The position numbers were made by a program, and so were the translations under genes. 64,000 bases of DNA from Winogradskyella eximia (GTDB taxonomy: Bacteria > Bacteroidota > Bacteroidia > Flavobacteriales > Flavobacteriaceae). The stretch covers positions 472,936 through 536,935 of the forward strand of contig NZ_QRDV01000002.1 in NCBI RefSeq assembly GCF_003386165.1, written 5' to 3'. The notes under the pieces were generated by a model. It made no database searches and was not told the origin of the DNA. It saw only the letters and a program-made list of their open reading frames with translations. This document shows, in pieces, positions 1 to 64,000 of this stretch. The stretch's first letter is position 1, and every line of letters begins with the position of its first letter.

Positions 1-3000
1 CATCTGTATTATATGGAATTATTGATACATAAATTGTAGTATGCTCTGGTAAATCTGCAGGTAAATCATAAGTCAATACATTGCCGACATCTACAGCGTT
101 TAGGATATCAGTTCCTCCTGAACTTGTACCAACCGTTAAGATGTAACCTGTAGCTTCTGTAACTGCTGCCCATGTTAAATCAGTATCCACTGGGATATTG
201 ACCGAGCCTGTAATTGGCGAACTTAAACTCGTACAATTGGGAGGAAACAATAGGTCTTCTGTTGTAAAACTTTCTTCTGTACAACCTGTGGCATCACCAT
301 CGGCATTGTATGGAATTATTGATACATAAATTATAGTATGCTCTGGTAAATCTGCAGGTAAATCATAAGTCAATACATTACCAACATCTACTCCGTTTAG
401 GATTTCTGTTCCTCCAGAGGTTGTCCCAACAGTTAGTAGGTAACCTGTAGCTTCTGAAACCAGATTCCACGTTAAATTTGTTCCTATTAATACATCAACC
501 GAACCGTTTAAAGGGGTATCTAAAGAGGTACATGGAGGTGGAATTGTAATGGTTAATTCGAAATCTTCTTGGGATTCACAACCATCATTAACACTATCAT
601 ATATATAAAGTGTAATAGGATACGTAGCAAAATCTATATAGTTAATAACATCTCCTGCATTGTACATTGTGCCGGTTCCATTTGGCCCAGTATAGTATGC
701 CTCATTTCCTGAAAGACTTGTTCCTGTAATAGCTGGAAATGTAAAACTACCAGACACGTTTTGATCTACTAAATCATCAACTGTTGGTCCTGCAAAACCG
801 CCATCTTGTATATACCAATTATCACTGGTAATCATGTTTGTTCTTGATACTTCACCCGCACAATATTGACTAAAACCTCCATGAAACCAAACATCTGGCT
901 GTAAATTTTGAGCATTCCAACCAATTAGTAAACTATCATAATTTGTAATAGATAATGTAGCTAAATTAAACATACCATTAGCGTAAAGTACGTTCTCAAC
1001 ATTCCAATTCCCTAAATCTTGATCAAATTCAACAGCACTGTAAAACATATCAGTCATATGGGTAGCATTACTGGTGTTCCATGCTCCAATATCTTGATTA
1101 AAGACTATAGCACCACCAAACATATTAGAGAAATTATTTGCTTGACTTGTATTCCAATTTCCAATATCTTGATTAAAGACTAACGCTCTATCGAACATAC
1201 TACCAAAATTAGTGACACTGGAAGTATCCCAATTGTTTAAAGGTTGATTAAAGTCACTTGCTTCTGAAAACATGGCTCCCATATCAGTAACCATAGCGGT
1301 ATTCCAACCATTAATATTTTGATTAAAATTCCAAGCTTGCTGAAACATATTATGCATATCCATTACATTACTAGTGTCCCAACCTCCTATATCTTTATTA
1401 AATGTATTAGCACCTGAAAACATTAAGCTCATATCAGTAATTGTGCTTGTATCCCAGTTCCAATTACCTGTGCCATCACCCAAATCCTTAGCTTGATAAA
1501 ACATGTAAGATGTATCAGTAACATTAGATAAGTTTGGAACATCTGTTGCATTAACCACTAAAAATCGACATCCTGAAAAAGCGTAGCCCATAGTTTCCCA
1601 TGCGTTACAGCCCCATTGATCAATAGATTTGATATTATATTGATTACTCAAATTTGTCCCATGAAAATAGATACGTGGAAAAAGACCTGTTATTGTAATT
1701 TGGTAAGTACCAGCGGCTAGATAAGTATGACTAGCATCTCCCGTTGCACCAACGGTGGTATTTCCATCTCCCCAATCGATATTATAATTATAAATTTCGC
1801 CATTTATATTGTCTGTGGGAATGGTAATAATTTGATTTGCTGCAGGTGTTTCCCAAGTGGTAATAAACTCACAGCCACTATCTATGGTTAATTGAAAACT
1901 TTCTTCCGATGTACAACTAGCCGGCAGACCATCATAAATATATAATGTTATTGGATAGGAAGGAAAATCTGAAAACTGTATTATATCACCCGTATTATAC
2001 ATTGTTCCTGTACCACCAGAACCCGTATAATATGCTTGTGTTCCAGAAAGATTTGTTCCTGTGATGACAGGTAAAACATATAATGATGTAGCAGTTGTGT
2101 CTGGTAAATCTATCACAGTAGCACCTGCTTGACCAGCATCATTAATCCCCCATGTATGGACAGCCATCATATTAGCTCTGGCAGATTCTCCAGCACAATA
2201 TTTAAGTAGGTTACCACTAAAATTAACATTGGGGTTTAAATTTTGAGCATTCCAACCTATTAATAAGCTATCATAATTTGCAATAGACATCGGTACGCCG
2301 TTAAACATATTAACAGCATAAGTAACATTTTCTACATCCCAGCTACCTATATTCTGGTTAAAACTAACAGCATTACGAAACATGCTACCTAGATCAGTTA
2401 CACTACTAGTATCCCAATTACCCAAATCTTGGTTAAACACAGTGGCATCATTAAACATTGAGCTTAAAGATGTAACACTACTAGTATTCCAACTTCCAAT
2501 ATCTTGATTAAATGATGTGGCGTCACTGAACATCGAAACCATAGTAATTACACTTGATGTATCCCAATTATTTAGTGGCTGATTAAAATTTGGCGTATAA
2601 GAAAACATAGAAGACATTGCAGTTACACTGCTAGTGTCCCAAGTATTTAAAGTATTATTGAATCCAGAAAAAGTAAATACATGATTCATTATTTGCACAT
2701 TACTCGTATCCCAACTACTTATGTCTTTATTAAAGTTAGTAGTATACCCAAACATAACCTGCATGTCTATTAAATTACTAGTATCCCAGTTCCAGTTACC
2801 AGTTCCGCCACCTAAACTAGTTGCTCCACTAAACATATGGCTAGTATCAGTAAGATTTGACAAATTTGGAGTATCCGTGGCATTTATTACTAAACTAGAA
2901 CAACCAGCAAAAGCATACGACATACTTGTCCATGGATTACATCCCCATTGATCGATAGAAACAATAGCTGTTGGGCTATTAACACCACTATACCTAATAC

Positions 3001-5875
3001 GAGGAAAAAGGCCAGTAATAGTTATTTGATGAGTTCCTACAGTTGCATACACATGTGAAACTGCGGCTGTTGCACCAACTGTAGTATTTCCATCTCCCCA
3101 ATCTACATTGTAATTGTATATTTCTCCTGTTGTAGCTGTTGGAATGGTTATGGTTTGATTTACTACTATTGTTTCCCAAGTGGTAATAAACTCACAGCCG
3201 TCAGTTATAGTTAAGTCAAAATTTTCTTCAGCTTCACAACCTGAATAAGGACTATCGTAAATATAAAGTGTAATGGGATACGACGCAAAGTCAGCATAGT
3301 TAATAACATCACCTGCAGTGTACATTGTTCCAGTTCCATTACTACCTGTATAGTAGGCTTCACCGCCCGAAAGATTGGTACCTGTAATAATAGGAAATGT
3401 AAAATTTCCTGAAACATTTTGGGCTGATAAAACATCGATAGTTGGTGTTGCTGAACCTCCATCACTAATATTCCAAAAATCCGTAGCTATCATATTGGCT
3501 CGTGCAGCTTCACCCGCACAATACAGGCTATTTCCTCCACTAAAACCAACATTAGAATTTAAATTTTGAGCATCCCAACCTATCAATAAACTATCATAAT
3601 TTGCAATTGAAAGGGTTACACCCGAAAACATGCTAGCTGCAGTAGTAACATTAGACACATCCCAATTACCTAAATCTTGATCGAACGAAGTTGCATTAAA
3701 AAACATACCAGATAAAAACTGCACACTACTGGTATCCCAATTACCAATATCTTGGTTAAAAGTAGTATTTGCAAACATCCGAGTAAATCGAATTGCGCTA
3801 GCTGGATACCAATTACTAAGGTCCTGATTAAATGCAATGGCGCTTTCAAACATATTACTGAAGTTTAGGATATTAGACACATCCCAACCGTTAATATTTT
3901 GGTTAAAAGAAGTGGCATTCATAAACATCCCAACAGAATGAAAAACACTAGAAGTATCCCATGAACCAATGTCTTGGTTAAACGCAAATGCTTCCCTAAA
4001 CACAGATCCCATTTGGGTAACATTACCCACATTCCAACTCCCAATATCTTGGTTAAAAACAGTAGCTCTGTAAAACAAACCTGTCATAGTAGTTACGTTA
4101 GACACATTCCAGCTTCCAATATCTTGATTAAAAGAAGATGCTTCATAAAACATATGACTCATTAATGTTACATTAGAAACATCCCAACTACTAATATCTT
4201 GATTAAAAAGAGTGGCACCATTAAACATGGAACTCATTGTAGTTATATTACCAGTATTCCAATCCCAATTTCCTGTTCCACCACCTAAAGACGTTGCTCC
4301 TGAAAACATTGATTCTAATGAGGTAACATTTATAAGGTTTGGTGTATCGGTTGCATTTACAACTAAATCTGTACACCCAGAAAAAGCACTATTCATAGTG
4401 ATCCATGGATTACATCCCCATTGATCAATAGCTTTAATTTTTGCTCTGTTAACAGCAGTGCTCCCTCCAAAATAGATTCTTGGAAATGTGCCTGAGATAG
4501 TCACTTCATAAGTGCCTGCCGTTACATAACTATGTATAGCATCACCAGTTTCTCCGGTGGTTATATTCCCATCTCCCCAATCTACATCGTAATTATAGCC
4601 TGCTCCTGTAGTTGGTATAGTAATGGACTCGTTAGGTGCAGTGGTTTCCCATGTGGTGATGAAGGCATCTGGATTATTGGTTTCAGGTATAGACTCGTTA
4701 AGATATAATTTTGTAACAGGTGCATTTATGGAATCAGTACCTGAAATTAATACGTCTAAGTCTCCGTCTCCATCTACATCTGCAAAATCAATATCTCCAT
4801 ATTCTAAACCTTGAAATGGCATTCCTATAACCTCAGTATAATTACCATAACAGTCGGCTCTGTATAATTTTGCAATATTTCCACCTATTGCACGACCATT
4901 AATCATTATATCCGGATTTCCATCGTTATTGACATCACCAAAAGCGACGCCACCTCTATCTATACCTGTAATATTAATACTTGAAGGAGATAATGTATAT
5001 GCACCTAATCCATCATTTAAGTAAACATTAGAGGTTAAGTCACCTCCTGTATTTCCCGTTACAACCACATCATAATCCGAATCTCCATCTACATCTGCAA
5101 AGTCAACTGCACCATATTGAACACCAGCCAATTGTGCTGTAGATAAAACTAAACTAAAATTTCCTAAACCATCATTGGAATAGATATATGCAATTCTCGA
5201 AGTCGATGTAACCGAGCCTATTATTATTAAATCTTCATCATTATCTCCATCGACATCTTTAAATTTGCAATCACCATAATCGACTATAGCAAAATTGGTG
5301 CCTGTTACTAAACTAAAATTGCCTAATCCATCATTAACATAAAGTCGTGGCGCATTTATTGGGTTATTTGCTAAAATATAACCAGTAACTATTACGTCTA
5401 AATCACCATCACTATCAATATCAGCAAAATCAGCTGCACCTCTAGATGTACCTACAAAAGGAGTTCCTACGGCTAATGTGAAATTACCTAATCCATCATT
5501 AATATAAAGACTTGCTCTAGGCGAGTTTAGAACACTAAATCCAACAATTAAAACATCTAAATCATTGTCATTATCCACATCAGCAAAATTAACAGAAGCT
5601 TGAGTAACGCCAAGAAATGGTGTTCCTGTTACTAAAGAAAAATTTCCAAATCCATCATTTATATACAATTCTGCCACTCTAATACCTGCATTATTTGTAC
5701 CTGTAATTAATACATCTTGGTCGCCATCATTATCTACATCTGCGAATTCAGATTCAACATATCTTACATCTGTAAATGGCACAGTAGTATCTTCTACAAA
5801 AGCTATTTGAGCATTTAGCGTTAAGGTAAATAATAAATATAAAGTGAGAATTGAGAGAACGGAATACGGTTTCAA
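1..5875 (-). CDS. Giant secreted surface protein, FG-GAP/PKD/DUF285/fibronectin-like (partial, C-terminus outside window)
   Basis: The reading frame is open from 5875 to the window edge (at least 1958 codons). The best start is TTG at 5873-5875: it gives a clean signal peptide (KPYSVLSIL.. ending LNA/Q), while the upstream ATG frame stops at once. Domains in order: about 380 residues of FG-GAP/VCBS repeats (D-x-D-x-D-G-D motifs); then three modules of roughly 435-490 residues. Each module has a PKD-like segment (VDWGDGN), a run of 25-residue DUF285/BspA-type repeats (..MFxxAxxFNQDIGxW) and a cysteine-containing tail (YCAGE). At least two 98-residue fibronectin-like repeats follow at 1-540. 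It is probably an exported adhesin or cell-surface protein; a T9SS tail would lie beyond the window. The ligand is unknown. Confidence 0.85.
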   Translation of the reverse strand, partial: MKPYSVLSILTLYLLFTLTLNAQIAFVEDTTVPFTDVRYVESEFADVDNDGDQDVLITGTNNAGIRVAELYINDGFGNFSLVTGTPFLGVTQASVNFADVDNDNDLDVLIVGFSVLNSPRASLYINDGLGNFTLAVGTPFVGTSRGAADFADIDSDGDLDVIVTGYILANNPINAPRLYVNDGLGNFSLVTGTNFAIVDYGDCKFKDVDGDNDEDLIIIGSVTSTSRIAYIYSNDGLGNFSLVLSTAQLAGVQYGAVDFADVDGDSDYDVVVTGNTGGDLTSNVYLNDGLGAYTLSPSSINITGIDRGGVAFGDVNNDGNPDIMINGRAIGGNIAKLYRADCYGNYTEVIGMPFQGLEYGDIDFADVDGDGDLDVLISGTDSINAPVTKLYLNESIPETNNPDAFITTWETTAPNESITIPTTGAGYNYDVDWGDGNITTGETGDAIHSYVTAGTYEVTISGTFPRIYFGGSTAVNRAKIKAIDQWGCNPWITMNSAFSGCTDLVVNATDTPNLINVTSLESMFSGATSLGGGTGNWDWNTGNITTMSSMFNGATLFNQDISSWDVSNVTLMSHMFYEASSFNQDIGSWNVSNVTTMTGLFYRATVFNQDIGSWNVGNVTQMGSVFREAFAFNQDIGSWDTSSVFHSVGMFMNATSFNQNINGWDVSNILNFSNMFESAIAFNQDLSNWYPASAIRFTRMFANTTFNQDIGNWDTSSVQFLSGMFFNATSFDQDLGNWDVSNVTTAASMFSGVTLSIANYDSLLIGWDAQNLNSNVGFSGGNSLYCAGEAARANMIATDFWNISDGGSATPTIDVLSAQNVSGNFTFPIITGTNLSGGEAYYTGSNGTGTMYTAGDVINYADFASYPITLYIYDSPYSGCEAEENFDLTITDGCEFITTWETIVVNQTITIPTATTGEIYNYNVDWGDGNTTVGATAAVSHVYATVGTHQITITGLFPRIRYSGVNSPTAIVSIDQWGCNPWTSMSYAFAGCSSLVINATDTPNLSNLTDTSHMFSGATSLGGGTGNWNWDTSNLIDMQVMFGYTTNFNKDISSWDTSNVQIMNHVFTFSGFNNTLNTWDTSSVTAMSSMFSYTPNFNQPLNNWDTSSVITMVSMFSDATSFNQDIGSWNTSSVTSLSSMFNDATVFNQDLGNWDTSSVTDLGSMFRNAVSFNQNIGSWDVENVTYAVNMFNGVPMSIANYDSLLIGWNAQNLNPNVNFSGNLLKYCAGESARANMMAVHTWGINDAGQAGATVIDLPDTTATSLYVLPVITGTNLSGTQAYYTGSGGTGTMYNTGDIIQFSDFPSYPITLYIYDGLPASCTSEESFQLTIDSGCEFITTWETPAANQIITIPTDNINGEIYNYNIDWGDGNTTVGATGDASHTYLAAGTYQITITGLFPRIYFHGTNLSNQYNIKSIDQWGCNAWETMGYAFSGCRFLVVNATDVPNLSNVTDTSYMFYQAKDLGDGTGNWNWDTSTITDMSLMFSGANTFNKDIGGWDTSNVMDMHNMFQQAWNFNQNINGWNTAMVTDMGAMFSEASDFNQPLNNWDTSSVTNFGSMFDRALVFNQDIGNWNTSQANNFSNMFGGAIVFNQDIGAWNTSNATHMTDMFYSAVEFDQDLGNWNVENVLYANGMFNLATLSITNYDSLLIGWNAQNLQPDVWFHGGFSQYCAGEVSRTNMITSDNWYIQDGGFAGPTVDDLVDQNVSGSFTFPAITGTSLSGNEAYYTGPNGTGTMYNAGDVINYIDFATYPITLYIYDSVNDGCESQEDFELTITIPPPCTSLDTPLNGSVDVLIGTNLTWNLVSEATGYLLTVGTTSGGTEILNGVDVGNVLTYDLPADLPEHTIIYVSIIPYNADGDATGCTEESFTTEDLLFPPNCTSLSSPITGSVNIPVDTDLTWAAVTEATGYILTVGTSSGGTDILNAVDVGNVLTYDLPADLPEHTTIYVSIIPYNTD

Positions 5876-6084
5876 AATAGAGAGGTGTTAATTAATAGCA
5901 TAACAAACTATTAATAATCATATATATACGCAACATCTCTATTAAAAAAAGAAGATTATTATACCTGTTTTTCGGTAAACTGTATAAAACGAAGTTCTAA
6001 CACATTAAGCTTCTGTGTATATTGCGTAAAAAAAAGTGTCCACCAGAATCAATGACAATTCTTAAGCAAACACTTTTTCTTAAT
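5876..6084. other. AT-rich intergenic region, no gene seen
   Basis: This is the upstream region of the giant surface protein. I see no open frame with family resemblance, no strong terminator hairpin and no clear TAnnTTTG box on the minus strand. The promoter of the downstream gene should be here but I cannot place it. Confidence 0.5.
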
Positions 6085-6410
6085 ATCCTAAGAATTAATT
6101 AATAGCAACACAAAGTTGATGCTAAACAAATTAAAATACAATACTCAATTTGAGTATTTATCTCATTTACAACCAATATTGATTCGTCTTCAACATTCTA
6201 ACTAGTGCTCCTTTAGACGAAATTTTCAAATTTATAATATATTTCTTCTGTGTGTATCAACAGTATTTGGACAAACCCCTAGTGTAATGGCAATAGTTTT
6301 ACTTAAGTGATTCAAAACCAAATGTCGTGTAACATCTCGCTCTCTATGGTAAGAACTATTTGATAATAATTTTTAGGGAAAATTATTGAAGTACTTCGTC
6401 CCATATTTAC
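6085..6410 (-). pseudogene. Decayed 3' remnant of a PAS-LuxR regulator (paralogue of 8285-9055)
   Basis: Reading the minus strand from about 6410 to 6167 gives a broken copy of the C-terminal ~80 residues of the intact regulator at 8285-9055. Matching blocks are YFNNF..KLLS, RERDV, NTVDTHRRNIL, KISSKGALV and MLKTNQYWL; the intact protein has YFNNF, RERDV, HTVDTHRRNIL, KISSTGELV and MLKLNQHWL. The frame has at least three in-frame stops. Similarity continues about 60-80 bp past the stop, including the same CAATACTCAATTTGAGTA string seen at about 8257. It abuts the stop codon of the S41 peptidase gene. It is not expected to make a functional protein. Confidence 0.8.
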
Positions 6411-8014
6411 TTATTTTGCTCTAAATCTTCTAAAACCCACTCCAATTCTGGGTCAATATTATTTAATCGATCCTTATACGTTGGTATAATTTCTATATCT
6501 GGTGTTACACCATAACCATCTGGTGTTACTTTAAATGGTGCATCAAGATGTGCTAGTCCTATTCTCGCACGCACCTTTGTGTTTGGCATTTCGTAAGTTT
6601 TGTAATAGCCTGCAACGGTACCGTTATAAGCTCCACCTGTTTCTTCACCAACAAAAGTAGCACGTTGGTTCCCTTTTAATTGCGTAGATAATACAGACGA
6701 TGCCGAAAATGAGTTTCCGTTAATGAGCACATAAATTTTACCTTTAAAATTCAAAAGCTTAGGTTCTTGCTCCTTAGACGATTTAAATCTATAATATAAT
6801 TGACCGTCTTTCTTAGTTGATTTTAAAACATCTAAAGTTGCAAATACTGGCACAACCAAACTACCTAAAATCTTAACACCAGTTGGTGTTGTGTTGCTCA
6901 TAAAACTTTTTATCATTGGAAACCTCGTATTCACCTCACTAGGATTTATCATATTGAAATTTTTATCGGTGAGATAACTATACAAATAGGCAATTTCATT
7001 TAATCGTCCTCCAAAATTATTTCGTAAATCTATAATCAATGCTTCAGATTTAAGCGAATCAATAATCTTAAAACTGTCATCATAAAAATCTTCATAATCA
7101 TATCTAGAAAACCCTCTAATTTTTAATAAAGCTACCGAACTGTCTTTGCCTACAAAATCAAGATTCCTAGTGTATTCATTTTTATCAGATATAAAACCAT
7201 ATTTTTCATTGTGTTTGTTTTTGGCTTTACGCTCTAGCTTTTTAGCCTTTCGTTCTGCTTTTGTCAGTTTTATGTTTTTCTTATCTTTTAATTTAGTGGA
7301 GTCTGACTGTAATGAATCTTTTTTCAAATCAGGTAAATCCTTTTTTAAGATGCGCTTGTATTGTTTTACAAAAGTTGAATCTGCATTTCTAAAGGTTAAA
7401 CTTATACTATCAAAACGGCCTTTATCAAGTGCATAATAACCCATAAAACGATTACCTGCTAGCCTTTGATGAAACGTCGTATTATAACCATCTGAAGCTA
7501 TCAAGCCTTTGTATTTTTTAATTAAATCTTGGGTGTCTTCATCTTCTACCTTTAAAACTTCAGCATTAATTAAAACAGAATCTTTTCCTCTTGCATTTGC
7601 TATAAATAATTTACCCTCTAAATATTCAAAATCTAAATTATTAATATCAAATTTTGCTCCTCTTAACGCTTTTCTTTCTTTTCTATTAAACTTTATGCTT
7701 GGCGGAGACAACGACATATGACCTTGACCAACGTACTTGGTAACTTTTGCCAATTGCTTATAAAATGTACGACTATCCATAGGCTCATTTATGGCTGTTT
7801 TTAAACTATCGAACTTAAAATCTAAAACGTCCTTGGATGTAAATTGATATAAATGTGGATGGTTTCGTTGTAATTGCTCGTAAACCTTATCTATATCTTC
7901 ATGTAAATCTTCTACTGCATGCAGTTTTGTAATTTGTTCGTTATGCTTTTCTACACTGGCACAAGATGTTATTAAAAGTATAACACAAAAAATAGATAGT
8001 AGTTTATGACTCAT
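6407..8014 (-). CDS. S41 family (C-terminal processing type) peptidase, lipoprotein
   Basis: 535 residues. The N-terminus has a lipoprotein signal with lipobox LITSC, so the protein is probably anchored in an outer or inner membrane facing the periplasm. The C-terminal half is an S41 domain: SVALLKIRGF, then IDLRNNFGG, then LINGNSFSASS with the probable catalytic serine, then EETGGAYNG and the terminal VTPDGYGVTPDIEI strand. A Lys-rich low-complexity stretch lies near residues 230-270 (KKDSLQSDSTKLKDKKN..). No PDZ domain is obvious. The gene sits between the intact LuxR regulator gene and the decayed copy, with a 270-bp upstream gap. The substrate is unknown. Confidence 0.85.
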   Translation of the reverse strand: MSHKLLSIFCVILLITSCASVEKHNEQITKLHAVEDLHEDIDKVYEQLQRNHPHLYQFTSKDVLDFKFDSLKTAINEPMDSRTFYKQLAKVTKYVGQGHMSLSPPSIKFNRKERKALRGAKFDINNLDFEYLEGKLFIANARGKDSVLINAEVLKVEDEDTQDLIKKYKGLIASDGYNTTFHQRLAGNRFMGYYALDKGRFDSISLTFRNADSTFVKQYKRILKKDLPDLKKDSLQSDSTKLKDKKNIKLTKAERKAKKLERKAKNKHNEKYGFISDKNEYTRNLDFVGKDSSVALLKIRGFSRYDYEDFYDDSFKIIDSLKSEALIIDLRNNFGGRLNEIAYLYSYLTDKNFNMINPSEVNTRFPMIKSFMSNTTPTGVKILGSLVVPVFATLDVLKSTKKDGQLYYRFKSSKEQEPKLLNFKGKIYVLINGNSFSASSVLSTQLKGNQRATFVGEETGGAYNGTVAGYYKTYEMPNTKVRARIGLAHLDAPFKVTPDGYGVTPDIEIIPTYKDRLNNIDPELEWVLEDLEQNK

Positions 8015-8284
8015 ATTAGCTTAATTTTTATAATTGAAAGAATTGATTGATTTTTAAATAATGACCTATATATAGTATAGACGTAAAAATATTAAGAATG
8101 GTTGCCTCAATAATTTTTGAAGATAATTTTTACAATTATTTAAAACAAAAAAAATAGTCCAAACTTTTAAATTATTACATAATCTATAAGAATGGACATA
8201 TTTTACCCTAAGATGCCTAATAGCACTTCAAAAATGCATATTATTAGATCATCTTACAATACTCAATTTGAGTACTGAGGCTTT

Positions 8285-9055
8285 TTACAGCCAATGTTGA
8301 TTCAATTTTAACATCCCAACGAGCTCTCCCGTTGAAGAAATCTTAAACTTTTTTAAGATATTTCGTCTATGCGTATCCACGGTATGAGAGCTTATTTCTA
8401 GTTTTTCTGAAATTTCTTTACTGGTTCGGTTTAACAAAAGTAACCTAATGACATCGCGCTCTCTATTACTAATACCATCATGTAATAATTTTTGAGAAAA
8501 GTTATTAAAATAGATGGTTTCGTATTCATTTTTAGAATTGAGCAGTTTTGCAGAGGCTGTAATATCCATTTTAATATTTGGATCTAAAACGGTGTAATGT
8601 GCTAAACCTATTATGGGTTTGTTTTCCGAATCAAAAACCAACGGAGTGGTATTCTGAATAATATTCACATACACATCATCTCCATTTTTTATTCGAAAAT
8701 TCCATGTGTAATTAGCATCTTTTCTTTTGTCTTCTGGAATCTCACTCAGTGTAAACTCCATTAAATTATTAAGCGCTCCTAACCAAGCATCAATATCATC
8801 TGGGTGAATTCTACGCCAAAAATACCGCATACCATGCACCTTCAACTCATTAGGATCAAGCCCTAAACAGGTGGTATAATTTTTACTTACAAATTCAAAC
8901 GTTAATTCTTGAGTATTGGTCACACAAAAAAATGTTGAACTATAGGGCAGATACTCATCTAGCTCCATAAATTTCTGTATGTGCTCTCTTAAAAACGGTT
9001 TGTCGTAAGATTGAAATATAAATTTGTATAAATCTTTAATTTCAGTATACTTCAT
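8285..9055 (-). CDS. PAS domain LuxR-type transcriptional regulator
   Basis: 256 residues. Residues ~35-165 form a PAS-like sensor (FFCVTNTQELTFEFVSKNY.. and YFWRRIHPDDIDAW, the PAC-type motif). Residues ~190-250 form a GerE/LuxR helix-turn-helix (ISNRERDVIRLLLLNRTSKEI.. and HTVDTHRRNILKKF). No receiver domain or membrane segment is present, so it is probably a cytoplasmic one-component sensor. The inducing signal and targets cannot be read from sequence. A decayed copy of its 3' end lies 2.1 kb away at 6085-6410, with the S41 peptidase gene in between. Confidence 0.85.
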   Translation of the reverse strand: MKYTEIKDLYKFIFQSYDKPFLREHIQKFMELDEYLPYSSTFFCVTNTQELTFEFVSKNYTTCLGLDPNELKVHGMRYFWRRIHPDDIDAWLGALNNLMEFTLSEIPEDKRKDANYTWNFRIKNGDDVYVNIIQNTTPLVFDSENKPIIGLAHYTVLDPNIKMDITASAKLLNSKNEYETIYFNNFSQKLLHDGISNRERDVIRLLLLNRTSKEISEKLEISSHTVDTHRRNILKKFKISSTGELVGMLKLNQHWL

Positions 9056-9081
9056 ATCATAAAATTAAAAAAAAATATCAA

Positions 9082-9543
9082 TTATTGAAATGAGATGGCC
9101 GTAGTATGCTTCACTTCATTAATCATAAACATACTGTGTGTACTACCAATATGGTCTATTTTAGTTAGTTTTTCAACCATAAACTCCCTAAAAGCCTTCA
9201 TGTCTTTCACTAAAACTTTAACCAAATAATCATAGTCACCACTTAGATGATAGCATTCTAACACCTCATTGAGTTGTATAACTTCGCGCTCAAACTTTAC
9301 CACATAATCTTGCGTATGCTGCACCAGTTTAATATGGCAAAACGCCACAAAATCCTTTTTCACCTTCGTCTTATCTACTAGTGCAACATATTGTTTTACA
9401 ATACCCGTTTTCTCTAGTTTTCTAATACGTTCATAAACCGCAGTCACCGATAAATTTAATTGAAGGGACAACGCTTTGTTGGTTTGCTTACTATCCGTTT
9501 GTAGCAAGTGAAGTAGTTTACTATCTATGGCATCAAAAATCAT
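9082..9543 (-). CDS. Lrp/AsnC family transcriptional regulator
   Basis: 153 residues from ATG at 9543. A longer frame starts at 9618, but its first 25 residues do not resemble the family, and MIFDAIDSKLLHLLQ is the usual Lrp N-terminus. The helix-turn-helix (NKALSLQLNLSVTAVYERIRKLE) is followed by the RAM/AsnC ligand-binding domain (ECYHLSGDYDYLVKV). It is transcribed away from the methionine gamma-lyase gene at 9712 across a 168-bp gap. By analogy with similar divergent pairs, it probably controls that gene in response to an amino acid; this is inference. Confidence 0.88.
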   Translation of the reverse strand: MIFDAIDSKLLHLLQTDSKQTNKALSLQLNLSVTAVYERIRKLEKTGIVKQYVALVDKTKVKKDFVAFCHIKLVQHTQDYVVKFEREVIQLNEVLECYHLSGDYDYLVKVLVKDMKAFREFMVEKLTKIDHIGSTHSMFMINEVKHTTAISFQ

Positions 9544-9648
9544 AATTGTTATTTTTTCTGAAATAATTGTACAATATTCAAATTTAACTATAATAAAACT
9601 AGCAAAATCAACAATCATAGATTATTATTCTATATATATGCTCAACTA

Positions 9649-9679
9649 TTGATTAATCATCTAAAAATGTCGAGATTTG
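9649..9679 (+). promoter_or_regulatory. Candidate promoter of methionine gamma-lyase gene
   Basis: TTG at 9649-9651 and GAGATTTG at 9672-9679 are separated by 20 bp. This resembles the Bacteroidota TTG / TAnnTTTG pair, with two mismatches in the -7 box, and lies 33 bp before the ATG at 9712. Lrp binding in the divergent gap is plausible but no site is obvious. Confidence 0.35.
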
Positions 9680-9711
9680 AAATAACTAATCTTAAAAAAT
9701 CAATTTTTATT

Positions 9712-10911
9712 ATGGCTTTTAAACCTGCAAATAATATACAAGACTTACAATACTTTGGTGAATTCGGTGGTGTTAATCCATCCATTTCAGATTCATCTAC
9801 CTATACCTTCTTATCAGCAAAAACCATGTTCGATACTTTTGAAGGTAATGCAGACGGTTGTTATTTATACTCGCGTCATTCCTCTCCATCTAACTTATAT
9901 TTAGGTGAAGCGTTAGCCGCTATGGAAGGTACAGAAACAGCAACGGTTACCGCTTCAGGTATGGGAGCTATTACACCTGTTTTATTACAACTTTGTGATG
10001 CTGGCGAACATGTAGTAAGTAGCAGAACCATTTATGGAGGCACGTATGCCTTCTTAAAAAACTTTACTCCACGTTTAGGTATTAACACCTCTTTTGTTGA
10101 TATCACTAAACTAGAGGCTGTAGAAGCTGCCATTACTCCAAAAACAAAAGTACTGTTTTGTGAAACGGTGAGTAACCCATTATTAGAAGTTGCTGACATT
10201 AAAAGTTTAGCCAAATTAGCAAAGAAGCACAACATTAAATTAGTGGTAGATAATACATTTTCTCCATTATCAATTTCACCAATAAACTTAGGTGCAGATG
10301 TTGTTATTCATAGTTTAACCAAATTCATCAATGGCTCTTCAGATACTGTTGGAGGTGTGGTTTGTGGGACTCAAGAATTAATAGACGACTTAAGAAACGT
10401 AAACAGTGGAGCTGCCATGTTATTAGGTTCTACAATGGACAGTATGCGTTCGGCTTCTGTATTAAAGAATTTAAGAACATTGCACATTAGAATGATGCAA
10501 CACAGTTATAATGCTACTTATTTAGCAGAAAAATTTGAAAACGACGGATTAAAAACGGTATATCCAGGTTTAGCTTCTCACCCATCACATACCTTATTTA
10601 AATCTATGATGAATGAAAAATACGGTTTTGGAGGTATGATGACTGTTGATGTAGGCTCGTTAGATAAAGCCAATGCTTTAATGGAACTAATGCAAGAACG
10701 TAACTTAGGTTATTTAGCAGTAAGTTTAGGCTTTTACAAAACCTTATTTAGCGCACCAGGTAGTTCTACTTCTTCTGAAATTCCTGAAGAGGAACAAGAA
10801 GAAATGGGCTTAAGCGATGGTTTAATTCGTTTTTCTATTGGTTTAGATGCAGACATTGAACGTACGTACGACATGATGAAAACTTGCATGAAAGAATTAG
10901 ATATTCTTTAA
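9712..10911 (+). CDS. Methionine gamma-lyase / Cys-Met metabolism PLP enzyme
   Basis: 399 residues starting at ATG 9712 (MAFKPANNIQDLQYFGEFGG); the extra 21 codons upstream lack family resemblance. Features of the Cys/Met metabolism PLP family: YSRHSSPSNLYLG near residue 53, ASGMGAI near 81, the PLP-contacting VVDNTF (Asp180) and the Schiff-base lysine in HSLTKF (Lys204). The family cleaves or exchanges sulfur amino-acid side chains; the close relatives in flavobacteria are annotated methionine gamma-lyase, which releases methanethiol, 2-oxobutyrate and ammonia. Cystathionine gamma-synthase/lyase activity is the main alternative. It is divergent from an Lrp gene and followed by a strong terminator. 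Confidence 0.85.
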   Translation: MAFKPANNIQDLQYFGEFGGVNPSISDSSTYTFLSAKTMFDTFEGNADGCYLYSRHSSPSNLYLGEALAAMEGTETATVTASGMGAITPVLLQLCDAGEHVVSSRTIYGGTYAFLKNFTPRLGINTSFVDITKLEAVEAAITPKTKVLFCETVSNPLLEVADIKSLAKLAKKHNIKLVVDNTFSPLSISPINLGADVVIHSLTKFINGSSDTVGGVVCGTQELIDDLRNVNSGAAMLLGSTMDSMRSASVLKNLRTLHIRMMQHSYNATYLAEKFENDGLKTVYPGLASHPSHTLFKSMMNEKYGFGGMMTVDVGSLDKANALMELMQERNLGYLAVSLGFYKTLFSAPGSSTSSEIPEEEQEEMGLSDGLIRFSIGLDADIERTYDMMKTCMKELDIL

Positions 10912-10934
10912 GCCATAATGACACCTATATATTT

Positions 10935-10980
10935 AACGGTTAGATGCTTATGTTACTACAAGCGTCTAACCGTTTTTTTT
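10935..10980 (+). terminator. Rho-independent terminator after methionine gamma-lyase
   Basis: Arms AACGGTTAGATGCTT (10935-10949) and AAGCGTCTAACCGTT (10960-10974) pair with one mismatch around a 10-base loop, followed by a run of T to 10980. Confidence 0.9.
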
Positions 10981-11058
10981 ATGTCATATTCTCTGATTCG
11001 TATTCTATTTGCAAATGGCTTAACAAAATCGTAACATTACAGAACTAAACGGACTAAA

Positions 11059-12729
11059 ATGCAAGAAAACGACGACCTAAGTGAGATTAAAATAGAAGAT
11101 CAAGTAATTATAGACAATAAAGAACTTAGTTTTTTTGAAGCACTTATACCTGTTGTTATTTTAATGGCAATGTTAGCTTACAACATCTTTTTTGTTGAAG
11201 ATCAAGAGTGGTTTGGAGGCTATACCAATCAAATTATTTTATTATTAGGTGGTGGCATTGCGGCTATCGTTGGCTTTTTTAATAAAGTGAATATCAAAAT
11301 CATGCTCAAAGAGGTTTGGGAAAACCTCAGAAGTGTTTTTGTACCTATTATGATTCTATTTTTAGTCGGAGCCTTAGCTGGCACATGGTTAGTGAGTGGA
11401 GTGATTCCTGCGATGGTCTATTACGGTTTACAAGTTTTAAGTCCCGAAATATTCTTACCAGCTTCCGTTGTCATTGCTGCTGTAATTTCTATTGCCACAG
11501 GGAGTTCTTGGACCACCTCTGCAACCGTTGGTATTGCATTAGTGGGTATTGGTACCGCTTTGGGTATAAATCCAGGGATGATTGCTGGAGCTGTAATTTC
11601 TGGTGCTTATTTTGGAGATAAAATGTCGCCTTTAAGTGATACCACCAATTTAGCACCTGCTATGGCTGGCACCGATTTGTTTACACATATTAAATACATG
11701 GCCATTACCACTGTGCCTACAATTATTATAACATTAATTGTATTTGGAATTATTAGCGCAAATATTGATCCAACCGGAAGTTCAGATACGGAATTTATTT
11801 TAGGAACAATCGATCACTATTTCAATATCTCACCATGGCTATTTATGGTGCCTGTTGCCGTAGTTGCTCTAATATTATTCAAAACGAAACCATTGGTTGC
11901 ACTTGTTTCAGGAGTGCTATTAGCTATAATATTCGCTTTTGTTTTTCAACCCAAATTAATTAGCTCTATTTCAGATTCGTCATTTAATACTATTGTCAAT
12001 TCAGTTTTAACCGATACAAATATCACTATTTCAGATGATGAATATATGGCTGCTTTATCTGAATCAGATATAGAAAGAATTAATAATGATAAAAACAGAT
12101 TAGAAAACCTATTTAATGACAATGATTTAAAAGGAATTTATACCGTTGAAAACCTAAAGAATTTCTTCGCTACGGAATATAATGAGCCTGCCATCATTGA
12201 AAGCAAAGCAGATAACTTAGATAAATTGATTACCATTAAAAGGTTAAAAAAACTGTTTAGCTCTGGCGGAATGCAAGGCATGCTTTGGACCATCTATTTA
12301 ATTATGTGTGCTATGGTTTTTGGTGGCATTATGGATGCTATTGGAGCCTTATCGCGCATTACAACAGCATTACTTTCTATAGCGTCTTCGGTGTTCGGAT
12401 TGTTTGCCAGTACAGTAGTGAGTTGTTTAGGTTTAAATGTTATTGCATCAGATCAATATTTGGCGATTGTGATTCCCGGAAAAATGTTCAAACAAGCCTA
12501 TGAAGATAAAGGCTTAGCACCAGAAAATTTAAGTCGTACGCTCGAAGATGCTGGTACTGTAACCTCCGTACTTATTCCTTGGAACACCTGTGGTGCTTAC
12601 CAAAGTGGTGTTTTAGGTGTGGGTGTTGGTGAATACTTTATGTATGCAATTTTTAACTGGCTGAGCCCATTTACCACCTTATTATTTGCTGCTTTAAATC
12701 TTAAAATTAAGATGCTAAAAGCTAAATAG
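11059..12729 (+). CDS. nhaC: Na+/H+ antiporter, NhaC family
   Basis: 556 residues with about 11 hydrophobic segments. Family landmarks include TGSSWTTSATVGIALVGIG, ISGAYFGDKMSPLSDTTNLAP and, near the end, LEDAGTVTSVLIPWNTCGAYQSGVLGV. It should exchange Na+ for H+ across the inner membrane. A hydrophilic insertion of roughly 90 residues (about 310-400, rich in D, N, E and K) separates two membrane blocks and makes the protein longer than many NhaC members. It stands alone between methionine gamma-lyase and peroxiredoxin. Confidence 0.88.
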   Translation: MQENDDLSEIKIEDQVIIDNKELSFFEALIPVVILMAMLAYNIFFVEDQEWFGGYTNQIILLLGGGIAAIVGFFNKVNIKIMLKEVWENLRSVFVPIMILFLVGALAGTWLVSGVIPAMVYYGLQVLSPEIFLPASVVIAAVISIATGSSWTTSATVGIALVGIGTALGINPGMIAGAVISGAYFGDKMSPLSDTTNLAPAMAGTDLFTHIKYMAITTVPTIIITLIVFGIISANIDPTGSSDTEFILGTIDHYFNISPWLFMVPVAVVALILFKTKPLVALVSGVLLAIIFAFVFQPKLISSISDSSFNTIVNSVLTDTNITISDDEYMAALSESDIERINNDKNRLENLFNDNDLKGIYTVENLKNFFATEYNEPAIIESKADNLDKLITIKRLKKLFSSGGMQGMLWTIYLIMCAMVFGGIMDAIGALSRITTALLSIASSVFGLFASTVVSCLGLNVIASDQYLAIVIPGKMFKQAYEDKGLAPENLSRTLEDAGTVTSVLIPWNTCGAYQSGVLGVGVGEYFMYAIFNWLSPFTTLLFAALNLKIKMLKAK

Positions 12730-12824
12730 TTTTTATTTATTGAAAATAAAAATAGTCATAGTCAAAATCTATCGCTTTATAAAAAATTAAAATTTGCTTA
12801 ACGTATAAATTAAGTAATGCTAAG

Positions 12825-12832
12825 TATCTTTG
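12825..12832 (+). promoter_or_regulatory. -7 promoter box of peroxiredoxin gene
   Basis: TATCTTTG is a full match to the Bacteroidota TAnnTTTG box, 40 bp before the start codon. The nearest TTG upstream (12794-12796) is 28 bp away, longer than usual. Confidence 0.55.
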
Positions 12833-12872
12833 TGGTCGAAAATTAATAATCAATTTTAAAACTATAATAAAC

Positions 12873-13511
12873 ATGGCATTAGTAGGAAGACAATTTCCAG
12901 ATTTAAACGTAAACGCAATGAACGATATGGGCGACACTTTTAAAGTGAACGTTCTAGAAGAAGCGAAAAACAATAACAAAAAAGTAGTATTATTCTGGTA
13001 CCCAAAAGATTTCACTTTTGTATGTCCAACAGAATTACATGCTTTTCAAGCGGCTTTAGGTGAATTCGAAAAAAGAAACACGATTGTAATTGGTGCGTCT
13101 TGTGATACTGCCGAAGTACACTTTGCATGGTTAAGCACTTCTAAAGATAATGGTGGCATTGAAGGCGTAACATATCCAATTTTAGCAGATTCTAACCGTA
13201 ACCTTGCTTCAGCTTTAGGGATCTTAGATATTTTCAATGAGCAATTTGATGAAGAAACTGGTTTAGTAACGGTGGAAGGTGATAATGTAACCTACAGAGC
13301 AACATACATCATTGACGAAGAAGGAACCATCCAACACGAAAGTGTTAACAACATGCCTTTAGGTAGAAACGTTAACGAATACTTGAGAATTATTGATGCG
13401 TTAACTCATGTACAAGAAAAAGGTGAAGTTTGTCCTGCAAACTGGGAAGAAGGTAAAGATGCCATGCAAGCTAACGCTAAAGGGACTGCTGCTTATTTAG
13501 CAACTCATTAA
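12873..13511 (+). CDS. 2-Cys peroxiredoxin (AhpC/TSA family)
   Basis: 212 residues. The peroxidatic cysteine is in FTFVCPTE (Cys51) and the resolving cysteine in EVCPANW (Cys187), so it is a typical 2-Cys enzyme that reduces hydrogen peroxide and organic peroxides in the cytoplasm. It is followed by a thioredoxin-fold gene and a DUF6952 gene on the same strand; the thioredoxin is a likely electron donor. A perfect -7 box precedes it. Confidence 0.95.
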   Translation: MALVGRQFPDLNVNAMNDMGDTFKVNVLEEAKNNNKKVVLFWYPKDFTFVCPTELHAFQAALGEFEKRNTIVIGASCDTAEVHFAWLSTSKDNGGIEGVTYPILADSNRNLASALGILDIFNEQFDEETGLVTVEGDNVTYRATYIIDEEGTIQHESVNNMPLGRNVNEYLRIIDALTHVQEKGEVCPANWEEGKDAMQANAKGTAAYLATH

Positions 13512-13531
13512 TCTAAAAGTTTAAAATTTAT

Positions 13532-13599
13532 GTCATTGCGAGCAAAGTGTGGCAATCTGTATATTAAGATAGAGATTGCTTCACGTTGTTCGCAATGAC
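13532..13599. repeat. Palindromic REP-like intergenic element
   Basis: GTCATTGCGA..GGCAATCT on the left and AGATTGC..TCGCAATGAC on the right form a long imperfect inverted repeat in the gap between peroxiredoxin and thioredoxin genes. The motif is of the kind found as dispersed palindromes in many Bacteroidota genomes. It may act as a transcript-end or mRNA-stabilising structure. Confidence 0.75.
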
Positions 13600-13615
13600 G
13601 TATAAAACAAAAACT

Positions 13616-13924
13616 ATGATACAAGAATTAGAACAAGATAATCTGCAAGAGATCATCAATAGTAACGATACAGTGATCGTACAATATTCAGCGACATGGT
13701 GTGGCAATTGTAGAATCATGAAACCTAAGTTTAAGAAACTTTCTACAGAACACGAAGGAGCTACTTTTGTGATTGCTGATGCTGAAAAATTTCCTGAAAG
13801 TAGAAAATTAGCAACCGTTGATAATTTACCAACCTTTGCAACCTTTAAGAATGGTGAATTTAAAAGCCAAGTACAAACAAATAAGTTCGATGTATTAAAA
13901 GAACTTGTTGACGACGTGGCATAA
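13616..13924 (+). CDS. Thioredoxin-fold protein (CGNC active site)
   Basis: 102 residues from ATG 13616 (MIQELEQDNLQEII); the frame extends upstream into the palindromic element, which makes an earlier start unlikely. The thioredoxin fold is shown by VIVQYSATWCGNCRIMKPKF, with CGNC in place of the usual CGPC, and the cis-proline LPTFATF. It probably serves as a thiol-disulfide reductant for the upstream peroxiredoxin; this rests on position. No signal peptide is seen. Confidence 0.85.
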   Translation: MIQELEQDNLQEIINSNDTVIVQYSATWCGNCRIMKPKFKKLSTEHEGATFVIADAEKFPESRKLATVDNLPTFATFKNGEFKSQVQTNKFDVLKELVDDVA

Positions 13925-13937
13925 CCCATAAATATCT

Positions 13938-13980
13938 GGTTGAGCACAGTCGAAACCTTAAACCCTTCCACTACACTCAA
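13938..13980. repeat. Degenerate palindromic repeat (GGTTGAGCACAGTCGAAACC type)
   Basis: The left arm GGTTGAGCACAGTCGAAACC and the right arm CTTCCACTACACTCAA are inverted copies with several substitutions. It is a second, different palindromic family only 340 bp from the first, so repeats flank the thioredoxin gene on both sides. Confidence 0.6.
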
Positions 13981-14002
13981 AAAAGACAAAAAATCATTAG
14001 CA

Positions 14003-14260
14003 ATGAAACTACCTGTAATAAAACACTTAACGCAGTTTATAGAAGACAATGACGAAGATTACATCATTGAAACTATAGAAACACTTGAAGCCTTAACCGA
14101 AGTACCATCTCTTAAAGATGAAGAATTAGACGTTATTGGAGAACTAATCTCTAATATGTATGGTGCTATTGAAGTGAATAAAATGATAAAAGAAGGCACA
14201 CCTAAAAAAGAAGCCGTTAACGGATTTATGAAACGTGTGTTAGGGTCTATTGATAAATAA
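14003..14260 (+). CDS. Small conserved protein, DUF6952-like
   Basis: 85 residues from ATG 14003 (MKLPVIKHLTQFIEDND). An upstream in-frame start at 13940 lies inside the palindromic repeat and is unlikely. The protein is acidic and helical with no signal peptide. Its sequence and position after peroxiredoxin and thioredoxin genes fit DUF6952, a family confined to Bacteroidota as far as I recall. The function is unknown; a link to oxidative stress is suggested only by context. A terminator follows. Confidence 0.75.
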   Translation: MKLPVIKHLTQFIEDNDEDYIIETIETLEALTEVPSLKDEELDVIGELISNMYGAIEVNKMIKEGTPKKEAVNGFMKRVLGSIDK

Positions 14261-14286
14261 TTGAAAAAGAGAATTACCCCTTTTTA

Positions 14287-14315
14287 AAACCACGTTGCAA
14301 AAGCAAGGTGGTTTT
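14287..14315 (+). terminator. Terminator ending the peroxiredoxin-thioredoxin-DUF6952 group
   Basis: AAACCACGTTGC (14287-14298) pairs with GCAAGGTGGTTT (14303-14314) with one mismatch, followed by TTTT. A nearly identical hairpin is found at 20333-20362, also directly ahead of a cassette leader. Confidence 0.85.
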
Positions 14316-14534
14316 TGCTTTTAATACCGTTTCAATTCCTATGAGTTAGCTATAACCTATATACATTAGAGGATTGCAACTTGGCTTTTATCTGAGAAAA
14401 CCAGTACGTAACTTTTCATATAGATTTTTAACGAAATACACTTAACTTCGTTGCTAGAATATAAAAAGCTACTATATCTTGCTCTATTTTCGGGATATGA
14501 GTAATAAAAGTTACTGTAAAACGAGTTGTACACC
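14316..14534 (+). repeat. Leader-type segment in front of the first cassette
   Basis: No gene is visible in this stretch. Its last 40 bp (14491-14530, GGGATATGAGT..ACGAGTTGTA) match 20556-20595 at 34 of 40 positions, and both copies follow the same kind of AAACCAC..GTGGTTT terminator. The right edge is GTTGTACACC (14525-14534), the reverse complement of GGTGTACAAC at the end of the following unit. It could be an attI-like site, a cassette promoter region or another attC subtype. Confidence 0.5.
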
Positions 14535-14555
14535 ATTAAACCGAATCGAAAATAA

Positions 14556-14975
14556 ATGACATATAAATATTCTATTTGCCATCCTGAAAAAGAAAATATT
14601 GAATATAGAAATAGTCCAATATCGGGAAATGAAGTTATAGAAATAGCTAAAAATTATCCTTGGATTGAAAAGCTGAAATTTTCAGATTCATTGAACCCAG
14701 AAAATATTCATTACAGTCCTTCTCTTGATTTTAACTGCATTCAAAACGGAAAAAGTTTCTGTTTAACTGCTAATTATGATAAGAACGAAAATCTTGAATT
14801 CTCTCTGTGGTATAATAGACCAAAAAAAGTAAAAATTTTATTTGGATTATTAGGAGAAAAAGAAAAAATGGTTGTTGACGATATTTGGGGTTTTAGTTTA
14901 GAAAAATCCTTGAAATACTTGGAGCATTTTGTGAATGGAAACCACTCATTGATTGAAGAATTATTTAAAAAATAA
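14556..14975 (+). CDS. Hypothetical protein, cassette gene
   Basis: 139 residues, soluble, no signal peptide, no family recognised. The start lies 22 bp after the cassette edge and the stop TAA is one base before the GGTGTACAAC edge of the following palindromic site, a spacing typical of an integron cassette gene. The protein has mixed alpha/beta character with aromatic residues (YPWIEKLKF, LEFSLWYNRP) and a C-terminal basic-acidic helix. Because neighbouring cassettes carry defence systems, a defence or antidote role is possible, but nothing in the sequence shows it. Confidence 0.6.
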   Translation: MTYKYSICHPEKENIEYRNSPISGNEVIEIAKNYPWIEKLKFSDSLNPENIHYSPSLDFNCIQNGKSFCLTANYDKNENLEFSLWYNRPKKVKILFGLLGEKEKMVVDDIWGFSLEKSLKYLEHFVNGNHSLIEELFKK

Positions 14976-14976
14976 C

Positions 14977-15110
14977 GGTGTACAACACCGTATATAATTT
15001 ATTGCTAGTTCTAGCCTACTTACGAAAATCCTCGCGGATTTTCTATTCGGTTTTTATTTACTAAATTACGTGCTAAACCACGCAACAAACCATATACAAA
15101 CACGTTTGCC
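14977..15110 (+). repeat. attC-like recombination site 1
   Basis: A 134-bp site. It begins GGTGTACAAC (14977-14986), the exact reverse complement of the cassette start at 14525-14534. The outer stem CCGTATAT pairs with ATATAC..CAC near 15092-15103. An inner hairpin GAAAATCC (15024-15031) pairs perfectly with GGATTTTC (15036-15043). It ends with GTTTGCC (15104-15110). The centre carries CTAAATTACGTGC, shared with the other sites. Confidence 0.7.
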
Positions 15111-15140
15111 ATTTAAACAAACCTTAATAAGACTTGAAAA

Positions 15141-15614
15141 TTGAAAAAAATAAACGTAAAAAAAGGAGCTGTATTACAACGAATAGGTGATATAAGTTCC
15201 AAGGTTTTTCTTGTTGAAAGTGGTTTGTTAAGAAGCTATATAATTGATGATAAAGGGAAAGAACATATATATATGTTTGGTCCTGAAAATTGGTTAGTTG
15301 CTGACAGTTGTGAACCCAATACACCTTGTCAATTATTTATAGATGCTCTTGAAGACACCATTATAAATGTCGCTACAAAAGAAGAATTACTAAAGGAAGG
15401 TCCAGACCTAACTGCCTTATTAAGACGTTTAGATACTATGCAAAATAGAATTATAATGTTAATGAGTTCAAATGCAAAAAAAAGGTATGAGCATTTTACT
15501 AAAACGTATCCAAACATTATTCAAAGAGTTCCGCTAAAAATGGTAGCTTCTTATTTAGGAATTACACCTGAAGCCTTGAGTCGTATCAGAAATGAACTTT
15601 CTAAAAAAAAATAA
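15141..15614 (+). CDS. Crp/Fnr-family regulator, N-terminally shortened
   Basis: 157 residues from a TTG start at 15141; a stop lies directly upstream in frame. The cyclic-nucleotide-like fold (VFLVESGLLRSYIIDDKG..MFGPENWLVAD) and a C-terminal winged helix (MVASYLGITPEALSRIRNEL) are clear. Compared with the paralogue at 16316 it lacks about 31 N-terminal residues, including the first helix and strand, and it starts 37 bp after a GTT site edge. It is therefore either truncated by cassette insertion or a short variant. It is followed by a palindromic operator and a DoxX gene, its likely target. Confidence 0.75.
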   Translation: MKKINVKKGAVLQRIGDISSKVFLVESGLLRSYIIDDKGKEHIYMFGPENWLVADSCEPNTPCQLFIDALEDTIINVATKEELLKEGPDLTALLRRLDTMQNRIIMLMSSNAKKRYEHFTKTYPNIIQRVPLKMVASYLGITPEALSRIRNELSKKK

Positions 15615-15628
15615 TCCAATAGTATTTC

Positions 15629-15642
15629 TTGATGTACATCAA
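15629..15642 (+). promoter_or_regulatory. Crp/Fnr-type operator upstream of doxX
   Basis: TTGATGTACATCAA is a perfect palindrome of the form TTGA-N6-TCAA. Its centre lies 36.5 bp before the end of the candidate -7 box GAATTTTG (15665-15672), nearly the same spacing as at 16912-16927, which suits a class II activator position. Confidence 0.7.
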
Positions 15643-15697
15643 TGCATAGGCTTTCAAAAACTATGAATTTTGTTCTATAAATAAAATTTAAAGTATA

Positions 15698-16108
15698 ATG
15701 ACAAATCAAAAAAGCAACAAAGCAATTAATATAGCATTATGGATTGCACAAGGATTATTAGCCGTAATGTTTATCATGGCTGGATTAATGAAAGCTACAC
15801 AACCGGTTGAAGCACTTACAGAAGCGCTTCCATGGGTAGCAAATACACCGCTTGCATTGGTTAAATTTATAGGAGTTAGTGAACTATTGGGTGGTTTAGG
15901 ATTATTAATCCCTTCAATTTTCAGATGGAAACCTAATTTAACGGTATTGGCAGCTCTTGGCTTAGCCTTGGTTATGGTATTAGCCGGTGGATTTCATGCC
16001 TCTAGAGGAGAGTTCTCTGCAATAGGAATGAATGTGATTTTACTAGGACTTGCACTTTTTATTGCTTGGGGACGAAGAAAAAAAGCACCTATACTTGCCA
16101 AAAATTAA
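15698..16108 (+). CDS. DoxX family membrane protein
   Basis: 136 residues with four predicted membrane helices (IALWIAQGLLAVMFIMAGLMK; LVKFIGVSELLGGLGLLI; LTVLAALGLALVMVLAGGF; AIGMNVILLGLALFIAWG). The first helix and the GVSELLGGLGLL segment are typical of DoxX-like proteins, which are linked to redox and sulfur metabolism but poorly defined. It is preceded by a Crp/Fnr gene and a TTGA-N6-TCAA operator, so it is probably induced by that regulator. Confidence 0.85.
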   Translation: MTNQKSNKAINIALWIAQGLLAVMFIMAGLMKATQPVEALTEALPWVANTPLALVKFIGVSELLGGLGLLIPSIFRWKPNLTVLAALGLALVMVLAGGFHASRGEFSAIGMNVILLGLALFIAWGRRKKAPILAKN

Positions 16109-16152
16109 TGTGAAATTACTGGCTTTATAAATTACGTGAGCTGAATAAAAAC

Positions 16153-16293
16153 GGCATACAACAATGTATAAAAGCAATAGCGGTTCTGGTGTAAACTTGA
16201 ACCGTTATTGCTTTTATTTAACTATATTGCTTATTGAGATGTAAGTGCAGATAAATCCGCTACTACTCTTATACTAAAGACTAAACGTTGGGC
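16153..16293 (+). repeat. attC-like recombination site 2 (divergent subtype)
   Basis: Starts GGCATACAAC (16153-16162) and ends GTTGGGC (16287-16293), matching the classical RYYYAAC / GTTRRRY rule closely. A strong inner hairpin pairs AAAAGCAATAGCGGTTC (16170-16186) with GAACCGTTATTGCTTTT (16199-16215) with one G-T wobble. That hairpin could also end the doxX transcript. Its inner sequence differs from sites 1, 4 and 5. Confidence 0.55.
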
Positions 16294-16315
16294 GTAATAT
16301 TGAAATCCTTCGAAT

Positions 16316-16897
16316 ATGACAGAATTACTAACACAAAATATATTAAACCATATTACACTTTCAAAAAAAGAGCTAGAAAGTTTTTGCAGCTTATTTAACC
16401 AAAAAGAAGTTAGAAAAAAACATTTCCTCATGCAAGAAGGTGAAATTTGCAAGTTTGAGGGCTTTGTTACTAAAGGGCTTTTTAGAGTATATCATATAGA
16501 TAGTAATGGCTTTGAACAAGTACTCTATTTTGCACAGGAAAATTGGTGGATTACTGATATCGACAGTTTTACCAATGAAACGCCATCACAACTTTATATT
16601 CAAGCATTAGAGGATAGTGAAGTATTATTAATTTCAAAAAAAGATAAAGAGTTTGCTTATAACAATATACCTAAAATAGAGAAACTGTTTAGAGTCATGA
16701 CTCAAAAAACACATATCGCCTTACAACGAAGAATCATAGATAATTTAAGTAAAACAGCAGACCGACGTTATATAGACTTTATTGAAAAATATCCCAACCT
16801 CTTTCAACGGTTAACCAACCTACAGATTGCCGCTTACTTGGGTATAAGCCACGAGTTTTTGAGTAAAATTAGACGAAAAATAGCTAGTAAAAAATAA
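16316..16897 (+). CDS. Crp/Fnr-family transcriptional regulator
   Basis: 193 residues, full length. An N-terminal helix is followed by the effector-domain barrel (HFLMQEGEICKFEGFVTKGLFRVYHID) and a C-terminal winged helix (RLTNLQIAAYLGISHEFLSKIRRKI). The [4Fe-4S] cysteine set of Fnr is absent and the cAMP-contact motif is not evident, so the signal is unknown. The start is 23 bp after the GTTGGGC site edge. It is followed by a perfect operator and a metallo-hydrolase gene. Confidence 0.88.
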   Translation: MTELLTQNILNHITLSKKELESFCSLFNQKEVRKKHFLMQEGEICKFEGFVTKGLFRVYHIDSNGFEQVLYFAQENWWITDIDSFTNETPSQLYIQALEDSEVLLISKKDKEFAYNNIPKIEKLFRVMTQKTHIALQRRIIDNLSKTADRRYIDFIEKYPNLFQRLTNLQIAAYLGISHEFLSKIRRKIASKK

Positions 16898-16911
16898 TTA
16901 AAAATTCATTT

Positions 16912-16927
16912 ATTGAACTTGTTCAAT
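16912..16927 (+). promoter_or_regulatory. Crp/Fnr-type operator upstream of the metallo-hydrolase gene
   Basis: ATTGAACTTGTTCAAT is a 16-bp perfect palindrome containing TTGA-N6-TCAA. Downstream lie TTG (16931-16933) and CATCTTTG (16950-16957), a near-match to TAnnTTTG. The operator centre is 37.5 bp before the end of the -7 box, about -43 from a likely start point, an activator position. Confidence 0.72.
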
Positions 16928-16980
16928 GTTTTGAAGTAGGTAATGATCGCATCTTTGTACCATCATTAAATACAAACAAA

Positions 16981-17871
16981 ATGAAATCAATTATTTCAAC
17001 AGCATTATTCACAATTTTAATTTTATTCAAAATGAACGCACAAGCACAAAGTTTTAAAACAATAGAAACAAACAAATTTAAACTTCAAGTTTACAACGCA
17101 TCAGAAAACAGTTTTGGCGTAGCATCAGTAATTATATCTGGTAAAAACGATGCCGTATTAATAGATGCACAATTTACATTAGCAGAGGCAGAACAAGTTG
17201 CTCAAGAAATCAAAAACTCAGGTAAAACCTTAACGACTATTTATGTGTCTCATGGTGACCCTGATTTTTATTTCGGATTAGAAGTATTCAAGAAATATTT
17301 TCCTGAGGTTACGGCTTATGCATCGCCTGCAACAATAGAACATATAAAAGCGACAGCTCAAAAGAAATTAGAAGTTTGGGGCGAAAGATTAGGTGATAAA
17401 ATTACGTTTAACGTTATTTTACCTCAAGTTCTAAAAGAAAATTATATTGAGTTAGAAGACGAAAAACTAGAAATCATTGGATTAGACGATTTCCCAAAAA
17501 GAACCTTTGTATGGATTCCATCAATTAAAACAGCTTTAGGCGGAATTAATGTGTTTGGCACAACATTTAATGTATGGATGGCAGATGCACAAACAACAGA
17601 AGCACGTAATAACTGGGTATCAATCCTAAATACCATCAGTGATTTAAAACCTGAAATAGTAATTCCTGCACACGCAAATACAAATTCAGATTTTACTATT
17701 GATGCTGTAAACCACACTAAAAATTACATTCAATTTTATGAAGAAGCTTTAAAAAGCAATACTACTTCAGAAGAATTAATAGCAACAATAAAATCAAAAT
17801 ATCCGAATTTAACTTTTGAAACAGCGTTAGTGCTAGGAGCAAAAGTGAACACAGGAGAAATGAAATGGTAA
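16981..17871 (+). CDS. MBL-fold metallo-hydrolase, exported
   Basis: 296 residues with a signal peptide (hydrophobic ALFTILILFKMNAQAQA-like core, cleavage near AQAQ/S). The metallo-beta-lactamase fold is shown by VIISGKNDAVLIDAQ, the metal motif region YVSHGDPDFYFG and IPAHAN. The usual HxHxDH is replaced by H-G-D-P-D-F, so metal binding is non-canonical or reduced, as in some known MBL-fold branches. It is preceded by a Crp/Fnr gene and operator and overlaps the next gene by 7 bp, so the three probably act together. The substrate is unknown. Confidence 0.82.
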   Translation: MKSIISTALFTILILFKMNAQAQSFKTIETNKFKLQVYNASENSFGVASVIISGKNDAVLIDAQFTLAEAEQVAQEIKNSGKTLTTIYVSHGDPDFYFGLEVFKKYFPEVTAYASPATIEHIKATAQKKLEVWGERLGDKITFNVILPQVLKENYIELEDEKLEIIGLDDFPKRTFVWIPSIKTALGGINVFGTTFNVWMADAQTTEARNNWVSILNTISDLKPEIVIPAHANTNSDFTIDAVNHTKNYIQFYEEALKSNTTSEELIATIKSKYPNLTFETALVLGAKVNTGEMKW

Positions 17872-18329
17872 AACCTATAACAATTATCAACTTGACATTG
17901 CTTTTAGTAGTGTCAAGTTGTTCGTTTAAACAGCAAACTATGACAAATTTAGAAATCATAAAAAGTACATATGAAGGTAAAACTTCAGAAGAAAACGGTA
18001 AGAACTTGGCCAAACATGTTGCTGAAAATATCAGTTGGACAGAAGCCAAAGGTTTCCCTTATGCAGGAACTTATGTTGGTTTAGAAAGTGTGACCGAAAA
18101 TGTTTTTCAACGCTTAGGTAGCGAGTGGATTGATTATAAATTTTCACCCGAAGATTATATAGCAAACAAAGACAAAGTAGTTGCTTATGGCACATATTCG
18201 GGCACCTATAAAAAAACGAACAAGTATTTTGAAGCACGGGTTGCCCATATCTGGAAACTAAACAATGGTAAGATTATCAGTTTTGAGCAGTTTGTAGATA
18301 GCAAATTGGTTGACGAAGCAATACGTTAA
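17865..18329 (+). CDS. SnoaL/NTF2-like lipoprotein
   Basis: 154 residues. It has a lipoprotein signal (LLLVVSSCS), then a cone-shaped SnoaL/NTF2-like domain (IIKSTYEGKT.., AENISWTEAKGFPYAGTYVGLESV, VAHIWKLNNGKIISFEQFVDS). This fold binds or converts small hydrophobic molecules, and such proteins often accompany MBL-fold hydrolases. The 7-bp overlap with the hydrolase gene implies translational coupling. The end is followed within a few bases by TATGCCCAAC, the cassette edge. Confidence 0.8.
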   Translation: MVKPITIINLTLLLVVSSCSFKQQTMTNLEIIKSTYEGKTSEENGKNLAKHVAENISWTEAKGFPYAGTYVGLESVTENVFQRLGSEWIDYKFSPEDYIANKDKVVAYGTYSGTYKKTNKYFEARVAHIWKLNNGKIISFEQFVDSKLVDEAIR

Positions 18330-18334
18330 AACAC

Positions 18335-18652
18335 TATGCCCAACACCGTATAATAAGATGGACTCAATTAATCCTTATAAAATAAATGTTGCGATTTATA
18401 ACAAATGTGCCTGCACCAAGTTATGAATTACTAATTAAAAGAGAATATGAATAGACATTTTAGATAATTAATGGTGTGATTATATTATTCGCTCTAATTT
18501 GTGGATACTATGGATTTAGAAAAAAAGCCAGCAGGTAAAACCATGTATAATTAATTGGGTAGTGCACTGCCAACTTACTAGCATTCCTGCGGAACATGCT
18601 ATCTGTGATATATTTGCTAAATTAGGTGCTTAACCATACACAAACACTATTT
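18335..18652 (+). repeat. Composite attC-like site 3 with a gene remnant
   Basis: It begins TATGCCCAAC (18335-18344), complementary at 9 of 10 positions to the cassette start GTTGGGCGTA (16287-16296), then CACCGTATAAT. After about 170 bp comes a 23-codon open stretch (18467-18538) reading like the end of a membrane protein (..ILFALICGYYGFRKKASR), then a second half-site (CCATGTATAATTAATTG..GCTAAATTAGGTGCTTAACC..CATACACAAACAC). The final GTT is lost (CACTATTT). It looks like a fusion of two sites around a decayed cassette. Confidence 0.5.
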
Positions 18653-18663
18653 AAATCATACCC

Positions 18664-19233
18664 ATGAAAAACTTACACAACTATATCCAATCGCGATGTG
18701 CCCTATCGCAAACCGATAGCAGTTTAGTGGAAACCTATTTTACCTCCCAAAATGTACCAGCCAACACCCTACTCTTAGAAGCCGGAAAAACAGAACGCTA
18801 TGTGTATTTTCTAAGTGAAGGCATTGTAAAAGGCTATGAAAATGTAGATGGTAAAATTGTAGTGCAACATTTAGTAGCCGAACACGACTTTTTCACCTCC
18901 CTAGAGAGTTTTATGACTGAAACTCCTGCTCCAGACTATTACGAAACCATTACCGATTGTAAACTACTTAAAATCTCTAAACCAGATTTCGAGTTAATTC
19001 AAGCGCAATCGACATTTTGGAGCGACTTTATAAAAACGGTCACCAACGAGCATCTCAATTGCAAAATAGAACGCGTTAAAGATTTCCAAGTATTAACAGC
19101 TAAAGAACGCTATCTAAAATTTATAACACAACAGCCTAAACTAGCCCTAAACGTCTCTATAGACAATATCGCTTCCTTCTTAGGTATGGAACCACAATCC
19201 TTAAGCCGGATTAGAAAACAGATCACTATCTAA
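18664..19233 (+). CDS. Crp/Fnr-family transcriptional regulator
   Basis: 189 residues. Effector domain: LLLEAGKTERYVYFLSEGIVKGYENVDGKIV and EHDFFTSLESFMTETPAPDYYE. C-terminal winged helix: VSIDNIASFLGMEPQSLSRIRKQI. It has no Fnr cysteines. It is the third Crp/Fnr gene in 4 kb. The base composition is slightly richer in G and C than the neighbouring cassettes. The target is probably the NAD-dependent epimerase-type gene 62 bp downstream. Confidence 0.87.
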   Translation: MKNLHNYIQSRCALSQTDSSLVETYFTSQNVPANTLLLEAGKTERYVYFLSEGIVKGYENVDGKIVVQHLVAEHDFFTSLESFMTETPAPDYYETITDCKLLKISKPDFELIQAQSTFWSDFIKTVTNEHLNCKIERVKDFQVLTAKERYLKFITQQPKLALNVSIDNIASFLGMEPQSLSRIRKQITI

Positions 19234-19236
19234 CAT

Positions 19237-19250
19237 TTGTTATTTTTCAA
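19237..19250 (+). promoter_or_regulatory. Possible degenerate Crp/Fnr operator
   Basis: TTGTTATTTTTCAA differs from TTGA-N6-TCAA at one half-site base. It lies 29.5 bp (centre to box end) before GACCTTTG (19266-19273), a weak -7 box. The spacing differs from the other two operators, so this is tentative. Confidence 0.3.
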
Positions 19251-19295
19251 CACGGCATTACGGCAGACCTTTGCTCAAACAATAAAACAATAGTT

Positions 19296-20300
19296 ATGAG
19301 CAAAGACTTAGCCTTAGTAACAGGTGGCAATGGCCATTTAGCAAACAATCTAATCCGTTTGTTACTATCCAAAAACCAAAACGTAAGAACTACCGTTAGA
19401 GATTTAAATAACACCGCACCTTTTAAAGGTTTAAATGTTGAGGTGGTACAAGCAGATCTTCTAGACAAAGCAACCCTAAGAAAAGCATGTAAAGACGTCA
19501 CGCACATCTATGCCGTAGCCGCCAACTTTAGCATGTGGGCAAAAGATCCAAAAACGGAGATTTACGACAACAACCTAAAAGGCACACAAAATGTGTTCGA
19601 TATCGCCAAAGCATGTGGCATTAAAAACATCGTCTATGTAAGTTCTGTAGCAGCATTAGACTTTAACACCTTGCCTGCTAACGTAAATAACGGTTATAAT
19701 ACAGACCGAAGAAATTGGTATTACAATTCTAAAAACGATTCAGATCAACTGGCTTTAGCCTTAGGTAGAAAATACAACATCAGAACCGTTCTCATTTTAC
19801 CATCGGCAATGATTGGCAGCCATGCCCACAAACTCAGTTATTCTAACAACTTAGTGTATCAAATTTTAAAAGGCGAAATCCCTGTAGACACCAATGTCAC
19901 CTTAAACTGGATAGATGTAAAAGATGTGGCTTTTGGCGCATACCAAGCCATGCTAAAAGGCAAAGACCAAGAACGCTATATTCTCTCTAACCCAACACAC
20001 ACCACATTACAAGACAGTGTAAACATAGCGGCAAATCTGTATCCAGAATTAAACCTAAAAACCCCTAAAAAAGTACCCAAATGCCTATTGTACACGGTTG
20101 CTGGCCTCATGGAATTCAGCAGTAAACTCACAGGAAAAGAACCCTTATTGCAACGGCATTATTTAGATATGTTTTATGGACTAAAACAAGACTATGACAT
20201 TAGTAAATCTAAAAAAGAACTCAACTTTAATCCTAAACCATCAAAACAAGCTTTAGAAGAAGCACTGACCTACTTAAAAACGGACTGGAAAGCGCAGTAA
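19296..20300 (+). CDS. NAD(P)-dependent epimerase/dehydrogenase (extended SDR)
   Basis: 334 residues. The N-terminal Rossmann motif is LVTGGNGHLANNLIRLL; KDVTHIYAVAA and IVYVSSVAAL follow, and the catalytic YxxxK appears in WYYNSKNDSD. It resembles dihydroflavonol-4-reductase-like or nucleoside-diphosphate-sugar epimerase members of the extended SDR class. The substrate cannot be deduced. It follows a Crp/Fnr gene in the same regulator-then-target arrangement as doxX and the MBL hydrolase. A terminator follows. Confidence 0.85.
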   Translation: MSKDLALVTGGNGHLANNLIRLLLSKNQNVRTTVRDLNNTAPFKGLNVEVVQADLLDKATLRKACKDVTHIYAVAANFSMWAKDPKTEIYDNNLKGTQNVFDIAKACGIKNIVYVSSVAALDFNTLPANVNNGYNTDRRNWYYNSKNDSDQLALALGRKYNIRTVLILPSAMIGSHAHKLSYSNNLVYQILKGEIPVDTNVTLNWIDVKDVAFGAYQAMLKGKDQERYILSNPTHTTLQDSVNIAANLYPELNLKTPKKVPKCLLYTVAGLMEFSSKLTGKEPLLQRHYLDMFYGLKQDYDISKSKKELNFNPKPSKQALEEALTYLKTDWKAQ

Positions 20301-20332
20301 AGCAACAAAGAGTATACTATAGTTTAATCATA

Positions 20333-20362
20333 AAACCACATTGCGAAAGCAAGGTGGTTTTT
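20333..20362 (+). terminator. Terminator after the epimerase gene
   Basis: AAACCACATTGC (20333-20344) and GCAAGGTGGTTT (20349-20360) pair around GAAA, followed by TT. It is nearly the same hairpin as at 14287-14315. Confidence 0.85.
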
Positions 20363-20599
20363 AGGTGTTATACGGTTTTGTTTTTTATAGTTTACGGCTA
20401 CGGTTTACCGTAATGAATCTAAAACAGAAGGTTGTAGCTTCGCTTTTGTATTTAAAAAATATACGTAGTTCTACGTATTGATTGACTTATAAATAACGAT
20501 TATGTTTGTGATAGCTCTTTAATGTATAAATGTTAGGATTAACTTGGTATATTTAGGGGATATGAGTCATAAAAGTTATTATATGACGAGTTGTAAGCA
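20363..20599 (+). repeat. Leader-type segment in front of the Kiwa-like cassette
   Basis: No gene is seen. Its last 40 bp (20556-20595) match 14491-14530 at 34 of 40 positions; a weaker match lies around GGTTGTAGCTTCGCTTTTGT versus ATTGCAACTTGGCTTTTAT. The right edge GTTGTAAGCA (20590-20599) is the exact reverse complement of TGCTTACAAC at 22000-22009. It also holds a small palindrome, TACGTAGTTCTACGTA, near 20463. Confidence 0.5.
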
Positions 20600-20626
20600 A
20601 TTTAACCAAACCAATAAACATAAAGA

Positions 20627-21166
20627 ATGAATTTTATTTATAGGCTCTTATTGACTTTCAACGCTACCTCATTGATTATTGTTGTTTATCTGGTAAAAGA
20701 AGAAGTTCTCATTAACAATTTGAATTGCTACCTTTTAGGACTTCCAAATTACATTTCCTATGTTTTGTATTTTCTAATTCCAATTTTATTGACTTTTTTA
20801 AGCCTTATAATTGCGAGATATTTAAGCAAAGACAATATTTCTATGGGAACTATAAAAAGTATTGAACAAGCTAATAATGCTTTTTTACCAAGTTATTTAG
20901 GATACTTTTTTGTTGCACTAAGCATACCATATATTGACACATTAATCTTTGTATTTGCAATTCTGTTTGTTTTTACTTTTTTATCTCAAACATTATATTT
21001 CAATCCGCTTTTTTTAATATTTAAGTATCATTTCTATTATTTGACAACCACGAATGAAATAAAAATTTTCATCATTACTCGTAGAGTTTTAAAAGACCCA
21101 AAGAACACAGAATTTGAACAGTTAAGAAGAATTAATAATTTTACATTTATAGATTTAACTAAATAA
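20627..21166 (+). CDS. kwaA: Probable KwaA, membrane subunit of Kiwa defence
   Basis: 179 residues with about four membrane helices (LLLTFNATSLIIVVYLV; YVLYFLIPILLTFLSLIIARYL; LGYFFVALSIPYIDTLIFVFAILFVFTFL) and a short cytoplasmic tail (IFIITRRVLKDPKN). Size, topology and the gene order, with a DUF4868-like partner starting 2 bp after its stop, match KwaA of the Kiwa anti-phage system. KwaA forms a membrane complex with KwaB that is reported to respond to phage. The identification rests mainly on the partner, because small membrane proteins carry few diagnostic motifs. The start is 28 bp after the cassette edge. Confidence 0.65.
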   Translation: MNFIYRLLLTFNATSLIIVVYLVKEEVLINNLNCYLLGLPNYISYVLYFLIPILLTFLSLIIARYLSKDNISMGTIKSIEQANNAFLPSYLGYFFVALSIPYIDTLIFVFAILFVFTFLSQTLYFNPLFLIFKYHFYYLTTTNEIKIFIITRRVLKDPKNTEFEQLRRINNFTFIDLTK

Positions 21167-21168
21167 TT

Positions 21169-21993
21169 ATGAATCATTTACTTGCCAAAAAATCAAGACA
21201 AAACGGACAATTTGTTAAAATAATGTCTGATGAAAATGTATTCGAGCTACCTGATGATTTAGACAATCCTCACGAGTATGATACCGATTATAAATTAGAA
21301 GATGATGAGTGGTTTGCAATTGGCGAATTATCTGAAACAGAATATATAATAGACTTTCTTACAAACGATTTTAATTCAGCAGAATATAACCAAATCGTTA
21401 ATGCAGATTATTCAAGTTTAAGCTATCTATGTTCCTATCAAAATGACCGTTATTACTTTTTTCAAAAATTATCGAAAAGTCAAACCATAAATAGAAAATG
21501 GTTTCCATTAAATAACGAACCAGAATTACATTCAGAAAATCCTATTATCGTAATTAAGGATATAGCTGATGCAATTTATGATAAAACTGATGACATATTA
21601 TATTTCAAAAAATTGACTTCCATCACAACGATTTTTACAGGTATTGGAGAACTTTACCGAGAGGCAACGCAAGCTGATACAGAAACTTTTTTGGAAAATG
21701 ACTTTATAAATCTTGTAGATGATTATGATGCTACAAAAGTTAAAAAAGCAAATAGAAAAAGAATAGCGATGGCGATGGATACTTTTAATAATTTCAATCC
21801 AGCACAAAGAAATTCAATATATGGTTATATTAAAGAATATTGCAATGAATTAGAATTTTCAGATGACGAAGAATGCTTTACTATTGGAACAGAAGAAAAT
21901 CTTAAACAATTATTATATGGGATTGAACAACGTTATTATACAACTCTAATTGGAAATGAAAAAAGATTAGCAAATTCCGTTACAGCGATGTAA
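21169..21993 (+). CDS. kwaB: Probable KwaB (DUF4868), effector subunit of Kiwa defence
   Basis: 274 residues, acidic, soluble. The C-terminal two thirds resemble DUF4868: IVIKDIADAIYDKTDDILYFKKLTSI.. TIFTGIGELYREAT, then KKANRKRIAMAM, then TIGTEENLKQLLYGIEQRYYTTLI and a final RLANS. KwaB binds DNA and associates with KwaA at the membrane in characterised Kiwa systems. It is somewhat shorter than the usual ~315 residues. It lies 2 bp after kwaA and its stop is followed within 7 bp by the cassette edge TGCTTACAAC, so the pair fills one cassette exactly. Confidence 0.68.
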   Translation: MNHLLAKKSRQNGQFVKIMSDENVFELPDDLDNPHEYDTDYKLEDDEWFAIGELSETEYIIDFLTNDFNSAEYNQIVNADYSSLSYLCSYQNDRYYFFQKLSKSQTINRKWFPLNNEPELHSENPIIVIKDIADAIYDKTDDILYFKKLTSITTIFTGIGELYREATQADTETFLENDFINLVDDYDATKVKKANRKRIAMAMDTFNNFNPAQRNSIYGYIKEYCNELEFSDDEECFTIGTEENLKQLLYGIEQRYYTTLIGNEKRLANSVTAM

Positions 21994-21999
21994 AAAAAC

Positions 22000-22138
22000 T
22001 GCTTACAACACCGTGTATAATTCATTGCTAGTTATAGCATACTTACGAAAGTCCTCGCGGACTTTCTATCTGTGATTTATTTGCTAACTTTAGTGCTTAA
22101 AACACGCAACGAAATCATACACAAACACGTTAGCAGAA
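22000..22138 (+). repeat. attC-like recombination site 4
   Basis: It begins TGCTTACAAC (22000-22009), exactly complementary to the cassette start GTTGTAAGCA at 20590-20599. The outer stem CCGTGTAT pairs with ATACACAAACAC. The inner hairpin GAAAGTCC (22047-22054) pairs with GGACTTTC (22059-22066). It ends GTTAGCAGAA (22129-22138). Compared with site 1, both the outer and inner stems carry paired (compensatory) substitutions. Confidence 0.72.
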
Positions 22139-22177
22139 ATGAGAAAACTGTAACTAAATAACAAACCACAAAAACAA

Positions 22178-22975
22178 ATGCCAATATCAGGAGTTAGAAA
22201 AATCGAAAATGAAAATTACTCAATTTATTATATTGATTTTTTCTCTGACGAATTCAAACAAATTATTAGACAGCAATTACAAGGTATTTGGAGTGGTTTC
22301 TCTGAAGCAGATAGTTTACCTGAATATTATTCTTATAAACACACATTAGAATCTTTTTTAGAACGTTTCACGCCAAAGTCAATTGAGACTAAAAAAGGAA
22401 TGATTGGTGAGTTATTAGCACATATTTTACTTAATAATGAGGATAATAATTTAACATCATTATCAATTCTAAAAAACAAAGAAGAAAAAAGTATAAAAAA
22501 AGGATTCGATATTATTTATTGTCACCTTGATCAAGATAAATTATGGTATTCGGAAGTCAAATCCGGGAAAAGTGAATCTGGAACAGACAATTCAACTTCT
22601 TATAATCTTATATTACAAAATAGAGCAAAAACAGGAATTGCAGCAATGATTGATGAAAATCGAAATTCCCTTTGGGAAAGTGCTCTTTATGATGTTTCTG
22701 CAATGATTAAAGAAGATGAAGGAAAATTAGAATTAAAAAAATTACTTTCTGATGATTCACCTAAATTAAATCCAATCCAAAAAAAGAATGTAATTCTAAT
22801 TTCTGTTTTATACCATAATCTTATTGATGAAATTGAAGAAGCTAGTGTTTCTAATTTCTTAAATACAACCAAAATTGAAGATATATTTGAAGATGTTATA
22901 ATTATTTCAATTCAAAAAAATGCCTTTGAAACAGTTTCAAATTTCCTAAGTAGTGAAATTACTAGTGCAATATGA
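22178..22975 (+). CDS. hamA: HamA (DUF1837), nuclease subunit of Hachiman defence
   Basis: 265 residues, soluble. A PD-(D/E)xK-type nuclease core is visible: GMIGELLAHILL with Glu78, KKGFDIIY with Asp111, and YSEVKSGK with Glu126 and Lys128. Size, this motif order and the directly linked helicase match HamA of the Hachiman anti-phage system, in which HamA is a DNase held inactive by the helicase HamB until DNA damage or phage infection. Its stop overlaps the hamB start by four bases (ATGA), implying translational coupling. The start is 40 bp after the GTTAGCAGAA cassette edge. Confidence 0.82.
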   Translation: MPISGVRKIENENYSIYYIDFFSDEFKQIIRQQLQGIWSGFSEADSLPEYYSYKHTLESFLERFTPKSIETKKGMIGELLAHILLNNEDNNLTSLSILKNKEEKSIKKGFDIIYCHLDQDKLWYSEVKSGKSESGTDNSTSYNLILQNRAKTGIAAMIDENRNSLWESALYDVSAMIKEDEGKLELKKLLSDDSPKLNPIQKKNVILISVLYHNLIDEIEEASVSNFLNTTKIEDIFEDVIIISIQKNAFETVSNFLSSEITSAI

Positions 22976-25461
22976 ATAGTGTAAAAGAAATATCGCTAAA
23001 AGAATATAGAAAAGTTTTAAAAAGCGAACCTTCGACTTACTTTCAAAAAAGTTACATAAAACTACAACTTGGAGAAAATTTAAATAATACAGAAATTTTT
23101 CATTTATTAAAAAATGCTATTATATTTTCAAATTTTGGAGATTTAGATTTACAAAAACTTGGATACAAAATCATTGTAACTTATTCAAATAAATATTCAG
23201 ATTATAAACCTTTATATGATTTTGCGATTAACAAAGGGTATATTCCTATATCGAAGTTAGTTGAATCAAAATATTCTAATGATGATTTACACAATCATTT
23301 CTTCAATCTCTTTTTTTCTGCATTTCAAGAAAATTTCAGAGAAAAGAATTATTATATATCAAATGGACAAAAAAAATTAATTGAGTTCTCTACAGAGAAT
23401 AACTCAAATTTTGTCCTTGTAGCACCTACTTCTTATGGGAAATCAGAAATTATAGTAACCAAAGTTTTCTCTAATTTAGATAAAAAGGTTTGTGTTATTG
23501 TACCAAGTAAAGCTCTTCTAGCACAGACCAAAAAAAGACTATTAAAAAATTCAAGTGAAAATAATCTTCAAAGAATTATTACTCACCCAGAAATGTACAA
23601 AGGAAGTGAAAGAGATTTTGTTGCAGTTTTGACTCAAGAACGGCTTTTACGCTTATTACAAAAAAATCCTTCTTTAAAATTAGATATTGTACTTATAGAT
23701 GAAGCTCATAATTTATTTGGTGATAAAGAAGACGATGGTAGGTCTATTCTTTTGGCACAAACAATAATAATATTAAAAAAGAGAAATGATAATATAATCC
23801 TCAATTTCTTCTCACCTTTCATATCAAATCCAGATAATTTAAAAGTAAATCAAATAAATTATGAAATTACATCTCAAAATACTGAAGAATTTATAAAGAC
23901 TGAAAAATATCTAATTTGTGATCTATATGAAACATCTGGTGAATTAAAAATTTACGAGCAATTTTCAAATAAATTTATAAATACTTCGACTTATTATAAT
24001 AATACAATTGATTTGTTAAATGGTGAGAAATCAAGTAAAAATATAATATATCTAAATCGTCCAAAACATATAGAAGAATTTTCAGTTGAACTTGCCAATA
24101 ATAATACTAATAGCGAAATAATAAATAATGAAATTGTAGCCACAATATCAGACTTTATTCATCCTGACTATAATTTAATAAAATGTATTAAAAAAGGTAT
24201 AGTTTATCATCACGGAGGAATGCCTGAAATAATTCGCCTTTATGTTGAGAAAATTTTTAGTGAAAATAGTAACCTGGAATTTGTAATTACAAGCTCTACT
24301 CTATTAGAAGGAGTAAATATTCCTGCCGAAAAAATATTCTTGCTTTCTACTAAAAAAGGACGTAAAAATTTATCCACTTCTCAATTTAAAAATTTAATTG
24401 GTCGTGTAAATAGATTTAGTGAAATATTTAGTACTGAAAATGGTAATTTAAAACTGCTTGAGCCTAAAGTTTATGTAATCAAAAGTAAATTCGAAAATAA
24501 AAGAGCAAATATTGAAAATTTCATAACTACAAGAGCACGTACCGAGATAAAAATAAATGATGAAGTAAATAATTTATTATTAAAAGATAAGGATACATTA
24601 AACGAATCTCAAAAAGACAATCTCAATAAGTCTTTAGAATATTTAGAAAACATTGAACCTAATTCAACAGATTTAGAAGATGTAAATTATGTCCAATCTG
24701 AGATTGCAAAATTGTGTTTTAAAAACAATATTTTTGATTTTGATATCAAGCTATCAGAACCAAGATTAATAATGAATCTTGCTAATTACAAATCTACTTT
24801 ATTTCCTATAATTAAAGATAGTAATCAATTAATCGAAGCTATATATTCTATATTTTTCAATGAAATTAATATTACTGATAATAATATTAATCGTTTAAAA
24901 TATCCTGCTGCAAGAAGATTCTATGCTATGATTTTAAATTGGAGGAGTTCAAGTGCTTCTTATAAAGAAATGATAGGCAGTTTTATAAGTTATTGGAGTT
25001 CACTGAGAGGAGAAAACTTATTGATTTATGTTGGAACAAAATGGGGTACAGACAAAAGAAATTTCACAGACCATCAACCTCTTTATATAGATTTAAGAAA
25101 AAGGGATAATATTGATAGAATAAACATTGCAATTATTAGAATAAAAGAAGAGCAAGATTTTGTAGAGTTTAATCTTTTAAAGTATATAGATATACTTGCT
25201 GAATTAAAACTTATTGATATTGACTTTTATGAACAAGTTAAATACGGAAGTTCTGACAAAAGAATTATTACATTATTAAAAAACGGTTTTTCTATTGAAC
25301 TTGCTAAAGCTATTACAAAGGAAGAATACCAAAACTTAGTTGTTATAAATTACCTACTAGATAAAATAATAATTAGAGACGAAATAATAAATGAAATGGA
25401 AATAAATGGAGAGAATAAAATTCTTATTTTCGAAATAAAATATCATATAAATGAACAATAA
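22972..25461 (+). CDS. hamB: HamB, superfamily 2 helicase of Hachiman defence
   Basis: 829 residues. Helicase motifs in order: a Q-like motif near residue 133 (NGQKKLIEF), Walker A APTSYGKS at 151-158, motif Ia PSKALLAQ near 178, DEAH at 243-246, and the C-terminal lobe ITSSTLLEGVNIPAEKIF with NLIGRVNRF. These fit the Ski2-like helicase HamB, which senses DNA and controls HamA. The C-terminal ~300 residues match no domain I can name. The gene overlaps hamA by 4 bp; its stop lies 5 bp before the cassette edge TTCTGTCAAC. Confidence 0.82.
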   Translation: MNSVKEISLKEYRKVLKSEPSTYFQKSYIKLQLGENLNNTEIFHLLKNAIIFSNFGDLDLQKLGYKIIVTYSNKYSDYKPLYDFAINKGYIPISKLVESKYSNDDLHNHFFNLFFSAFQENFREKNYYISNGQKKLIEFSTENNSNFVLVAPTSYGKSEIIVTKVFSNLDKKVCVIVPSKALLAQTKKRLLKNSSENNLQRIITHPEMYKGSERDFVAVLTQERLLRLLQKNPSLKLDIVLIDEAHNLFGDKEDDGRSILLAQTIIILKKRNDNIILNFFSPFISNPDNLKVNQINYEITSQNTEEFIKTEKYLICDLYETSGELKIYEQFSNKFINTSTYYNNTIDLLNGEKSSKNIIYLNRPKHIEEFSVELANNNTNSEIINNEIVATISDFIHPDYNLIKCIKKGIVYHHGGMPEIIRLYVEKIFSENSNLEFVITSSTLLEGVNIPAEKIFLLSTKKGRKNLSTSQFKNLIGRVNRFSEIFSTENGNLKLLEPKVYVIKSKFENKRANIENFITTRARTEIKINDEVNNLLLKDKDTLNESQKDNLNKSLEYLENIEPNSTDLEDVNYVQSEIAKLCFKNNIFDFDIKLSEPRLIMNLANYKSTLFPIIKDSNQLIEAIYSIFFNEINITDNNINRLKYPAARRFYAMILNWRSSSASYKEMIGSFISYWSSLRGENLLIYVGTKWGTDKRNFTDHQPLYIDLRKRDNIDRINIAIIRIKEEQDFVEFNLLKYIDILAELKLIDIDFYEQVKYGSSDKRIITLLKNGFSIELAKAITKEEYQNLVVINYLLDKIIIRDEIINEMEINGENKILIFEIKYHINEQ

Positions 25462-25466
25462 GTAAC

Positions 25467-25626
25467 TTCTGTCAACACCGTATATAATCCATTGCTAATT
25501 CTAGCCTACTTACGAAAATCCTCTCGAATTTCATATTCAATTTGTATTTACTAAATTACGTCCGTAACCAAGCCACACCCAAGCGCAGCACACAAGCAAA
25601 GCAAACCATACACAAACAAATTGCCA
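25467..25626 (+). repeat. attC-like recombination site 5, partly decayed
   Basis: It starts TTCTGTCAAC (25467-25476), which pairs with the Hachiman cassette start GTTAGCAGAA at 8 of 10 positions plus one G-T wobble. The conserved body follows (CACCGTATATAAT, CTTACGAAAATCCTC, TATTTACTAAATTACG), but the inner hairpin right arm is mutated (CGAATTTC), an insertion lengthens the right half, and the terminal GTT has become ATT (AAATTGCCA). It is probably poorly active. Confidence 0.6.
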
Positions 25627-25637
25627 GTAATCCCAAA

Positions 25638-26729
25638 ATGAACGCAGAATTAGAAAACCTACAAGCGACAATAAAAAGAAAATACAGTTTTAAATACAAA
25701 CCTGAATGTTCTGAATCTTTTAAAACAGACATTAAAGAGAGTCAAATAATTCCGTTAACCATTGAGGTTTTTAAAATATTAGAATGGCCTGTTGTTTTTA
25801 AAGATAAAAATTCCGTTGAAGCTAAAATAAAAGCCAACTGGAATAAACTGACCGAGAAAATAACCATTACAAAAAAGGTTTCTGGGAGAATAGAAGTTCA
25901 TAGCAAAACTGTTAAAGGTGGAAATTTTACTGATTTCGGTAGAAATTCAAAAAGAACAGGTTTATTTATTCTCCTTTTTAAAAAATTAGCCACTGAATAT
26001 AATGAAAGTGGAAAACTTGTAGAATTAGAAACAGAACTAGAGCAACAAGACAGTTGGGCTGATTATGAAATTCCAACAGAATTACCAAAACCCAAAGAAT
26101 TTCCAAAACCTAATGTAACGTTATCAATAATTGGTGGTCTCATTATCGCGATTCTATTTGGATATTTTGTTGCATTTTTATCTGTTTATTTCATCTATAT
26201 TATTGGCATTTATGAACTCTGTATTGGCATTGGCATCGGATATTTATTTGGAGAAGTTTTAAAGAAAACTAATTACGTTGAATTTAAATCAATTCAGTTT
26301 ATGGTTGGTGGCATGTTAATTATAATGTTTATTACCAGTCAGTTTACTGCGTACAAATGGATGATTTCAGAAAACAATATTCCTGGAATTGGCTTTTTCG
26401 AATTTATAAAAATGCAATTGGAGCATGGCTTAACTCTAAAAGATTTAAATACAGGATGGATTGGACTTACTTTAAGTTGGCTGTTTCAAATAGTGTTTCC
26501 TTACTTTTTAGCGATTGCAAAAATTGCAGGAACTACAGCCAATTTTATAATTGAAAAAATTCCAGAAGAGGTTCTCGAATACACAATTTATCTTTTTGAT
26601 ATGGGAAAATTAGAAAGTGAAGTAAGAGCTGAACTATCACAAAAAGGTTGGAAGAAAAGATCGGATCAAGACGATGTTTTTCAAGCTATTGCAGAGATAA
26701 GCGCATTTCAACAAATGAATAGAGAATAA
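25638..26729 (+). CDS. Hypothetical protein with membrane segments
   Basis: 363 residues from ATG 25638; an upstream in-frame start at 25542 lies inside the attC-like site and is rejected. Residues ~1-130 form a soluble domain common in Bacteroidota proteins of unknown function (FKILEWPVVFKD..SVEAK, IEVHSKTVKGGNFTDFGRN). Residues ~155-310 hold four to five membrane helices. The C-terminus is a short helical tail (MGKLESEVRAELSQKGW). The start is 12 bp after the ATTGCCA edge. The function is unknown. Confidence 0.65.
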   Translation: MNAELENLQATIKRKYSFKYKPECSESFKTDIKESQIIPLTIEVFKILEWPVVFKDKNSVEAKIKANWNKLTEKITITKKVSGRIEVHSKTVKGGNFTDFGRNSKRTGLFILLFKKLATEYNESGKLVELETELEQQDSWADYEIPTELPKPKEFPKPNVTLSIIGGLIIAILFGYFVAFLSVYFIYIIGIYELCIGIGIGYLFGEVLKKTNYVEFKSIQFMVGGMLIIMFITSQFTAYKWMISENNIPGIGFFEFIKMQLEHGLTLKDLNTGWIGLTLSWLFQIVFPYFLAIAKIAGTTANFIIEKIPEEVLEYTIYLFDMGKLESEVRAELSQKGWKKRSDQDDVFQAIAEISAFQQMNRE

Positions 26730-26789
26730 AAGGAACAACCACTAAAACCATAAGAAAGCGTACAACTATACTTCCCAATTAAAGAACAC

Positions 26790-28025
26790 ATGACACCATT
26801 ACATCAGCATTACGCCATTGAAGACACTGCACATTCACCACAAAAGCATTGGTTATCGCACTTACTTAATGGCTCGTATAAATTACCAGGATTAGAAGGC
26901 AAAAAAGGGGTGTTGTTTTCAAATTCTATTTTAGAAACCTATATCCAAGAAGAAGAAAAACACGATAATTTTGAGTTAACATCGGGAAAAAACAGAAGCC
27001 TTAGAACATTATCTACTGGTGAGCAAAAAAAAGCATTATTGGCTTATTTACTGCAACAAAATCCAGATTTTATAGTATTAAACAATCCTTATGAAACCTT
27101 AGACAAAGCGTCTGTGTCTCAATTGAAACAGCAATTAATAGCCTTGTCTAAAGACAGGCCTATTGTATTTATTTTCAACAGAAAAGATGATCTCTTACCC
27201 GTAATCACCCATGCCATTACTTTTGAAAAAGCGGAGCTTAAAACCGTAGTACCCATTGCAGACTATCATTTTAATAAAAAGGAATTTGTTTTTAATAAAG
27301 ACATTCCACCTGCAATAACAGCCTACTCCAATATGCCAGAAGTGCTCGTAGAGCTTAAGAATATACAGGTGAGTTATGAGGATCGTTGCATTCTAAAAGA
27401 TATCAACTGGACCATTAAAAAAAAGGAATTCTGGCATTTAATAGGTCCTAATGGCTCTGGTAAAACGACCTTACTATCTATGATTTATGGAAACAATACC
27501 AAAGCCTATGGCCAAGAGGTATATCTCTTTGGTAATAAAAAAGGCAGTGGTGAAAGTGTTTGGGAAATAAAACAGAAAATTGGATACATAAGCCCTTCAA
27601 TGTTAGACTTATTTAAACGAAGCTATACCGTAGAGCAAATGATTATTTCGGGCTTTTTTGATAGTGTTGGCTTATATCAATCACCAACTACGGCACAAAT
27701 ACATACGGCTGCACAGTGGATGTACGTTTTAAATTTAAGTCACCAAAAAAACACGGCATTTCTTAAATTATCACCAGCCGTTCAACGTTTAATATTAATA
27801 GCCAGAGCAATGATTAAGCATCCTCCTTTATTAATCTTAGATGAGCCCTTAATTAATGTCGATGATGAAGGCACAGCACTTATTTCTGCGTTAATAAACA
27901 AAATAGCAAAAGAAAGTGAGACCAGTATTTTGTTTGTTTCACATCGCGATGAGCCTAATATCCATCCAGATTTTACCTATGCCCTTTACCCTTCTCCCAA
28001 TGGTTCTCTAGGTGTCCAGAAATAA
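26790..28025 (+). CDS. Two-domain ABC ATPase, ModF-like
   Basis: 411 residues with no membrane segments. The first ATPase half is degenerate: it has the signature LSTGEQKK (74-81) and a Walker B-like stretch FIVLNNP with Asn in place of the Asp-Glu pair, but no Walker A loop. The second half is complete: Walker A GPNGSGKT (219-226), a divergent signature LSPAVQR (327-333), Walker B LLILDEP (347-353) and SHRDE. The layout resembles ModF/PhrA-like soluble ABC proteins tied to molybdate or to unknown roles. No permease gene is nearby. It lies 60 bp after the preceding gene, with no site between. Confidence 0.75.
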   Translation: MTPLHQHYAIEDTAHSPQKHWLSHLLNGSYKLPGLEGKKGVLFSNSILETYIQEEEKHDNFELTSGKNRSLRTLSTGEQKKALLAYLLQQNPDFIVLNNPYETLDKASVSQLKQQLIALSKDRPIVFIFNRKDDLLPVITHAITFEKAELKTVVPIADYHFNKKEFVFNKDIPPAITAYSNMPEVLVELKNIQVSYEDRCILKDINWTIKKKEFWHLIGPNGSGKTTLLSMIYGNNTKAYGQEVYLFGNKKGSGESVWEIKQKIGYISPSMLDLFKRSYTVEQMIISGFFDSVGLYQSPTTAQIHTAAQWMYVLNLSHQKNTAFLKLSPAVQRLILIARAMIKHPPLLILDEPLINVDDEGTALISALINKIAKESETSILFVSHRDEPNIHPDFTYALYPSPNGSLGVQK

Positions 28026-28041
28026 CAACTAGCGCAGTGTT

Positions 28042-28120
28042 GTGTTGCTAGTTGGCTATGCTTGGATGAATTCGGTTTTTATTTGCTAAATTAGGTGTTT
28101 AACCAAGCACTTTGCAACAC
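28042..28120 (+). repeat. attC-like recombination site 6 (short subtype)
   Basis: GTGTTGC (28042-28048) pairs with GCAACAC (28114-28120) and GCTTGG (28060-28065) pairs with CCAAGC (28103-28108). Between them lies the body shared with other sites, GGTTTTTATTTGCTAAATTAGGTG. It starts 16 bp after the ABC gene stop and ends 7 bp before the next start codon. Confidence 0.5.
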
Positions 28121-28127
28121 AGAAGAA

Positions 28128-29000
28128 ATGACACTAAATAAAATTTATAATATATGGAGTTTAACTAGTGAAGATGAAGACATTCAAACTCAAAATACAT
28201 CCAAATTTTATGACATTGTAAACGACATTCGTAATTCAAAATACATCTGGTCAAAACAAGACATGGATACTTTCAAAGCATTTTTAAAGCATAATGAGAA
28301 AAAATGGTTTGTTGTAAATCTATTTTCAAAATTAGACATTATTCCAGAGCAACTATTTCAACCATTTATTGAAGCGGCAATCCATGAAACAAATCCAAGT
28401 GCTAATAGATATTTTATTGAACCGTGTTTAAGAGTTTTTGGTTTTGAACGCGTATTTGAATCCTTAAACCTACACTTTCAAAATGGAAATAATGAAACAA
28501 AAATAGGTGTTTGCAAAGCTTATTATTGGGCAAGATCACCACTTGTAAGCGTGAGTAAAGGTGATGGTCCTTGTGAAACTAAAGGGTATCACCTTAAATG
28601 GAATGGTCATTATTACAGTGATTACGATAGAGATAAAGAAACGCATTATGAAATGACTGCATCTGAAGTTTCTAAATGTAAAGTTGTATTAAAAACATTA
28701 CGCATAGCAAGAAGAAAATTATTGCTAGAAGAGTTCTTAAAAAATAAAGATACTGATGTGCGTTATCAAATTAAACTTCGTTTACCTGATGACATATCCT
28801 CTTTTTCATCAGAAAATAAAGCATTAGCAAATCTGTACTTTAAAGTTTTAGCGAAAGATGTTGTACCAGACAATTATGCCGATTTACAGTTGAAAAAAAG
28901 ATTGGGGATTTTTGGGAACAATAAATTGATTAGATTCTTTTTAAAAAAGAAAAACGATCGAATTAAGAAAAAAGGATTGATAACCTTAAAAAACAAATAA
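28128..29000 (+). CDS. Hypothetical protein, possibly HEAT-like helical
   Basis: 290 residues from ATG 28128; an earlier in-frame start at 28095 is inside the palindromic site. Soluble and helical with short repeated helix pairs (SKYIWSKQDMDTFKAFL.., QLFQPFIEAAIHETNPSANRYFIEP, LNLHFQNGNNETKIGVCKAYYWA), suggestive of HEAT-like repeats but not conclusive. The C-terminus is strongly basic (FLKKKNDRIKKKG). It is the last + strand gene of the cassette region; I see no complementary edge after its stop. Confidence 0.6.
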   Translation: MTLNKIYNIWSLTSEDEDIQTQNTSKFYDIVNDIRNSKYIWSKQDMDTFKAFLKHNEKKWFVVNLFSKLDIIPEQLFQPFIEAAIHETNPSANRYFIEPCLRVFGFERVFESLNLHFQNGNNETKIGVCKAYYWARSPLVSVSKGDGPCETKGYHLKWNGHYYSDYDRDKETHYEMTASEVSKCKVVLKTLRIARRKLLLEEFLKNKDTDVRYQIKLRLPDDISSFSSENKALANLYFKVLAKDVVPDNYADLQLKKRLGIFGNNKLIRFFLKKKNDRIKKKGLITLKNK

Positions 29001-29064
29001 CGTGTTAAAATATTAGGTTGAGAAAAACTGGCGAAGCAAATCACACAAAAACACATCTAAGATG

Positions 29065-30204
29065 TTACAATTTCAATAAAAAGTCTCCAGTAAAATGCTG
29101 CTGCTCCTTTTCGGGCAATGTATGAAAACTTGCAGCTTGTACATCACGGAAGAGTCGTTCAAGGTGATGCTTTCTATAAAAACTTTGTCCACCTACAATG
29201 CCCATAGCTTTAGCCACCGTGTCCTTGCAGGCATTAGCAACCAATGTCTTTCTAGTCAATATATCAACACCCATTTTAGCTTCAGGCTGAAAATCTAAAT
29301 TATTGGTGATGGCAATCATATCGTTATGAAGCACCTTAGCCAAGGTAAGGCTATTGTTCATATCTCCTAGCATAGTAGTAATATGAGGTGATTTACGTTG
29401 TTTTACTTTTAACGTGTCAAGCGTAAGCGTCATGGCTTTCTCAGCAATGCCAACATAAGGTGCCATAGTCAATGGTAATGCAACGGTAAGCACAGCATTC
29501 CAAAACATTGGAAATTCGCCTTTCAATCTTTTCATTACAATAGCAGCATTAGGAACAAACACATTGTCAAGGGTAACCGTCTGCGAACCAGTTCCACGCA
29601 TACCAAGCGTATACCAATCATCTAATAACGCAATGCCTTCAGAAGTCATAGCAATTGTAAAGTGGATAACCTGCCAACCTTCTTCTGGATCATGATAAGG
29701 CATGCTGGTCACCAAAACATCTCCTTGTGAAGATTGGCTAGCAAATTGCTTCCGACCCGAAACCAAATAGCCTGTATCCGTTTTTATCATAGTGCCATTA
29801 GAATCAAGCCAATCACGTGCACCTGTACTCACCAAGACCAGATTGTTCTCAACCACGTCTTTTAGAAATGAACCTCCAGTGCCATGGTGTGTATATTTCC
29901 AAATATTCGCAGCAAGAAGATGTTGATGCATAGAAAGTGCCAATGCCGTAGATGGGCAATAATGGGCAATTTTCACCAATATGTCGCACATCTCCTTAAA
30001 GGTCACTCCACCTCCACCCAAGGCTTTAGGAATCATGGCCGTTAAATAGCCATTTGTTTTTAACAAGGCATAATTATCGGCCACAAATGTAGCGTTCTGG
30101 TCATGGGTAATGCCGTTTGCTGCCAATTGTTCGCCTAACGCGTCTATAAGAGACAACCAGGATTGGGAAGAGGCTTTTGTTGCTTTAGTTTTATGCATTT
30201 CCAT
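29065..30204 (-). CDS. Acyl-CoA dehydrogenase family flavoprotein
   Basis: 379 residues. An N-terminal helical domain (FVADNYALLKTNGYLTAMIPKALGGGGVTFKEM) is followed by a middle beta domain (ISGRKQFASQSS-like block VSGRKQFASQSSQGD, WYTLGMRGTGSQTVTLDNVFVP) and a C-terminal helical bundle. The fold binds FAD. It could be an acyl-CoA dehydrogenase or a flavin-dependent monooxygenase of the same fold (DszC-like); the catalytic base is not identified. The AraC regulator gene lies 32 bp upstream on the same strand and may be co-transcribed. Confidence 0.82.
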   Translation of the reverse strand: MEMHKTKATKASSQSWLSLIDALGEQLAANGITHDQNATFVADNYALLKTNGYLTAMIPKALGGGGVTFKEMCDILVKIAHYCPSTALALSMHQHLLAANIWKYTHHGTGGSFLKDVVENNLVLVSTGARDWLDSNGTMIKTDTGYLVSGRKQFASQSSQGDVLVTSMPYHDPEEGWQVIHFTIAMTSEGIALLDDWYTLGMRGTGSQTVTLDNVFVPNAAIVMKRLKGEFPMFWNAVLTVALPLTMAPYVGIAEKAMTLTLDTLKVKQRKSPHITTMLGDMNNSLTLAKVLHNDMIAITNNLDFQPEAKMGVDILTRKTLVANACKDTVAKAMGIVGGQSFYRKHHLERLFRDVQAASFHTLPEKEQQHFTGDFLLKL

Positions 30205-30236
30205 AATTAGAAGTTAGACCTATTGTTATACGGTTA

Positions 30237-31103
30237 TTAAACGGACAGTTGTGCTTTTTGAAATTTTAAAGGAGTAATACCATGTTCAGTCTTAAAAACT
30301 CTTGTGAAATGTGCTGGACTTTCAAAACCACAATCAAAAGCCACTTCATATATTTTTTGCTGCGTATGCTCTAATAATGTTTTAGCATGAAGAAGGCGCT
30401 TTTTAGTCAGCCATTTTCCGGGAGAAGTGTCGTAAACATTATAAAAATCACGATTAAAAGTACTTAAGCTGCGATGAGATAGTCTGGCAAACTCATCTAG
30501 TGATAGATTATATATAAAATTAGCCTCCATGATATTTTGAATAGAGGGCTTTACATCTTGCGAAATCTGCTTAAAGTAACTCCCAATTTTGGGATTAGAT
30601 GAAAGTGATAAAATATTGACTAATAATTCCTGAAATTTAATTTCCATCAAATATTTTGAAGGCTTTTCCTGATTAAAAAAGTACTCCACCATAGATGTAA
30701 AATAGGTATTTAATGTCCGATCTAAATTTAGAGGGATCACACTATCACTAGGGATCTTGGTTTTTAGACTGCTGCCTATATCTGGTTTTTGGGAAATAAA
30801 ATCTTTTATATAATCATCCGGAATAAAAATGACCATGGCACAAAAATCGGAATCAAAAAACTTATGAATAACGTTAGCACCTTTTTTTACAAAAAGCACC
30901 TCATTAGCATGAGCCATATAGCTATGTTCTAATGTTCGCCATTTCTTTTTACCTTCTAATATATAAATAAAGTAGTTGAGATGAGACCATGCGGTGAAAA
31001 TCGATTTTTCCTCCATACATCGATATTCCGAAAACATAAGTGAAGACACTTCAATTTTCTTGAATGTAGGATTGCTTTTTGCTGTATCGTAACCGTTTCC
31101 CAT
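30237..31103 (-). CDS. AraC family transcriptional regulator
   Basis: 288 residues. The N-terminal part is a cupin-like sensor (AWSHLNYFIYILEGKKKWRTLEHSYMAHANEVLFVKKG). The C-terminal ~100 residues hold two AraC helix-turn-helix motifs (NLSLDEFARLSHRSLSTFNRDFYNVYDTSP and IYEVAFDCGFESPAHFTRVFKTEHGITPLKF). It probably controls the adjoining acyl-CoA dehydrogenase-like gene. The effector is unknown. Confidence 0.88.
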   Translation of the reverse strand: MGNGYDTAKSNPTFKKIEVSSLMFSEYRCMEEKSIFTAWSHLNYFIYILEGKKKWRTLEHSYMAHANEVLFVKKGANVIHKFFDSDFCAMVIFIPDDYIKDFISQKPDIGSSLKTKIPSDSVIPLNLDRTLNTYFTSMVEYFFNQEKPSKYLMEIKFQELLVNILSLSSNPKIGSYFKQISQDVKPSIQNIMEANFIYNLSLDEFARLSHRSLSTFNRDFYNVYDTSPGKWLTKKRLLHAKTLLEHTQQKIYEVAFDCGFESPAHFTRVFKTEHGITPLKFQKAQLSV

Positions 31104-31265
31104 AGTTTTTGAATCATATAGATAGCTTAAAGTTACAATTTTAAAGCAGAATCATCGTATAAGAATCAGAATATCAAATATTAAGCTCCGTTTTTTGAAC
31201 ATTGTAAAATTGAGTATTGATAAATAACAGGCGTGATACCACCAATTCAAAGTAAAACTAAAATG

Positions 31266-31988
31266 CTAATCAATTTTTGCAGGCTTTAAGATCATATCAT
31301 TTTCTAATGCAAGTGTTGCAAATTCTTCTGCACTTAGTGCTGTAGATGCTTTTCCAGGTGATGCACTTACTTTTTTAAAGAAATTCAACAAGCCATGTTT
31401 AGCATTTGGTATCGTTGCGAAAACCAATTTTAAAGGGGTATCTCCTGTGTTTTTAAATGAATGCCATTCCCCTGGTGCCGTATACCATACGTAGCCTTCC
31501 TTAACAACAGTCTCTATACGCTTAGCGTTCTCGTAACTGATAACAATCCCCTCACCAGAAATAAAATAAGCAATTTCTTCCGTTTTATTATGCTTATGTT
31601 CAGGGAGCGCTCCACCGACTCCTAATTCATATTTTGCAAAACCTGAAGACGCATTAGGGTGACTTTCAGCATCCATATAAATTTGAAGCATACCTCCCGA
31701 ACCTAGATGGTCTTTACGTTCTGGAAAAATCCACAATTCTTCTATAGAATCTGGATTCATGATGCGTTTACTAGTATCAGATTGGGAAGAATGATTATGC
31801 GTGTGTGGTTCCGTGTCGTCTGCATGATGATGTGATGCTATGCGTTCTTCATCAATAGAGATTTTGGCGATGTCTTCAGTAGTTTTTTTGTCATGGTTAG
31901 CCTTTTCACCACAACCTACAACAACATTACATAGGAGTAATAAAACGCCTAATACCAATACTTTAATAATATTCTTATTGTTAATCAT
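31266..31988 (-). CDS. Cupin-domain lipoprotein with His-rich N-terminus
   Basis: 240 residues. A lipoprotein signal (LLLLCNVVVGC) is followed by a His-rich linker (HHHADDTEPHTHNHSS), a likely metal-binding stretch. The cupin domain spans ~100-200 (GVGGALPEHKHNKTEEIAYFISGEGIV with cupin motif 1, and EWHSFKNTGDTPLKLVF with motif 2). Probably an envelope-anchored metal-dependent cupin. It stands alone; the substrate is unknown. Confidence 0.8.
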   Translation of the reverse strand: MINNKNIIKVLVLGVLLLLCNVVVGCGEKANHDKKTTEDIAKISIDEERIASHHHADDTEPHTHNHSSQSDTSKRIMNPDSIEELWIFPERKDHLGSGGMLQIYMDAESHPNASSGFAKYELGVGGALPEHKHNKTEEIAYFISGEGIVISYENAKRIETVVKEGYVWYTAPGEWHSFKNTGDTPLKLVFATIPNAKHGLLNFFKKVSASPGKASTALSAEEFATLALENDMILKPAKID

Positions 31989-32157
31989 AATGATTTGTTT
32001 TAAAGGTTTTACAGAGATTAAGTTGATTATGATACAAAATTAAAAAGAATAAACACTCCTCAATTGACCAAGCCTTTCAATAAATTGACTGAGTATGTCA
32101 AAACTATAATTTTGAAAGAAATTGCAGCCTCATTTTGATTCTGAACCATAAAAAACG

Positions 32158-32245
32158 AGGGGCAACAACGCATATAGTGTATGGCTAATTCTTGTACACG
32201 TACAAATACTAAAGGCCAAAAATAACACCTTAGACAGTTTTTAAG
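32158..32245 (+). repeat. Possible solitary attC-like remnant
   Basis: CAACAACGCATATAGTG..GGCTAATTCTTG (32163-32196) resembles the left half of site 5 (CAACACCGTATATAAT..TTGCTAATTCTAG) at about three quarters of positions. No matching right half is clear, though GTACACGTAC sits inside. It could mark an old edge of the cassette array. Confidence 0.3.
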
Positions 32246-32262
32246 GCACATCTAAACCGCAA

Positions 32263-33012
32263 CTACAAACATTTCAAAACCGCAATACCAACACTATCTT
32301 TAGCATTTAAAACATACAAAGCTCCATCAACCTCTTGGTAAAACCGCACACCAAGCACACATAGCGTAGTACCAAGTCCACTAGGCAAAGTATTGGGTTC
32401 TAAAGTCACCGTAGCACCAGCATAAAAACGATCTAAAACCAAAGTTGTAGCCATATGCATCTCGTAAACCAAGCTGTTAAAATCAAAATCCAACACACCA
32501 AACATCAACGCAATATGAGTAGCACCTTCTACAAAGCCCACCTTTTCAATATCAAAATCAGCAATACTCAAAGCCAAATCAGTGTTAGAAACACCAAACT
32601 CAAAAGGTAAAACCTGCCGTACAAGGCACGCTGGTGTATAGTTAAACTGTTGTAATAATTGAAGACCTTGCTCCTGCTCTATCCCAGAAGCAACACAGCG
32701 TTCCCCACGTTTATGTGTTGTATCCAAAGCCTTTAAACGTGTAAACAAACCCATCAATCGACTATGAAAATGCGTAAAAGTATAACCTTTATAAAACGGA
32801 ACCAAAGCAGATCTAAACGCTTTATTCACCGCAGAACAATGCCCAAACTCATTGGCGTTCTCTCGCACGCGCTGCATACTAGCCTTAGTCTTTATCGCTT
32901 TACCATTAAACCCACCACCCGCGCGTCGTGCAATCGGTTTCCCATTCAAATAATAAAAATTAATACCATTCAAGGTTCCTACTAAAGGGATAATTCCGGT
33001 CTGTTGTGCCAT
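32263..33012 (-). CDS. Conserved flavobacterial protein of unknown function
   Basis: 249 residues, no signal peptide or membrane segment. The N-terminus (MAQQTGIIPLVGTLNGINFYY..GKPIARRAGGGFNGKAI) and RVRENANEFG are of a type common in Flavobacteriia proteins, often in several copies per genome, with no known function. The rest is beta-rich and more variable. It stands alone, with an 11-bp tandem repeat about 250 bp upstream. Confidence 0.7.
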   Translation of the reverse strand: MAQQTGIIPLVGTLNGINFYYLNGKPIARRAGGGFNGKAIKTKASMQRVRENANEFGHCSAVNKAFRSALVPFYKGYTFTHFHSRLMGLFTRLKALDTTHKRGERCVASGIEQEQGLQLLQQFNYTPACLVRQVLPFEFGVSNTDLALSIADFDIEKVGFVEGATHIALMFGVLDFDFNSLVYEMHMATTLVLDRFYAGATVTLEPNTLPSGLGTTLCVLGVRFYQEVDGALYVLNAKDSVGIAVLKCL

Positions 33013-33259
33013 AACGCCTCAATTTAAGTTAAACACTTACAATACAGCAATATACAAAAATAAATATAATAGCTTAACCTAAAATAAGGATACACTAAAA
33101 CAAGCGTATGGGAACAGCAAAACAGGAAGAAACATTAGGAGTTGGCACTTAAATTTTAAGGAAGAAAAAGGGGTATAATTACATCAGAATTTATGTAAAA
33201 ACCTGTATAATCATTTTAGCATGGATCACTTCTATAAAAAAAGAAACACAAAAAATAGG

Positions 33260-33314
33260 TTATAGCGTGGTTATAGCATACTTATAATAGTGTTATAGTA
33301 ACCTTATAGCATGG
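33260..33314. repeat. 11-bp tandem repeat, five copies
   Basis: TTATAG/TTATAA occurs at 33260, 33271, 33282, 33293 and 33304, exactly every 11 bp, with variable five-base tails (cgtgg, catac, tagtg, taacc, catgg). A possible further unit is at 33324. It lies in the otherwise featureless 457-bp gap (33013-33469) upstream of the minus-strand gene at 32263. Confidence 0.75.
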
Positions 33315-33401
33315 TAAATTAAGTTATAATTAGTGTTAAACATCCCGAAAACACTCATAAAAGACAAGAAGTATTTCGAACACAACAAATTGAATCTAAA
33401 A

Positions 33402-33451
33402 AAAACTGAGTGTAAAAAAAGCCCTAACACGCCAATTTTAAACTCAGTTTT
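33402..33451 (-). terminator. Terminator after the katG-ankyrin genes
   Basis: AAAACTGAGT (33402-33411) and ACTCAGTTTT (33442-33451) pair across a 30-base loop and are flanked by A/T runs. It lies just after the stop of the ankyrin gene on the minus strand. Confidence 0.6.
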
Positions 33452-33469
33452 TATTTTTAGTATCGCTTT

Positions 33470-33943
33470 CTACGAGCTTAAAAGTGCAATAAGCTCAGTA
33501 AATTTCTTGTCTTTTGCATGGTCTAAAGCGGTTTTACCATCAGCATCTTTAATACTAGTATCTGCTTTATAGTCTAATAGTAATTTTACAATATCAATTT
33601 TATTGTATTGTGCAGCAAACGTTAATGCCGTTATGCCACTATTATTTACGGCATTTAGATCTGCTCCGTATTCTAATAAGGTCGTTGCTATGGCAATATT
33701 GCCTTTAAAACTTACACCAATTAAAGCCGTATTACCTGAAGCGTCTTTTGCATTAAGATCTGCCTTATGATCTATAAGCAGTTGTGTTGCCACTTCGTTA
33801 TCAAAATAAGTTGCTAAAATGAGCGGAGTAAATCCACGAGCATCTTTTTCGCTAATTAATTTGGGATTTATATGTATTAAGGCTTCTAATCTGTCTTTAT
33901 CACCAGAACGAATCGCCTCGAAAAACACATCTATATCTTTCAT
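33470..33943 (-). CDS. Ankyrin repeat protein downstream of katG
   Basis: 157 residues with about four ankyrin repeats (RGFTPLILATYFDNEVATQLLIDHKADLN; SGNTALIGVSFKGNIAIATTLLEYGADLN; SGITALTFAAQYNKIDIVKLLLDYKADTS; DGKTALDHA). No signal peptide is seen, so it is cytoplasmic. It follows katG by 73 bp on the same strand. In other bacteria ankyrin proteins encoded beside catalases support catalase activity; a similar role is inferred. Confidence 0.88.
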   Translation of the reverse strand: MKDIDVFFEAIRSGDKDRLEALIHINPKLISEKDARGFTPLILATYFDNEVATQLLIDHKADLNAKDASGNTALIGVSFKGNIAIATTLLEYGADLNAVNNSGITALTFAAQYNKIDIVKLLLDYKADTSIKDADGKTALDHAKDKKFTELIALLSS

Positions 33944-34016
33944 CTTCTTACTTTTTTAAAAGAAAAAGGAATGAGTTTTTAAGCCCACTCCTCTTTATTC
34001 TTCTTAATTCATTTAA

Positions 34017-36251
<2,235 letters not shown>

Positions 36252-36460
36252 TTACAATTTTTATGTAGTTTAATTTTTTATAAATTTATGCATTAATGCA
36301 CTTTAGGCTTAAGTTACGCATTTTTTTAATTTATTTTTTGATAGCTAAAAACTATGAAAACATAAATAACCATAGTCAATACAAATAAAATTATGAATTA
36401 TTTAGTAAATAATATCGATAAAATTTCGTAACTTTTCTATATCAATTAAAACATACAATT

Positions 36461-36703
36461 ATGAGCACTACAGAATATACAAAAGTTTATTACGGTAATT
36501 TTATTTTAGTTTCACGTGTTAAAGAAGAATTAGAACATGTTGGTATCGTTCCTATTATTAAAGACGAAGGTGAATCGCAACGTTTAGCTGGCTATGCCTC
36601 AATGAATCAAGGGTTTCAAGATCTTTATGTCCATAACGATGAGTTAGAGAAAGCTATGGTTATTGTTAATAGAGTGAAAGCTGAGATGGATGCTGCTTCT
36701 TAA
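36461..36703 (+). CDS. DUF2007 domain protein
   Basis: 80 residues. The fold of DUF2007 (putative signal-transducing, PII-like) fits: KVYYGNFILVSRVKEELEHVGIVPIIKDEGES and LYVHNDELEKAMVIV. It stands alone between katG (divergent) and guaB (convergent). The function is not known. Confidence 0.8.
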   Translation: MSTTEYTKVYYGNFILVSRVKEELEHVGIVPIIKDEGESQRLAGYASMNQGFQDLYVHNDELEKAMVIVNRVKAEMDAAS

Positions 36704-36868
36704 AGTGATGCAGGTATTATAAATAATCAATATAGCCATACTGGTGTTTTCTATGAACTAAATGCCTCTTTTAGAATGAATTTAGTTCATAGTGAGATGC
36801 TGATTCATGTACTAATTCATGCAAGTTCTAATAGCTTTAAACTATTATAGAATAACCCTTAATAAAAA

Positions 36869-36895
36869 AAACAGCATCGTAATGATGCTGTTTTT
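36869..36895. terminator. Bidirectional terminator between DUF2007 and guaB genes
   Basis: ACAGCATC (36871-36878) pairs with GATGCTGT (36884-36891), flanked by A7 on the left and T5 on the right, so it can serve both convergent genes. Confidence 0.85.
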
Positions 36896-36932
36896 CTATT
36901 TTTATAATAAACTTCTTCTAAACAGTATTTAC

Positions 36933-38405
36933 TTATCTAGAATAATTTGGTGCTTCCTTAGTAATAGTAACATCATGTGGATGACTTTCATTAATACCAG
37001 AACTTGTGATTTTCACAAAACGTCCGGTTTCTTTTAAAGTGGCAATATCTTTAGCACCACAATAGCCCATTCCTGCTCTAAGTCCACCAATAAACTGATG
37101 AATACTTTCTACCAACTCACCTTTATATGGCACACGACCAACAATACCTTCAGGAACTAATTTTTTAATATCGTCTTCTACATCCTGGAAATAACGGTCT
37201 TTACTTCCTTGTTTCATGGCTTCTACAGAACCCATGCCTCGATAAGACTTAAACTTACGTCCTTCATAAATAATCGTTTCTCCTGGACTTTCTTTTGTTC
37301 CTGCTAAAAGCGATCCTAACATTACGGTATCTGCACCAGCGGCAATCGCTTTAGGAATATCTCCTGTATAACGAATTCCACCATCAGCAATCACAGGAAC
37401 TCCTGAACCTTTAATAGCCGCAGCCACTTCTAAAACTGCAGAAAACTGAGGAAAACCAACTCCTGCCACTACTCTAGTGGTACAAATTGAACCTGGTCCA
37501 ATACCAACTTTCACTGCATCAGCTCCAGCTTCTACTAAATATTTTGCGGCTTCACCTGTAGCGATGTTACCAACAATAACCTCTAGTTTTGGAAATTTCT
37601 TTTTAATCTCTTTTAAAACTAAAACCACACCTTTGGTATGACCATGAGCAGTATCTATAATCACCGCATCAACACCTGCTTTTACTAAAGCCGAAGCGCG
37701 TTCTACAGCATCTTCTGTAACTCCAATAGCTGCTGCTACACGTAAACGTCCGAAAGAATCTTTATTGGCGTTAGGCTTTTGCGTCACCTTAGTGATATCT
37801 CTAAAGGTAATTAAGCCTTTAAGTTTATAATTGTCATCAACAATAAGTAATTTTTCAATTTTATTTTGTTGAAGAATTTTTTCAGCATCTTTTAAAGATG
37901 TTCCAACAGCGGCAGTCACTAAATTTTCTTTAGTCATAACGTCAACGATCGCTTTTTTGCTTTCGTGCTCAAAACGTAAATCTCTGTTGGTAACGATGCC
38001 TTTTAATATGCCGTTATCATCAACGATAGGAATTCCTCCAATACCATGCTCTGCCATATTAGACTTCGCATCAAAAACGGTTGCTGTTAACGGTAAAGTC
38101 ACAGGATCTATAATCATGCCGCTTTCAGCACGTTTTACTTTACGCACTTTATCAGCTTGTTGGTCAATCGTCATGTTTTTATGCAACACACCTATTCCAC
38201 CTTCTTGCGCCATGGCAATCGCCATTTTACTTTCGGTAACCGTATCCATTGCTGCAGAAATCACAGGAATGTTAATGGTTATGTTTCTCGTAAATTTAGT
38301 TTGAATATTGACTTCGCGAGGAAGAACTTCGGAAAATGCTGGAACTAAGAGTACGTCATCGTAAGTAAGACCTTCTCCAACAATTTTATTTTCGTGTGCT
38401 GTCAT
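36933..38405 (-). CDS. guaB: IMP dehydrogenase
   Basis: 490 residues. The TIM barrel is interrupted near residues 95-210 by two CBS domains ([23 protein letters not shown]). The catalytic loop is [15 protein letters not shown] and the flap is [10 protein letters not shown]. It oxidises IMP to XMP with NAD+, the committed step of GTP synthesis. It is transcribed alone, with a shared terminator after it. Confidence 0.97.
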
Positions 38406-38502
38406 GGCAATTAAAATTTAATTGCACGCAAAAGTACAATTTATATTGACAAATTATAAGATATTTAAAGGCTATTTGCAACACTTAACAATCTATTAAT
38501 AA

Positions 38503-40701
38503 TCAATAACAATCCATTTTAAGCTGATCGTTGTTTTCAAATGCACTTAACGGTTTGTCTAAGTGTGTTGTAGTGATGGTATGCAATACCTCTAAAACGC
38601 GATTTTGCATGGCTACAGAACCACAAATCATTACCACTCCACCTGTATTTAAAACACGGCTTAATAAGTCTTGATGCTCTAAAATTAAATCTTGAACGTA
38701 AATTTTATCTTTCTGCTCTTGTGAATAGGCAATATGAAAACTAGATAAGTTTTTCTTACTAAATGCCGAATCGATAATGTTTTCGTAAATATTTAGAGAA
38801 TCTTGTGTGCGTCCTCCCCAAAATAAATGGTTCTTTGTTTTAATATGATTCTCATTAATCATTCCTAAAAACGGTGCAATTCCGGTACCGTTGGCTATCA
38901 TTACCACTTCTTTTACATCGGTTGGAAAATGAAAATCTAAGTTTCGTTTAACTTGCGCTTTAACGATTTCATTGACTTTTAAGTTGTTAAAATAATTAGA
39001 ACAGACCCCAAATTCGTGTTTTTTGATGCTTAAAATAATGTCATTTTCTATTTTACCAATAGAATATTGGCGTTCAACAAAATCGGCTTCAGGATATAAA
39101 GACAACAAATCACCAGACTCAAATTTTACTTTTTTTTGTGGTCGCAATTGCACTAAAAATGAATCGTCATTATTAGGCTCTGATTTATTAATAACCTTAA
39201 ACTCCTTTAATTTTTTTAAATTGATTTGAGGTTTTTGAAACTTAATCTTTAAATCGTGATTTGTATGCTCATTCCATTGCTTAATCCATATTTTATAAGC
39301 TTCAAAGGATTGATTATTAATTTTGAAAAGCGGAAGGTGTTCCTCAAAATTGTCTTGCTTTTGAAACATCTCATCCACTTCAATGGCATATTTACAATAG
39401 TCAGGATACATAAGCGATCCAAAACCAACAATTGCATACTTCATCGTTTGCTTCTGCTGCACTTTTCGAAATACTTTTTCAAAATTTGAAGCACTTGTTG
39501 GTGCTTCACCTTCGCCATAAGTCGATGCAAAAACAGTGATATATTTCGCATTTTTATATTCTGAATACGCGTTTAAAGCTGTAATAAAAACCGAATGACC
39601 TTCTGCGATTAAAGCGTCATAAAATAGCTTGGCAGAATTAAAGGTATTGCCAGTTTCAGAACCCACTAAAATGATATAGTCTGCCTCATCTTTTTTAAAT
39701 TTATTCTTAATTATCGAGGTTTCTTTTCGTCGTTTTAACGTCATAGAAAAGCCAGAATACATAAAAAACAAAATAGCCAAACTCGCTAATAACAATACTA
39801 TTGACCAAAGGATAGTCCCTTGACCTGTATGTAAAATTAAGCTCCAATAAGACGCTAATACTACAAGCGAGGTTTTCTGGTTGCTGACGATAGCTCCTGT
39901 ATATTGATTGACTAAAATTTCCTTATCCGATAATTTAACGGTGAAATAATCTTCAATATCATCAGAAAACGGAAACTCAACATAACTTACATCTTCAAGT
40001 TTTATGTTTTGAAACGTTTGAAACTCTAAGATGTCTAATTTGTTTTCAACAGCATCTTGCTCAGGATAATTGTGTGAGATTTTTGAATCTGGAAGTAAAT
40101 CAAATTTTTCAAGCGATAGAAATACACCAGTCAGTGTAATAATTACAATAGGAATTAAAGCATATCGTCCTATAACAACATGGTAATATTGATCAAAGTT
40201 TTCTCTAACCACTTTAGAAAAGAAACGTTTGATACCACCTTGACGTTTTAATATTAGTTGAATTCCTGTTACTGAAATCAGAAATAGCAAAAAGGATACG
40301 ACTCCTATTAAAACACGACCTGTTGTTTTTAGGAACAGCGAACGATGAAGGTTAGTTGCGAATTCATAAATAGGTGCTTTCTTAATAATATCATTTAATT
40401 TTTCGCCTGTAATGGGATTGATATAAAAGGTTTCACTGTCTCCTTCTTTGGTAATGACTGAGGCACTTACGAAATCATTTTTATCGACTTCGAGTGTAAA
40501 TACCTCATCATATTCTTGTTGTAACACATTTAAGGTTTCAGCAAGAGACCTATCGTTTGCCCCAGAAACAGCATACGGTTGCAACTGATTTGTAATGGGT
40601 TCAAACGCTAAAATAGCACCTGTTACCGATGCTATTAAAATGAATAAAGAAGATATGACAGCCAATACTAGATGACTGTATCTCCAGATGGAAATGGTCA
40701 T
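38503..40701 (-). CDS. PepSY-membrane / flavodoxin / FAD-NADP reductase fusion
   Basis: 732 residues. The N-terminal ~330 residues are PepSY-type with four membrane helices (LVLAVISSLFILIASVTGAIL.., VLIGVVSFLLFLISVTGIQLIL, ALIPIVIITLTGVFL, LASLAILFFMYSG). Then come a flavodoxin domain (LVGSETGNTFNSAKLF) and an FAD/NADP reductase (ERQYSIG, NGTGIAPFLGMI, GGRTQDSLNIYE, VMICGS). This layout is found in flavobacterial sulfite-reductase-flavoprotein-like ferric or haem reductases. It is last in a four-gene operon with an iron-type operator at its head, so a role in releasing iron from uptake substrates is likely. Confidence 0.85.
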   Translation of the reverse strand: MTISIWRYSHLVLAVISSLFILIASVTGAILAFEPITNQLQPYAVSGANDRSLAETLNVLQQEYDEVFTLEVDKNDFVSASVITKEGDSETFYINPITGEKLNDIIKKAPIYEFATNLHRSLFLKTTGRVLIGVVSFLLFLISVTGIQLILKRQGGIKRFFSKVVRENFDQYYHVVIGRYALIPIVIITLTGVFLSLEKFDLLPDSKISHNYPEQDAVENKLDILEFQTFQNIKLEDVSYVEFPFSDDIEDYFTVKLSDKEILVNQYTGAIVSNQKTSLVVLASYWSLILHTGQGTILWSIVLLLASLAILFFMYSGFSMTLKRRKETSIIKNKFKKDEADYIILVGSETGNTFNSAKLFYDALIAEGHSVFITALNAYSEYKNAKYITVFASTYGEGEAPTSASNFEKVFRKVQQKQTMKYAIVGFGSLMYPDYCKYAIEVDEMFQKQDNFEEHLPLFKINNQSFEAYKIWIKQWNEHTNHDLKIKFQKPQINLKKLKEFKVINKSEPNNDDSFLVQLRPQKKVKFESGDLLSLYPEADFVERQYSIGKIENDIILSIKKHEFGVCSNYFNNLKVNEIVKAQVKRNLDFHFPTDVKEVVMIANGTGIAPFLGMINENHIKTKNHLFWGGRTQDSLNIYENIIDSAFSKKNLSSFHIAYSQEQKDKIYVQDLILEHQDLLSRVLNTGGVVMICGSVAMQNRVLEVLHTITTTHLDKPLSAFENNDQLKMDCY

Positions 40702-40711
40702 AGTATCTGTT

Positions 40712-41197
40712 TTATTGAGGCATCATTCGGATGTAACGGATAAATCCTTTTCCTTCTACTTTAGATTTTATGGTCTCTGAAGTTAATTCAAATTCCACAT
40801 CACTTTCGTAATAGTCTTGATCTTCAACAGCGGTTTCAAATCTTAACTTGTAACCTTTATCTAATTTGTCGTTATCAATTTCAATGACATTAATGGTACG
40901 CTCTCCTCCACTCACTGTGGCTCCTGTAATAGCATCAATATCATTACGTTTTTTGCCGTAAAAGTCCCACCAAGACTCTACGGTATTATACCATTCATCA
41001 TCGTCGCCAATAACGTTTAAGGTTTCTACATAGTCACCTTCAGGACTTAGTAATGAAATAACAATATAGGCTCCTTCACCTGTATAATTTGTCATTTGAA
41101 TCATGCACTTATATTTTGCTGATTCTGTAAAATTAGTAAATGATACTAAACTAAAAACTACAATAAATAGTAATGCTGTAATGCGTATATTCTTCAT
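40712..41197 (-). CDS. DUF2271 domain protein, exported
   Basis: 161 residues. A signal peptide is followed by YKCMIQMTNYTGEGAYIVISLLSPEGDYVETL and DAITGATVSGGE, typical of DUF2271. DUF2271 genes are regularly next to PepSY-flavoreductase genes in iron uptake regions. The gap is 10 bp to the reductase gene and 13 bp from the ankyrin gene. The role may be to bind or pass on the reduced substrate, but this is inference. Confidence 0.82.
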   Translation of the reverse strand: MKNIRITALLFIVVFSLVSFTNFTESAKYKCMIQMTNYTGEGAYIVISLLSPEGDYVETLNVIGDDDEWYNTVESWWDFYGKKRNDIDAITGATVSGGERTINVIEIDNDKLDKGYKLRFETAVEDQDYYESDVEFELTSETIKSKVEGKGFIRYIRMMPQ

Positions 41198-41210
41198 CTT
41201 AAAAATTCTA

Positions 41211-42692
41211 TTACTTTAAAAATTCTATTGAAACATTGTTTTTCTTTAACAACTCATTTTCTTGTGCTAAATCATAAGCAGATTCTTCAAAATCCGTAAC
41301 GATATCTTTCTTTGCCCCATTTTCTATAAGAAACTTAAGAACAGAATCATCGTTAGCTTTTAATGCAGCTAAATGTAAAGCAGTATTACCTTCACTATTT
41401 TTTGCATTGATATCTTGATTCATATTTAATGCCAATTTTAATAAATCAAGACTATTTTTTTCAGCTGCTAAATGAAACCAATTATTTCCATTTTTTTGCA
41501 CTTGAGCTAAATTGACCTTATTCGCTTTTAATAATGCCATTTTTTTAGAAAACACTTCCTTATTTCTCGTTGAATACGAATCAATTAAATAATAAATTAA
41601 ATTATTTCCTTCATTATCTACAATAGTAGTTTTAGAGCCTTTATTGATTAAGAATTCTACAACATCTGAAGTATTTCCGCCTACAGCGAGCGTTAAAGCC
41701 GACTGCCCTTTCTTATTAGTATCATTATAGGTTTTTAAATTTTCAGCTAAAAGCTTAACAATCTCTACGCTATTTTTTGAAGCCGCATGCATTAATGCAT
41801 TATTGCCTTTATGATCTTTAGTACTCACCACTAAACCTTTAGCTATTAGGAAATCGATAACTTCTTCATCTTTACTTCTTGCAGCTAAAATATGTAATGG
41901 TGATACCCCTTCTTTATCATATACATTTGGATTTAAACCTACACTTTCTAAGTACTTATAAACCTCAATACCATTAGCTGCACCTCTTGCCCCATTTGCC
42001 GCAAATATAAATGCTTGATCAGTGCCTTTAATTCCTTGTTTCAATAAGGCATTTAACGATTCTATTTGACCTTTTTTGGTAACGTAATTAAAAATACCAT
42101 TCCCTTCACTATCAACACTATTAATATCTAATCCTTTAGACTGAAAATAGGATACCAATTTAAAATCTGGATCATTTGGTGCTGCTAATAATAAAGCGTT
42201 GGCTCCATCTGGATTTAAGTCCTTCTGTATGTCTGCTCCATATTTGATAACGAGATCATATACTTTAGTATTTTGTTGACCAGAACCAGCTGCGAAATTG
42301 ATTATAGAATTCCCTTTATCGTCTGTTATATTGGTTTTTGCTCCATGCTCTAAAAGGTATTTCACCAATTCGTCATTACCTTTAAAAGCAGCCCAAAACG
42401 CATAGGTTCTACCATCGTGCGTTAATTTATTGACGTCATTTCCTTTTTGAGAAATTAAATAAGTAATGGTTTCTAAAGGTGCATCTTGTAACGTTGCGTA
42501 AACGACTCCATCAAAATTATTTCCATTGGCTTCAGCAGGATTATTGCCTTTATTTATTTTCTCTTTTATAATTTCTACCGTTGGCTGGGTTTTCCAAAAC
42601 TCACGATCTAAAAAAATATTCTTATTCTGAGCAAAAGTGGATAATGACATTGCTACAAAAAGTATGAATAATGTTGATTTAATTATTTTCAT
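41211..42692 (-). CDS. Exported ankyrin repeat protein
   Basis: 493 residues with a signal peptide (LFILFVAMSLSTFAQ). About 11-12 ankyrin repeats fill the rest, for example DGRTYAFWAAFKGNDELVKYLLEHGAKTN and EGNTALHLAALKANDDSVLKFLIENGAKK. It is probably periplasmic and could scaffold the iron-handling proteins coded around it. It is the second gene of the operon, 25 bp after the DUF6607 gene. Confidence 0.85.
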   Translation of the reverse strand: MKIIKSTLFILFVAMSLSTFAQNKNIFLDREFWKTQPTVEIIKEKINKGNNPAEANGNNFDGVVYATLQDAPLETITYLISQKGNDVNKLTHDGRTYAFWAAFKGNDELVKYLLEHGAKTNITDDKGNSIINFAAGSGQQNTKVYDLVIKYGADIQKDLNPDGANALLLAAPNDPDFKLVSYFQSKGLDINSVDSEGNGIFNYVTKKGQIESLNALLKQGIKGTDQAFIFAANGARGAANGIEVYKYLESVGLNPNVYDKEGVSPLHILAARSKDEEVIDFLIAKGLVVSTKDHKGNNALMHAASKNSVEIVKLLAENLKTYNDTNKKGQSALTLAVGGNTSDVVEFLINKGSKTTIVDNEGNNLIYYLIDSYSTRNKEVFSKKMALLKANKVNLAQVQKNGNNWFHLAAEKNSLDLLKLALNMNQDINAKNSEGNTALHLAALKANDDSVLKFLIENGAKKDIVTDFEESAYDLAQENELLKKNNVSIEFLK

Positions 42693-42717
42693 ATATGATG
42701 ATTTATTTTAAACTTAT

Positions 42718-43620
42718 TTATTTTACAAATGATTCTATAATACGATTAATGTCTTTTTTAGCTGTTATTTCGTCATCTAATAAGTATTTGAACAACACTT
42801 TATTATCCACTTTTTCAGCCAAGGTTAAATCTTTATTTCTGCCATAAACTGCATCCCATTTTGTTCTTACCAAAGCCCATTTATCTTGTTGTGCTTTCCA
42901 CCAGTCTTTTGAAGCTTGACATCTACTATCATCCACTTTTTTATAGGTATTATACCCTTTTTCCTTGGCAATAATAACGTCTTCTTTTCCTATTTCTCGT
43001 AACACTTTCTCATTATCTTGATCGTGTACCCAACCATAGTTTGTTATCTCGTGACGGTTACCTCTTAATGTAATATTATAATCGCTGCGTTTGGTGTATT
43101 CGCGTCTTGGTAATGGTGCTGTTGTTGTGTTTTCCCAGTAATTTTTACCATCGACATGCACCCAAGTACCAGAACCTTCATAACGAGGACTATCATCTAC
43201 CTGAAAAACTTTTTGTGTCCACTGCCCTTTTACATCATCCTTAGATTTTTTTTCAAAGGTCCAATTATTATCGCCATTATACATGTAAAACTCTTGATTT
43301 TGAAATAACCAATCTTGTCTCCAGTGTTTAATAATCATCGGACTATCTGGTCTCCCAACTTGTAATAAATGTTGAATTGAGATTTTATCATCCTCATCTA
43401 CAATAGCAAATGCATACTCTAAACCTTTATCAACTTTAGTTTCAGAAGGTCTATAAAGTGAATCGCTACTATAGTTAAACGTCTCTGTAAAATTGAACGT
43501 TACTTCAAAACAACCACACATGGCTTTAATGGCTTCTTGATCTAGAGTTTTCTTTTTTTGTGCATTACTGCTTAATGTAAATGCTAATACAATAACTAAA
43601 ACTGGTACTACTCTTTTCAT
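42718..43620 (-). CDS. DUF6607 family exported protein
   Basis: 300 residues with a signal peptide (VLVIVLAFTLSSNAQ). CGCFEVTFNFTETF, HWRQDWLFQN, GTWVHVDGKNYWENTTTAPLPRREYTKRSDY and WKAQQDKWALVRTKWDAVYGR fit DUF6607, a Bacteroidota family regularly encoded with TonB-dependent iron receptors. It heads the four-gene minus-strand operon, and its upstream region is shared with the divergent TonB receptor gene, where the operator lies. Confidence 0.8.
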   Translation of the reverse strand: MKRVVPVLVIVLAFTLSSNAQKKKTLDQEAIKAMCGCFEVTFNFTETFNYSSDSLYRPSETKVDKGLEYAFAIVDEDDKISIQHLLQVGRPDSPMIIKHWRQDWLFQNQEFYMYNGDNNWTFEKKSKDDVKGQWTQKVFQVDDSPRYEGSGTWVHVDGKNYWENTTTAPLPRREYTKRSDYNITLRGNRHEITNYGWVHDQDNEKVLREIGKEDVIIAKEKGYNTYKKVDDSRCQASKDWWKAQQDKWALVRTKWDAVYGRNKDLTLAEKVDNKVLFKYLLDDEITAKKDINRIIESFVK

Positions 43621-43668
43621 ATTTAAAAGTTTACTGTTGTGGTTAAAAAAAAATTAAAAAACCTTATT

Positions 43669-43693
43669 CTTATTTAGAATGAATTAAAATAAG
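43669..43693. promoter_or_regulatory. Palindromic Fur-type operator between DUF6607 and TonB receptor genes
   Basis: A 25-bp imperfect inverted repeat: left arm CTTATTTAGAAT and right arm ATTAAAATAAG. It lies 5 bp before the -7 box TATATTTG (43698-43705) of the receptor gene, so a bound protein would block the promoter. The left arm TTATTTAGA is shared with the operator at 49486-49518. Confidence 0.65.
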
Positions 43694-43697
43694 ATTA

Positions 43698-43705
43698 TAT
43701 ATTTG
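43698..43705 (+). promoter_or_regulatory. -7 promoter box of the TonB receptor gene
   Basis: TATATTTG matches TAnnTTTG fully, 18 bp before the start codon and immediately after the palindromic operator. Confidence 0.6.
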
Positions 43706-43722
43706 CGGCAAATTTATATAGA

Positions 43723-45867
43723 ATGAGTCTAATTAAAAATAAAAATCCATTTTATTTTTTACTTTTTTTAAGCTGCTTTTTAAATGCTCAAGAAAAAGAA
43801 AGAGACAGTACTAAAACTGAAAAACTAAAAGAAGTCGTTGTCGTTGGTGAAAGCAATGTGACTTCTGTAAGTAAAAAATTATTTACAGTAAGTACTATAA
43901 AAAGGGCTGATATTGATAATGTCGCTGGATCTAATTTAGCAGATATCTTATTTAATAGCTTAAATATTACGGTGACTCCAGATGCTTCATCAGGACGCTC
44001 AACCGTTAGTCTATTTGGTCTGGACGGTCAGTATGTAAAAATTCTAGTCGATGGTATTCCTATTGTTAGTGATAATGGCCTAGGAAATAATATAGACATT
44101 TCACAAATAAACATCGATGATATTGAACGTGTAGAAATTGTAGAAGGCTCAATGGGAGTATTATATGGTGATAATGCTGTAGCTGGAGTTATTAATGTAA
44201 TTACTAAACGAGGATTAAAAGATCAGGGTTGGCAATTACAATTGTCCTTACAAGAAGAAACTGTTGGAGATGAATTTGAGTTTTTCGATGAAGGCAGACA
44301 TATTCAAAATTTTAGGGCAACCAACCAAGTCAATGAAAAATTATCTTACGCCTTTGGTGTCTCTCGAAATAATTTTGCTGGATACTATAATGGCTATAAG
44401 GGGCAGAACTATGTTAATATTCAAGATAATATTGTTGTAAATGATAGCTTACGTGGTACAGAATGGAATCCTAAAGAACAAATTACGGCCTCGGCTAATG
44501 TAAGTTTAGACTTAGGTAAACACAATGTGTTTTATAAATTGCAATACTTTAATGAAGATTTAGACATATATAATCACATTGTAAACGGTAGATATCAAAA
44601 CGGTACGCTCAATCCAACTGCATTAGATGAAAATTATAAAACGGATAGATGGGTTAATAACATCAATGTTTCTGGTCCACTAAAAGGAGAAACCAAGTAT
44701 AATTTTTCATTTTCCTATCAAAATCAAAAACGAAATTATAAAGAGTTTGTTTATAACATTTTTGAACAACAAAATCAATCTGTAGAAACGGATGCTTTAA
44801 GCCAATCGAGTGAAGTTTGGTACTCTAAAGCCTTTGTAAATAATATCGTGTCGCAATCTCGTTTTTTTGATTTGCAGCTTGGGTACGAGTTTACTAATCA
44901 AACTGGTTTTGATGCTAATGCTTCTGGTGCTTATTCTAATAACGTCGTAGAAAATACAATTACTAATTATGAATTATTCGGTATTACTGAGTTTCAACCA
45001 ACAACTAAATTATCAATAAACCCAGGAGCTCGATTCACTCATAGTTCGCAATTTAATAATCATGTCATATGGTCCTTATCCTCTAACTATGACTTTTCAG
45101 AAAAATTAAAATTAAAAGCTGTAGTAGGCTCAGCTTATAGAGCTCCTAATTTTGAAGAACTTTTCTTCTATTTTGTAGATGCCAATCACAACGTACAAGG
45201 AAACGAAGACTTGCAACCTGAAGATGGTATTTCGGTTTTTGTTAACTTAAAAGATAACTTTAAAATTGCTAAAGAAGGCTATTTAAATACCAACTTTAAC
45301 TTTTTTCATATCTACTTAAAAGACGCTATTACCAGCATTACGACTGAAGACGAAGATGGAAGAACGTTATTTACACAAGACAATATAGATTATAGTTCAA
45401 GACTAGGGTTTACATTAGATAACAGTTTTATTTACAAAAACTGGAATATTGGTATTGGAGGTACATATCTCGGAGTTAAAAATGACATTCAAGCCTCTGG
45501 ATCTGGTAATGAGGATTATTTATGGAGTCTTAATCTACAAACGTCGTTGGCTTACAAGATACCTAAATGGCTTACTACAATTTCAGCCCAATTAAAATAT
45601 ACAGGTGAAACCGAAGGGCTTTTTAGTAATAGTGATGGAGAACCATTTGTTGGTGTAACCGAATCTTTTACTTGGTTAAACGCTTCCATCCGAAATAAGA
45701 TTACATCTAATATAGAAGCCACACTTGGCGCTAGAAATATTTTTGATGTTGTAAATATCAACTCCTCAACTTCAGCAGGAAGCCATACGGGTTCAACATC
45801 TACATCTCGACTTATCGGTAACGGCCGATCTTATTTTTTAAAATTAACATATAACTTAAATTTTTAA
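43723..45867 (+). CDS. TonB-dependent outer-membrane receptor (probable iron/haem)
   Basis: 714 residues with a signal peptide (FYFLLFLSCFLNAQ). The plug domain (EVVVVGESNVTS.., LADILFNSLNITVTPDASSGRSTVSLFGLDGQYVKILVDGIPI, DIERVEIVEGSMGVLYGDNAVAGVINVITK) is followed by the barrel (AYRAPNFEELFF..NEDLQPE) ending in aromatic YFLKLTYNLNF. It imports a substrate using the proton motive force via TonB. The HmuY gene 12 bp downstream and the Fur-like operator suggest haem or an iron complex. Confidence 0.9.
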   Translation: MSLIKNKNPFYFLLFLSCFLNAQEKERDSTKTEKLKEVVVVGESNVTSVSKKLFTVSTIKRADIDNVAGSNLADILFNSLNITVTPDASSGRSTVSLFGLDGQYVKILVDGIPIVSDNGLGNNIDISQINIDDIERVEIVEGSMGVLYGDNAVAGVINVITKRGLKDQGWQLQLSLQEETVGDEFEFFDEGRHIQNFRATNQVNEKLSYAFGVSRNNFAGYYNGYKGQNYVNIQDNIVVNDSLRGTEWNPKEQITASANVSLDLGKHNVFYKLQYFNEDLDIYNHIVNGRYQNGTLNPTALDENYKTDRWVNNINVSGPLKGETKYNFSFSYQNQKRNYKEFVYNIFEQQNQSVETDALSQSSEVWYSKAFVNNIVSQSRFFDLQLGYEFTNQTGFDANASGAYSNNVVENTITNYELFGITEFQPTTKLSINPGARFTHSSQFNNHVIWSLSSNYDFSEKLKLKAVVGSAYRAPNFEELFFYFVDANHNVQGNEDLQPEDGISVFVNLKDNFKIAKEGYLNTNFNFFHIYLKDAITSITTEDEDGRTLFTQDNIDYSSRLGFTLDNSFIYKNWNIGIGGTYLGVKNDIQASGSGNEDYLWSLNLQTSLAYKIPKWLTTISAQLKYTGETEGLFSNSDGEPFVGVTESFTWLNASIRNKITSNIEATLGARNIFDVVNINSSTSAGSHTGSTSTSRLIGNGRSYFLKLTYNLNF

Positions 45868-45878
45868 CACTAAATATT

Positions 45879-47069
45879 ATGACAAACAAATTTTTAACAT
45901 TGGTATTATTTATAAGTACTGCACTTTTTACAGGTTGTAGCAAAGATGATGATGGTACGTCAACACCTGTTACTGCTCCTTCCTCTGGTGGTATTATAGA
46001 CCCTGAAGTTGGAGGGTTTAATCAGGCTAATCGCGTGTATGTAGATTTAAGTACTGGTACACAAATCTCATCTCGTCGCGATTCATGGGAAATTGCTGTA
46101 TATAACGGCTCTCAAAATAGAGTTTATCTAAATAGCACATTATTGGTCTCTGCTGTAGAATTAGAAGGTATCAATGACATTACAACAGTTTCTGAAACAA
46201 CGACATTAACATCACCTGTAACGTTAAATGCGTTAGACCAAACTTTTACGCCAACCACAGTAACTGTTTCCACTGTTGCTGAGTTAATGCAAGGGCTTCC
46301 GATTGGTTATTATCAATACGGTGATTTAAGTGCTGGTATTTCTTTTACTGATAGTAAAGAAGGTGAATTAACAGGCACTGCGTTCGATGAAATTTCTACT
46401 ACAGATGGTAACAATAATGTTTACATTGTAAATTTAGGAAACGACATACCAGCAACAAACAATGGTACGCTAAATACTACTGGAGACCCAAGAGGTTTTA
46501 TGAAGGTAAGAGTTTTAACCGACGGAAGTAGTTATACTATTCAATACGCTCTACTGAGCAATACTGTTGATTATTCTGAAATCACGGTAACTAAAGATAG
46601 TAACTACAACCTTACTGCTGTAAGTTTAACAGATGGTCAAATTGTTAGCGTAGAACCAAAATCTTCAAATTGGGATATTGATTTTGGTGGTGTATTTTCT
46701 TATTACGGTTTACAAGGTACTATAGCTGCTGGATTAACTTATTCTGATTACACATTACATAACACACTTAGTGGTGTTGGTTTATATCAAATAACTATTG
46801 AAGATGATGCTACTCCAAGCTATACCAATTTCACCTTAGCTGATATTAATGAAACTAATTTTATATATAATGATCGTACTGTAGTCGGTAGCGGTTGGAG
46901 AAGTGTAGATTATTTGACAGGTGAAACTTCGGTAAGAGAAGATCGTTATTATATCGTAAAAGATACGGATAACAACTACTACAAATTAAGATTTACTGCT
47001 GTTGAAAGTGAAACAGGTGAAAGAGGTTACCCTCAATTTCAGTATGAATTATTAGTAAGTGACAACTAA
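45879..47069 (+). CDS. HmuY-family haem-binding lipoprotein
   Basis: 396 residues. A lipoprotein signal (FISTALFTGCS) is followed by an Asp-rich stalk and HmuY-like blocks (QANRVYVDLSTGTQISSRRDSWEIAVYNG, SNWDIDFGGVFSYYG and a final YYKLRFTAV..YPQFQYELL). HmuY proteins capture haem at the cell surface and pass it to a TonB receptor. This member is longer than classic HmuY and seems to have two beta-rich halves. It follows the receptor gene by 12 bp and is closed by a terminator. Confidence 0.82.
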   Translation: MTNKFLTLVLFISTALFTGCSKDDDGTSTPVTAPSSGGIIDPEVGGFNQANRVYVDLSTGTQISSRRDSWEIAVYNGSQNRVYLNSTLLVSAVELEGINDITTVSETTTLTSPVTLNALDQTFTPTTVTVSTVAELMQGLPIGYYQYGDLSAGISFTDSKEGELTGTAFDEISTTDGNNNVYIVNLGNDIPATNNGTLNTTGDPRGFMKVRVLTDGSSYTIQYALLSNTVDYSEITVTKDSNYNLTAVSLTDGQIVSVEPKSSNWDIDFGGVFSYYGLQGTIAAGLTYSDYTLHNTLSGVGLYQITIEDDATPSYTNFTLADINETNFIYNDRTVVGSGWRSVDYLTGETSVREDRYYIVKDTDNNYYKLRFTAVESETGERGYPQFQYELLVSDN

Positions 47070-47101
47070 TCAGTAATTTATAAAATAATCTAAATTTGAT
47101 T

Positions 47102-47136
47102 AAAAAAGTCCTTATTGAAAAATAAGGACTTTTTTT
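47102..47136. terminator. Terminator after the HmuY gene
   Basis: AAAAAAGTCCTTATT (47102-47116) and AATAAGGACTTTTTT (47121-47135) are perfectly paired around GAAA. Confidence 0.92.
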
Positions 47137-47200
47137 ATACTACTATGTAAAATATATATGATTTAATCATCTACCATTATTACACTAATAATTAATTTCA

Positions 47201-47704
47201 TCATTTTTTATAATGTGCTGGTGATTTTAGCAATTGTTTCAGAATTACAACAATAGCAAGTGTATAACACAAGGTCATTAATAAACCAGAAACCATAACC
47301 ACATACTTTACCCAAAGCATGCCTTTCCACAATAGGTAAAGTCCACCAAAGGTTAAGATTACAGAAACAAAAGGCTCTATTAATAAGAAGATTTTTAACT
47401 TATAATTAAGTCTTGTAGTCACCAAAATTAAGCCTGTAAGAAAGAAAATAATTGACATTGATAAAATATGTCCATGAACTAAAGTGAGCATTTCTTGTTC
47501 ACTTTTTTTAAATCTCATTACATCAGCTTCTTCATCGTCTTCATTCCCTAAGTATTGTTCTTCTATTCCATTTGGACGTGCTGAAGATGTTTCACCGACA
47601 AACAAAAGTCCGGTGTAAAAACCAACACTTAATACAATAACAAAAGCTGCAATAAGCAGCTTTAATTCCTTTGGAAATGTTTCAATGAGGCCATTTACTA
47701 TCAT
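47201..47704 (-). CDS. Small membrane protein in the porin operon
   Basis: 167 residues with four membrane helices (LLIAAFVIVLSVGFYTGLLFV; HGHILSMSIIFFLTGLILVT; FLLIEPFVSVILTFGGLYLLW; YVVMVSGLLMTLCYTLAIVVIL). A conserved-looking LVHGHILSM with a histidine inside the second helix could bind a haem or metal. The start codon overlaps the stop of the FMN-binding gene by one base. No family is recognised with confidence. Confidence 0.75.
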   Translation of the reverse strand: MIVNGLIETFPKELKLLIAAFVIVLSVGFYTGLLFVGETSSARPNGIEEQYLGNEDDEEADVMRFKKSEQEMLTLVHGHILSMSIIFFLTGLILVTTRLNYKLKIFLLIEPFVSVILTFGGLYLLWKGMLWVKYVVMVSGLLMTLCYTLAIVVILKQLLKSPAHYKK

Positions 47705-48225
47705 TATATGAGATCTTTAGCGCTTAATATTTTTAAGGACTTCATTAAATCATCCATAGCTTTTGTCATAGATCTTACTGAAATAGTTGCTCCAGAAATG
47801 GCATCGATATTATCACCATATCTAAACTCATCGTCCTTGGTTTTACCAATAAACTGTTTTAACCAACGTTTACTTCCTATTTCTCCTCCGTAATCTTCAC
47901 GATAAATTAAGACTTTCGTTTTAACAATAACTAAGTTAATATCTAACAGCACCAAGTAATCAAACTGATCTGTTTTACTTGGTGCTTTAGACACGTATGC
48001 ATATCCTAAAAGTTTAGTGTCTTTTTTAATTTCGAAAAAATTATCAGCACCAAATTTTGAAGGTAATTCTTTTGCAACATTAGAAGCTATTATTTTAGCA
48101 TCGAAAGAAAATGATTCTACAGAGTACGTTTTCTTTATTTCAGAATCTACTTTCTTTTGAATGTTTTTAGGCAATCCAAAAGCAAGAATAGATAGTACTA
48201 AAATGATAATGCTACTTAATTTCAT
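47704..48225 (-). CDS. FMN-binding domain protein, exported
   Basis: 173 residues with a signal peptide. The end of the protein carries DAISGATISVRSM, matching the (S/T)GATxS motif where FMN is attached covalently to threonine in NqrC/RnfG-type proteins. It probably carries electrons at the outer face of the inner membrane and may couple to the membrane protein encoded next. It is the second gene of the operon headed by the porin. Confidence 0.83.
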   Translation of the reverse strand: MKLSSIIILVLSILAFGLPKNIQKKVDSEIKKTYSVESFSFDAKIIASNVAKELPSKFGADNFFEIKKDTKLLGYAYVSKAPSKTDQFDYLVLLDINLVIVKTKVLIYREDYGGEIGSKRWLKQFIGKTKDDEFRYGDNIDAISGATISVRSMTKAMDDLMKSLKILSAKDLI

Positions 48226-48251
48226 ATTGCAATAGTATTAAATTGTTTTAA

Positions 48252-49409
48252 TTAGAACCAAACTCCTAAGCCAATATTTAATTGGTTAGGACTATCTTCA
48301 TCTGTTGCATCATTAAAAAATTGATAATCTGCTTTTACAACAGCTCCTGGTGCAATTTTATAGCTTAAACCAAATGTCCATTCATCTCTGTCGTAAGCAT
48401 CATTTTTTACTAACGCACCTTCAACAGAAGCATGTGTATCGTAATCAGAATAGCGTGCAAATGCAAATAATTGTTGTTCCTTGTTTTGTGGTAATAAATT
48501 ATAAGCACCTTCAACATACCAACCTTGTAATGCACTACCTAAATCGGCACTATTAAGTGTATTATAATCTTCGGTATCTGAAATACTGGCATGTATAAAT
48601 TGACCTCTTGCTGTAAAACGTTTGTAAGCATAACGTGCATCTAAGCCAATCATAGAAATACCAACACTAGTACCATTAATATCTTCAATTTCATCTTCGG
48701 CTTGTGTTCTCCCAAAATATCCAGACAATCCTAAGCGCAAACCTGGTAAGCCATAATAATCTAGTTTAGCAGCAAAGTTTGGTGAGTCTACTGTAGATTG
48801 AATTCCTTTTTGTCTTCCATTTCTTAATCCATTTGCTCCTCCTAAAACCTTAGAACCATTTACAGATTTAAAGCCATTAAAAATATAAGCTTGATAACGT
48901 AATGAAACATTATCTACACGACCTGCAACACCAAAACCAATCTCTCTCCAAGTGGTTGGCACAATACTCTTATCTATACTTGGTCTTTCAACTCCATTAA
49001 AAGTTGTTGGCTCATGATACTCATTCGTTATTCCCATAGGTACTAACATTAACCCACCTCTAAGGTTTACATTATCAGTTAAACTATATTGTACAAAGGC
49101 TTGCTCTACAAAAACTTCTTCTACATGTTCTAATTCAATTTCTGTAACAAATTGTACACGGTCGTTAAACTTATAACCAAAAAGTAATACTAAACGTTGT
49201 ACATCTAATTCTCCATTATCACCTTCTGGTTGGTTGTATGTAATCTCTCCATAACCACCAACTGTAACACCAGTATTGATATTTCCTGATAAAATACGCT
49301 GCGCTGCATTTTGTTGCGTTTGAGGATTAGTAGACAATGAATCTGGTACCGTTTGCGCATATGTAAAGGATGCAATTAAAAGGGTAAGACTAAGGGTAAT
49401 TTTCTTCAT
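48252..49409 (-). CDS. Outer-membrane porin-like beta-barrel protein
   Basis: 385 residues with a signal peptide (LSLTLLIASFTYAQ). The rest is beta-barrel in character: GGYGEITYNQPEGDNGELDVQRLVLLFGYKFND, EQAFVQYSLTDNVNLRGGLMLVPMG, AYNLLPQNKEQQLFAFARYSDYDTH and the terminal NQLNIGLGVWF ending in an aromatic residue. It resembles phosphate-selective porin O/P-like barrels. Its promoter and operator suggest iron-regulated expression. Confidence 0.82.
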   Translation of the reverse strand: MKKITLSLTLLIASFTYAQTVPDSLSTNPQTQQNAAQRILSGNINTGVTVGGYGEITYNQPEGDNGELDVQRLVLLFGYKFNDRVQFVTEIELEHVEEVFVEQAFVQYSLTDNVNLRGGLMLVPMGITNEYHEPTTFNGVERPSIDKSIVPTTWREIGFGVAGRVDNVSLRYQAYIFNGFKSVNGSKVLGGANGLRNGRQKGIQSTVDSPNFAAKLDYYGLPGLRLGLSGYFGRTQAEDEIEDINGTSVGISMIGLDARYAYKRFTARGQFIHASISDTEDYNTLNSADLGSALQGWYVEGAYNLLPQNKEQQLFAFARYSDYDTHASVEGALVKNDAYDRDEWTFGLSYKIAPGAVVKADYQFFNDATDEDSPNQLNIGLGVWF

Positions 49410-49457
49410 TAGTATTCTTATTTAGACTTGATATGAATTATTTTTCATTTTAAGCTG

Positions 49458-49487
49458 CAAATTTAAAACAGAATAGTAATTACACAA
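49458..49487 (-). promoter_or_regulatory. Promoter of the porin operon
   Basis: On the minus strand TAAATTTG (complement of 49458-49465) matches TAnnTTTG and TTG (complement of 49485-49487) lies 19 bp upstream, the standard Bacteroidota layout. The -33 TTG overlaps the edge of the palindrome at 49486-49518. Confidence 0.65.
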
Positions 49488-49518
49488 AGTTTATTTAGAT
49501 TAATTTTAAATAAACTTT
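49486..49518. promoter_or_regulatory. 33-bp perfect-arm palindromic operator upstream of the porin operon
   Basis: AAAGTTTATTTA (49486-49497) and TAAATAAACTTT (49507-49518) are exact reverse complements around a 9-base centre. It shares TTATTTAGA with the operator at 43669-43693. It abuts the -33 element, so it probably binds the same regulator, most likely Fur-like. Confidence 0.7.
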
Positions 49519-49612
49519 ATAGTAAAATATGATTTAAACCAAAGAATTTTAAGTCTTTAATCATTTAAAGTATAGAATTAGAAAAGAAAGAATTACACCT
49601 AAGAATTTACGA

Positions 49613-50476
49613 CTAATGATATTCAGTAAAAATCTTAGTCGCTTCATTATAAGAGCTCTCAAAACACATAGCATTAAGATTATGTGCTTTTTTCTGCGTA
49701 AAGTAAGACAACATTTTTTCCGTTGGCATATTGCCAGTAAGATCATCCTTTGCCATTGGGCAACCACCAAAACCTTGAATAGCTCCATCAAAACGTCGGC
49801 AACCTGCTTTGTAGGCTGCGTCAATTTTTTCAAACCATGTGGTTGGTGTGGTATGTAAATGTGCACCAAATTCGATATTTGAGTACGAAGGAATTAAATT
49901 AGAAAATAAGTAATCAATATTTTCGGGATCCGAACTACCAATAGTATCGCTTAGCGACAATATCTTCACTCCCATTTTAGATAAACGTTCTGTCCACTCA
50001 CCTACAATATCTACATTCCAAGGATCTCCATAAGGATTACCGAATCCCATAGAAATATAAACTACAACTTCTTTACTGTTTTTGTCTGCAATCTCTAGTA
50101 TTTCAGATAGAGTAACTACAGATTGTGCTATCGTTTTATGCGTATTACGCATTTGAAAGTTTTCTGAAATTGAAAATGGAAAACCTAAATAATCGATTTC
50201 TTTGTGCACAGAGGCATCACTAGCTCCTCTTGTATTGGCTATAATAGCAAGTAATTTACTTTCGGTTTTACTTAAATCGAGCTGCGCTAAAACTTCTGCC
50301 GTATCAACCATTTGTGGAATCGCTTTTGGTGATACAAAACTTCCAAAATCAATAGTATCAAAACCAACACGAAGTAAAGATTGAATGTATTGCACCTTCT
50401 TTGCAGTAGGTATAAAATCCTTAATGCCTTGCATAGCATCTCTTGGACATTCTATAATTTTAACGGCTTTATTCAT
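49613..50476 (-). CDS. Hydroxymethylglutaryl-CoA lyase
   Basis: 287 residues, TIM-barrel of the HMGL-like family. ECPRDAMQGI at the N-terminus (substrate and metal contact), GAHLHTTP (metal-binding His-x-His) and GFGGCPMAKDDLTGNMPTE (active-site cysteine loop) are all present. It cleaves HMG-CoA to acetyl-CoA and acetoacetate in leucine breakdown. No other leucine-pathway gene is adjacent. Confidence 0.92.
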   Translation of the reverse strand: MNKAVKIIECPRDAMQGIKDFIPTAKKVQYIQSLLRVGFDTIDFGSFVSPKAIPQMVDTAEVLAQLDLSKTESKLLAIIANTRGASDASVHKEIDYLGFPFSISENFQMRNTHKTIAQSVVTLSEILEIADKNSKEVVVYISMGFGNPYGDPWNVDIVGEWTERLSKMGVKILSLSDTIGSSDPENIDYLFSNLIPSYSNIEFGAHLHTTPTTWFEKIDAAYKAGCRRFDGAIQGFGGCPMAKDDLTGNMPTEKMLSYFTQKKAHNLNAMCFESSYNEATKIFTEYH

Positions 50477-50514
50477 TGGTTCAAATATAAGAGTTACTCA
50501 ATCGATTTCAAACT

Positions 50515-51132
50515 TTAAAGTAATATGAAAATCGCAATCCCAATAAAAACTACAATTTGAAGCCATTTTAAAACCAACCCAGAGTTCTTATGTTTTAACG
50601 TATATGTTTTTATGTTTCCGGCAAGTAACGCTAGAGTAGAAAAAATAATAAAAGACACAAACATAAAAATGCCTCCTAAAATATAAAACTGAATTACAGT
50701 ATTCATGGTGTTACTAAACAAAAAGCCCGGAAAGAATGCCAAAAAGAAAATAGCAACTTTTGGGTTAAGAACATTCATGAAAAAACCTTGAACAAATAAT
50801 TGCTTCAAACTTTTCTTAGGAAGAACATCTGAATTTAAACTAATATTAGCATCAGATTTATATACTTTATAGGCAAGAAAGAGAAGATAAAAAGCACCTA
50901 AAAGTTTTATACCAAAGTATAAATTTTCATTAGCACTAATAATTGCTGAAACTCCAAAAGCTAGCAAGGTGGTGTGCACTATACAACCTGTAATTAATCC
51001 GCAAACGGTTGCCAATCCATAAGATTTTCCGTTGCTAATACTTTGTACTAAAACATAAATATTATCTGGTCCTGGCGAAATTGCCAAAACTGATGTTGCT
51101 AATGCGAATGATATGAGGATGTCGTAATTCAA
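50515..51132 (-). CDS. LysE family amino-acid exporter
   Basis: 205 residues with six hydrophobic segments. The family motif at the start of helix 1 (ATSVLAISPGPDNIYVL) and GFFMNVLNPKVAIFFLAFFPGF are clear. The family exports amino acids or derivatives (lysine, threonine, homoserine lactones); the substrate here is unknown. It lies 46 bp downstream of pyrD on the same strand. Confidence 0.9.
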   Translation of the reverse strand: MNYDILISFALATSVLAISPGPDNIYVLVQSISNGKSYGLATVCGLITGCIVHTTLLAFGVSAIISANENLYFGIKLLGAFYLLFLAYKVYKSDANISLNSDVLPKKSLKQLFVQGFFMNVLNPKVAIFFLAFFPGFLFSNTMNTVIQFYILGGIFMFVSFIIFSTLALLAGNIKTYTLKHKNSGLVLKWLQIVVFIGIAIFILL

Positions 51133-51178
51133 ATCAATGGATTAAAGTTTTCAAATTACACAAATGCTTACTCATACA

Positions 51179-52207
51179 TTACTTCAACAACGCCTTATTT
51201 ATGCGTTTTATTAAAGATGGACCTTCATAAATAAAACCTGTATATACCTGTACTAAATCAGCACCTGCTGCAATCTTTTCTAAAGCGTCTTCTGCAGAAT
51301 GAATACCTCCTACTCCAATAATTGGGAATGCTTTATTGCTTTTATCAGCCAAATATTGAATTACTTTAGTAGACTTCTCCTTAATTGGTTGTCCGCTTAA
51401 ACCTCCATTGCCTATTTCTGTAAGTCGTGCATCGCTTGTTTTTAAACCCCTTCTGTCAATAGATGTATTGCTAGCAATAACACCATCGAGGTTAGTCTCA
51501 GCAATGAGTTCTATTATTTCATCTAACTGCACATCATTTAAATCTGGAGCGATTTTAAGCAGAATAGGTTTTTGTTTATTAAATGTAGTATTGGCTTTTT
51601 GAACGCTAGAAATTAACTCTAATAAATAATTTTTATCGTTTAATTTAGCATGACTTCCTACATTAGGACAACTTACGTTCAGTACAAAATAATCTACATA
51701 AGGATGCAAGGCATTAAAACATACTAGATAATCCTTAGTATAATCTTCAGGAAGTGTTTGTGTGTTTTTACCAATGTTTCCGCCAATAATTAATTGCCCT
51801 TTATTCTTTTTAAGTTGTGTAATGGCAGCTTCTAAACCTTCATTATTAAAACCCATTCGGTTAATAATACCTTTATCCGCTTTTAATCTAAACAAACGTT
51901 GTTTTGGGTTACCTTCTTGAGCCTTAGGTGTTATAGTTCCTATTTCTATAAAACCAAAACCAAAATTTGCTAAGTCATTATACAACACCGCATTTTTATC
52001 AAAACCCGCTGCTAAACCTACAGGGTTTTTAAATTTTAAACCAAACAACTCTCGTTCAAGTCTTTTATCATTTATAACATATAAAGATTTAAATAGACTT
52101 TTAACGCCCGGAATAACTGATAAATTCCGAATTAAAGAAAAGGTAAAATAATGTACTTTTTCTGGGTCGAAGAGAAATAAAATGGGTCTAATGATAGCTT
52201 TATACAT
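51179..52207 (-). CDS. pyrD: Dihydroorotate dehydrogenase (quinone), class 2
   Basis: 342 residues. The N-terminal membrane-association helices ([17 protein letters not shown]) mark class 2. FMN and substrate motifs: [46 protein letters not shown] with the catalytic serine, and [27 protein letters not shown]. It oxidises dihydroorotate with menaquinone at the inner membrane in pyrimidine synthesis. Confidence 0.96.
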
Positions 52208-52311
52208 GGCACAGATTTAGCAATGCAAAAATACACATCTCTTCTGTATTAAAGAAGTATTAATTTTATCAGAAACTGTTCATTATCATTTTTAATACTT
52301 TGTAATTTGAT

Positions 52312-52319
52312 TAACTTTG
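52312..52319 (+). promoter_or_regulatory. -7 promoter box of the universal stress protein gene
   Basis: TAACTTTG matches TAnnTTTG, 25 bp before the ATG. No clear TTG is seen at the expected upstream distance. Confidence 0.45.
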
Positions 52320-52344
52320 AAGTCGTAACTAAAAATAAATTATT

Positions 52345-53175
52345 ATGAAAAAAATTATAATTCCTGTCGATTTTTCAAAACATTCAGAATATGCTCTAGA
52401 AACAGCTGCAGATTTAGCTAAGCTACACAATGCTGAGTTAGTTGTTATGCATATGTTAGAATTGTCTGAATCTATATATACAACCTCTAGTTCTCAAAAA
52501 AGTGAAGAAACTGCATTTATGCTAATGGTTGCTAATAAAAAGTTCGAAAGCTTTTTAGACCAACCTTATTTAGAAGGTATTGATGTAACTCCAGTAATTA
52601 AACATCATAAAGTATTAAAAGAAGTATCTAAAGCGGCAAAAGAATTAGATGCAGACCTTATTGTAATTGGTTCTCGTGGACATAGCGAACATGATGGTAT
52701 TTTTACAGGTTCTAATACTGAAAAAGTTGTTAGATATAGTGAAACTCCTGTTTTAGTCGTAAAATCTAAACCAGATACTGTAGACTTTAATAACATAGTT
52801 TTAGCCACAGATTTTATTGAAGAAAGTATTCCTGCTGTAAAAAATGCACTAGAAACTTTACAAAAATTAAGTAAGAAAGTGACTTTACTTCATATCAATC
52901 TGCCAAATTTAGGTTTTTTAAGTACTGATGAAATTGATGAAAAAATTGAAACGTTTTTAGAATTATCACATTTAAAACAAACTGAAATTAACATTGCTCG
53001 TATTGCAGACCATAGTGTAGAAGATGGTGTTTTAAGTTATGCTATAAAGCAAAAAGCTAATGCTGTCGCTATGATTACACATGGTAGAAAAGGATTAAGT
53101 CATTTCTTTGGTGGTAGCCTTTCTGAAGATATCGTTAACCATAGTAAACTACCTGTTATTACTTTTAAACTTTAA
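52345..53175 (+). CDS. Universal stress protein, tandem UspA domains
   Basis: 276 residues made of two UspA domains. The first starts KKIIIPVDFSKHSEYALETA and ends with the ATP-binding loop GSRGHSEHDGIFTGSNTEKVVRYSETPVLVVK. The second starts NNIVLATDFIEESIPAV and ends THGRKGLSHFFGGSLSEDIVNHSKLPVITF. It is cytoplasmic and probably binds ATP. It is followed 21 bp later by pepT. Confidence 0.92.
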   Translation: MKKIIIPVDFSKHSEYALETAADLAKLHNAELVVMHMLELSESIYTTSSSQKSEETAFMLMVANKKFESFLDQPYLEGIDVTPVIKHHKVLKEVSKAAKELDADLIVIGSRGHSEHDGIFTGSNTEKVVRYSETPVLVVKSKPDTVDFNNIVLATDFIEESIPAVKNALETLQKLSKKVTLLHINLPNLGFLSTDEIDEKIETFLELSHLKQTEINIARIADHSVEDGVLSYAIKQKANAVAMITHGRKGLSHFFGGSLSEDIVNHSKLPVITFKL

Positions 53176-53196
53176 TAATTTATTAAAAACAATTTC

Positions 53197-54426
53197 ATGC
53201 AAAATATTATTGAGCGCTTTATTGGCTATGTAACGATAGATACAGAATCTGACCCAAATTCTGAAACTACTCCGAGCACAAAAAAGCAATGGGATTTGGC
53301 TAATAAATTAGTTGACGAGTTAAAGGAAATTGGTTTAAGTGATGTTACTATTGATAATAATGCCTATATCATGGCAACCTTGCCAAGCAACGTAGACCAT
53401 AAGGTACCAACTATTGGTTTTATTTCTCATTTTGATACGTCTCCAGATTTCACAGGAGCTAATGTTAAACCTCAAATTGTAAAAGATTATGATGGCAAAG
53501 ACATTGTATTAAATGCAGATGAAAACATTGTTTTATCTCCAGATTATTTTGAAGATTTACTAATGTATAAAGGTCAAACTTTAATTACAACCGATGGTAC
53601 TACTCTATTGGGAGCAGATGACAAAGCCGGAATCACCGAAATTGTTACTGCAATGGAATATCTTATTAACCATCCTGAAATAAAACATGGAACCATAAGA
53701 ATTGGTTTTACTCCAGACGAAGAAATTGGCAGAGGAGCTCACAAATTTGATGTTAAAAAATTTGATGCAGACTGGGCTTACACAATGGATGGTAGCCAAG
53801 TTGGAGAATTAGAGTATGAAAACTTTAATGCTGCTGGAGCAAAAATTACTGTAAAAGGAAAAATTGTACATCCTGGTTATGCTAAAGGAAAAATGGTAAA
53901 TTCTATGTACTATGCTTCAGAATTTATTAATGTTTTGCCACGATTAGAAACACCAGAACATACAGAAGGTTACGAAGGCTTTTTCCATTTACATAATATT
54001 GAAGGTGTTGTAGATGAAACCGTACTTCAGTATATAATTAGAGACCACGACAAAGACAAGTTTGAAGCTCGTAAAGCTTTAATGCAAAAAATTGTTGAGG
54101 ATTTAAACACAAAATATGAAAGTGAAGTGTTTAAGCTTGAGTTAAAGGATCAATACTTCAACATGAAAGAAAAAGTGGAACCTGTAATGCATATTGTAGA
54201 CATTGCAGAAGAAGCTATGAAAGCTGTTGGTATAACTCCATTAATTAAAGCTATAAGAGGAGGAACAGATGGTTCTCAACTATCTTATATGGGTTTACCT
54301 TGTCCTAATATTTTTGCTGGAGGTCATAATTTTCATGGTCGTTACGAATATGTACCAGTAGAAAGTATGCAAAAAGCAGTAGAAGTCATTTGTAAAATTG
54401 CTGAATTAACGGCTGAAAAAAAATAG
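53197..54426 (+). CDS. pepT: Peptidase T (tripeptidase)
   Basis: 409 residues, M20 metallopeptidase. Zinc and active-site motifs: [46 protein letters not shown] and [12 protein letters not shown]. The dimerisation domain lies in the middle. It removes the N-terminal residue of tripeptides in the cytoplasm. It is probably co-transcribed with the stress protein gene and followed by a terminator. Confidence 0.95.
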
Positions 54427-54461
54427 ATTCAGTTTATAAACTCAGCATAATAAATTACAAT

Positions 54462-54502
54462 ATAAGCAGTAAACTATGTCATTTAGTTTACTGCTTATTT
54501 TT
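54462..54502 (+). terminator. Terminator after pepT
   Basis: ATAAGCAGTAAACTA (54462-54476) pairs perfectly with TAGTTTACTGCTTAT (54484-54498) around a 7-base loop, followed by a T run. Confidence 0.92.
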
Positions 54503-54545
54503 TATGTTTAATTTTAAAGTTATTATTCTTTAATCAATAAAAAAT

Positions 54546-54911
54546 ATGAGTACTACTCCAGAACACGATGCACGTGTAGCTAAACTAACATTCGCTTCAG
54601 TTTATCCTCACTACATTACTAAAGTTGAAAAAAAAGGCAGAACTAAAACAGAGTTACACCAAGTCATTACGTGGTTAACTGGATTTGACGAAGCTAAGCT
54701 TCAAAAACTTATTGAAGATAAAGCTACCTTTAAAACCTTCTTTGAAAAAGCAAATTTAAATCCAAATGCACATCTCATTACTGGAGTTATCTGCGGTTAT
54801 AGGATAGAAAATATAAACACAAAATTAACACGAGAAGTACGATATTTAGATAAATTGGTAGACGAATTGGCTAAAGGACGTAAAATAGAAAAGATACTAC
54901 GATCAGCATAA
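54546..54911 (+). CDS. DUF2200 domain protein
   Basis: 121 residues, soluble. FASVYPHYITKVEKKGRTKTELHQVITWLTG and LITGVICGYRIENI with NTKLTREVRYLDKLVDELAKGR cover the DUF2200 family over its full length. The function is unknown. It is a single gene between two terminators or long gaps. The 240-bp gap after it holds nothing I can name apart from a promoter box for the next gene. Confidence 0.88.
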   Translation: MSTTPEHDARVAKLTFASVYPHYITKVEKKGRTKTELHQVITWLTGFDEAKLQKLIEDKATFKTFFEKANLNPNAHLITGVICGYRIENINTKLTREVRYLDKLVDELAKGRKIEKILRSA

Positions 54912-55070
54912 AATAAATATTAAAACTAGTGATAATTTTAAATATCCAAGGGTTTTAAAGCTTAACTAAAATAGCACAGCCACCGTTAGTTACAGATATA
55001 AAGTGTTTAATGTTTGTTGTTTTTTCTTTAAGACATGCACTACAATATTTAATTACGCGCCTTATTATAT

Positions 55071-55078
55071 TATATTTG
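55071..55078 (+). promoter_or_regulatory. -7 promoter box of the SDR gene
   Basis: TATATTTG matches TAnnTTTG and lies 73 bp before the ATG at 55152, implying an untranslated leader of about 65 bases. Confidence 0.45.
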
Positions 55079-55151
55079 TTAAAACAAAACTATTTCGTCT
55101 CTAACGCATGTGGTGATGATACTTTATCTACTCTATTAATAAAAGAATAAC

Positions 55152-55922
55152 ATGAAAAACAACACTAAATTAACTGGAAAAAACGTTCTTATAACTGCTG
55201 GAGCTCAAGGAATTGGTGAATCTATAACCAAACATTTTATTGATAGTGGAGCCAATGTTGCTATACATTATTTTTCTAGTGCTGATACCGCTAACGAATT
55301 AACAGCTTATGCTATTAGTAAAGGACAAAAAGCAGTAGCTATAAGTGGTGACTTAACAAAAGAAGCTGACGCAAATGCTTTAGTTGAAAAAACTATAGAA
55401 GCATTTGGGAGTCTAGATATCTTAATAAATAATGCTGGTTCACTAGTAGCACGTAGAATGTTGAGCGAAATGGAAGCAGAATTCTGGCACAAGGTAATGG
55501 ACATTAACCTTACGTCTATGATGTTTGTAACACGAGCAGCAGCTCCATATTTAGGCAAAAATGATAGCAGTAGTATTGTAAATTTAGCATCATTAGCCGG
55601 ACGCAAAGGTGGACATCCAGGATCATTAGCATATTCTACAAGTAAAGGAGCAATCTTAACATTAACAAGAGCACTCTCTTCAGAATTAGGCCCTCAAGGC
55701 ACACGAGTTAACGCTGTGGCTCCAGGTCTTATTCTTGGGACATCTTTTCACAATACACATACTACAAAAGAATCTGCAGCTGCAACAACGGCTGGTATTC
55801 CTATTCAACGCGCAGGTAATGCAGATGATGTAGCAAGAGCCGTTTTATATTTGGCCTCTGAATACGATGGCTTTATTACTGGTGCCACATTAGACATCAA
55901 TGGTGGTGTATATAATATGTAA
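55152..55922 (+). CDS. Short-chain dehydrogenase/reductase (classical SDR)
   Basis: 256 residues. Cofactor motif ITAGAQGIGESI (TGxxxGxG with Ala in place of the second Gly), NNAGS near residue 95, catalytic serine in NLASLAG and YSTSKG for YxxxK. The C-terminal RAGNADDVARAVLYLASEYDGFITGATLDINGG is typical of 3-oxoacyl-ACP reductase or glucose dehydrogenase-like SDRs. The substrate is unknown. Confidence 0.9.
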   Translation: MKNNTKLTGKNVLITAGAQGIGESITKHFIDSGANVAIHYFSSADTANELTAYAISKGQKAVAISGDLTKEADANALVEKTIEAFGSLDILINNAGSLVARRMLSEMEAEFWHKVMDINLTSMMFVTRAAAPYLGKNDSSSIVNLASLAGRKGGHPGSLAYSTSKGAILTLTRALSSELGPQGTRVNAVAPGLILGTSFHNTHTTKESAAATTAGIPIQRAGNADDVARAVLYLASEYDGFITGATLDINGGVYNM

Positions 55923-55985
55923 TTTCTTTTTAATTGGCATTAAATTGAATACCAATAGATATGCTAATAATTATTAAACATAATG

Positions 55986-56015
55986 CACCAGACACTATTT
56001 AGTATCTGGTGTTTT
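55986..56015 (+). terminator. Hairpin between SDR and FucU-like genes
   Basis: CACCAGACACT pairs with AGTATCTGGTG with one mismatch, followed by TTTT. It probably ends the SDR transcript; the next start codon is only 18 bp away, so it could also affect expression of that gene. Confidence 0.7.
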
Positions 56016-56032
56016 ATTTAAAACATAAATTT

Positions 56033-56467
56033 ATGCTAAAGACTTCGGTAATACACCCAACAATTATGGAAGCGCTTGCGCGTTCTGGTCATTTTGCACA
56101 AGTTGTTATTGCAGATGGCAATTTACCCGTTGGTGCCATGACAGGTCCTAACTCCACAACCGTACACCTCAATTTTCGTCCCGGACTTTTAGATGCATTG
56201 ACTGTTTTAGAAGGTCTTTTAGAAGTTTGTCCTTTTCAAGGAGCCATAGTTATGGAAAAGCCTGCTGAAGCAAATGCAGAAATTCATGATGCTTATAAAA
56301 ATTTATTAGGTGAAGTAACATGGGAAGAAATGGAGCGTTGGGCATTCTACGACAAAATTAGAGAACCTTCTACAACGTTAATAATTCAAACAGGTGAACA
56401 ACGTAGATTCGCTAATTTAATCTTAACTGTTGGCGTTGTAAAAATGGCTGAAGAAAGTGATTTCTAG
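56033..56467 (+). CDS. RbsD/FucU-family protein (fucose mutarotase-like)
   Basis: 144 residues from ATG 56033 (MLKTSVIHPTIMEALARSGH); a longer frame runs back into the hairpin and is rejected. HFAQVVIADGNLPVG with the catalytic-type histidine and Asp, and the C-terminal RRFANLILTVGVV fit RbsD/FucU, which interconvert sugar anomers. No fucose catabolic genes are near, although an SDR gene is just upstream. Confidence 0.85.
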   Translation: MLKTSVIHPTIMEALARSGHFAQVVIADGNLPVGAMTGPNSTTVHLNFRPGLLDALTVLEGLLEVCPFQGAIVMEKPAEANAEIHDAYKNLLGEVTWEEMERWAFYDKIREPSTTLIIQTGEQRRFANLILTVGVVKMAEESDF

Positions 56468-56707
56468 CAACTTCATCATTGCCTAACCTACTTATTATAA
56501 TTTAAGGTTTAAAGTAAAACCAAATCAAAAGGTTTTATTTATGTACGTTATATTCAGACTAATAATTGGTCTGATTTTTACTTAGCGTTTTAGATAAATG
56601 ATCTTTACAATTTATATGTTTTCTGCTGGTTCGTTTACTTTTATTAACTTAGTCTTAGATCATATGTCTAAAAATAATTAAAACACCTAAACCAAACGCT
56701 TCTATAA

Positions 56708-57307
56708 ATGGGAAAAATTACCTCAGTTGAAGAATACATAGAAGTCAACTCACACTTCTCTAAAGAAATTTCTCTTCTACGAAATATTATCAATAGTACA
56801 GAGTTAGAAGAAACCATAAAATGGAGCATGCCAACCTATTGTTTAAATGGCAAAAATGTTTTGGGCCTTGGAGCCTTTAAACATCATTTTTGTATTTGGT
56901 TTCATCAAGGTGTCTTTTTAAAGGATGAGCATCATTTACTCTATAATACTCAAGAAGAAAAAACTAAAGCCATGAGGCAAATGCGTTTTAAATCTGAAGA
57001 CACAATTAATAAAGCTGCGGTTTTAACCTATGTAAAAGAAGCCATAGAAAATCAACGATTAGGGAGAGCGTTAATGCCACAACGCAAAGCAAAACCATTA
57101 ATTATTGTAAAAGAATTGAAAGCAGTACTCAATGCAAATACCGAATTAAAAAAAATGTTTAAGACAATTTCTATATCAAAACAGCGCGAGTACAATGATT
57201 ATATTAAAGATGCAAAACGAGAAGAAACAAAATTAAGACGATTAGATAAGATTGTACCGCAAATTACAAATGGTAAAGCATTACATGATAAATATAAAGA
57301 TTGCTAA
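56708..57307 (+). CDS. DUF1801 / YdeI-OmdA domain protein
   Basis: 199 residues. The N-terminal DUF1801 part (LRNIINSTELEETIKWSMPTYCLNGKNVLGLGAFKHHFCIWFHQG) is followed by a C-terminal OmdA/YdeI helical domain (LKKMFKTISISKQREYNDYIKDAKREETKLRRLDKIV). It is soluble and of unknown function; YdeI-type proteins have been linked to stress and antimicrobial peptide resistance. It stands alone and converges with the gene at 57319. Confidence 0.85.
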   Translation: MGKITSVEEYIEVNSHFSKEISLLRNIINSTELEETIKWSMPTYCLNGKNVLGLGAFKHHFCIWFHQGVFLKDEHHLLYNTQEEKTKAMRQMRFKSEDTINKAAVLTYVKEAIENQRLGRALMPQRKAKPLIIVKELKAVLNANTELKKMFKTISISKQREYNDYIKDAKREETKLRRLDKIVPQITNGKALHDKYKDC

Positions 57308-57318
57308 AAAACTATAAA

Positions 57319-58050
57319 TTAATTGTTGGAAGCGGTTTCTGCTTTGGCTTCTTCAGAAGTTTTTTCTTTTATTACTGTCTTTTCATTATTAAAAACAATA
57401 ATGGCTTTTACGCCAGTTAGAAGATTCCATTCTTTAGAAGAAATGACATTACCTTTATCATCGTAAACTACGAATTCTGCAGTATTTGGACCAGATTCCC
57501 CTTGATTTAGAGCAATAATATCAACTGTGTTTTTACCATCTACTAGGTTTACCTCTACTCTTCTATAACTACTAGTAAGTGTTAAACTATTTCTTACTAT
57601 AACTCCATTAAGTAAAATTTGAACACGGTCGCCATCTGGATATTGGTGGTCTCTACATACAATATTTACAAATTTTGTATCTACATTATGTTCTCCTAAA
57701 AACTGATCGGACATGGTTCTTACATAACCACCTTTTACAGCTTCTTTCTTCCAACGTTTTTCAAAAATTTCACCTGGACTTTTTAAACCGTCATTTTCCG
57801 TCATAGAAAAAGGTTTTTCAGTTTCTCTAATTACAAATTTTTCTTCTTGTTTAGATTTACCACCTGCTTTTTCTTCTTCCTTTTTAAAAATAGGTGCAAC
57901 TTTTGCTTTAATTAATATAGAATCCTTTTCCTTTTTAGATTCTACCGCAGGAATACGGATAGATTTATTCTCCTTGTCCTTAACTTGGGCAAAAACCATA
58001 GTGCTGCTAATAATGCAAAATATAAAAGCTATGTATTTGATGGTTTTCAC
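57319..58050 (-). CDS. Exported protein of unknown function
   Basis: 243 residues with a signal peptide (YIAFIFCIISSTMVFAQ). A charged linker (residues ~25-80, rich in K and E) is followed by a beta-rich domain with GEHNVDTKFVNIVCRDHQYPDGDRVQILLNGVIV and NTVDIIALNQGESGPNTAEFVVYDDKG. The domain looks like a secreted beta-sandwich, shared by flavobacterial hypothetical proteins. The function is not known. Confidence 0.7.
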   Translation of the reverse strand: MKTIKYIAFIFCIISSTMVFAQVKDKENKSIRIPAVESKKEKDSILIKAKVAPIFKKEEEKAGGKSKQEEKFVIRETEKPFSMTENDGLKSPGEIFEKRWKKEAVKGGYVRTMSDQFLGEHNVDTKFVNIVCRDHQYPDGDRVQILLNGVIVRNSLTLTSSYRRVEVNLVDGKNTVDIIALNQGESGPNTAEFVVYDDKGNVISSKEWNLLTGVKAIIVFNNEKTVIKEKTSEEAKAETASNN

Positions 58051-58148
58051 TTTAATTAATTAGTTATATATTAGATAATATTCAAGTTACAAAAACTATT
58101 CCTAATTCAAAATAAACGTATAAAAATAGAAATCATTACAAAAAAAAG

Positions 58149-59663
58149 TTAAAACTTACCATTGAAGCTAATTCTTAACCTTCGGTTATATTCTTCAAAA
58201 AGCCAATCTTTATAATTTTGAGTACTATTCATAATGCAATAGCAATATTGTTTCACTCTATAAGCTATTTCATCTTGAAGATCTTTTATTAACTCTCTAG
58301 CTTCATAAACATCTTCACTATTCTCTACACAAATCTGAGAGTGTTGTTCAATGGAACGCTCAATAACCGTGAATGATTTTTTACCAGCATTAATCACTTC
58401 TTTATATTCTGCTTTCACATCGAAATTTAACTTGAAAGATTTTTTAAATTTCCCTTTCAATGAATCTGGCATTGTATATGTAAAATCGCGTTCTAACAAC
58501 TCATCATCAACAATATTCTCTAAATAATAGTCTGGATGCTTAAAAATATGTTGCCAATCTACAGGCTGATCCCAAGGTCCAAATCGTGCTTCATTATTAC
58601 CTAAATCTATAACCTGAAATGACTTTCGGTCTTTATAAATTCGACTACCACGACCAATCATTTGAAAATACAAGGTTAGAGAACGTGTAGCTCTATTTAA
58701 AATGATAGACTCCACAGAAGGTTCATCAAATCCTGTAGTTAAAATACTTACAGAAGACAGCACAGCATCTGGTGTATGCTTAAACCATTTTAAAATATCT
58801 TTTCGATCTTGTTTACTTGCTGTATTATCTAAGTGTTGAACATTATAACCTGCTTTTTTAAAGGTATAATAGACTTCTTTAGAGGTGTAAATTCCGTTAT
58901 TAAAAATTAGTGTTTTTTTACCTTTAGACATTTCCTCATAAGCAATTAACAACTTAGATTGCATTAGAGAATTGGTGTATAAAGCTTCAGAAGATTTTAC
59001 AGTATAATCTCCATTAATACCAATTTTTAGAGAGGTTAAGCCCACATCATAATTAGAAACTTCTGCTTTAGCAAGAAATCCATTTTTAATTAGGGTAGAA
59101 ATATCATCACCAACAATAAGCTTGTTATAATTGTCTTTCATTGGTAGTTTTATATTACTACTCAATGGTGTTGCTGTTACGCCAAGGATAAAACAGTTTT
59201 CAAAAAACTTAAATAACTTTCTAAAAGAATTATAATGCGCTTCATCAATAATTACTAAACCGATATTTTTAAGCTCAAAATCATTATCAGACAATCGATT
59301 ATTTAAAGTTTCGACCATAGCAACAAAACACTGAAAATCATCTTGATCTGGAAGTGTTTTCACTTTACTATTAATCACTTTATTCTTAACATTAAAGCCA
59401 GATAGCACATTAGACGTTTGTTTACAAAGCTCAATTCTGTGCGTAAGAATTACAACTTTTTTATTGTGCTGCTCAGCATAGCGTCTTACTATTTCAGAAA
59501 AAATAACCGTTTTACCTCCACCTGTTGGTAATTGATATAAGAGATTAAAATCATCAGCCTCGTCTCGCATGACATCAAAAATGCGATTAAGGTCTTTGAT
59601 TTGGTAATCATAGAGACTTTTCTCGGTAGCATTTTGTTGTATAGTTTCAGATTCTGATGACAT
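58149..59663 (-). CDS. DEAD/DEAH-box helicase
   Basis: 504 residues. Superfamily 2 motifs in order: YQIKDLNRIF, Walker A PTGGGKT, LTHRIELCKQ, DEAH in LVIIDEAHYNSF, GVTATPLS, LIFNNGIYTS, STGFDEPS (as SILTTGFDEP) and MIGRGSRIYKD. It resembles type III restriction/SSL2-like helicases (COG1061) without a nuclease domain or methylase partner. It probably acts in DNA repair or RNA/DNA remodelling. The 3' part (~380-504) is unassigned. Confidence 0.88.
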   Translation of the reverse strand: MSSESETIQQNATEKSLYDYQIKDLNRIFDVMRDEADDFNLLYQLPTGGGKTVIFSEIVRRYAEQHNKKVVILTHRIELCKQTSNVLSGFNVKNKVINSKVKTLPDQDDFQCFVAMVETLNNRLSDNDFELKNIGLVIIDEAHYNSFRKLFKFFENCFILGVTATPLSSNIKLPMKDNYNKLIVGDDISTLIKNGFLAKAEVSNYDVGLTSLKIGINGDYTVKSSEALYTNSLMQSKLLIAYEEMSKGKKTLIFNNGIYTSKEVYYTFKKAGYNVQHLDNTASKQDRKDILKWFKHTPDAVLSSVSILTTGFDEPSVESIILNRATRSLTLYFQMIGRGSRIYKDRKSFQVIDLGNNEARFGPWDQPVDWQHIFKHPDYYLENIVDDELLERDFTYTMPDSLKGKFKKSFKLNFDVKAEYKEVINAGKKSFTVIERSIEQHSQICVENSEDVYEARELIKDLQDEIAYRVKQYCYCIMNSTQNYKDWLFEEYNRRLRISFNGKF

Positions 59664-59801
59664 AGGTGAAATTTAGCACTAGTTTAATTTCGCAAAAATA
59701 GCACATTGTAAAGGTTTATGGAATGAATTGTTAACAAGATTTAACAACATTGGTATTGTTATTGTGAATGTTAAAACGTTAACATTTAAATATATATTAT
59801 T

Positions 59802-60368
59802 ATGAAATCATTTAGAAGACACGCTGCATCGGTCAATGCAGGATCTATGGCAGACATTGCTTTTTTGTTACTCATTTTCTTTTTAGTAACGACTACAATC
59901 TCTGCAGACAAAGGAATTTTAAGACAATTACCTTCGATTTGTGATACAGAAGATTGTATTGCAGATATTACCGAACGAAATTTATTACGCATTTCCATGA
60001 ATGCAAAACAACAAATTATGATTGAGGATGACATTGTTAAACTCTCAGACGTAAAAACTTTAGTTGAAGCATTTATAGACAATAACGGCAATAATATTTG
60101 TGCATATTGTGAAGGTGCACAATCTTCAGACTCTTCGGATCATCCTAAAAAAGCTGTAATTTCTTTAAGTCATGATGCTTTAACAAAATATGATTTGTTC
60201 ATTTCTGTACAAGATGAAATTACTCAAGCATATTATAATTTAAGAATGCGGTATGCTAAACAAGTCTTTAGTAAAACACCTGAGGCCTTAACAAAAGAAG
60301 AATTAAATGAGGTACAAAAAGCGTTTCCATTTATTGTATCAGAAATAATGGTAGAACGACCTAATTAG
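59802..60368 (+). CDS. ExbD/TolR-type biopolymer transport protein, orphan
   Basis: 188 residues. One N-terminal membrane helix with the conserved aspartate ahead of it (GSMADIAFLLLIFFLVTTTIS), then a periplasmic domain; this is ExbD/TolR architecture. ExbD works with ExbB to power TonB, but no exbB is adjacent. The final codons and stop overlap the convergent 3D-domain gene within the palindrome CTAATTAG at 60361-60368. Confidence 0.88.
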   Translation: MKSFRRHAASVNAGSMADIAFLLLIFFLVTTTISADKGILRQLPSICDTEDCIADITERNLLRISMNAKQQIMIEDDIVKLSDVKTLVEAFIDNNGNNICAYCEGAQSSDSSDHPKKAVISLSHDALTKYDLFISVQDEITQAYYNLRMRYAKQVFSKTPEALTKEELNEVQKAFPFIVSEIMVERPN

Positions 60369-60783
60369 ATAATGAATCTTTTGGTTGTATACAGTATTCA
60401 ATCTTAATTTTCTTTTTGCCCCATTTTTTTGCTTTTTTCACATCGTTACCCATATAAATATCTATACGCTTTCTCCAACGACTATGCATTTTGTCTTTCA
60501 CAGTGAATAAACTGTCGAAACCATGTATTTTTATTTTAGTGTTATGTACTAATCCAGAATCTAATAAATCGCGAGAAACCGCAACATATCTTAATCCTGG
60601 TTTTAAACTATCACCAAAAGCTGTAATATTTGGGTTAGAATTGGTTTGATACACTAACGAATTATAAGCCGTCGCAGTTACTTTTAATGTCATAGGTTGA
60701 CAATCTAGTCTTACTCTATTATTACAATTATAGAGACTTAACACAGCTAATAAAATTAAATATCGTTTAGTTATCATACACAT
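60361..60783 (-). CDS. 3D domain lipoprotein
   Basis: 140 residues with a lipoprotein-like signal (ILLAVLSLYNCN). The 3D domain is visible: VTATAYNSL, AFGDSLKPGLRYVAVSRDLL, TKIKIHGFDSLFTVKDKM, RWRKRIDIYMGNDVKKAKKWG; its three aspartates are in the usual places. The domain is found in lytic transglycosylase-like enzymes and RlpA relatives, so a peptidoglycan role is likely. Confidence 0.85.
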   Translation of the reverse strand: MCMITKRYLILLAVLSLYNCNNRVRLDCQPMTLKVTATAYNSLVYQTNSNPNITAFGDSLKPGLRYVAVSRDLLDSGLVHNTKIKIHGFDSLFTVKDKMHSRWRKRIDIYMGNDVKKAKKWGKKKIKIEYCIQPKDSLSN

Positions 60784-60896
60784 AAAGATATGAATTATTG
60801 TTAAAATATGTTAAATAAGTAATGTGTTATACATAGTACTGTAACAAAAGTAAAGTTTCATCGTCTTATTAGTATAACCATTTAAAAAACAAAATT

Positions 60897-60986
60897 ATGA
60901 GAACTTTAAACAACAATCAATTAACGAGTACATCAACAGAAACTAAAAGTTATAGTTGGAACAGCAAAAGACGTTATAGATCATAA
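60897..60986 (+). CDS. Tiny ORF, 29 residues
   Basis: ATG at 60897, stop at 60984. The product starts MRTLNNNQLTS and ends NSKRRYRS: polar, Ser/Thr-rich, with a basic tail and one Trp. It shares the MRxL start and a similar upstream context (AAAATTATGAGA) with the next tiny ORF 42 bp downstream. Both precede a strong terminator. It could be a leader peptide, a small regulatory peptide or a peptide precursor, or a chance frame. Confidence 0.4.
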   Translation: MRTLNNNQLTSTSTETKSYSWNSKRRYRS

Positions 60987-61027
60987 CGTTAATAAAAAAA
61001 ATCATCAATCAAATCAATCAAAAAATT

Positions 61028-61099
61028 ATGAGAGTTTTATCTAAAATTGTCAACACATCTAACAGCTTAGATGATGACTTAGAAACCATTAGAGCTTAA
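61028..61099 (+). CDS. Tiny ORF, 23 residues
   Basis: ATG at 61028, stop at 61097. The product starts MRVLSKIVNTS and ends DDDLETIRA: short, with an acidic second half. It lies between the first tiny ORF and the terminator at 61136. The pair of short starts in identical context, with a terminator just after, suggests a real short transcript. Confidence 0.4.
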   Translation: MRVLSKIVNTSNSLDDDLETIRA

Positions 61100-61135
61100 T
61101 ATTGAAGTTAATTCCCTTGAATAGTTAGTCTAAAA

Positions 61136-61170
61136 AAAAAGTCAGTTTCCTATAAAGAAACTGACTTTTT
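61136..61170. terminator. Strong terminator between tiny ORFs and the T9SS protease gene
   Basis: AAAAAGTCAGTTTC (61136-61149) pairs perfectly with GAAACTGACTTTTT (61157-61170) around a 7-base loop; it has A and T runs on both sides and can serve both strands. Confidence 0.92.
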
Positions 61171-61190
61171 TAGTTTAAAAATCTTATAAC

Positions 61191-63512
61191 TTATTCTTTA
61201 ATAAGCTTCTTCGTCATTGTATGCGTGTTTGTAGACAATTTCACAAAATAGATACCTGTTTGGTATGACGACATTTGTAAAGTATGTGTACTATTAGCAA
61301 CTAAATTACCTTTTGCCATTTGTTGACCTAGCGTATTAAAAATCTCATAATTCACATTTTCGTTGACATTATTTAATACAATAGTTAAATTATCCTTGGT
61401 AGGATTTGGGTATATACTAATTAAACTTTCCAACCCAAAATCTGCAACACTTAAAGGTTGTGCCACACTAAACAAAACAGTATCTTCAGAATCAAATTCA
61501 GCTCCAGTTTTAATTATATTACCATTTTCATCTTCTAAATTATAAGAGCCATTTCCTGTAAAATTACCGCAACATATGCCATCTCCATAAGTATCAGTTA
61601 TAGTAAAAGTATAACAGTCATTAGTATTTGGTAATGTAATTACAGCCTCATAATCAGTGGCATCTTCAGTATATGTTCCTGCTGCCGCACTATCAACTAA
61701 TACACCAGAGCTATTTATTAATTCCCATCCTGTTTCTAATGGATAATTATCTGTTAAAAGATTAAGTGTAATTGTAGAAGTTGTATAAGAAGGTGACACT
61801 TCAAAATTAAAAATAAATGTGTCATTTGCTACATTCTCATCGGTAACACCATTAGGATTAGCGACGCTAATAGTAAAAGAATGACTTCCTGAACTTAAAT
61901 TAGAATATATAGGTGTAGCCACAACCACACTTTCTCCATTTACAATATTACCTGTCCAGCTTTCAGAAGTACTAGACTCATCATCTATAGCGTACGAAAC
62001 CGTAGCAGAAGTTAATGGTAAATCTCCCGAGTTAATAAGTGTTACTTGAGGCATAAAATCTTCACCACAAATTTCTGAACTATTACCCGAACCAGCACTT
62101 GCTCTTGCATCATTATCATAAGTTTGTAACGGAGGGTATTGATCTAAAATATCAATTCCAGAATCAGAAGGATCTAACCATTCTTTTAATCGAGATGATG
62201 TAGAACTACCAAAATCCCACGCCACATCAAAACGACCGTAATAATCTTGTAATCCATTGTTTGATGTTCCATTACAAGCTGCTTGTCCTCCAGACAACAT
62301 TCCTATTAAATAACCCGTTTCATTAAACAATCCAGAACCTGAAGATCCTGGCTCAGTAACTCCAAGTTCCCATTCATCGATGTACCACATTTTTGTATTA
62401 GCGTTACCATTAAAGTTAACATCAGCTCTGTAAGCACCATCATCTTCCCTACATACTTTTTGAATATCTCCACTTGGGTGGTGAATTCCAAAATTTACAA
62501 CAGGTACTTGCGTGGTAGATTTGTTCCAACCAGCCCAAACTAAATCAGAATTATTAGTAAAGAAACTAGTATCTGTAATTTCTACCAACTCCATATCAGA
62601 TTCCGCACTGCTAGCTCTCAAAACGGATCCACTCACGGTTTGATTATAAGAACCATTGGGACTAGATGCTGTTGTAGAACACGATGGATTTGGACTTCTC
62701 CAATTAAATCTAAACGCCCAACTACCTTCACCGCCACCACAGTGATTTGCTGTCATAAAGTAAGCTTTTCCATCGTTGTTAGTATTATTGACTAGAGTAC
62801 CAGAACAATTTCCTGTACCACCAACGACTATCATGGCTGCAGCTTTTTTTACATTTTCTTTTACTGTATCTAAACCAAAAGGATCCGTTGCTGGTGTAAT
62901 ATCACAATCTACATCTTGGTTACAATTTCCTGAATCGCCTAAAGCTTTTTCATAAGATTTTGTGGTACGATAACCATGAACAACTGAACCCACTGTAATT
63001 TTAGCCTCACCAATAACATTTGCTGGTTGATAATATTCTAAATAAGCGGTATTACCCTCTACTAACCATGTTCCTAAAACTTCTTCAGGATTATTGTTAT
63101 AATGTGTAAAAGGTCTTAATAAATCTGTTTTATCTGCATTATAGACATAAAGTTTGGCTCCAACAGGAATTTTAAACACATCGAACAAAAAGTTTATGGA
63201 ATAAGCACCTTTAGAAGCATAGCCCATTCTCCAAATACGATCACCGTTTTCTAAGGTAGTCCACTCTCCTACTTCATTAAAGTTATGATCCACATAGATA
63301 TCGTGTCCAAATCTCCAAGGAATGGATTTATCTTGATCGTTAATTTTATCCTCATCTTGTAATTTTTGTAAATCAAAAGATGGTAATTTAAATGGCACTA
63401 AATCAGCCAAATCATCTTGATTCCAACTTGGAGGTTTAATGTCTTCGGGAATTTGCTGTGCAAAGGATAATGAAAACGCAAATAAAAGCGCAAAAAGTAA
63501 TTTCAATTTCAT
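61191..63512 (-). CDS. Secreted trypsin-like serine endopeptidase with T9SS sorting domain
   Basis: 773 residues. Signal peptide LLFALLFAFSLSFAQ; a pro-region to about residue 200; a chymotrypsin-fold protease with GTGNCSGTLVNN, TANHCGGG (catalytic His) and EPGSSGSGLF (catalytic Ser), and paired cysteines, similar to lysyl endopeptidases. Then a CARDB-like domain (EICGEDFMPQVTLINSGDLPL), a cysteine-containing beta domain (YTFTITDTYGDGICCG), and a C-terminal T9SS tail (SIYPNPTKDNLTI..GIYFVKLSTN). It is exported through the type IX system. Substrate specificity is not proven. Confidence 0.92.
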   Translation of the reverse strand: MKLKLLFALLFAFSLSFAQQIPEDIKPPSWNQDDLADLVPFKLPSFDLQKLQDEDKINDQDKSIPWRFGHDIYVDHNFNEVGEWTTLENGDRIWRMGYASKGAYSINFLFDVFKIPVGAKLYVYNADKTDLLRPFTHYNNNPEEVLGTWLVEGNTAYLEYYQPANVIGEAKITVGSVVHGYRTTKSYEKALGDSGNCNQDVDCDITPATDPFGLDTVKENVKKAAAMIVVGGTGNCSGTLVNNTNNDGKAYFMTANHCGGGEGSWAFRFNWRSPNPSCSTTASSPNGSYNQTVSGSVLRASSAESDMELVEITDTSFFTNNSDLVWAGWNKSTTQVPVVNFGIHHPSGDIQKVCREDDGAYRADVNFNGNANTKMWYIDEWELGVTEPGSSGSGLFNETGYLIGMLSGGQAACNGTSNNGLQDYYGRFDVAWDFGSSTSSRLKEWLDPSDSGIDILDQYPPLQTYDNDARASAGSGNSSEICGEDFMPQVTLINSGDLPLTSATVSYAIDDESSTSESWTGNIVNGESVVVATPIYSNLSSGSHSFTISVANPNGVTDENVANDTFIFNFEVSPSYTTSTITLNLLTDNYPLETGWELINSSGVLVDSAAAGTYTEDATDYEAVITLPNTNDCYTFTITDTYGDGICCGNFTGNGSYNLEDENGNIIKTGAEFDSEDTVLFSVAQPLSVADFGLESLISIYPNPTKDNLTIVLNNVNENVNYEIFNTLGQQMAKGNLVANSTHTLQMSSYQTGIYFVKLSTNTHTMTKKLIKE

Positions 63513-63740
63513 GTGTTATTTTTTAAGGGTTGCTAAAATTACTAATTTAAATAGTATTTTATACATCATTAATTAATGCGAAACGCAAACAATTAAAATG
63601 TAAATTAAAAATTTAAACAATTTTAGGACTTTAGTATCTAAGCCTTAGCCAAATAAACAAATCAAAAAGAAATAATAAAAGTTAATTAGACTTAACGGGA
63701 TTATGTATCTACAAATTAGGCAATTCAATCTACCAATACT

Positions 63741-64000
63741 TTAATACGCTAAGACTTGTTTCAAAGCATCTTCAAATTGCCCTTTTGCCATATACTGATC
63801 TTCTAGTTGACCAATAAATGGTATAGGCGTTTCCATACTTGCTACACGTTTTACAGGTGCGTCTAAATACTCAAAGCATTCCTCCATAAGCATTGCTGAA
63901 AGATCGCTAGCAATACCACCAAATAAAGAATCTTCTTGAAGAATAATGGCTCGTCCTGTTTTTTTAACGGATTTTATAATGGCTTCTTTATCTAAAGGTT
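63741..64000 (-). CDS. Alpha-keto acid dehydrogenase E1 component, beta subunit (partial, C-terminus only)
   Basis: The last 86 codons lie in the window; the rest is beyond 64000. GRAIILQEDSLFGGIASDLSAML and DAPVKRVASMETPIPF match the C-terminal transketolase domain of pyruvate/2-oxo-acid dehydrogenase E1 beta subunits. In flavobacteria this may be a fused alpha-beta E1 protein; the visible part cannot tell. The gap 63513-63740 holds no gene that I can see. Confidence 0.85.
   Translation of the reverse strand, partial: PLDKEAIIKSVKKTGRAIILQEDSLFGGIASDLSAMLMEECFEYLDAPVKRVASMETPIPFIGQLEDQYMAKGQFEDALKQVLAY

What the first reader, a model, noticed from the sequence alone, without database searches (positions are those of the whole stretch)
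22129..25476. Hachiman defence system as the next cassette
HamA-type PD-(D/E)xK protein (Glu78, Asp111, Glu126-x-Lys128) and a DEAH helicase overlap by ATGA and fill the unit bounded by GTTAGCAGAA and TTCTGTCAAC. Two different defence systems in consecutive cassettes suggest that this array works as a defence-gene collector.
Basis: partly seen in the sequence, partly recalled or inferred. Interest (0 to 1): 0.72.

Follow-up and report, generated by a model that had tools for sequence, protein, structure and literature searches.

The report
Hachiman cassette in a flavobacterial integron
Two phage-defence systems (Kiwa and Hachiman) sit as neighbouring gene cassettes in a marine flavobacterium, and the machinery that collects such cassettes looks like an overlooked kind of integron whose integrase lacks a part thought to be essential.

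Summary
HamA (22178-22975) and HamB (22972-25461) overlap by ATGA and match Hachiman. They fill one gene cassette between attC-type sites at 22001-22136 and 25468-25627. The cassette before it is Kiwa.

The larger result is the platform. The loci fetched from the own genome hold 67 attC-like sites, and no IntI passes the cut-off. In relatives, attC arrays lie directly behind a ~400-aa tyrosine recombinase; the own copy lacks the IntI-specific domain. A cassette's start is complementary to its own end: 5.57 of 7 positions in 171 cassettes, against 2.49 shuffled. Near-identical copies end at the GTT edges, one lying at attI. Six attI-like heads without an integrase gene lie in the own genome, two in this window; Kiwa, then Hachiman, follow the second.

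Verdict: a Hachiman gene cassette in an integron variant with a patchless integrase and several attI-like platforms. Activity is inferred. "Defence-gene collector" is partly right: enrichment for defence was not shown.

The parts
14285..14540 (+). head A: terminator hairpin plus attI-like site; insertion point GTT at 14525 (no integrase gene beside it)
   Evidence: similar to head B and, in pieces, to L075, L082, L085; its cassette's end matches 7/7
14525..15104 (+). first cassette of array A (ORF 14556-14975, 139 aa, unknown function)
   Evidence: GTTGTACACC at the start, complementary to its own end 7/7
14978..15111 (+). attC-like site
   Evidence: nhmmer 129 bits
18531..18661 (+). decayed attC-like site
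   Evidence: nhmmer 67 bits, R' box lost
20331..20596 (+). head B: terminator hairpin plus attI-like core ATATGACGAGTT; insertion point GTT at 20590
20627..21166 (+). KwaA (Kiwa), first cassette of array B
   Evidence: PADLOC KwaA 1.9e-12
21169..21993 (+). KwaB (Kiwa)
   Evidence: PADLOC KwaB 1e-16
22001..22136 (+). attC-like site of the Kiwa cassette; R' GTTAGCAG (22129) starts the Hachiman cassette
   Evidence: nhmmer 118 bits; bottom strand of 21994-22140 folds as a long hairpin, z -3.73
22130..25621 (+). Hachiman gene cassette, GTT edge to next R' edge
   Evidence: start GTTAGCAGAA and revcomp of end GTTGACAGAA, 5/7
22178..22975 (+). HamA, PD-(D/E)xK-type (E78, D111, E126, K128)
   Evidence: Pfam HamA 26.5 bits, cut-off 25; residues kept in the L086 homologue
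22972..25461 (+). HamB, DEAH helicase
   Evidence: PADLOC HamB 2e-75; a PDB chain named HamB matches at 4e-13
25468..25627 (+). attC-like site of the Hachiman cassette, about 25 nt longer than most; following R' degenerate (ATTGCC)
   Evidence: nhmmer 81 bits, alignment
25638..28025 (+). membrane protein and ABC ATPase that follow in the array; the ABC gene sits on the other side of g32 in congeners
28048..28129 (+). attC remnant
   Evidence: nhmmer 24 bits

Best explanation
The Hachiman pair is a gene cassette of an integron-type system. A tyrosine recombinase (401 aa, contig C2 of the same genome) recombines folded single-stranded attC hairpins at the G^TT of R'. It inserts cassettes at attI-like sites: one directly behind its own gene, and others dispersed in the genome without an integrase gene. 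In this window, array B starts at the attI-like head at 20590; Kiwa is its first cassette and Hachiman its second. Once expressed, HamA/HamB presumably act as in other Hachiman systems: the helicase senses DNA damage or foreign DNA and releases the HamA nuclease (recalled, not tested). Shown by sequence: cassette anatomy, own-end complementarity, recombinase-attI-array linkage in relatives, copies with GTT edges. Inferred: catalysis by this recombinase, single-strand substrate, expression, and phage defence.
For: HamA/HamB profiles. 67 attC-like sites (E<=0.01) in the loci fetched from the own genome. Start-to-own-end complementarity 5.57/7 in 171 cassettes against 2.49 shuffled and 2.82 for the site as it stands (164); own genome 5.42 in 38. 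Restored attC folds better than the hybrid site in 123 of 136, mean 5.2 kcal/mol. Recombinase loci: 99 sites in 15 of 18, against 0 in 18 control stretches of about equal length from 14 of the same genomes; reversed sequence gives 1. Six heads without an integrase gene in the own genome all 7/7, own integrase attI cassette 6/7; 18 of 26 scored integrase loci 5/7 or better. Near-identical copies with GTT edges: L148 99.8% over 932 nt with one copy at attI (GTT at 1506), L064 100% over 440 nt. Twelve congeners with attC sites and no Kiwa or Hachiman around the ABC gene.
Against: The recombinase scores 196.8 bits against the integron-integrase cut-off 265 and lacks the IntI-specific domain. In the own genome only one cassette follows the integrase before the contig ends in an insertion sequence, so linkage to a long array is seen in relatives only. 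8 of 26 integrase loci do not show the attI-cassette match, and taking the best of 1-6 candidate GTTs favours high scores. 3 of 18 recombinase loci show no site with the own-genome model. None of 12 homologue loci outside the family shows a site of this sequence family. The Hachiman cassette's edges are imperfect (5/7, next R' is ATT), its restored hairpin was not among the 136 folded, and no copy elsewhere could be compared. The closest Hachiman pair (HamB 65%, L086) is not in a cassette: the nearest model match lies over 4 kb away.
Confidence: 0.82

Rival explanations
1. The arrays are a CALIN: cassettes delivered by an outside, canonical IntI, and the ~400-aa recombinase is only a neighbour with another job (Xer-like).
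For: No IntI above cut-off in the own genome or in any of 149 family genomes; best sequence relative is XerA; related recombinases occur without such an array (0 of 12 loci outside the family).
Against: attC arrays lie directly behind this recombinase, in its direction, in 15 of 18 loci against 0 of 18 controls; the first cassette begins at a GTT 26-136 bp behind its stop codon and matches that cassette's own end in 18 of 26 scored loci; a near-identical cassette copy lies exactly there in L148.
Confidence: 0.1
2. Dispersed arrays arose by occasional insertion into ordinary genomic sites (attG-type insertion), not through dedicated attI-like platforms.
For: Own arrays on L005, L009, L010, L012, L014 and L015 show no good core within 3.5 kb before the first site; attG insertion is known for classical integrons (Loot et al. 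2024, seen only as a reference).
Against: Six heads have a core like the integrase attI (ATATAACNAGTT-like) and 7/7 cassettes; head B shares about 280 nt at 70% with a congener's head (L082) and about 270 nt with L075.
Confidence: 0.3
3. The block is an ordinary defence island moved by homologous recombination or an insertion sequence; the repeats are incidental.
For: The region varies between congeners; an IS110-type element sits in attC sites of the own genome; the nearest HamAB homologue lies outside any cassette.
Against: Start-to-own-end complementarity, and copies that end at GTT edges; no transposase domain in the ten array proteins scanned with Pfam and none that I recognised by eye in the others.
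Confidence: 0.05
4. The pair is a helicase-nuclease defence system near Hachiman but not functional Hachiman.
For: PADLOC HamA match is weak (0.001) and Pfam HamA only 1.5 bits over cut-off; no solved HamA is found by sequence.
Against: HamB matches strongly over nearly its whole length, gene order and overlap fit, PD-(D/E)xK residues are conserved in the homologue.
Confidence: 0.1

Closest known systems
Hachiman (HamAB)
   Same: HamA-domain protein with PD-(D/E)xK residues and a long DEAD/DEAH helicase HamB, overlapping genes
   Different: HamA is a divergent member; carried as an attC cassette
Sedentary chromosomal integron (Vibrio type) with defence cassettes
   Same: attI behind the integrase, attC arrays with conserved sites, one-direction cassettes, R'/R'' boxes, GTT edge; defence cassettes are known there (PMC12409362, passages)
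   Different: own integrase lacks the IntI-specific domain and has an extra N-terminal domain; integrase gene points the same way as the cassettes; several attI-like heads without integrase gene; end pairing reaches about position 14 with a near-fixed mismatch at 11
CALIN
   Same: attC clusters without a recognised IntI in the genome
   Different: a patchless recombinase with attI is present in the same genome and linked to arrays in relatives
XerA / Xer recombinases
   Same: best match of the catalytic part by sequence and by Foldseek E-value
   Different: by TM-score VchIntIA is closer (about 0.70 against 0.56 for XerA); SPL-type C-terminal ending as in VchIntIA; N-terminal extension; position at attC arrays
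attG insertions
   Same: cassettes outside the main array
   Different: six heads here resemble attI

Membership tests
Hachiman | HamA domain | tested here: met
   Pfam PF08878 26.5 bits over cut-off 25; PADLOC only 0.001
Hachiman | HamB helicase next to HamA | tested here: met
   PADLOC 2e-75, 7-809 of 829; ATGA overlap
Hachiman | nuclease and helicase catalytic residues | tested here: met
   E78, D111, E126, K128; GKSE; DEAH
Hachiman | phage protection | not testable with these tools
   needs a plaque assay
Integron | attC sites with R''/R' boxes and hairpin fold | tested here: met
   of five natural (hybrid) bottom strands, three have the long hairpin as best fold and one is no better than shuffles
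Integron | attI next to the integrase with GTT insertion point | tested here: met
   (18 of 26 scored loci)
Integron | integrase with IntI-specific additional domain (patch) | tested here: not met
   query 279 to 304 spans 24 aa where VchIntIA 2a3v has 67; no insertion in the 12 homologues aligned; 0 of 149 family genomes over the IntI cut-off
Integron | cassettes move as units with edges at GTT | tested here: met
   L148 and L064 copies; not testable for the Hachiman cassette itself
Integron | recombination by the linked integrase | not testable with these tools
   needs an excision/insertion assay
Kiwa | KwaA membrane protein plus KwaB (DUF4868) | tested here: met
   PADLOC 1.9e-12 and 1e-16

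The most novel reading that the evidence does not exclude
Flavobacteria, and perhaps other Bacteroidota, possess their own integron lineage: a XerA-like integrase without the IntI patch, carrying an N-terminal beta-beta-alpha-beta-beta-alpha-beta domain (weakly HARP-like; HARP is recalled as a binder of branched DNA) that takes over recognition of the folded attC. One integrase serves several attI-like platforms spread over the chromosome, some of which present defence cassettes such as Kiwa and Hachiman here and CBASS in a congener.
Probability: 0.37. Interest if true: 0.87.

Novelty: new variant of a known kind. Interest (0 to 1): 0.77.

Why it matters
The patch domain is used to define and to pick out integron integrases (PMC9668308 and PMC2426708, passages) and is called essential for integron function (PMC8138268, passage). 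A patchless integrase with attI and long attC arrays would show that the domain can be dispensed with, and may explain why IntegronFinder 2.0 names only Salinibacter ruber as a complete integron in Bacteroidetes (PMC9024848, passage). Bacteroidota is listed among phyla with integrons in PMC9668308 and PMC8618304 (passages), without details in what I saw. The recombinase alignment matches in 89 of 296 Bacteroidota genomes, but by my reading of the rows only 31 match over the N-terminal domain as well, so the reach beyond flavobacteria is open. A reservoir of gene cassettes, including phage defence, may be uncounted. My searches of the held library listed no paper that I recognised as describing it; I read passages only, and preprints and most subscription papers are not held.

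Tried and rejected
CALIN from a canonical IntI: no IntI over cut-off in the own genome or 149 family genomes. The 379-aa recombinase near C8's attC: it sits with helix-turn-helix and ATPase-like genes beside what I take for MnmE and looks like an integrative element (by eye; families not searched), so it was set aside. Folding HamA from one sequence failed (pLDDT 37) and was not used. HARP domain: Pfam 8.1e-4 in 1 of 8 N-terminal segments and 0.17 in another, both below cut-off; a profile search of the PDB gave only two unrelated weak matches, so it remains a guess. Bacteroidota promoter box (TAnnTTTG, recalled consensus) before the attI core: 13 of 30, mixed. Natural (hybrid) sites fold unevenly: bottom-strand z from -5.38 to -0.64 in five, and in two of them the best fold is not the long hairpin. 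Covariation of the inner stem is modest: 73% of cells paired against a shuffled mean of 70%, 44 double-change cells against 25 (maximum 35). Rfam: nothing in 14000-29500. Defence enrichment: not shown; the first three scans list only 25 families, so they give no exact count. After the first check of this report I lowered the probability of the novel case from 0.40 to 0.37, because most matches lack the N-terminal domain and none of 12 loci outside the family had this site family.
Full report
The pair. HamA (22178-22975, 265 aa) and HamB (22972-25461, 829 aa) overlap by ATGA. HamB matches PADLOC HamB at 2e-75; HamA matches Pfam HamA at 26.5 bits (cut-off 25) and PADLOC HamA at 0.001. Glu78, Asp111, Glu126 and Lys128 are present and kept in a homologue whose HamB is about 65% identical to the window's. 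The preceding pair is Kiwa. How Hachiman works (helicase gating a nuclease) is recalled, not tested.

The repeats are attC-type sites. A window site gives 40 scored matches in the own genome, a lower bound since 40 of 73 candidates were scored; an iterated profile finds 67 sites at E<=0.01 in the loci fetched from it, the weakest at 13.5 bits. They read YAACACCGTATATAATT ... ATACACAAACAC-GTTRRC. If cassettes move as circles cut at G^TT, the box at a cassette's start must pair with the box at its own end, not with the one beside it. From 282 sites, 171 cassettes had clear edges (the rest were left out): 5.57 of 7 positions match the own end, 2.82 the neighbouring box (164), 2.49 after shuffling (sd 0.11). 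Agreement extends to about position 14 with a near-fixed mismatch at 11. The Hachiman cassette scores 5 of 7. Rejoining each cassette's two ends gives a better hairpin than the natural hybrid in 123 of 136 cases (12 worse, 1 equal), mean 5.2 kcal/mol. The Hachiman junction was not among those 136.

The recombinase. No protein in the genome passes the integron-integrase cut-off; the best is a 401-aa tyrosine recombinase at the end of contig C2. In 67 of 149 family genomes TIGR02249 matches at E<=1e-30, none over its cut-off. I took 18 such loci from 16 genomes; the own recombinase finds a homologue in each, and the site matches listed lie in its direction. A model made from the own genome alone finds 99 sites in 15 of the 18 (L053, L056 and L064 have none), 0 in 18 fixed-coordinate stretches from 14 of the same genomes, and 1 in the reversed sequences. 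Against VchIntIA the patch region of the own protein is 24 residues where IntI has 67; 12 homologues align without an insertion there. The SPL-type ending resembles VchIntIA's. The predicted model of the W. costae homologue (pLDDT 80.5, pTM 0.54) has an extra N-terminal domain; Foldseek ranks XerA first by E-value, VchIntIA higher by TM-score. Named carriers include Winogradskyella costae, W. sediminis, Gillisia limnaea and Leeuwenhoekiella palythoae; W. sediminis has 12 sites in the 10 kb behind the gene. The alignment matches in 89 of 296 Bacteroidota genomes (59 of 139 genera) at E<=1e-70, but many matches begin near position 100; by my reading of the rows 31 genomes match from position 27 or earlier to 370 or later. 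Of 16 further loci fetched, 4 are in the family (3 with clear arrays, L144 with one weak site) and 12 outside it, none with this site family; six of the 12 have the N-terminal domain. One of these six (L142) has a different repeat family with GCCCAAC and GTTGGGT boxes, read by eye.

attI and its copies. A GTT lies 26-136 bp behind the recombinase stop, and the cassette that begins there matches its own end at 5 of 7 or better in 18 of 26 scored loci. Three more loci had no site to score. The best of 1-6 candidate GTTs was taken, which favours high scores; the misses are L050, L058, L059, L060, L061, L064, L067 and L143. In the own genome the integrase cassette scores 6 of 7, and six heads without an integrase gene score 7 of 7: window 14525 and 20590, and one each on C5, C8, C4 and C11. 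Other own arrays show no good core or begin at a contig end. Head B shares about 270-280 nt at 70% with L075 and L082; head A matches in shorter pieces.

Movement. Among 209 cassettes with both edges, near-identical copies end at those edges: in L148 (same genus) 99.8% over 932 nt (offsets 0 and +13) with the second copy starting at the attI GTT; in L064 100% over 440 nt (-1 and +2). Most of the 135 matches listed are partial or less similar, and many begin or end inside an attC. A cassette on own contig C18 is 96% identical over 885 nt to one in another genus (L057), starting 24 nt before the GTT. Around the ABC gene next to the window's array, 12 congeners carry attC sites and none matches KwaA, KwaB, HamA or HamB at E<=1e-8; three of these stretches are short because the contig ends nearby, and only L075 shows the window's left flank. 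One of the twelve (L082) has a CBASS cyclase in the array. HamB is in 1 of 68 genomes of the genus and 4 of 397 of the family, own included, so the exact strain test for this cassette is open.

Defence content. PADLOC at 1e-5 over 75 own cassette ORFs shows HamB and a few single proteins within the 25 of 40 families listed; 69 congener ORFs include a CBASS cyclase and a 2TM effector; 116 family ORFs include AbiL, PD-T4-1 and Pycsar cyclases. A control of 36 non-array ORFs matches 14 families. That integrons hold defence systems is known for Vibrio and mobile integrons (PMC12409362, passages).

Literature. [quoted passage not shown] IntegronFinder 2.0 names one complete Bacteroidetes integron, Salinibacter ruber (PMC9024848, passages). 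PMC9668308 and PMC8618304 list Bacteroidota among integron phyla (passages). The patchless flavobacterial arrays are, as far as these searches show, undescribed.

Noticed in passing
G000 contig ends, at least C2, C11, C13, C14, C18 (one end) and C8, C13, C14, C17 (other end): A multi-copy element sits in attC directly after the R'' box, so several arrays, including the one behind the integrase, are cut there. Its transposase, read in congener L153 (1538-2509), looks like IS110 type by eye. One end of it occurs in 22 of 68 genomes of the genus, own included.
   Followed up: partly
L142:2400-10000: Behind a related recombinase in another Bacteroidota family lies a repeat array of a different sequence family with GCCCAAC and GTTGGGT boxes, possibly a second attC lineage.
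   Followed up: partly
L085 and L082 (same neighbourhood in two congeners): Terminator-plus-attI-like heads recur after attC sites, so single cassettes seem to have their own head.
   Followed up: partly
window:26790-28025: The ABC ATPase gene lies inside the array here but on the other side of the conserved g32 gene in congeners, in several with an attC just before it.
   Followed up: no
L024:784-5881: Integrase with helix-turn-helix and ATPase-like genes beside a probable mnmE, next to a contig-start attC: looks like a separate integrative element (by eye).
   Followed up: no
G000:C2, L089-L091 and many rows: The recombinase gene often lies within about 1.5 kb of a contig end, as if assemblies break at the repeats behind it.
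   Followed up: partly
L037:1-70: Contig C12 starts with tandem GTTAGCA repeats.
   Followed up: no
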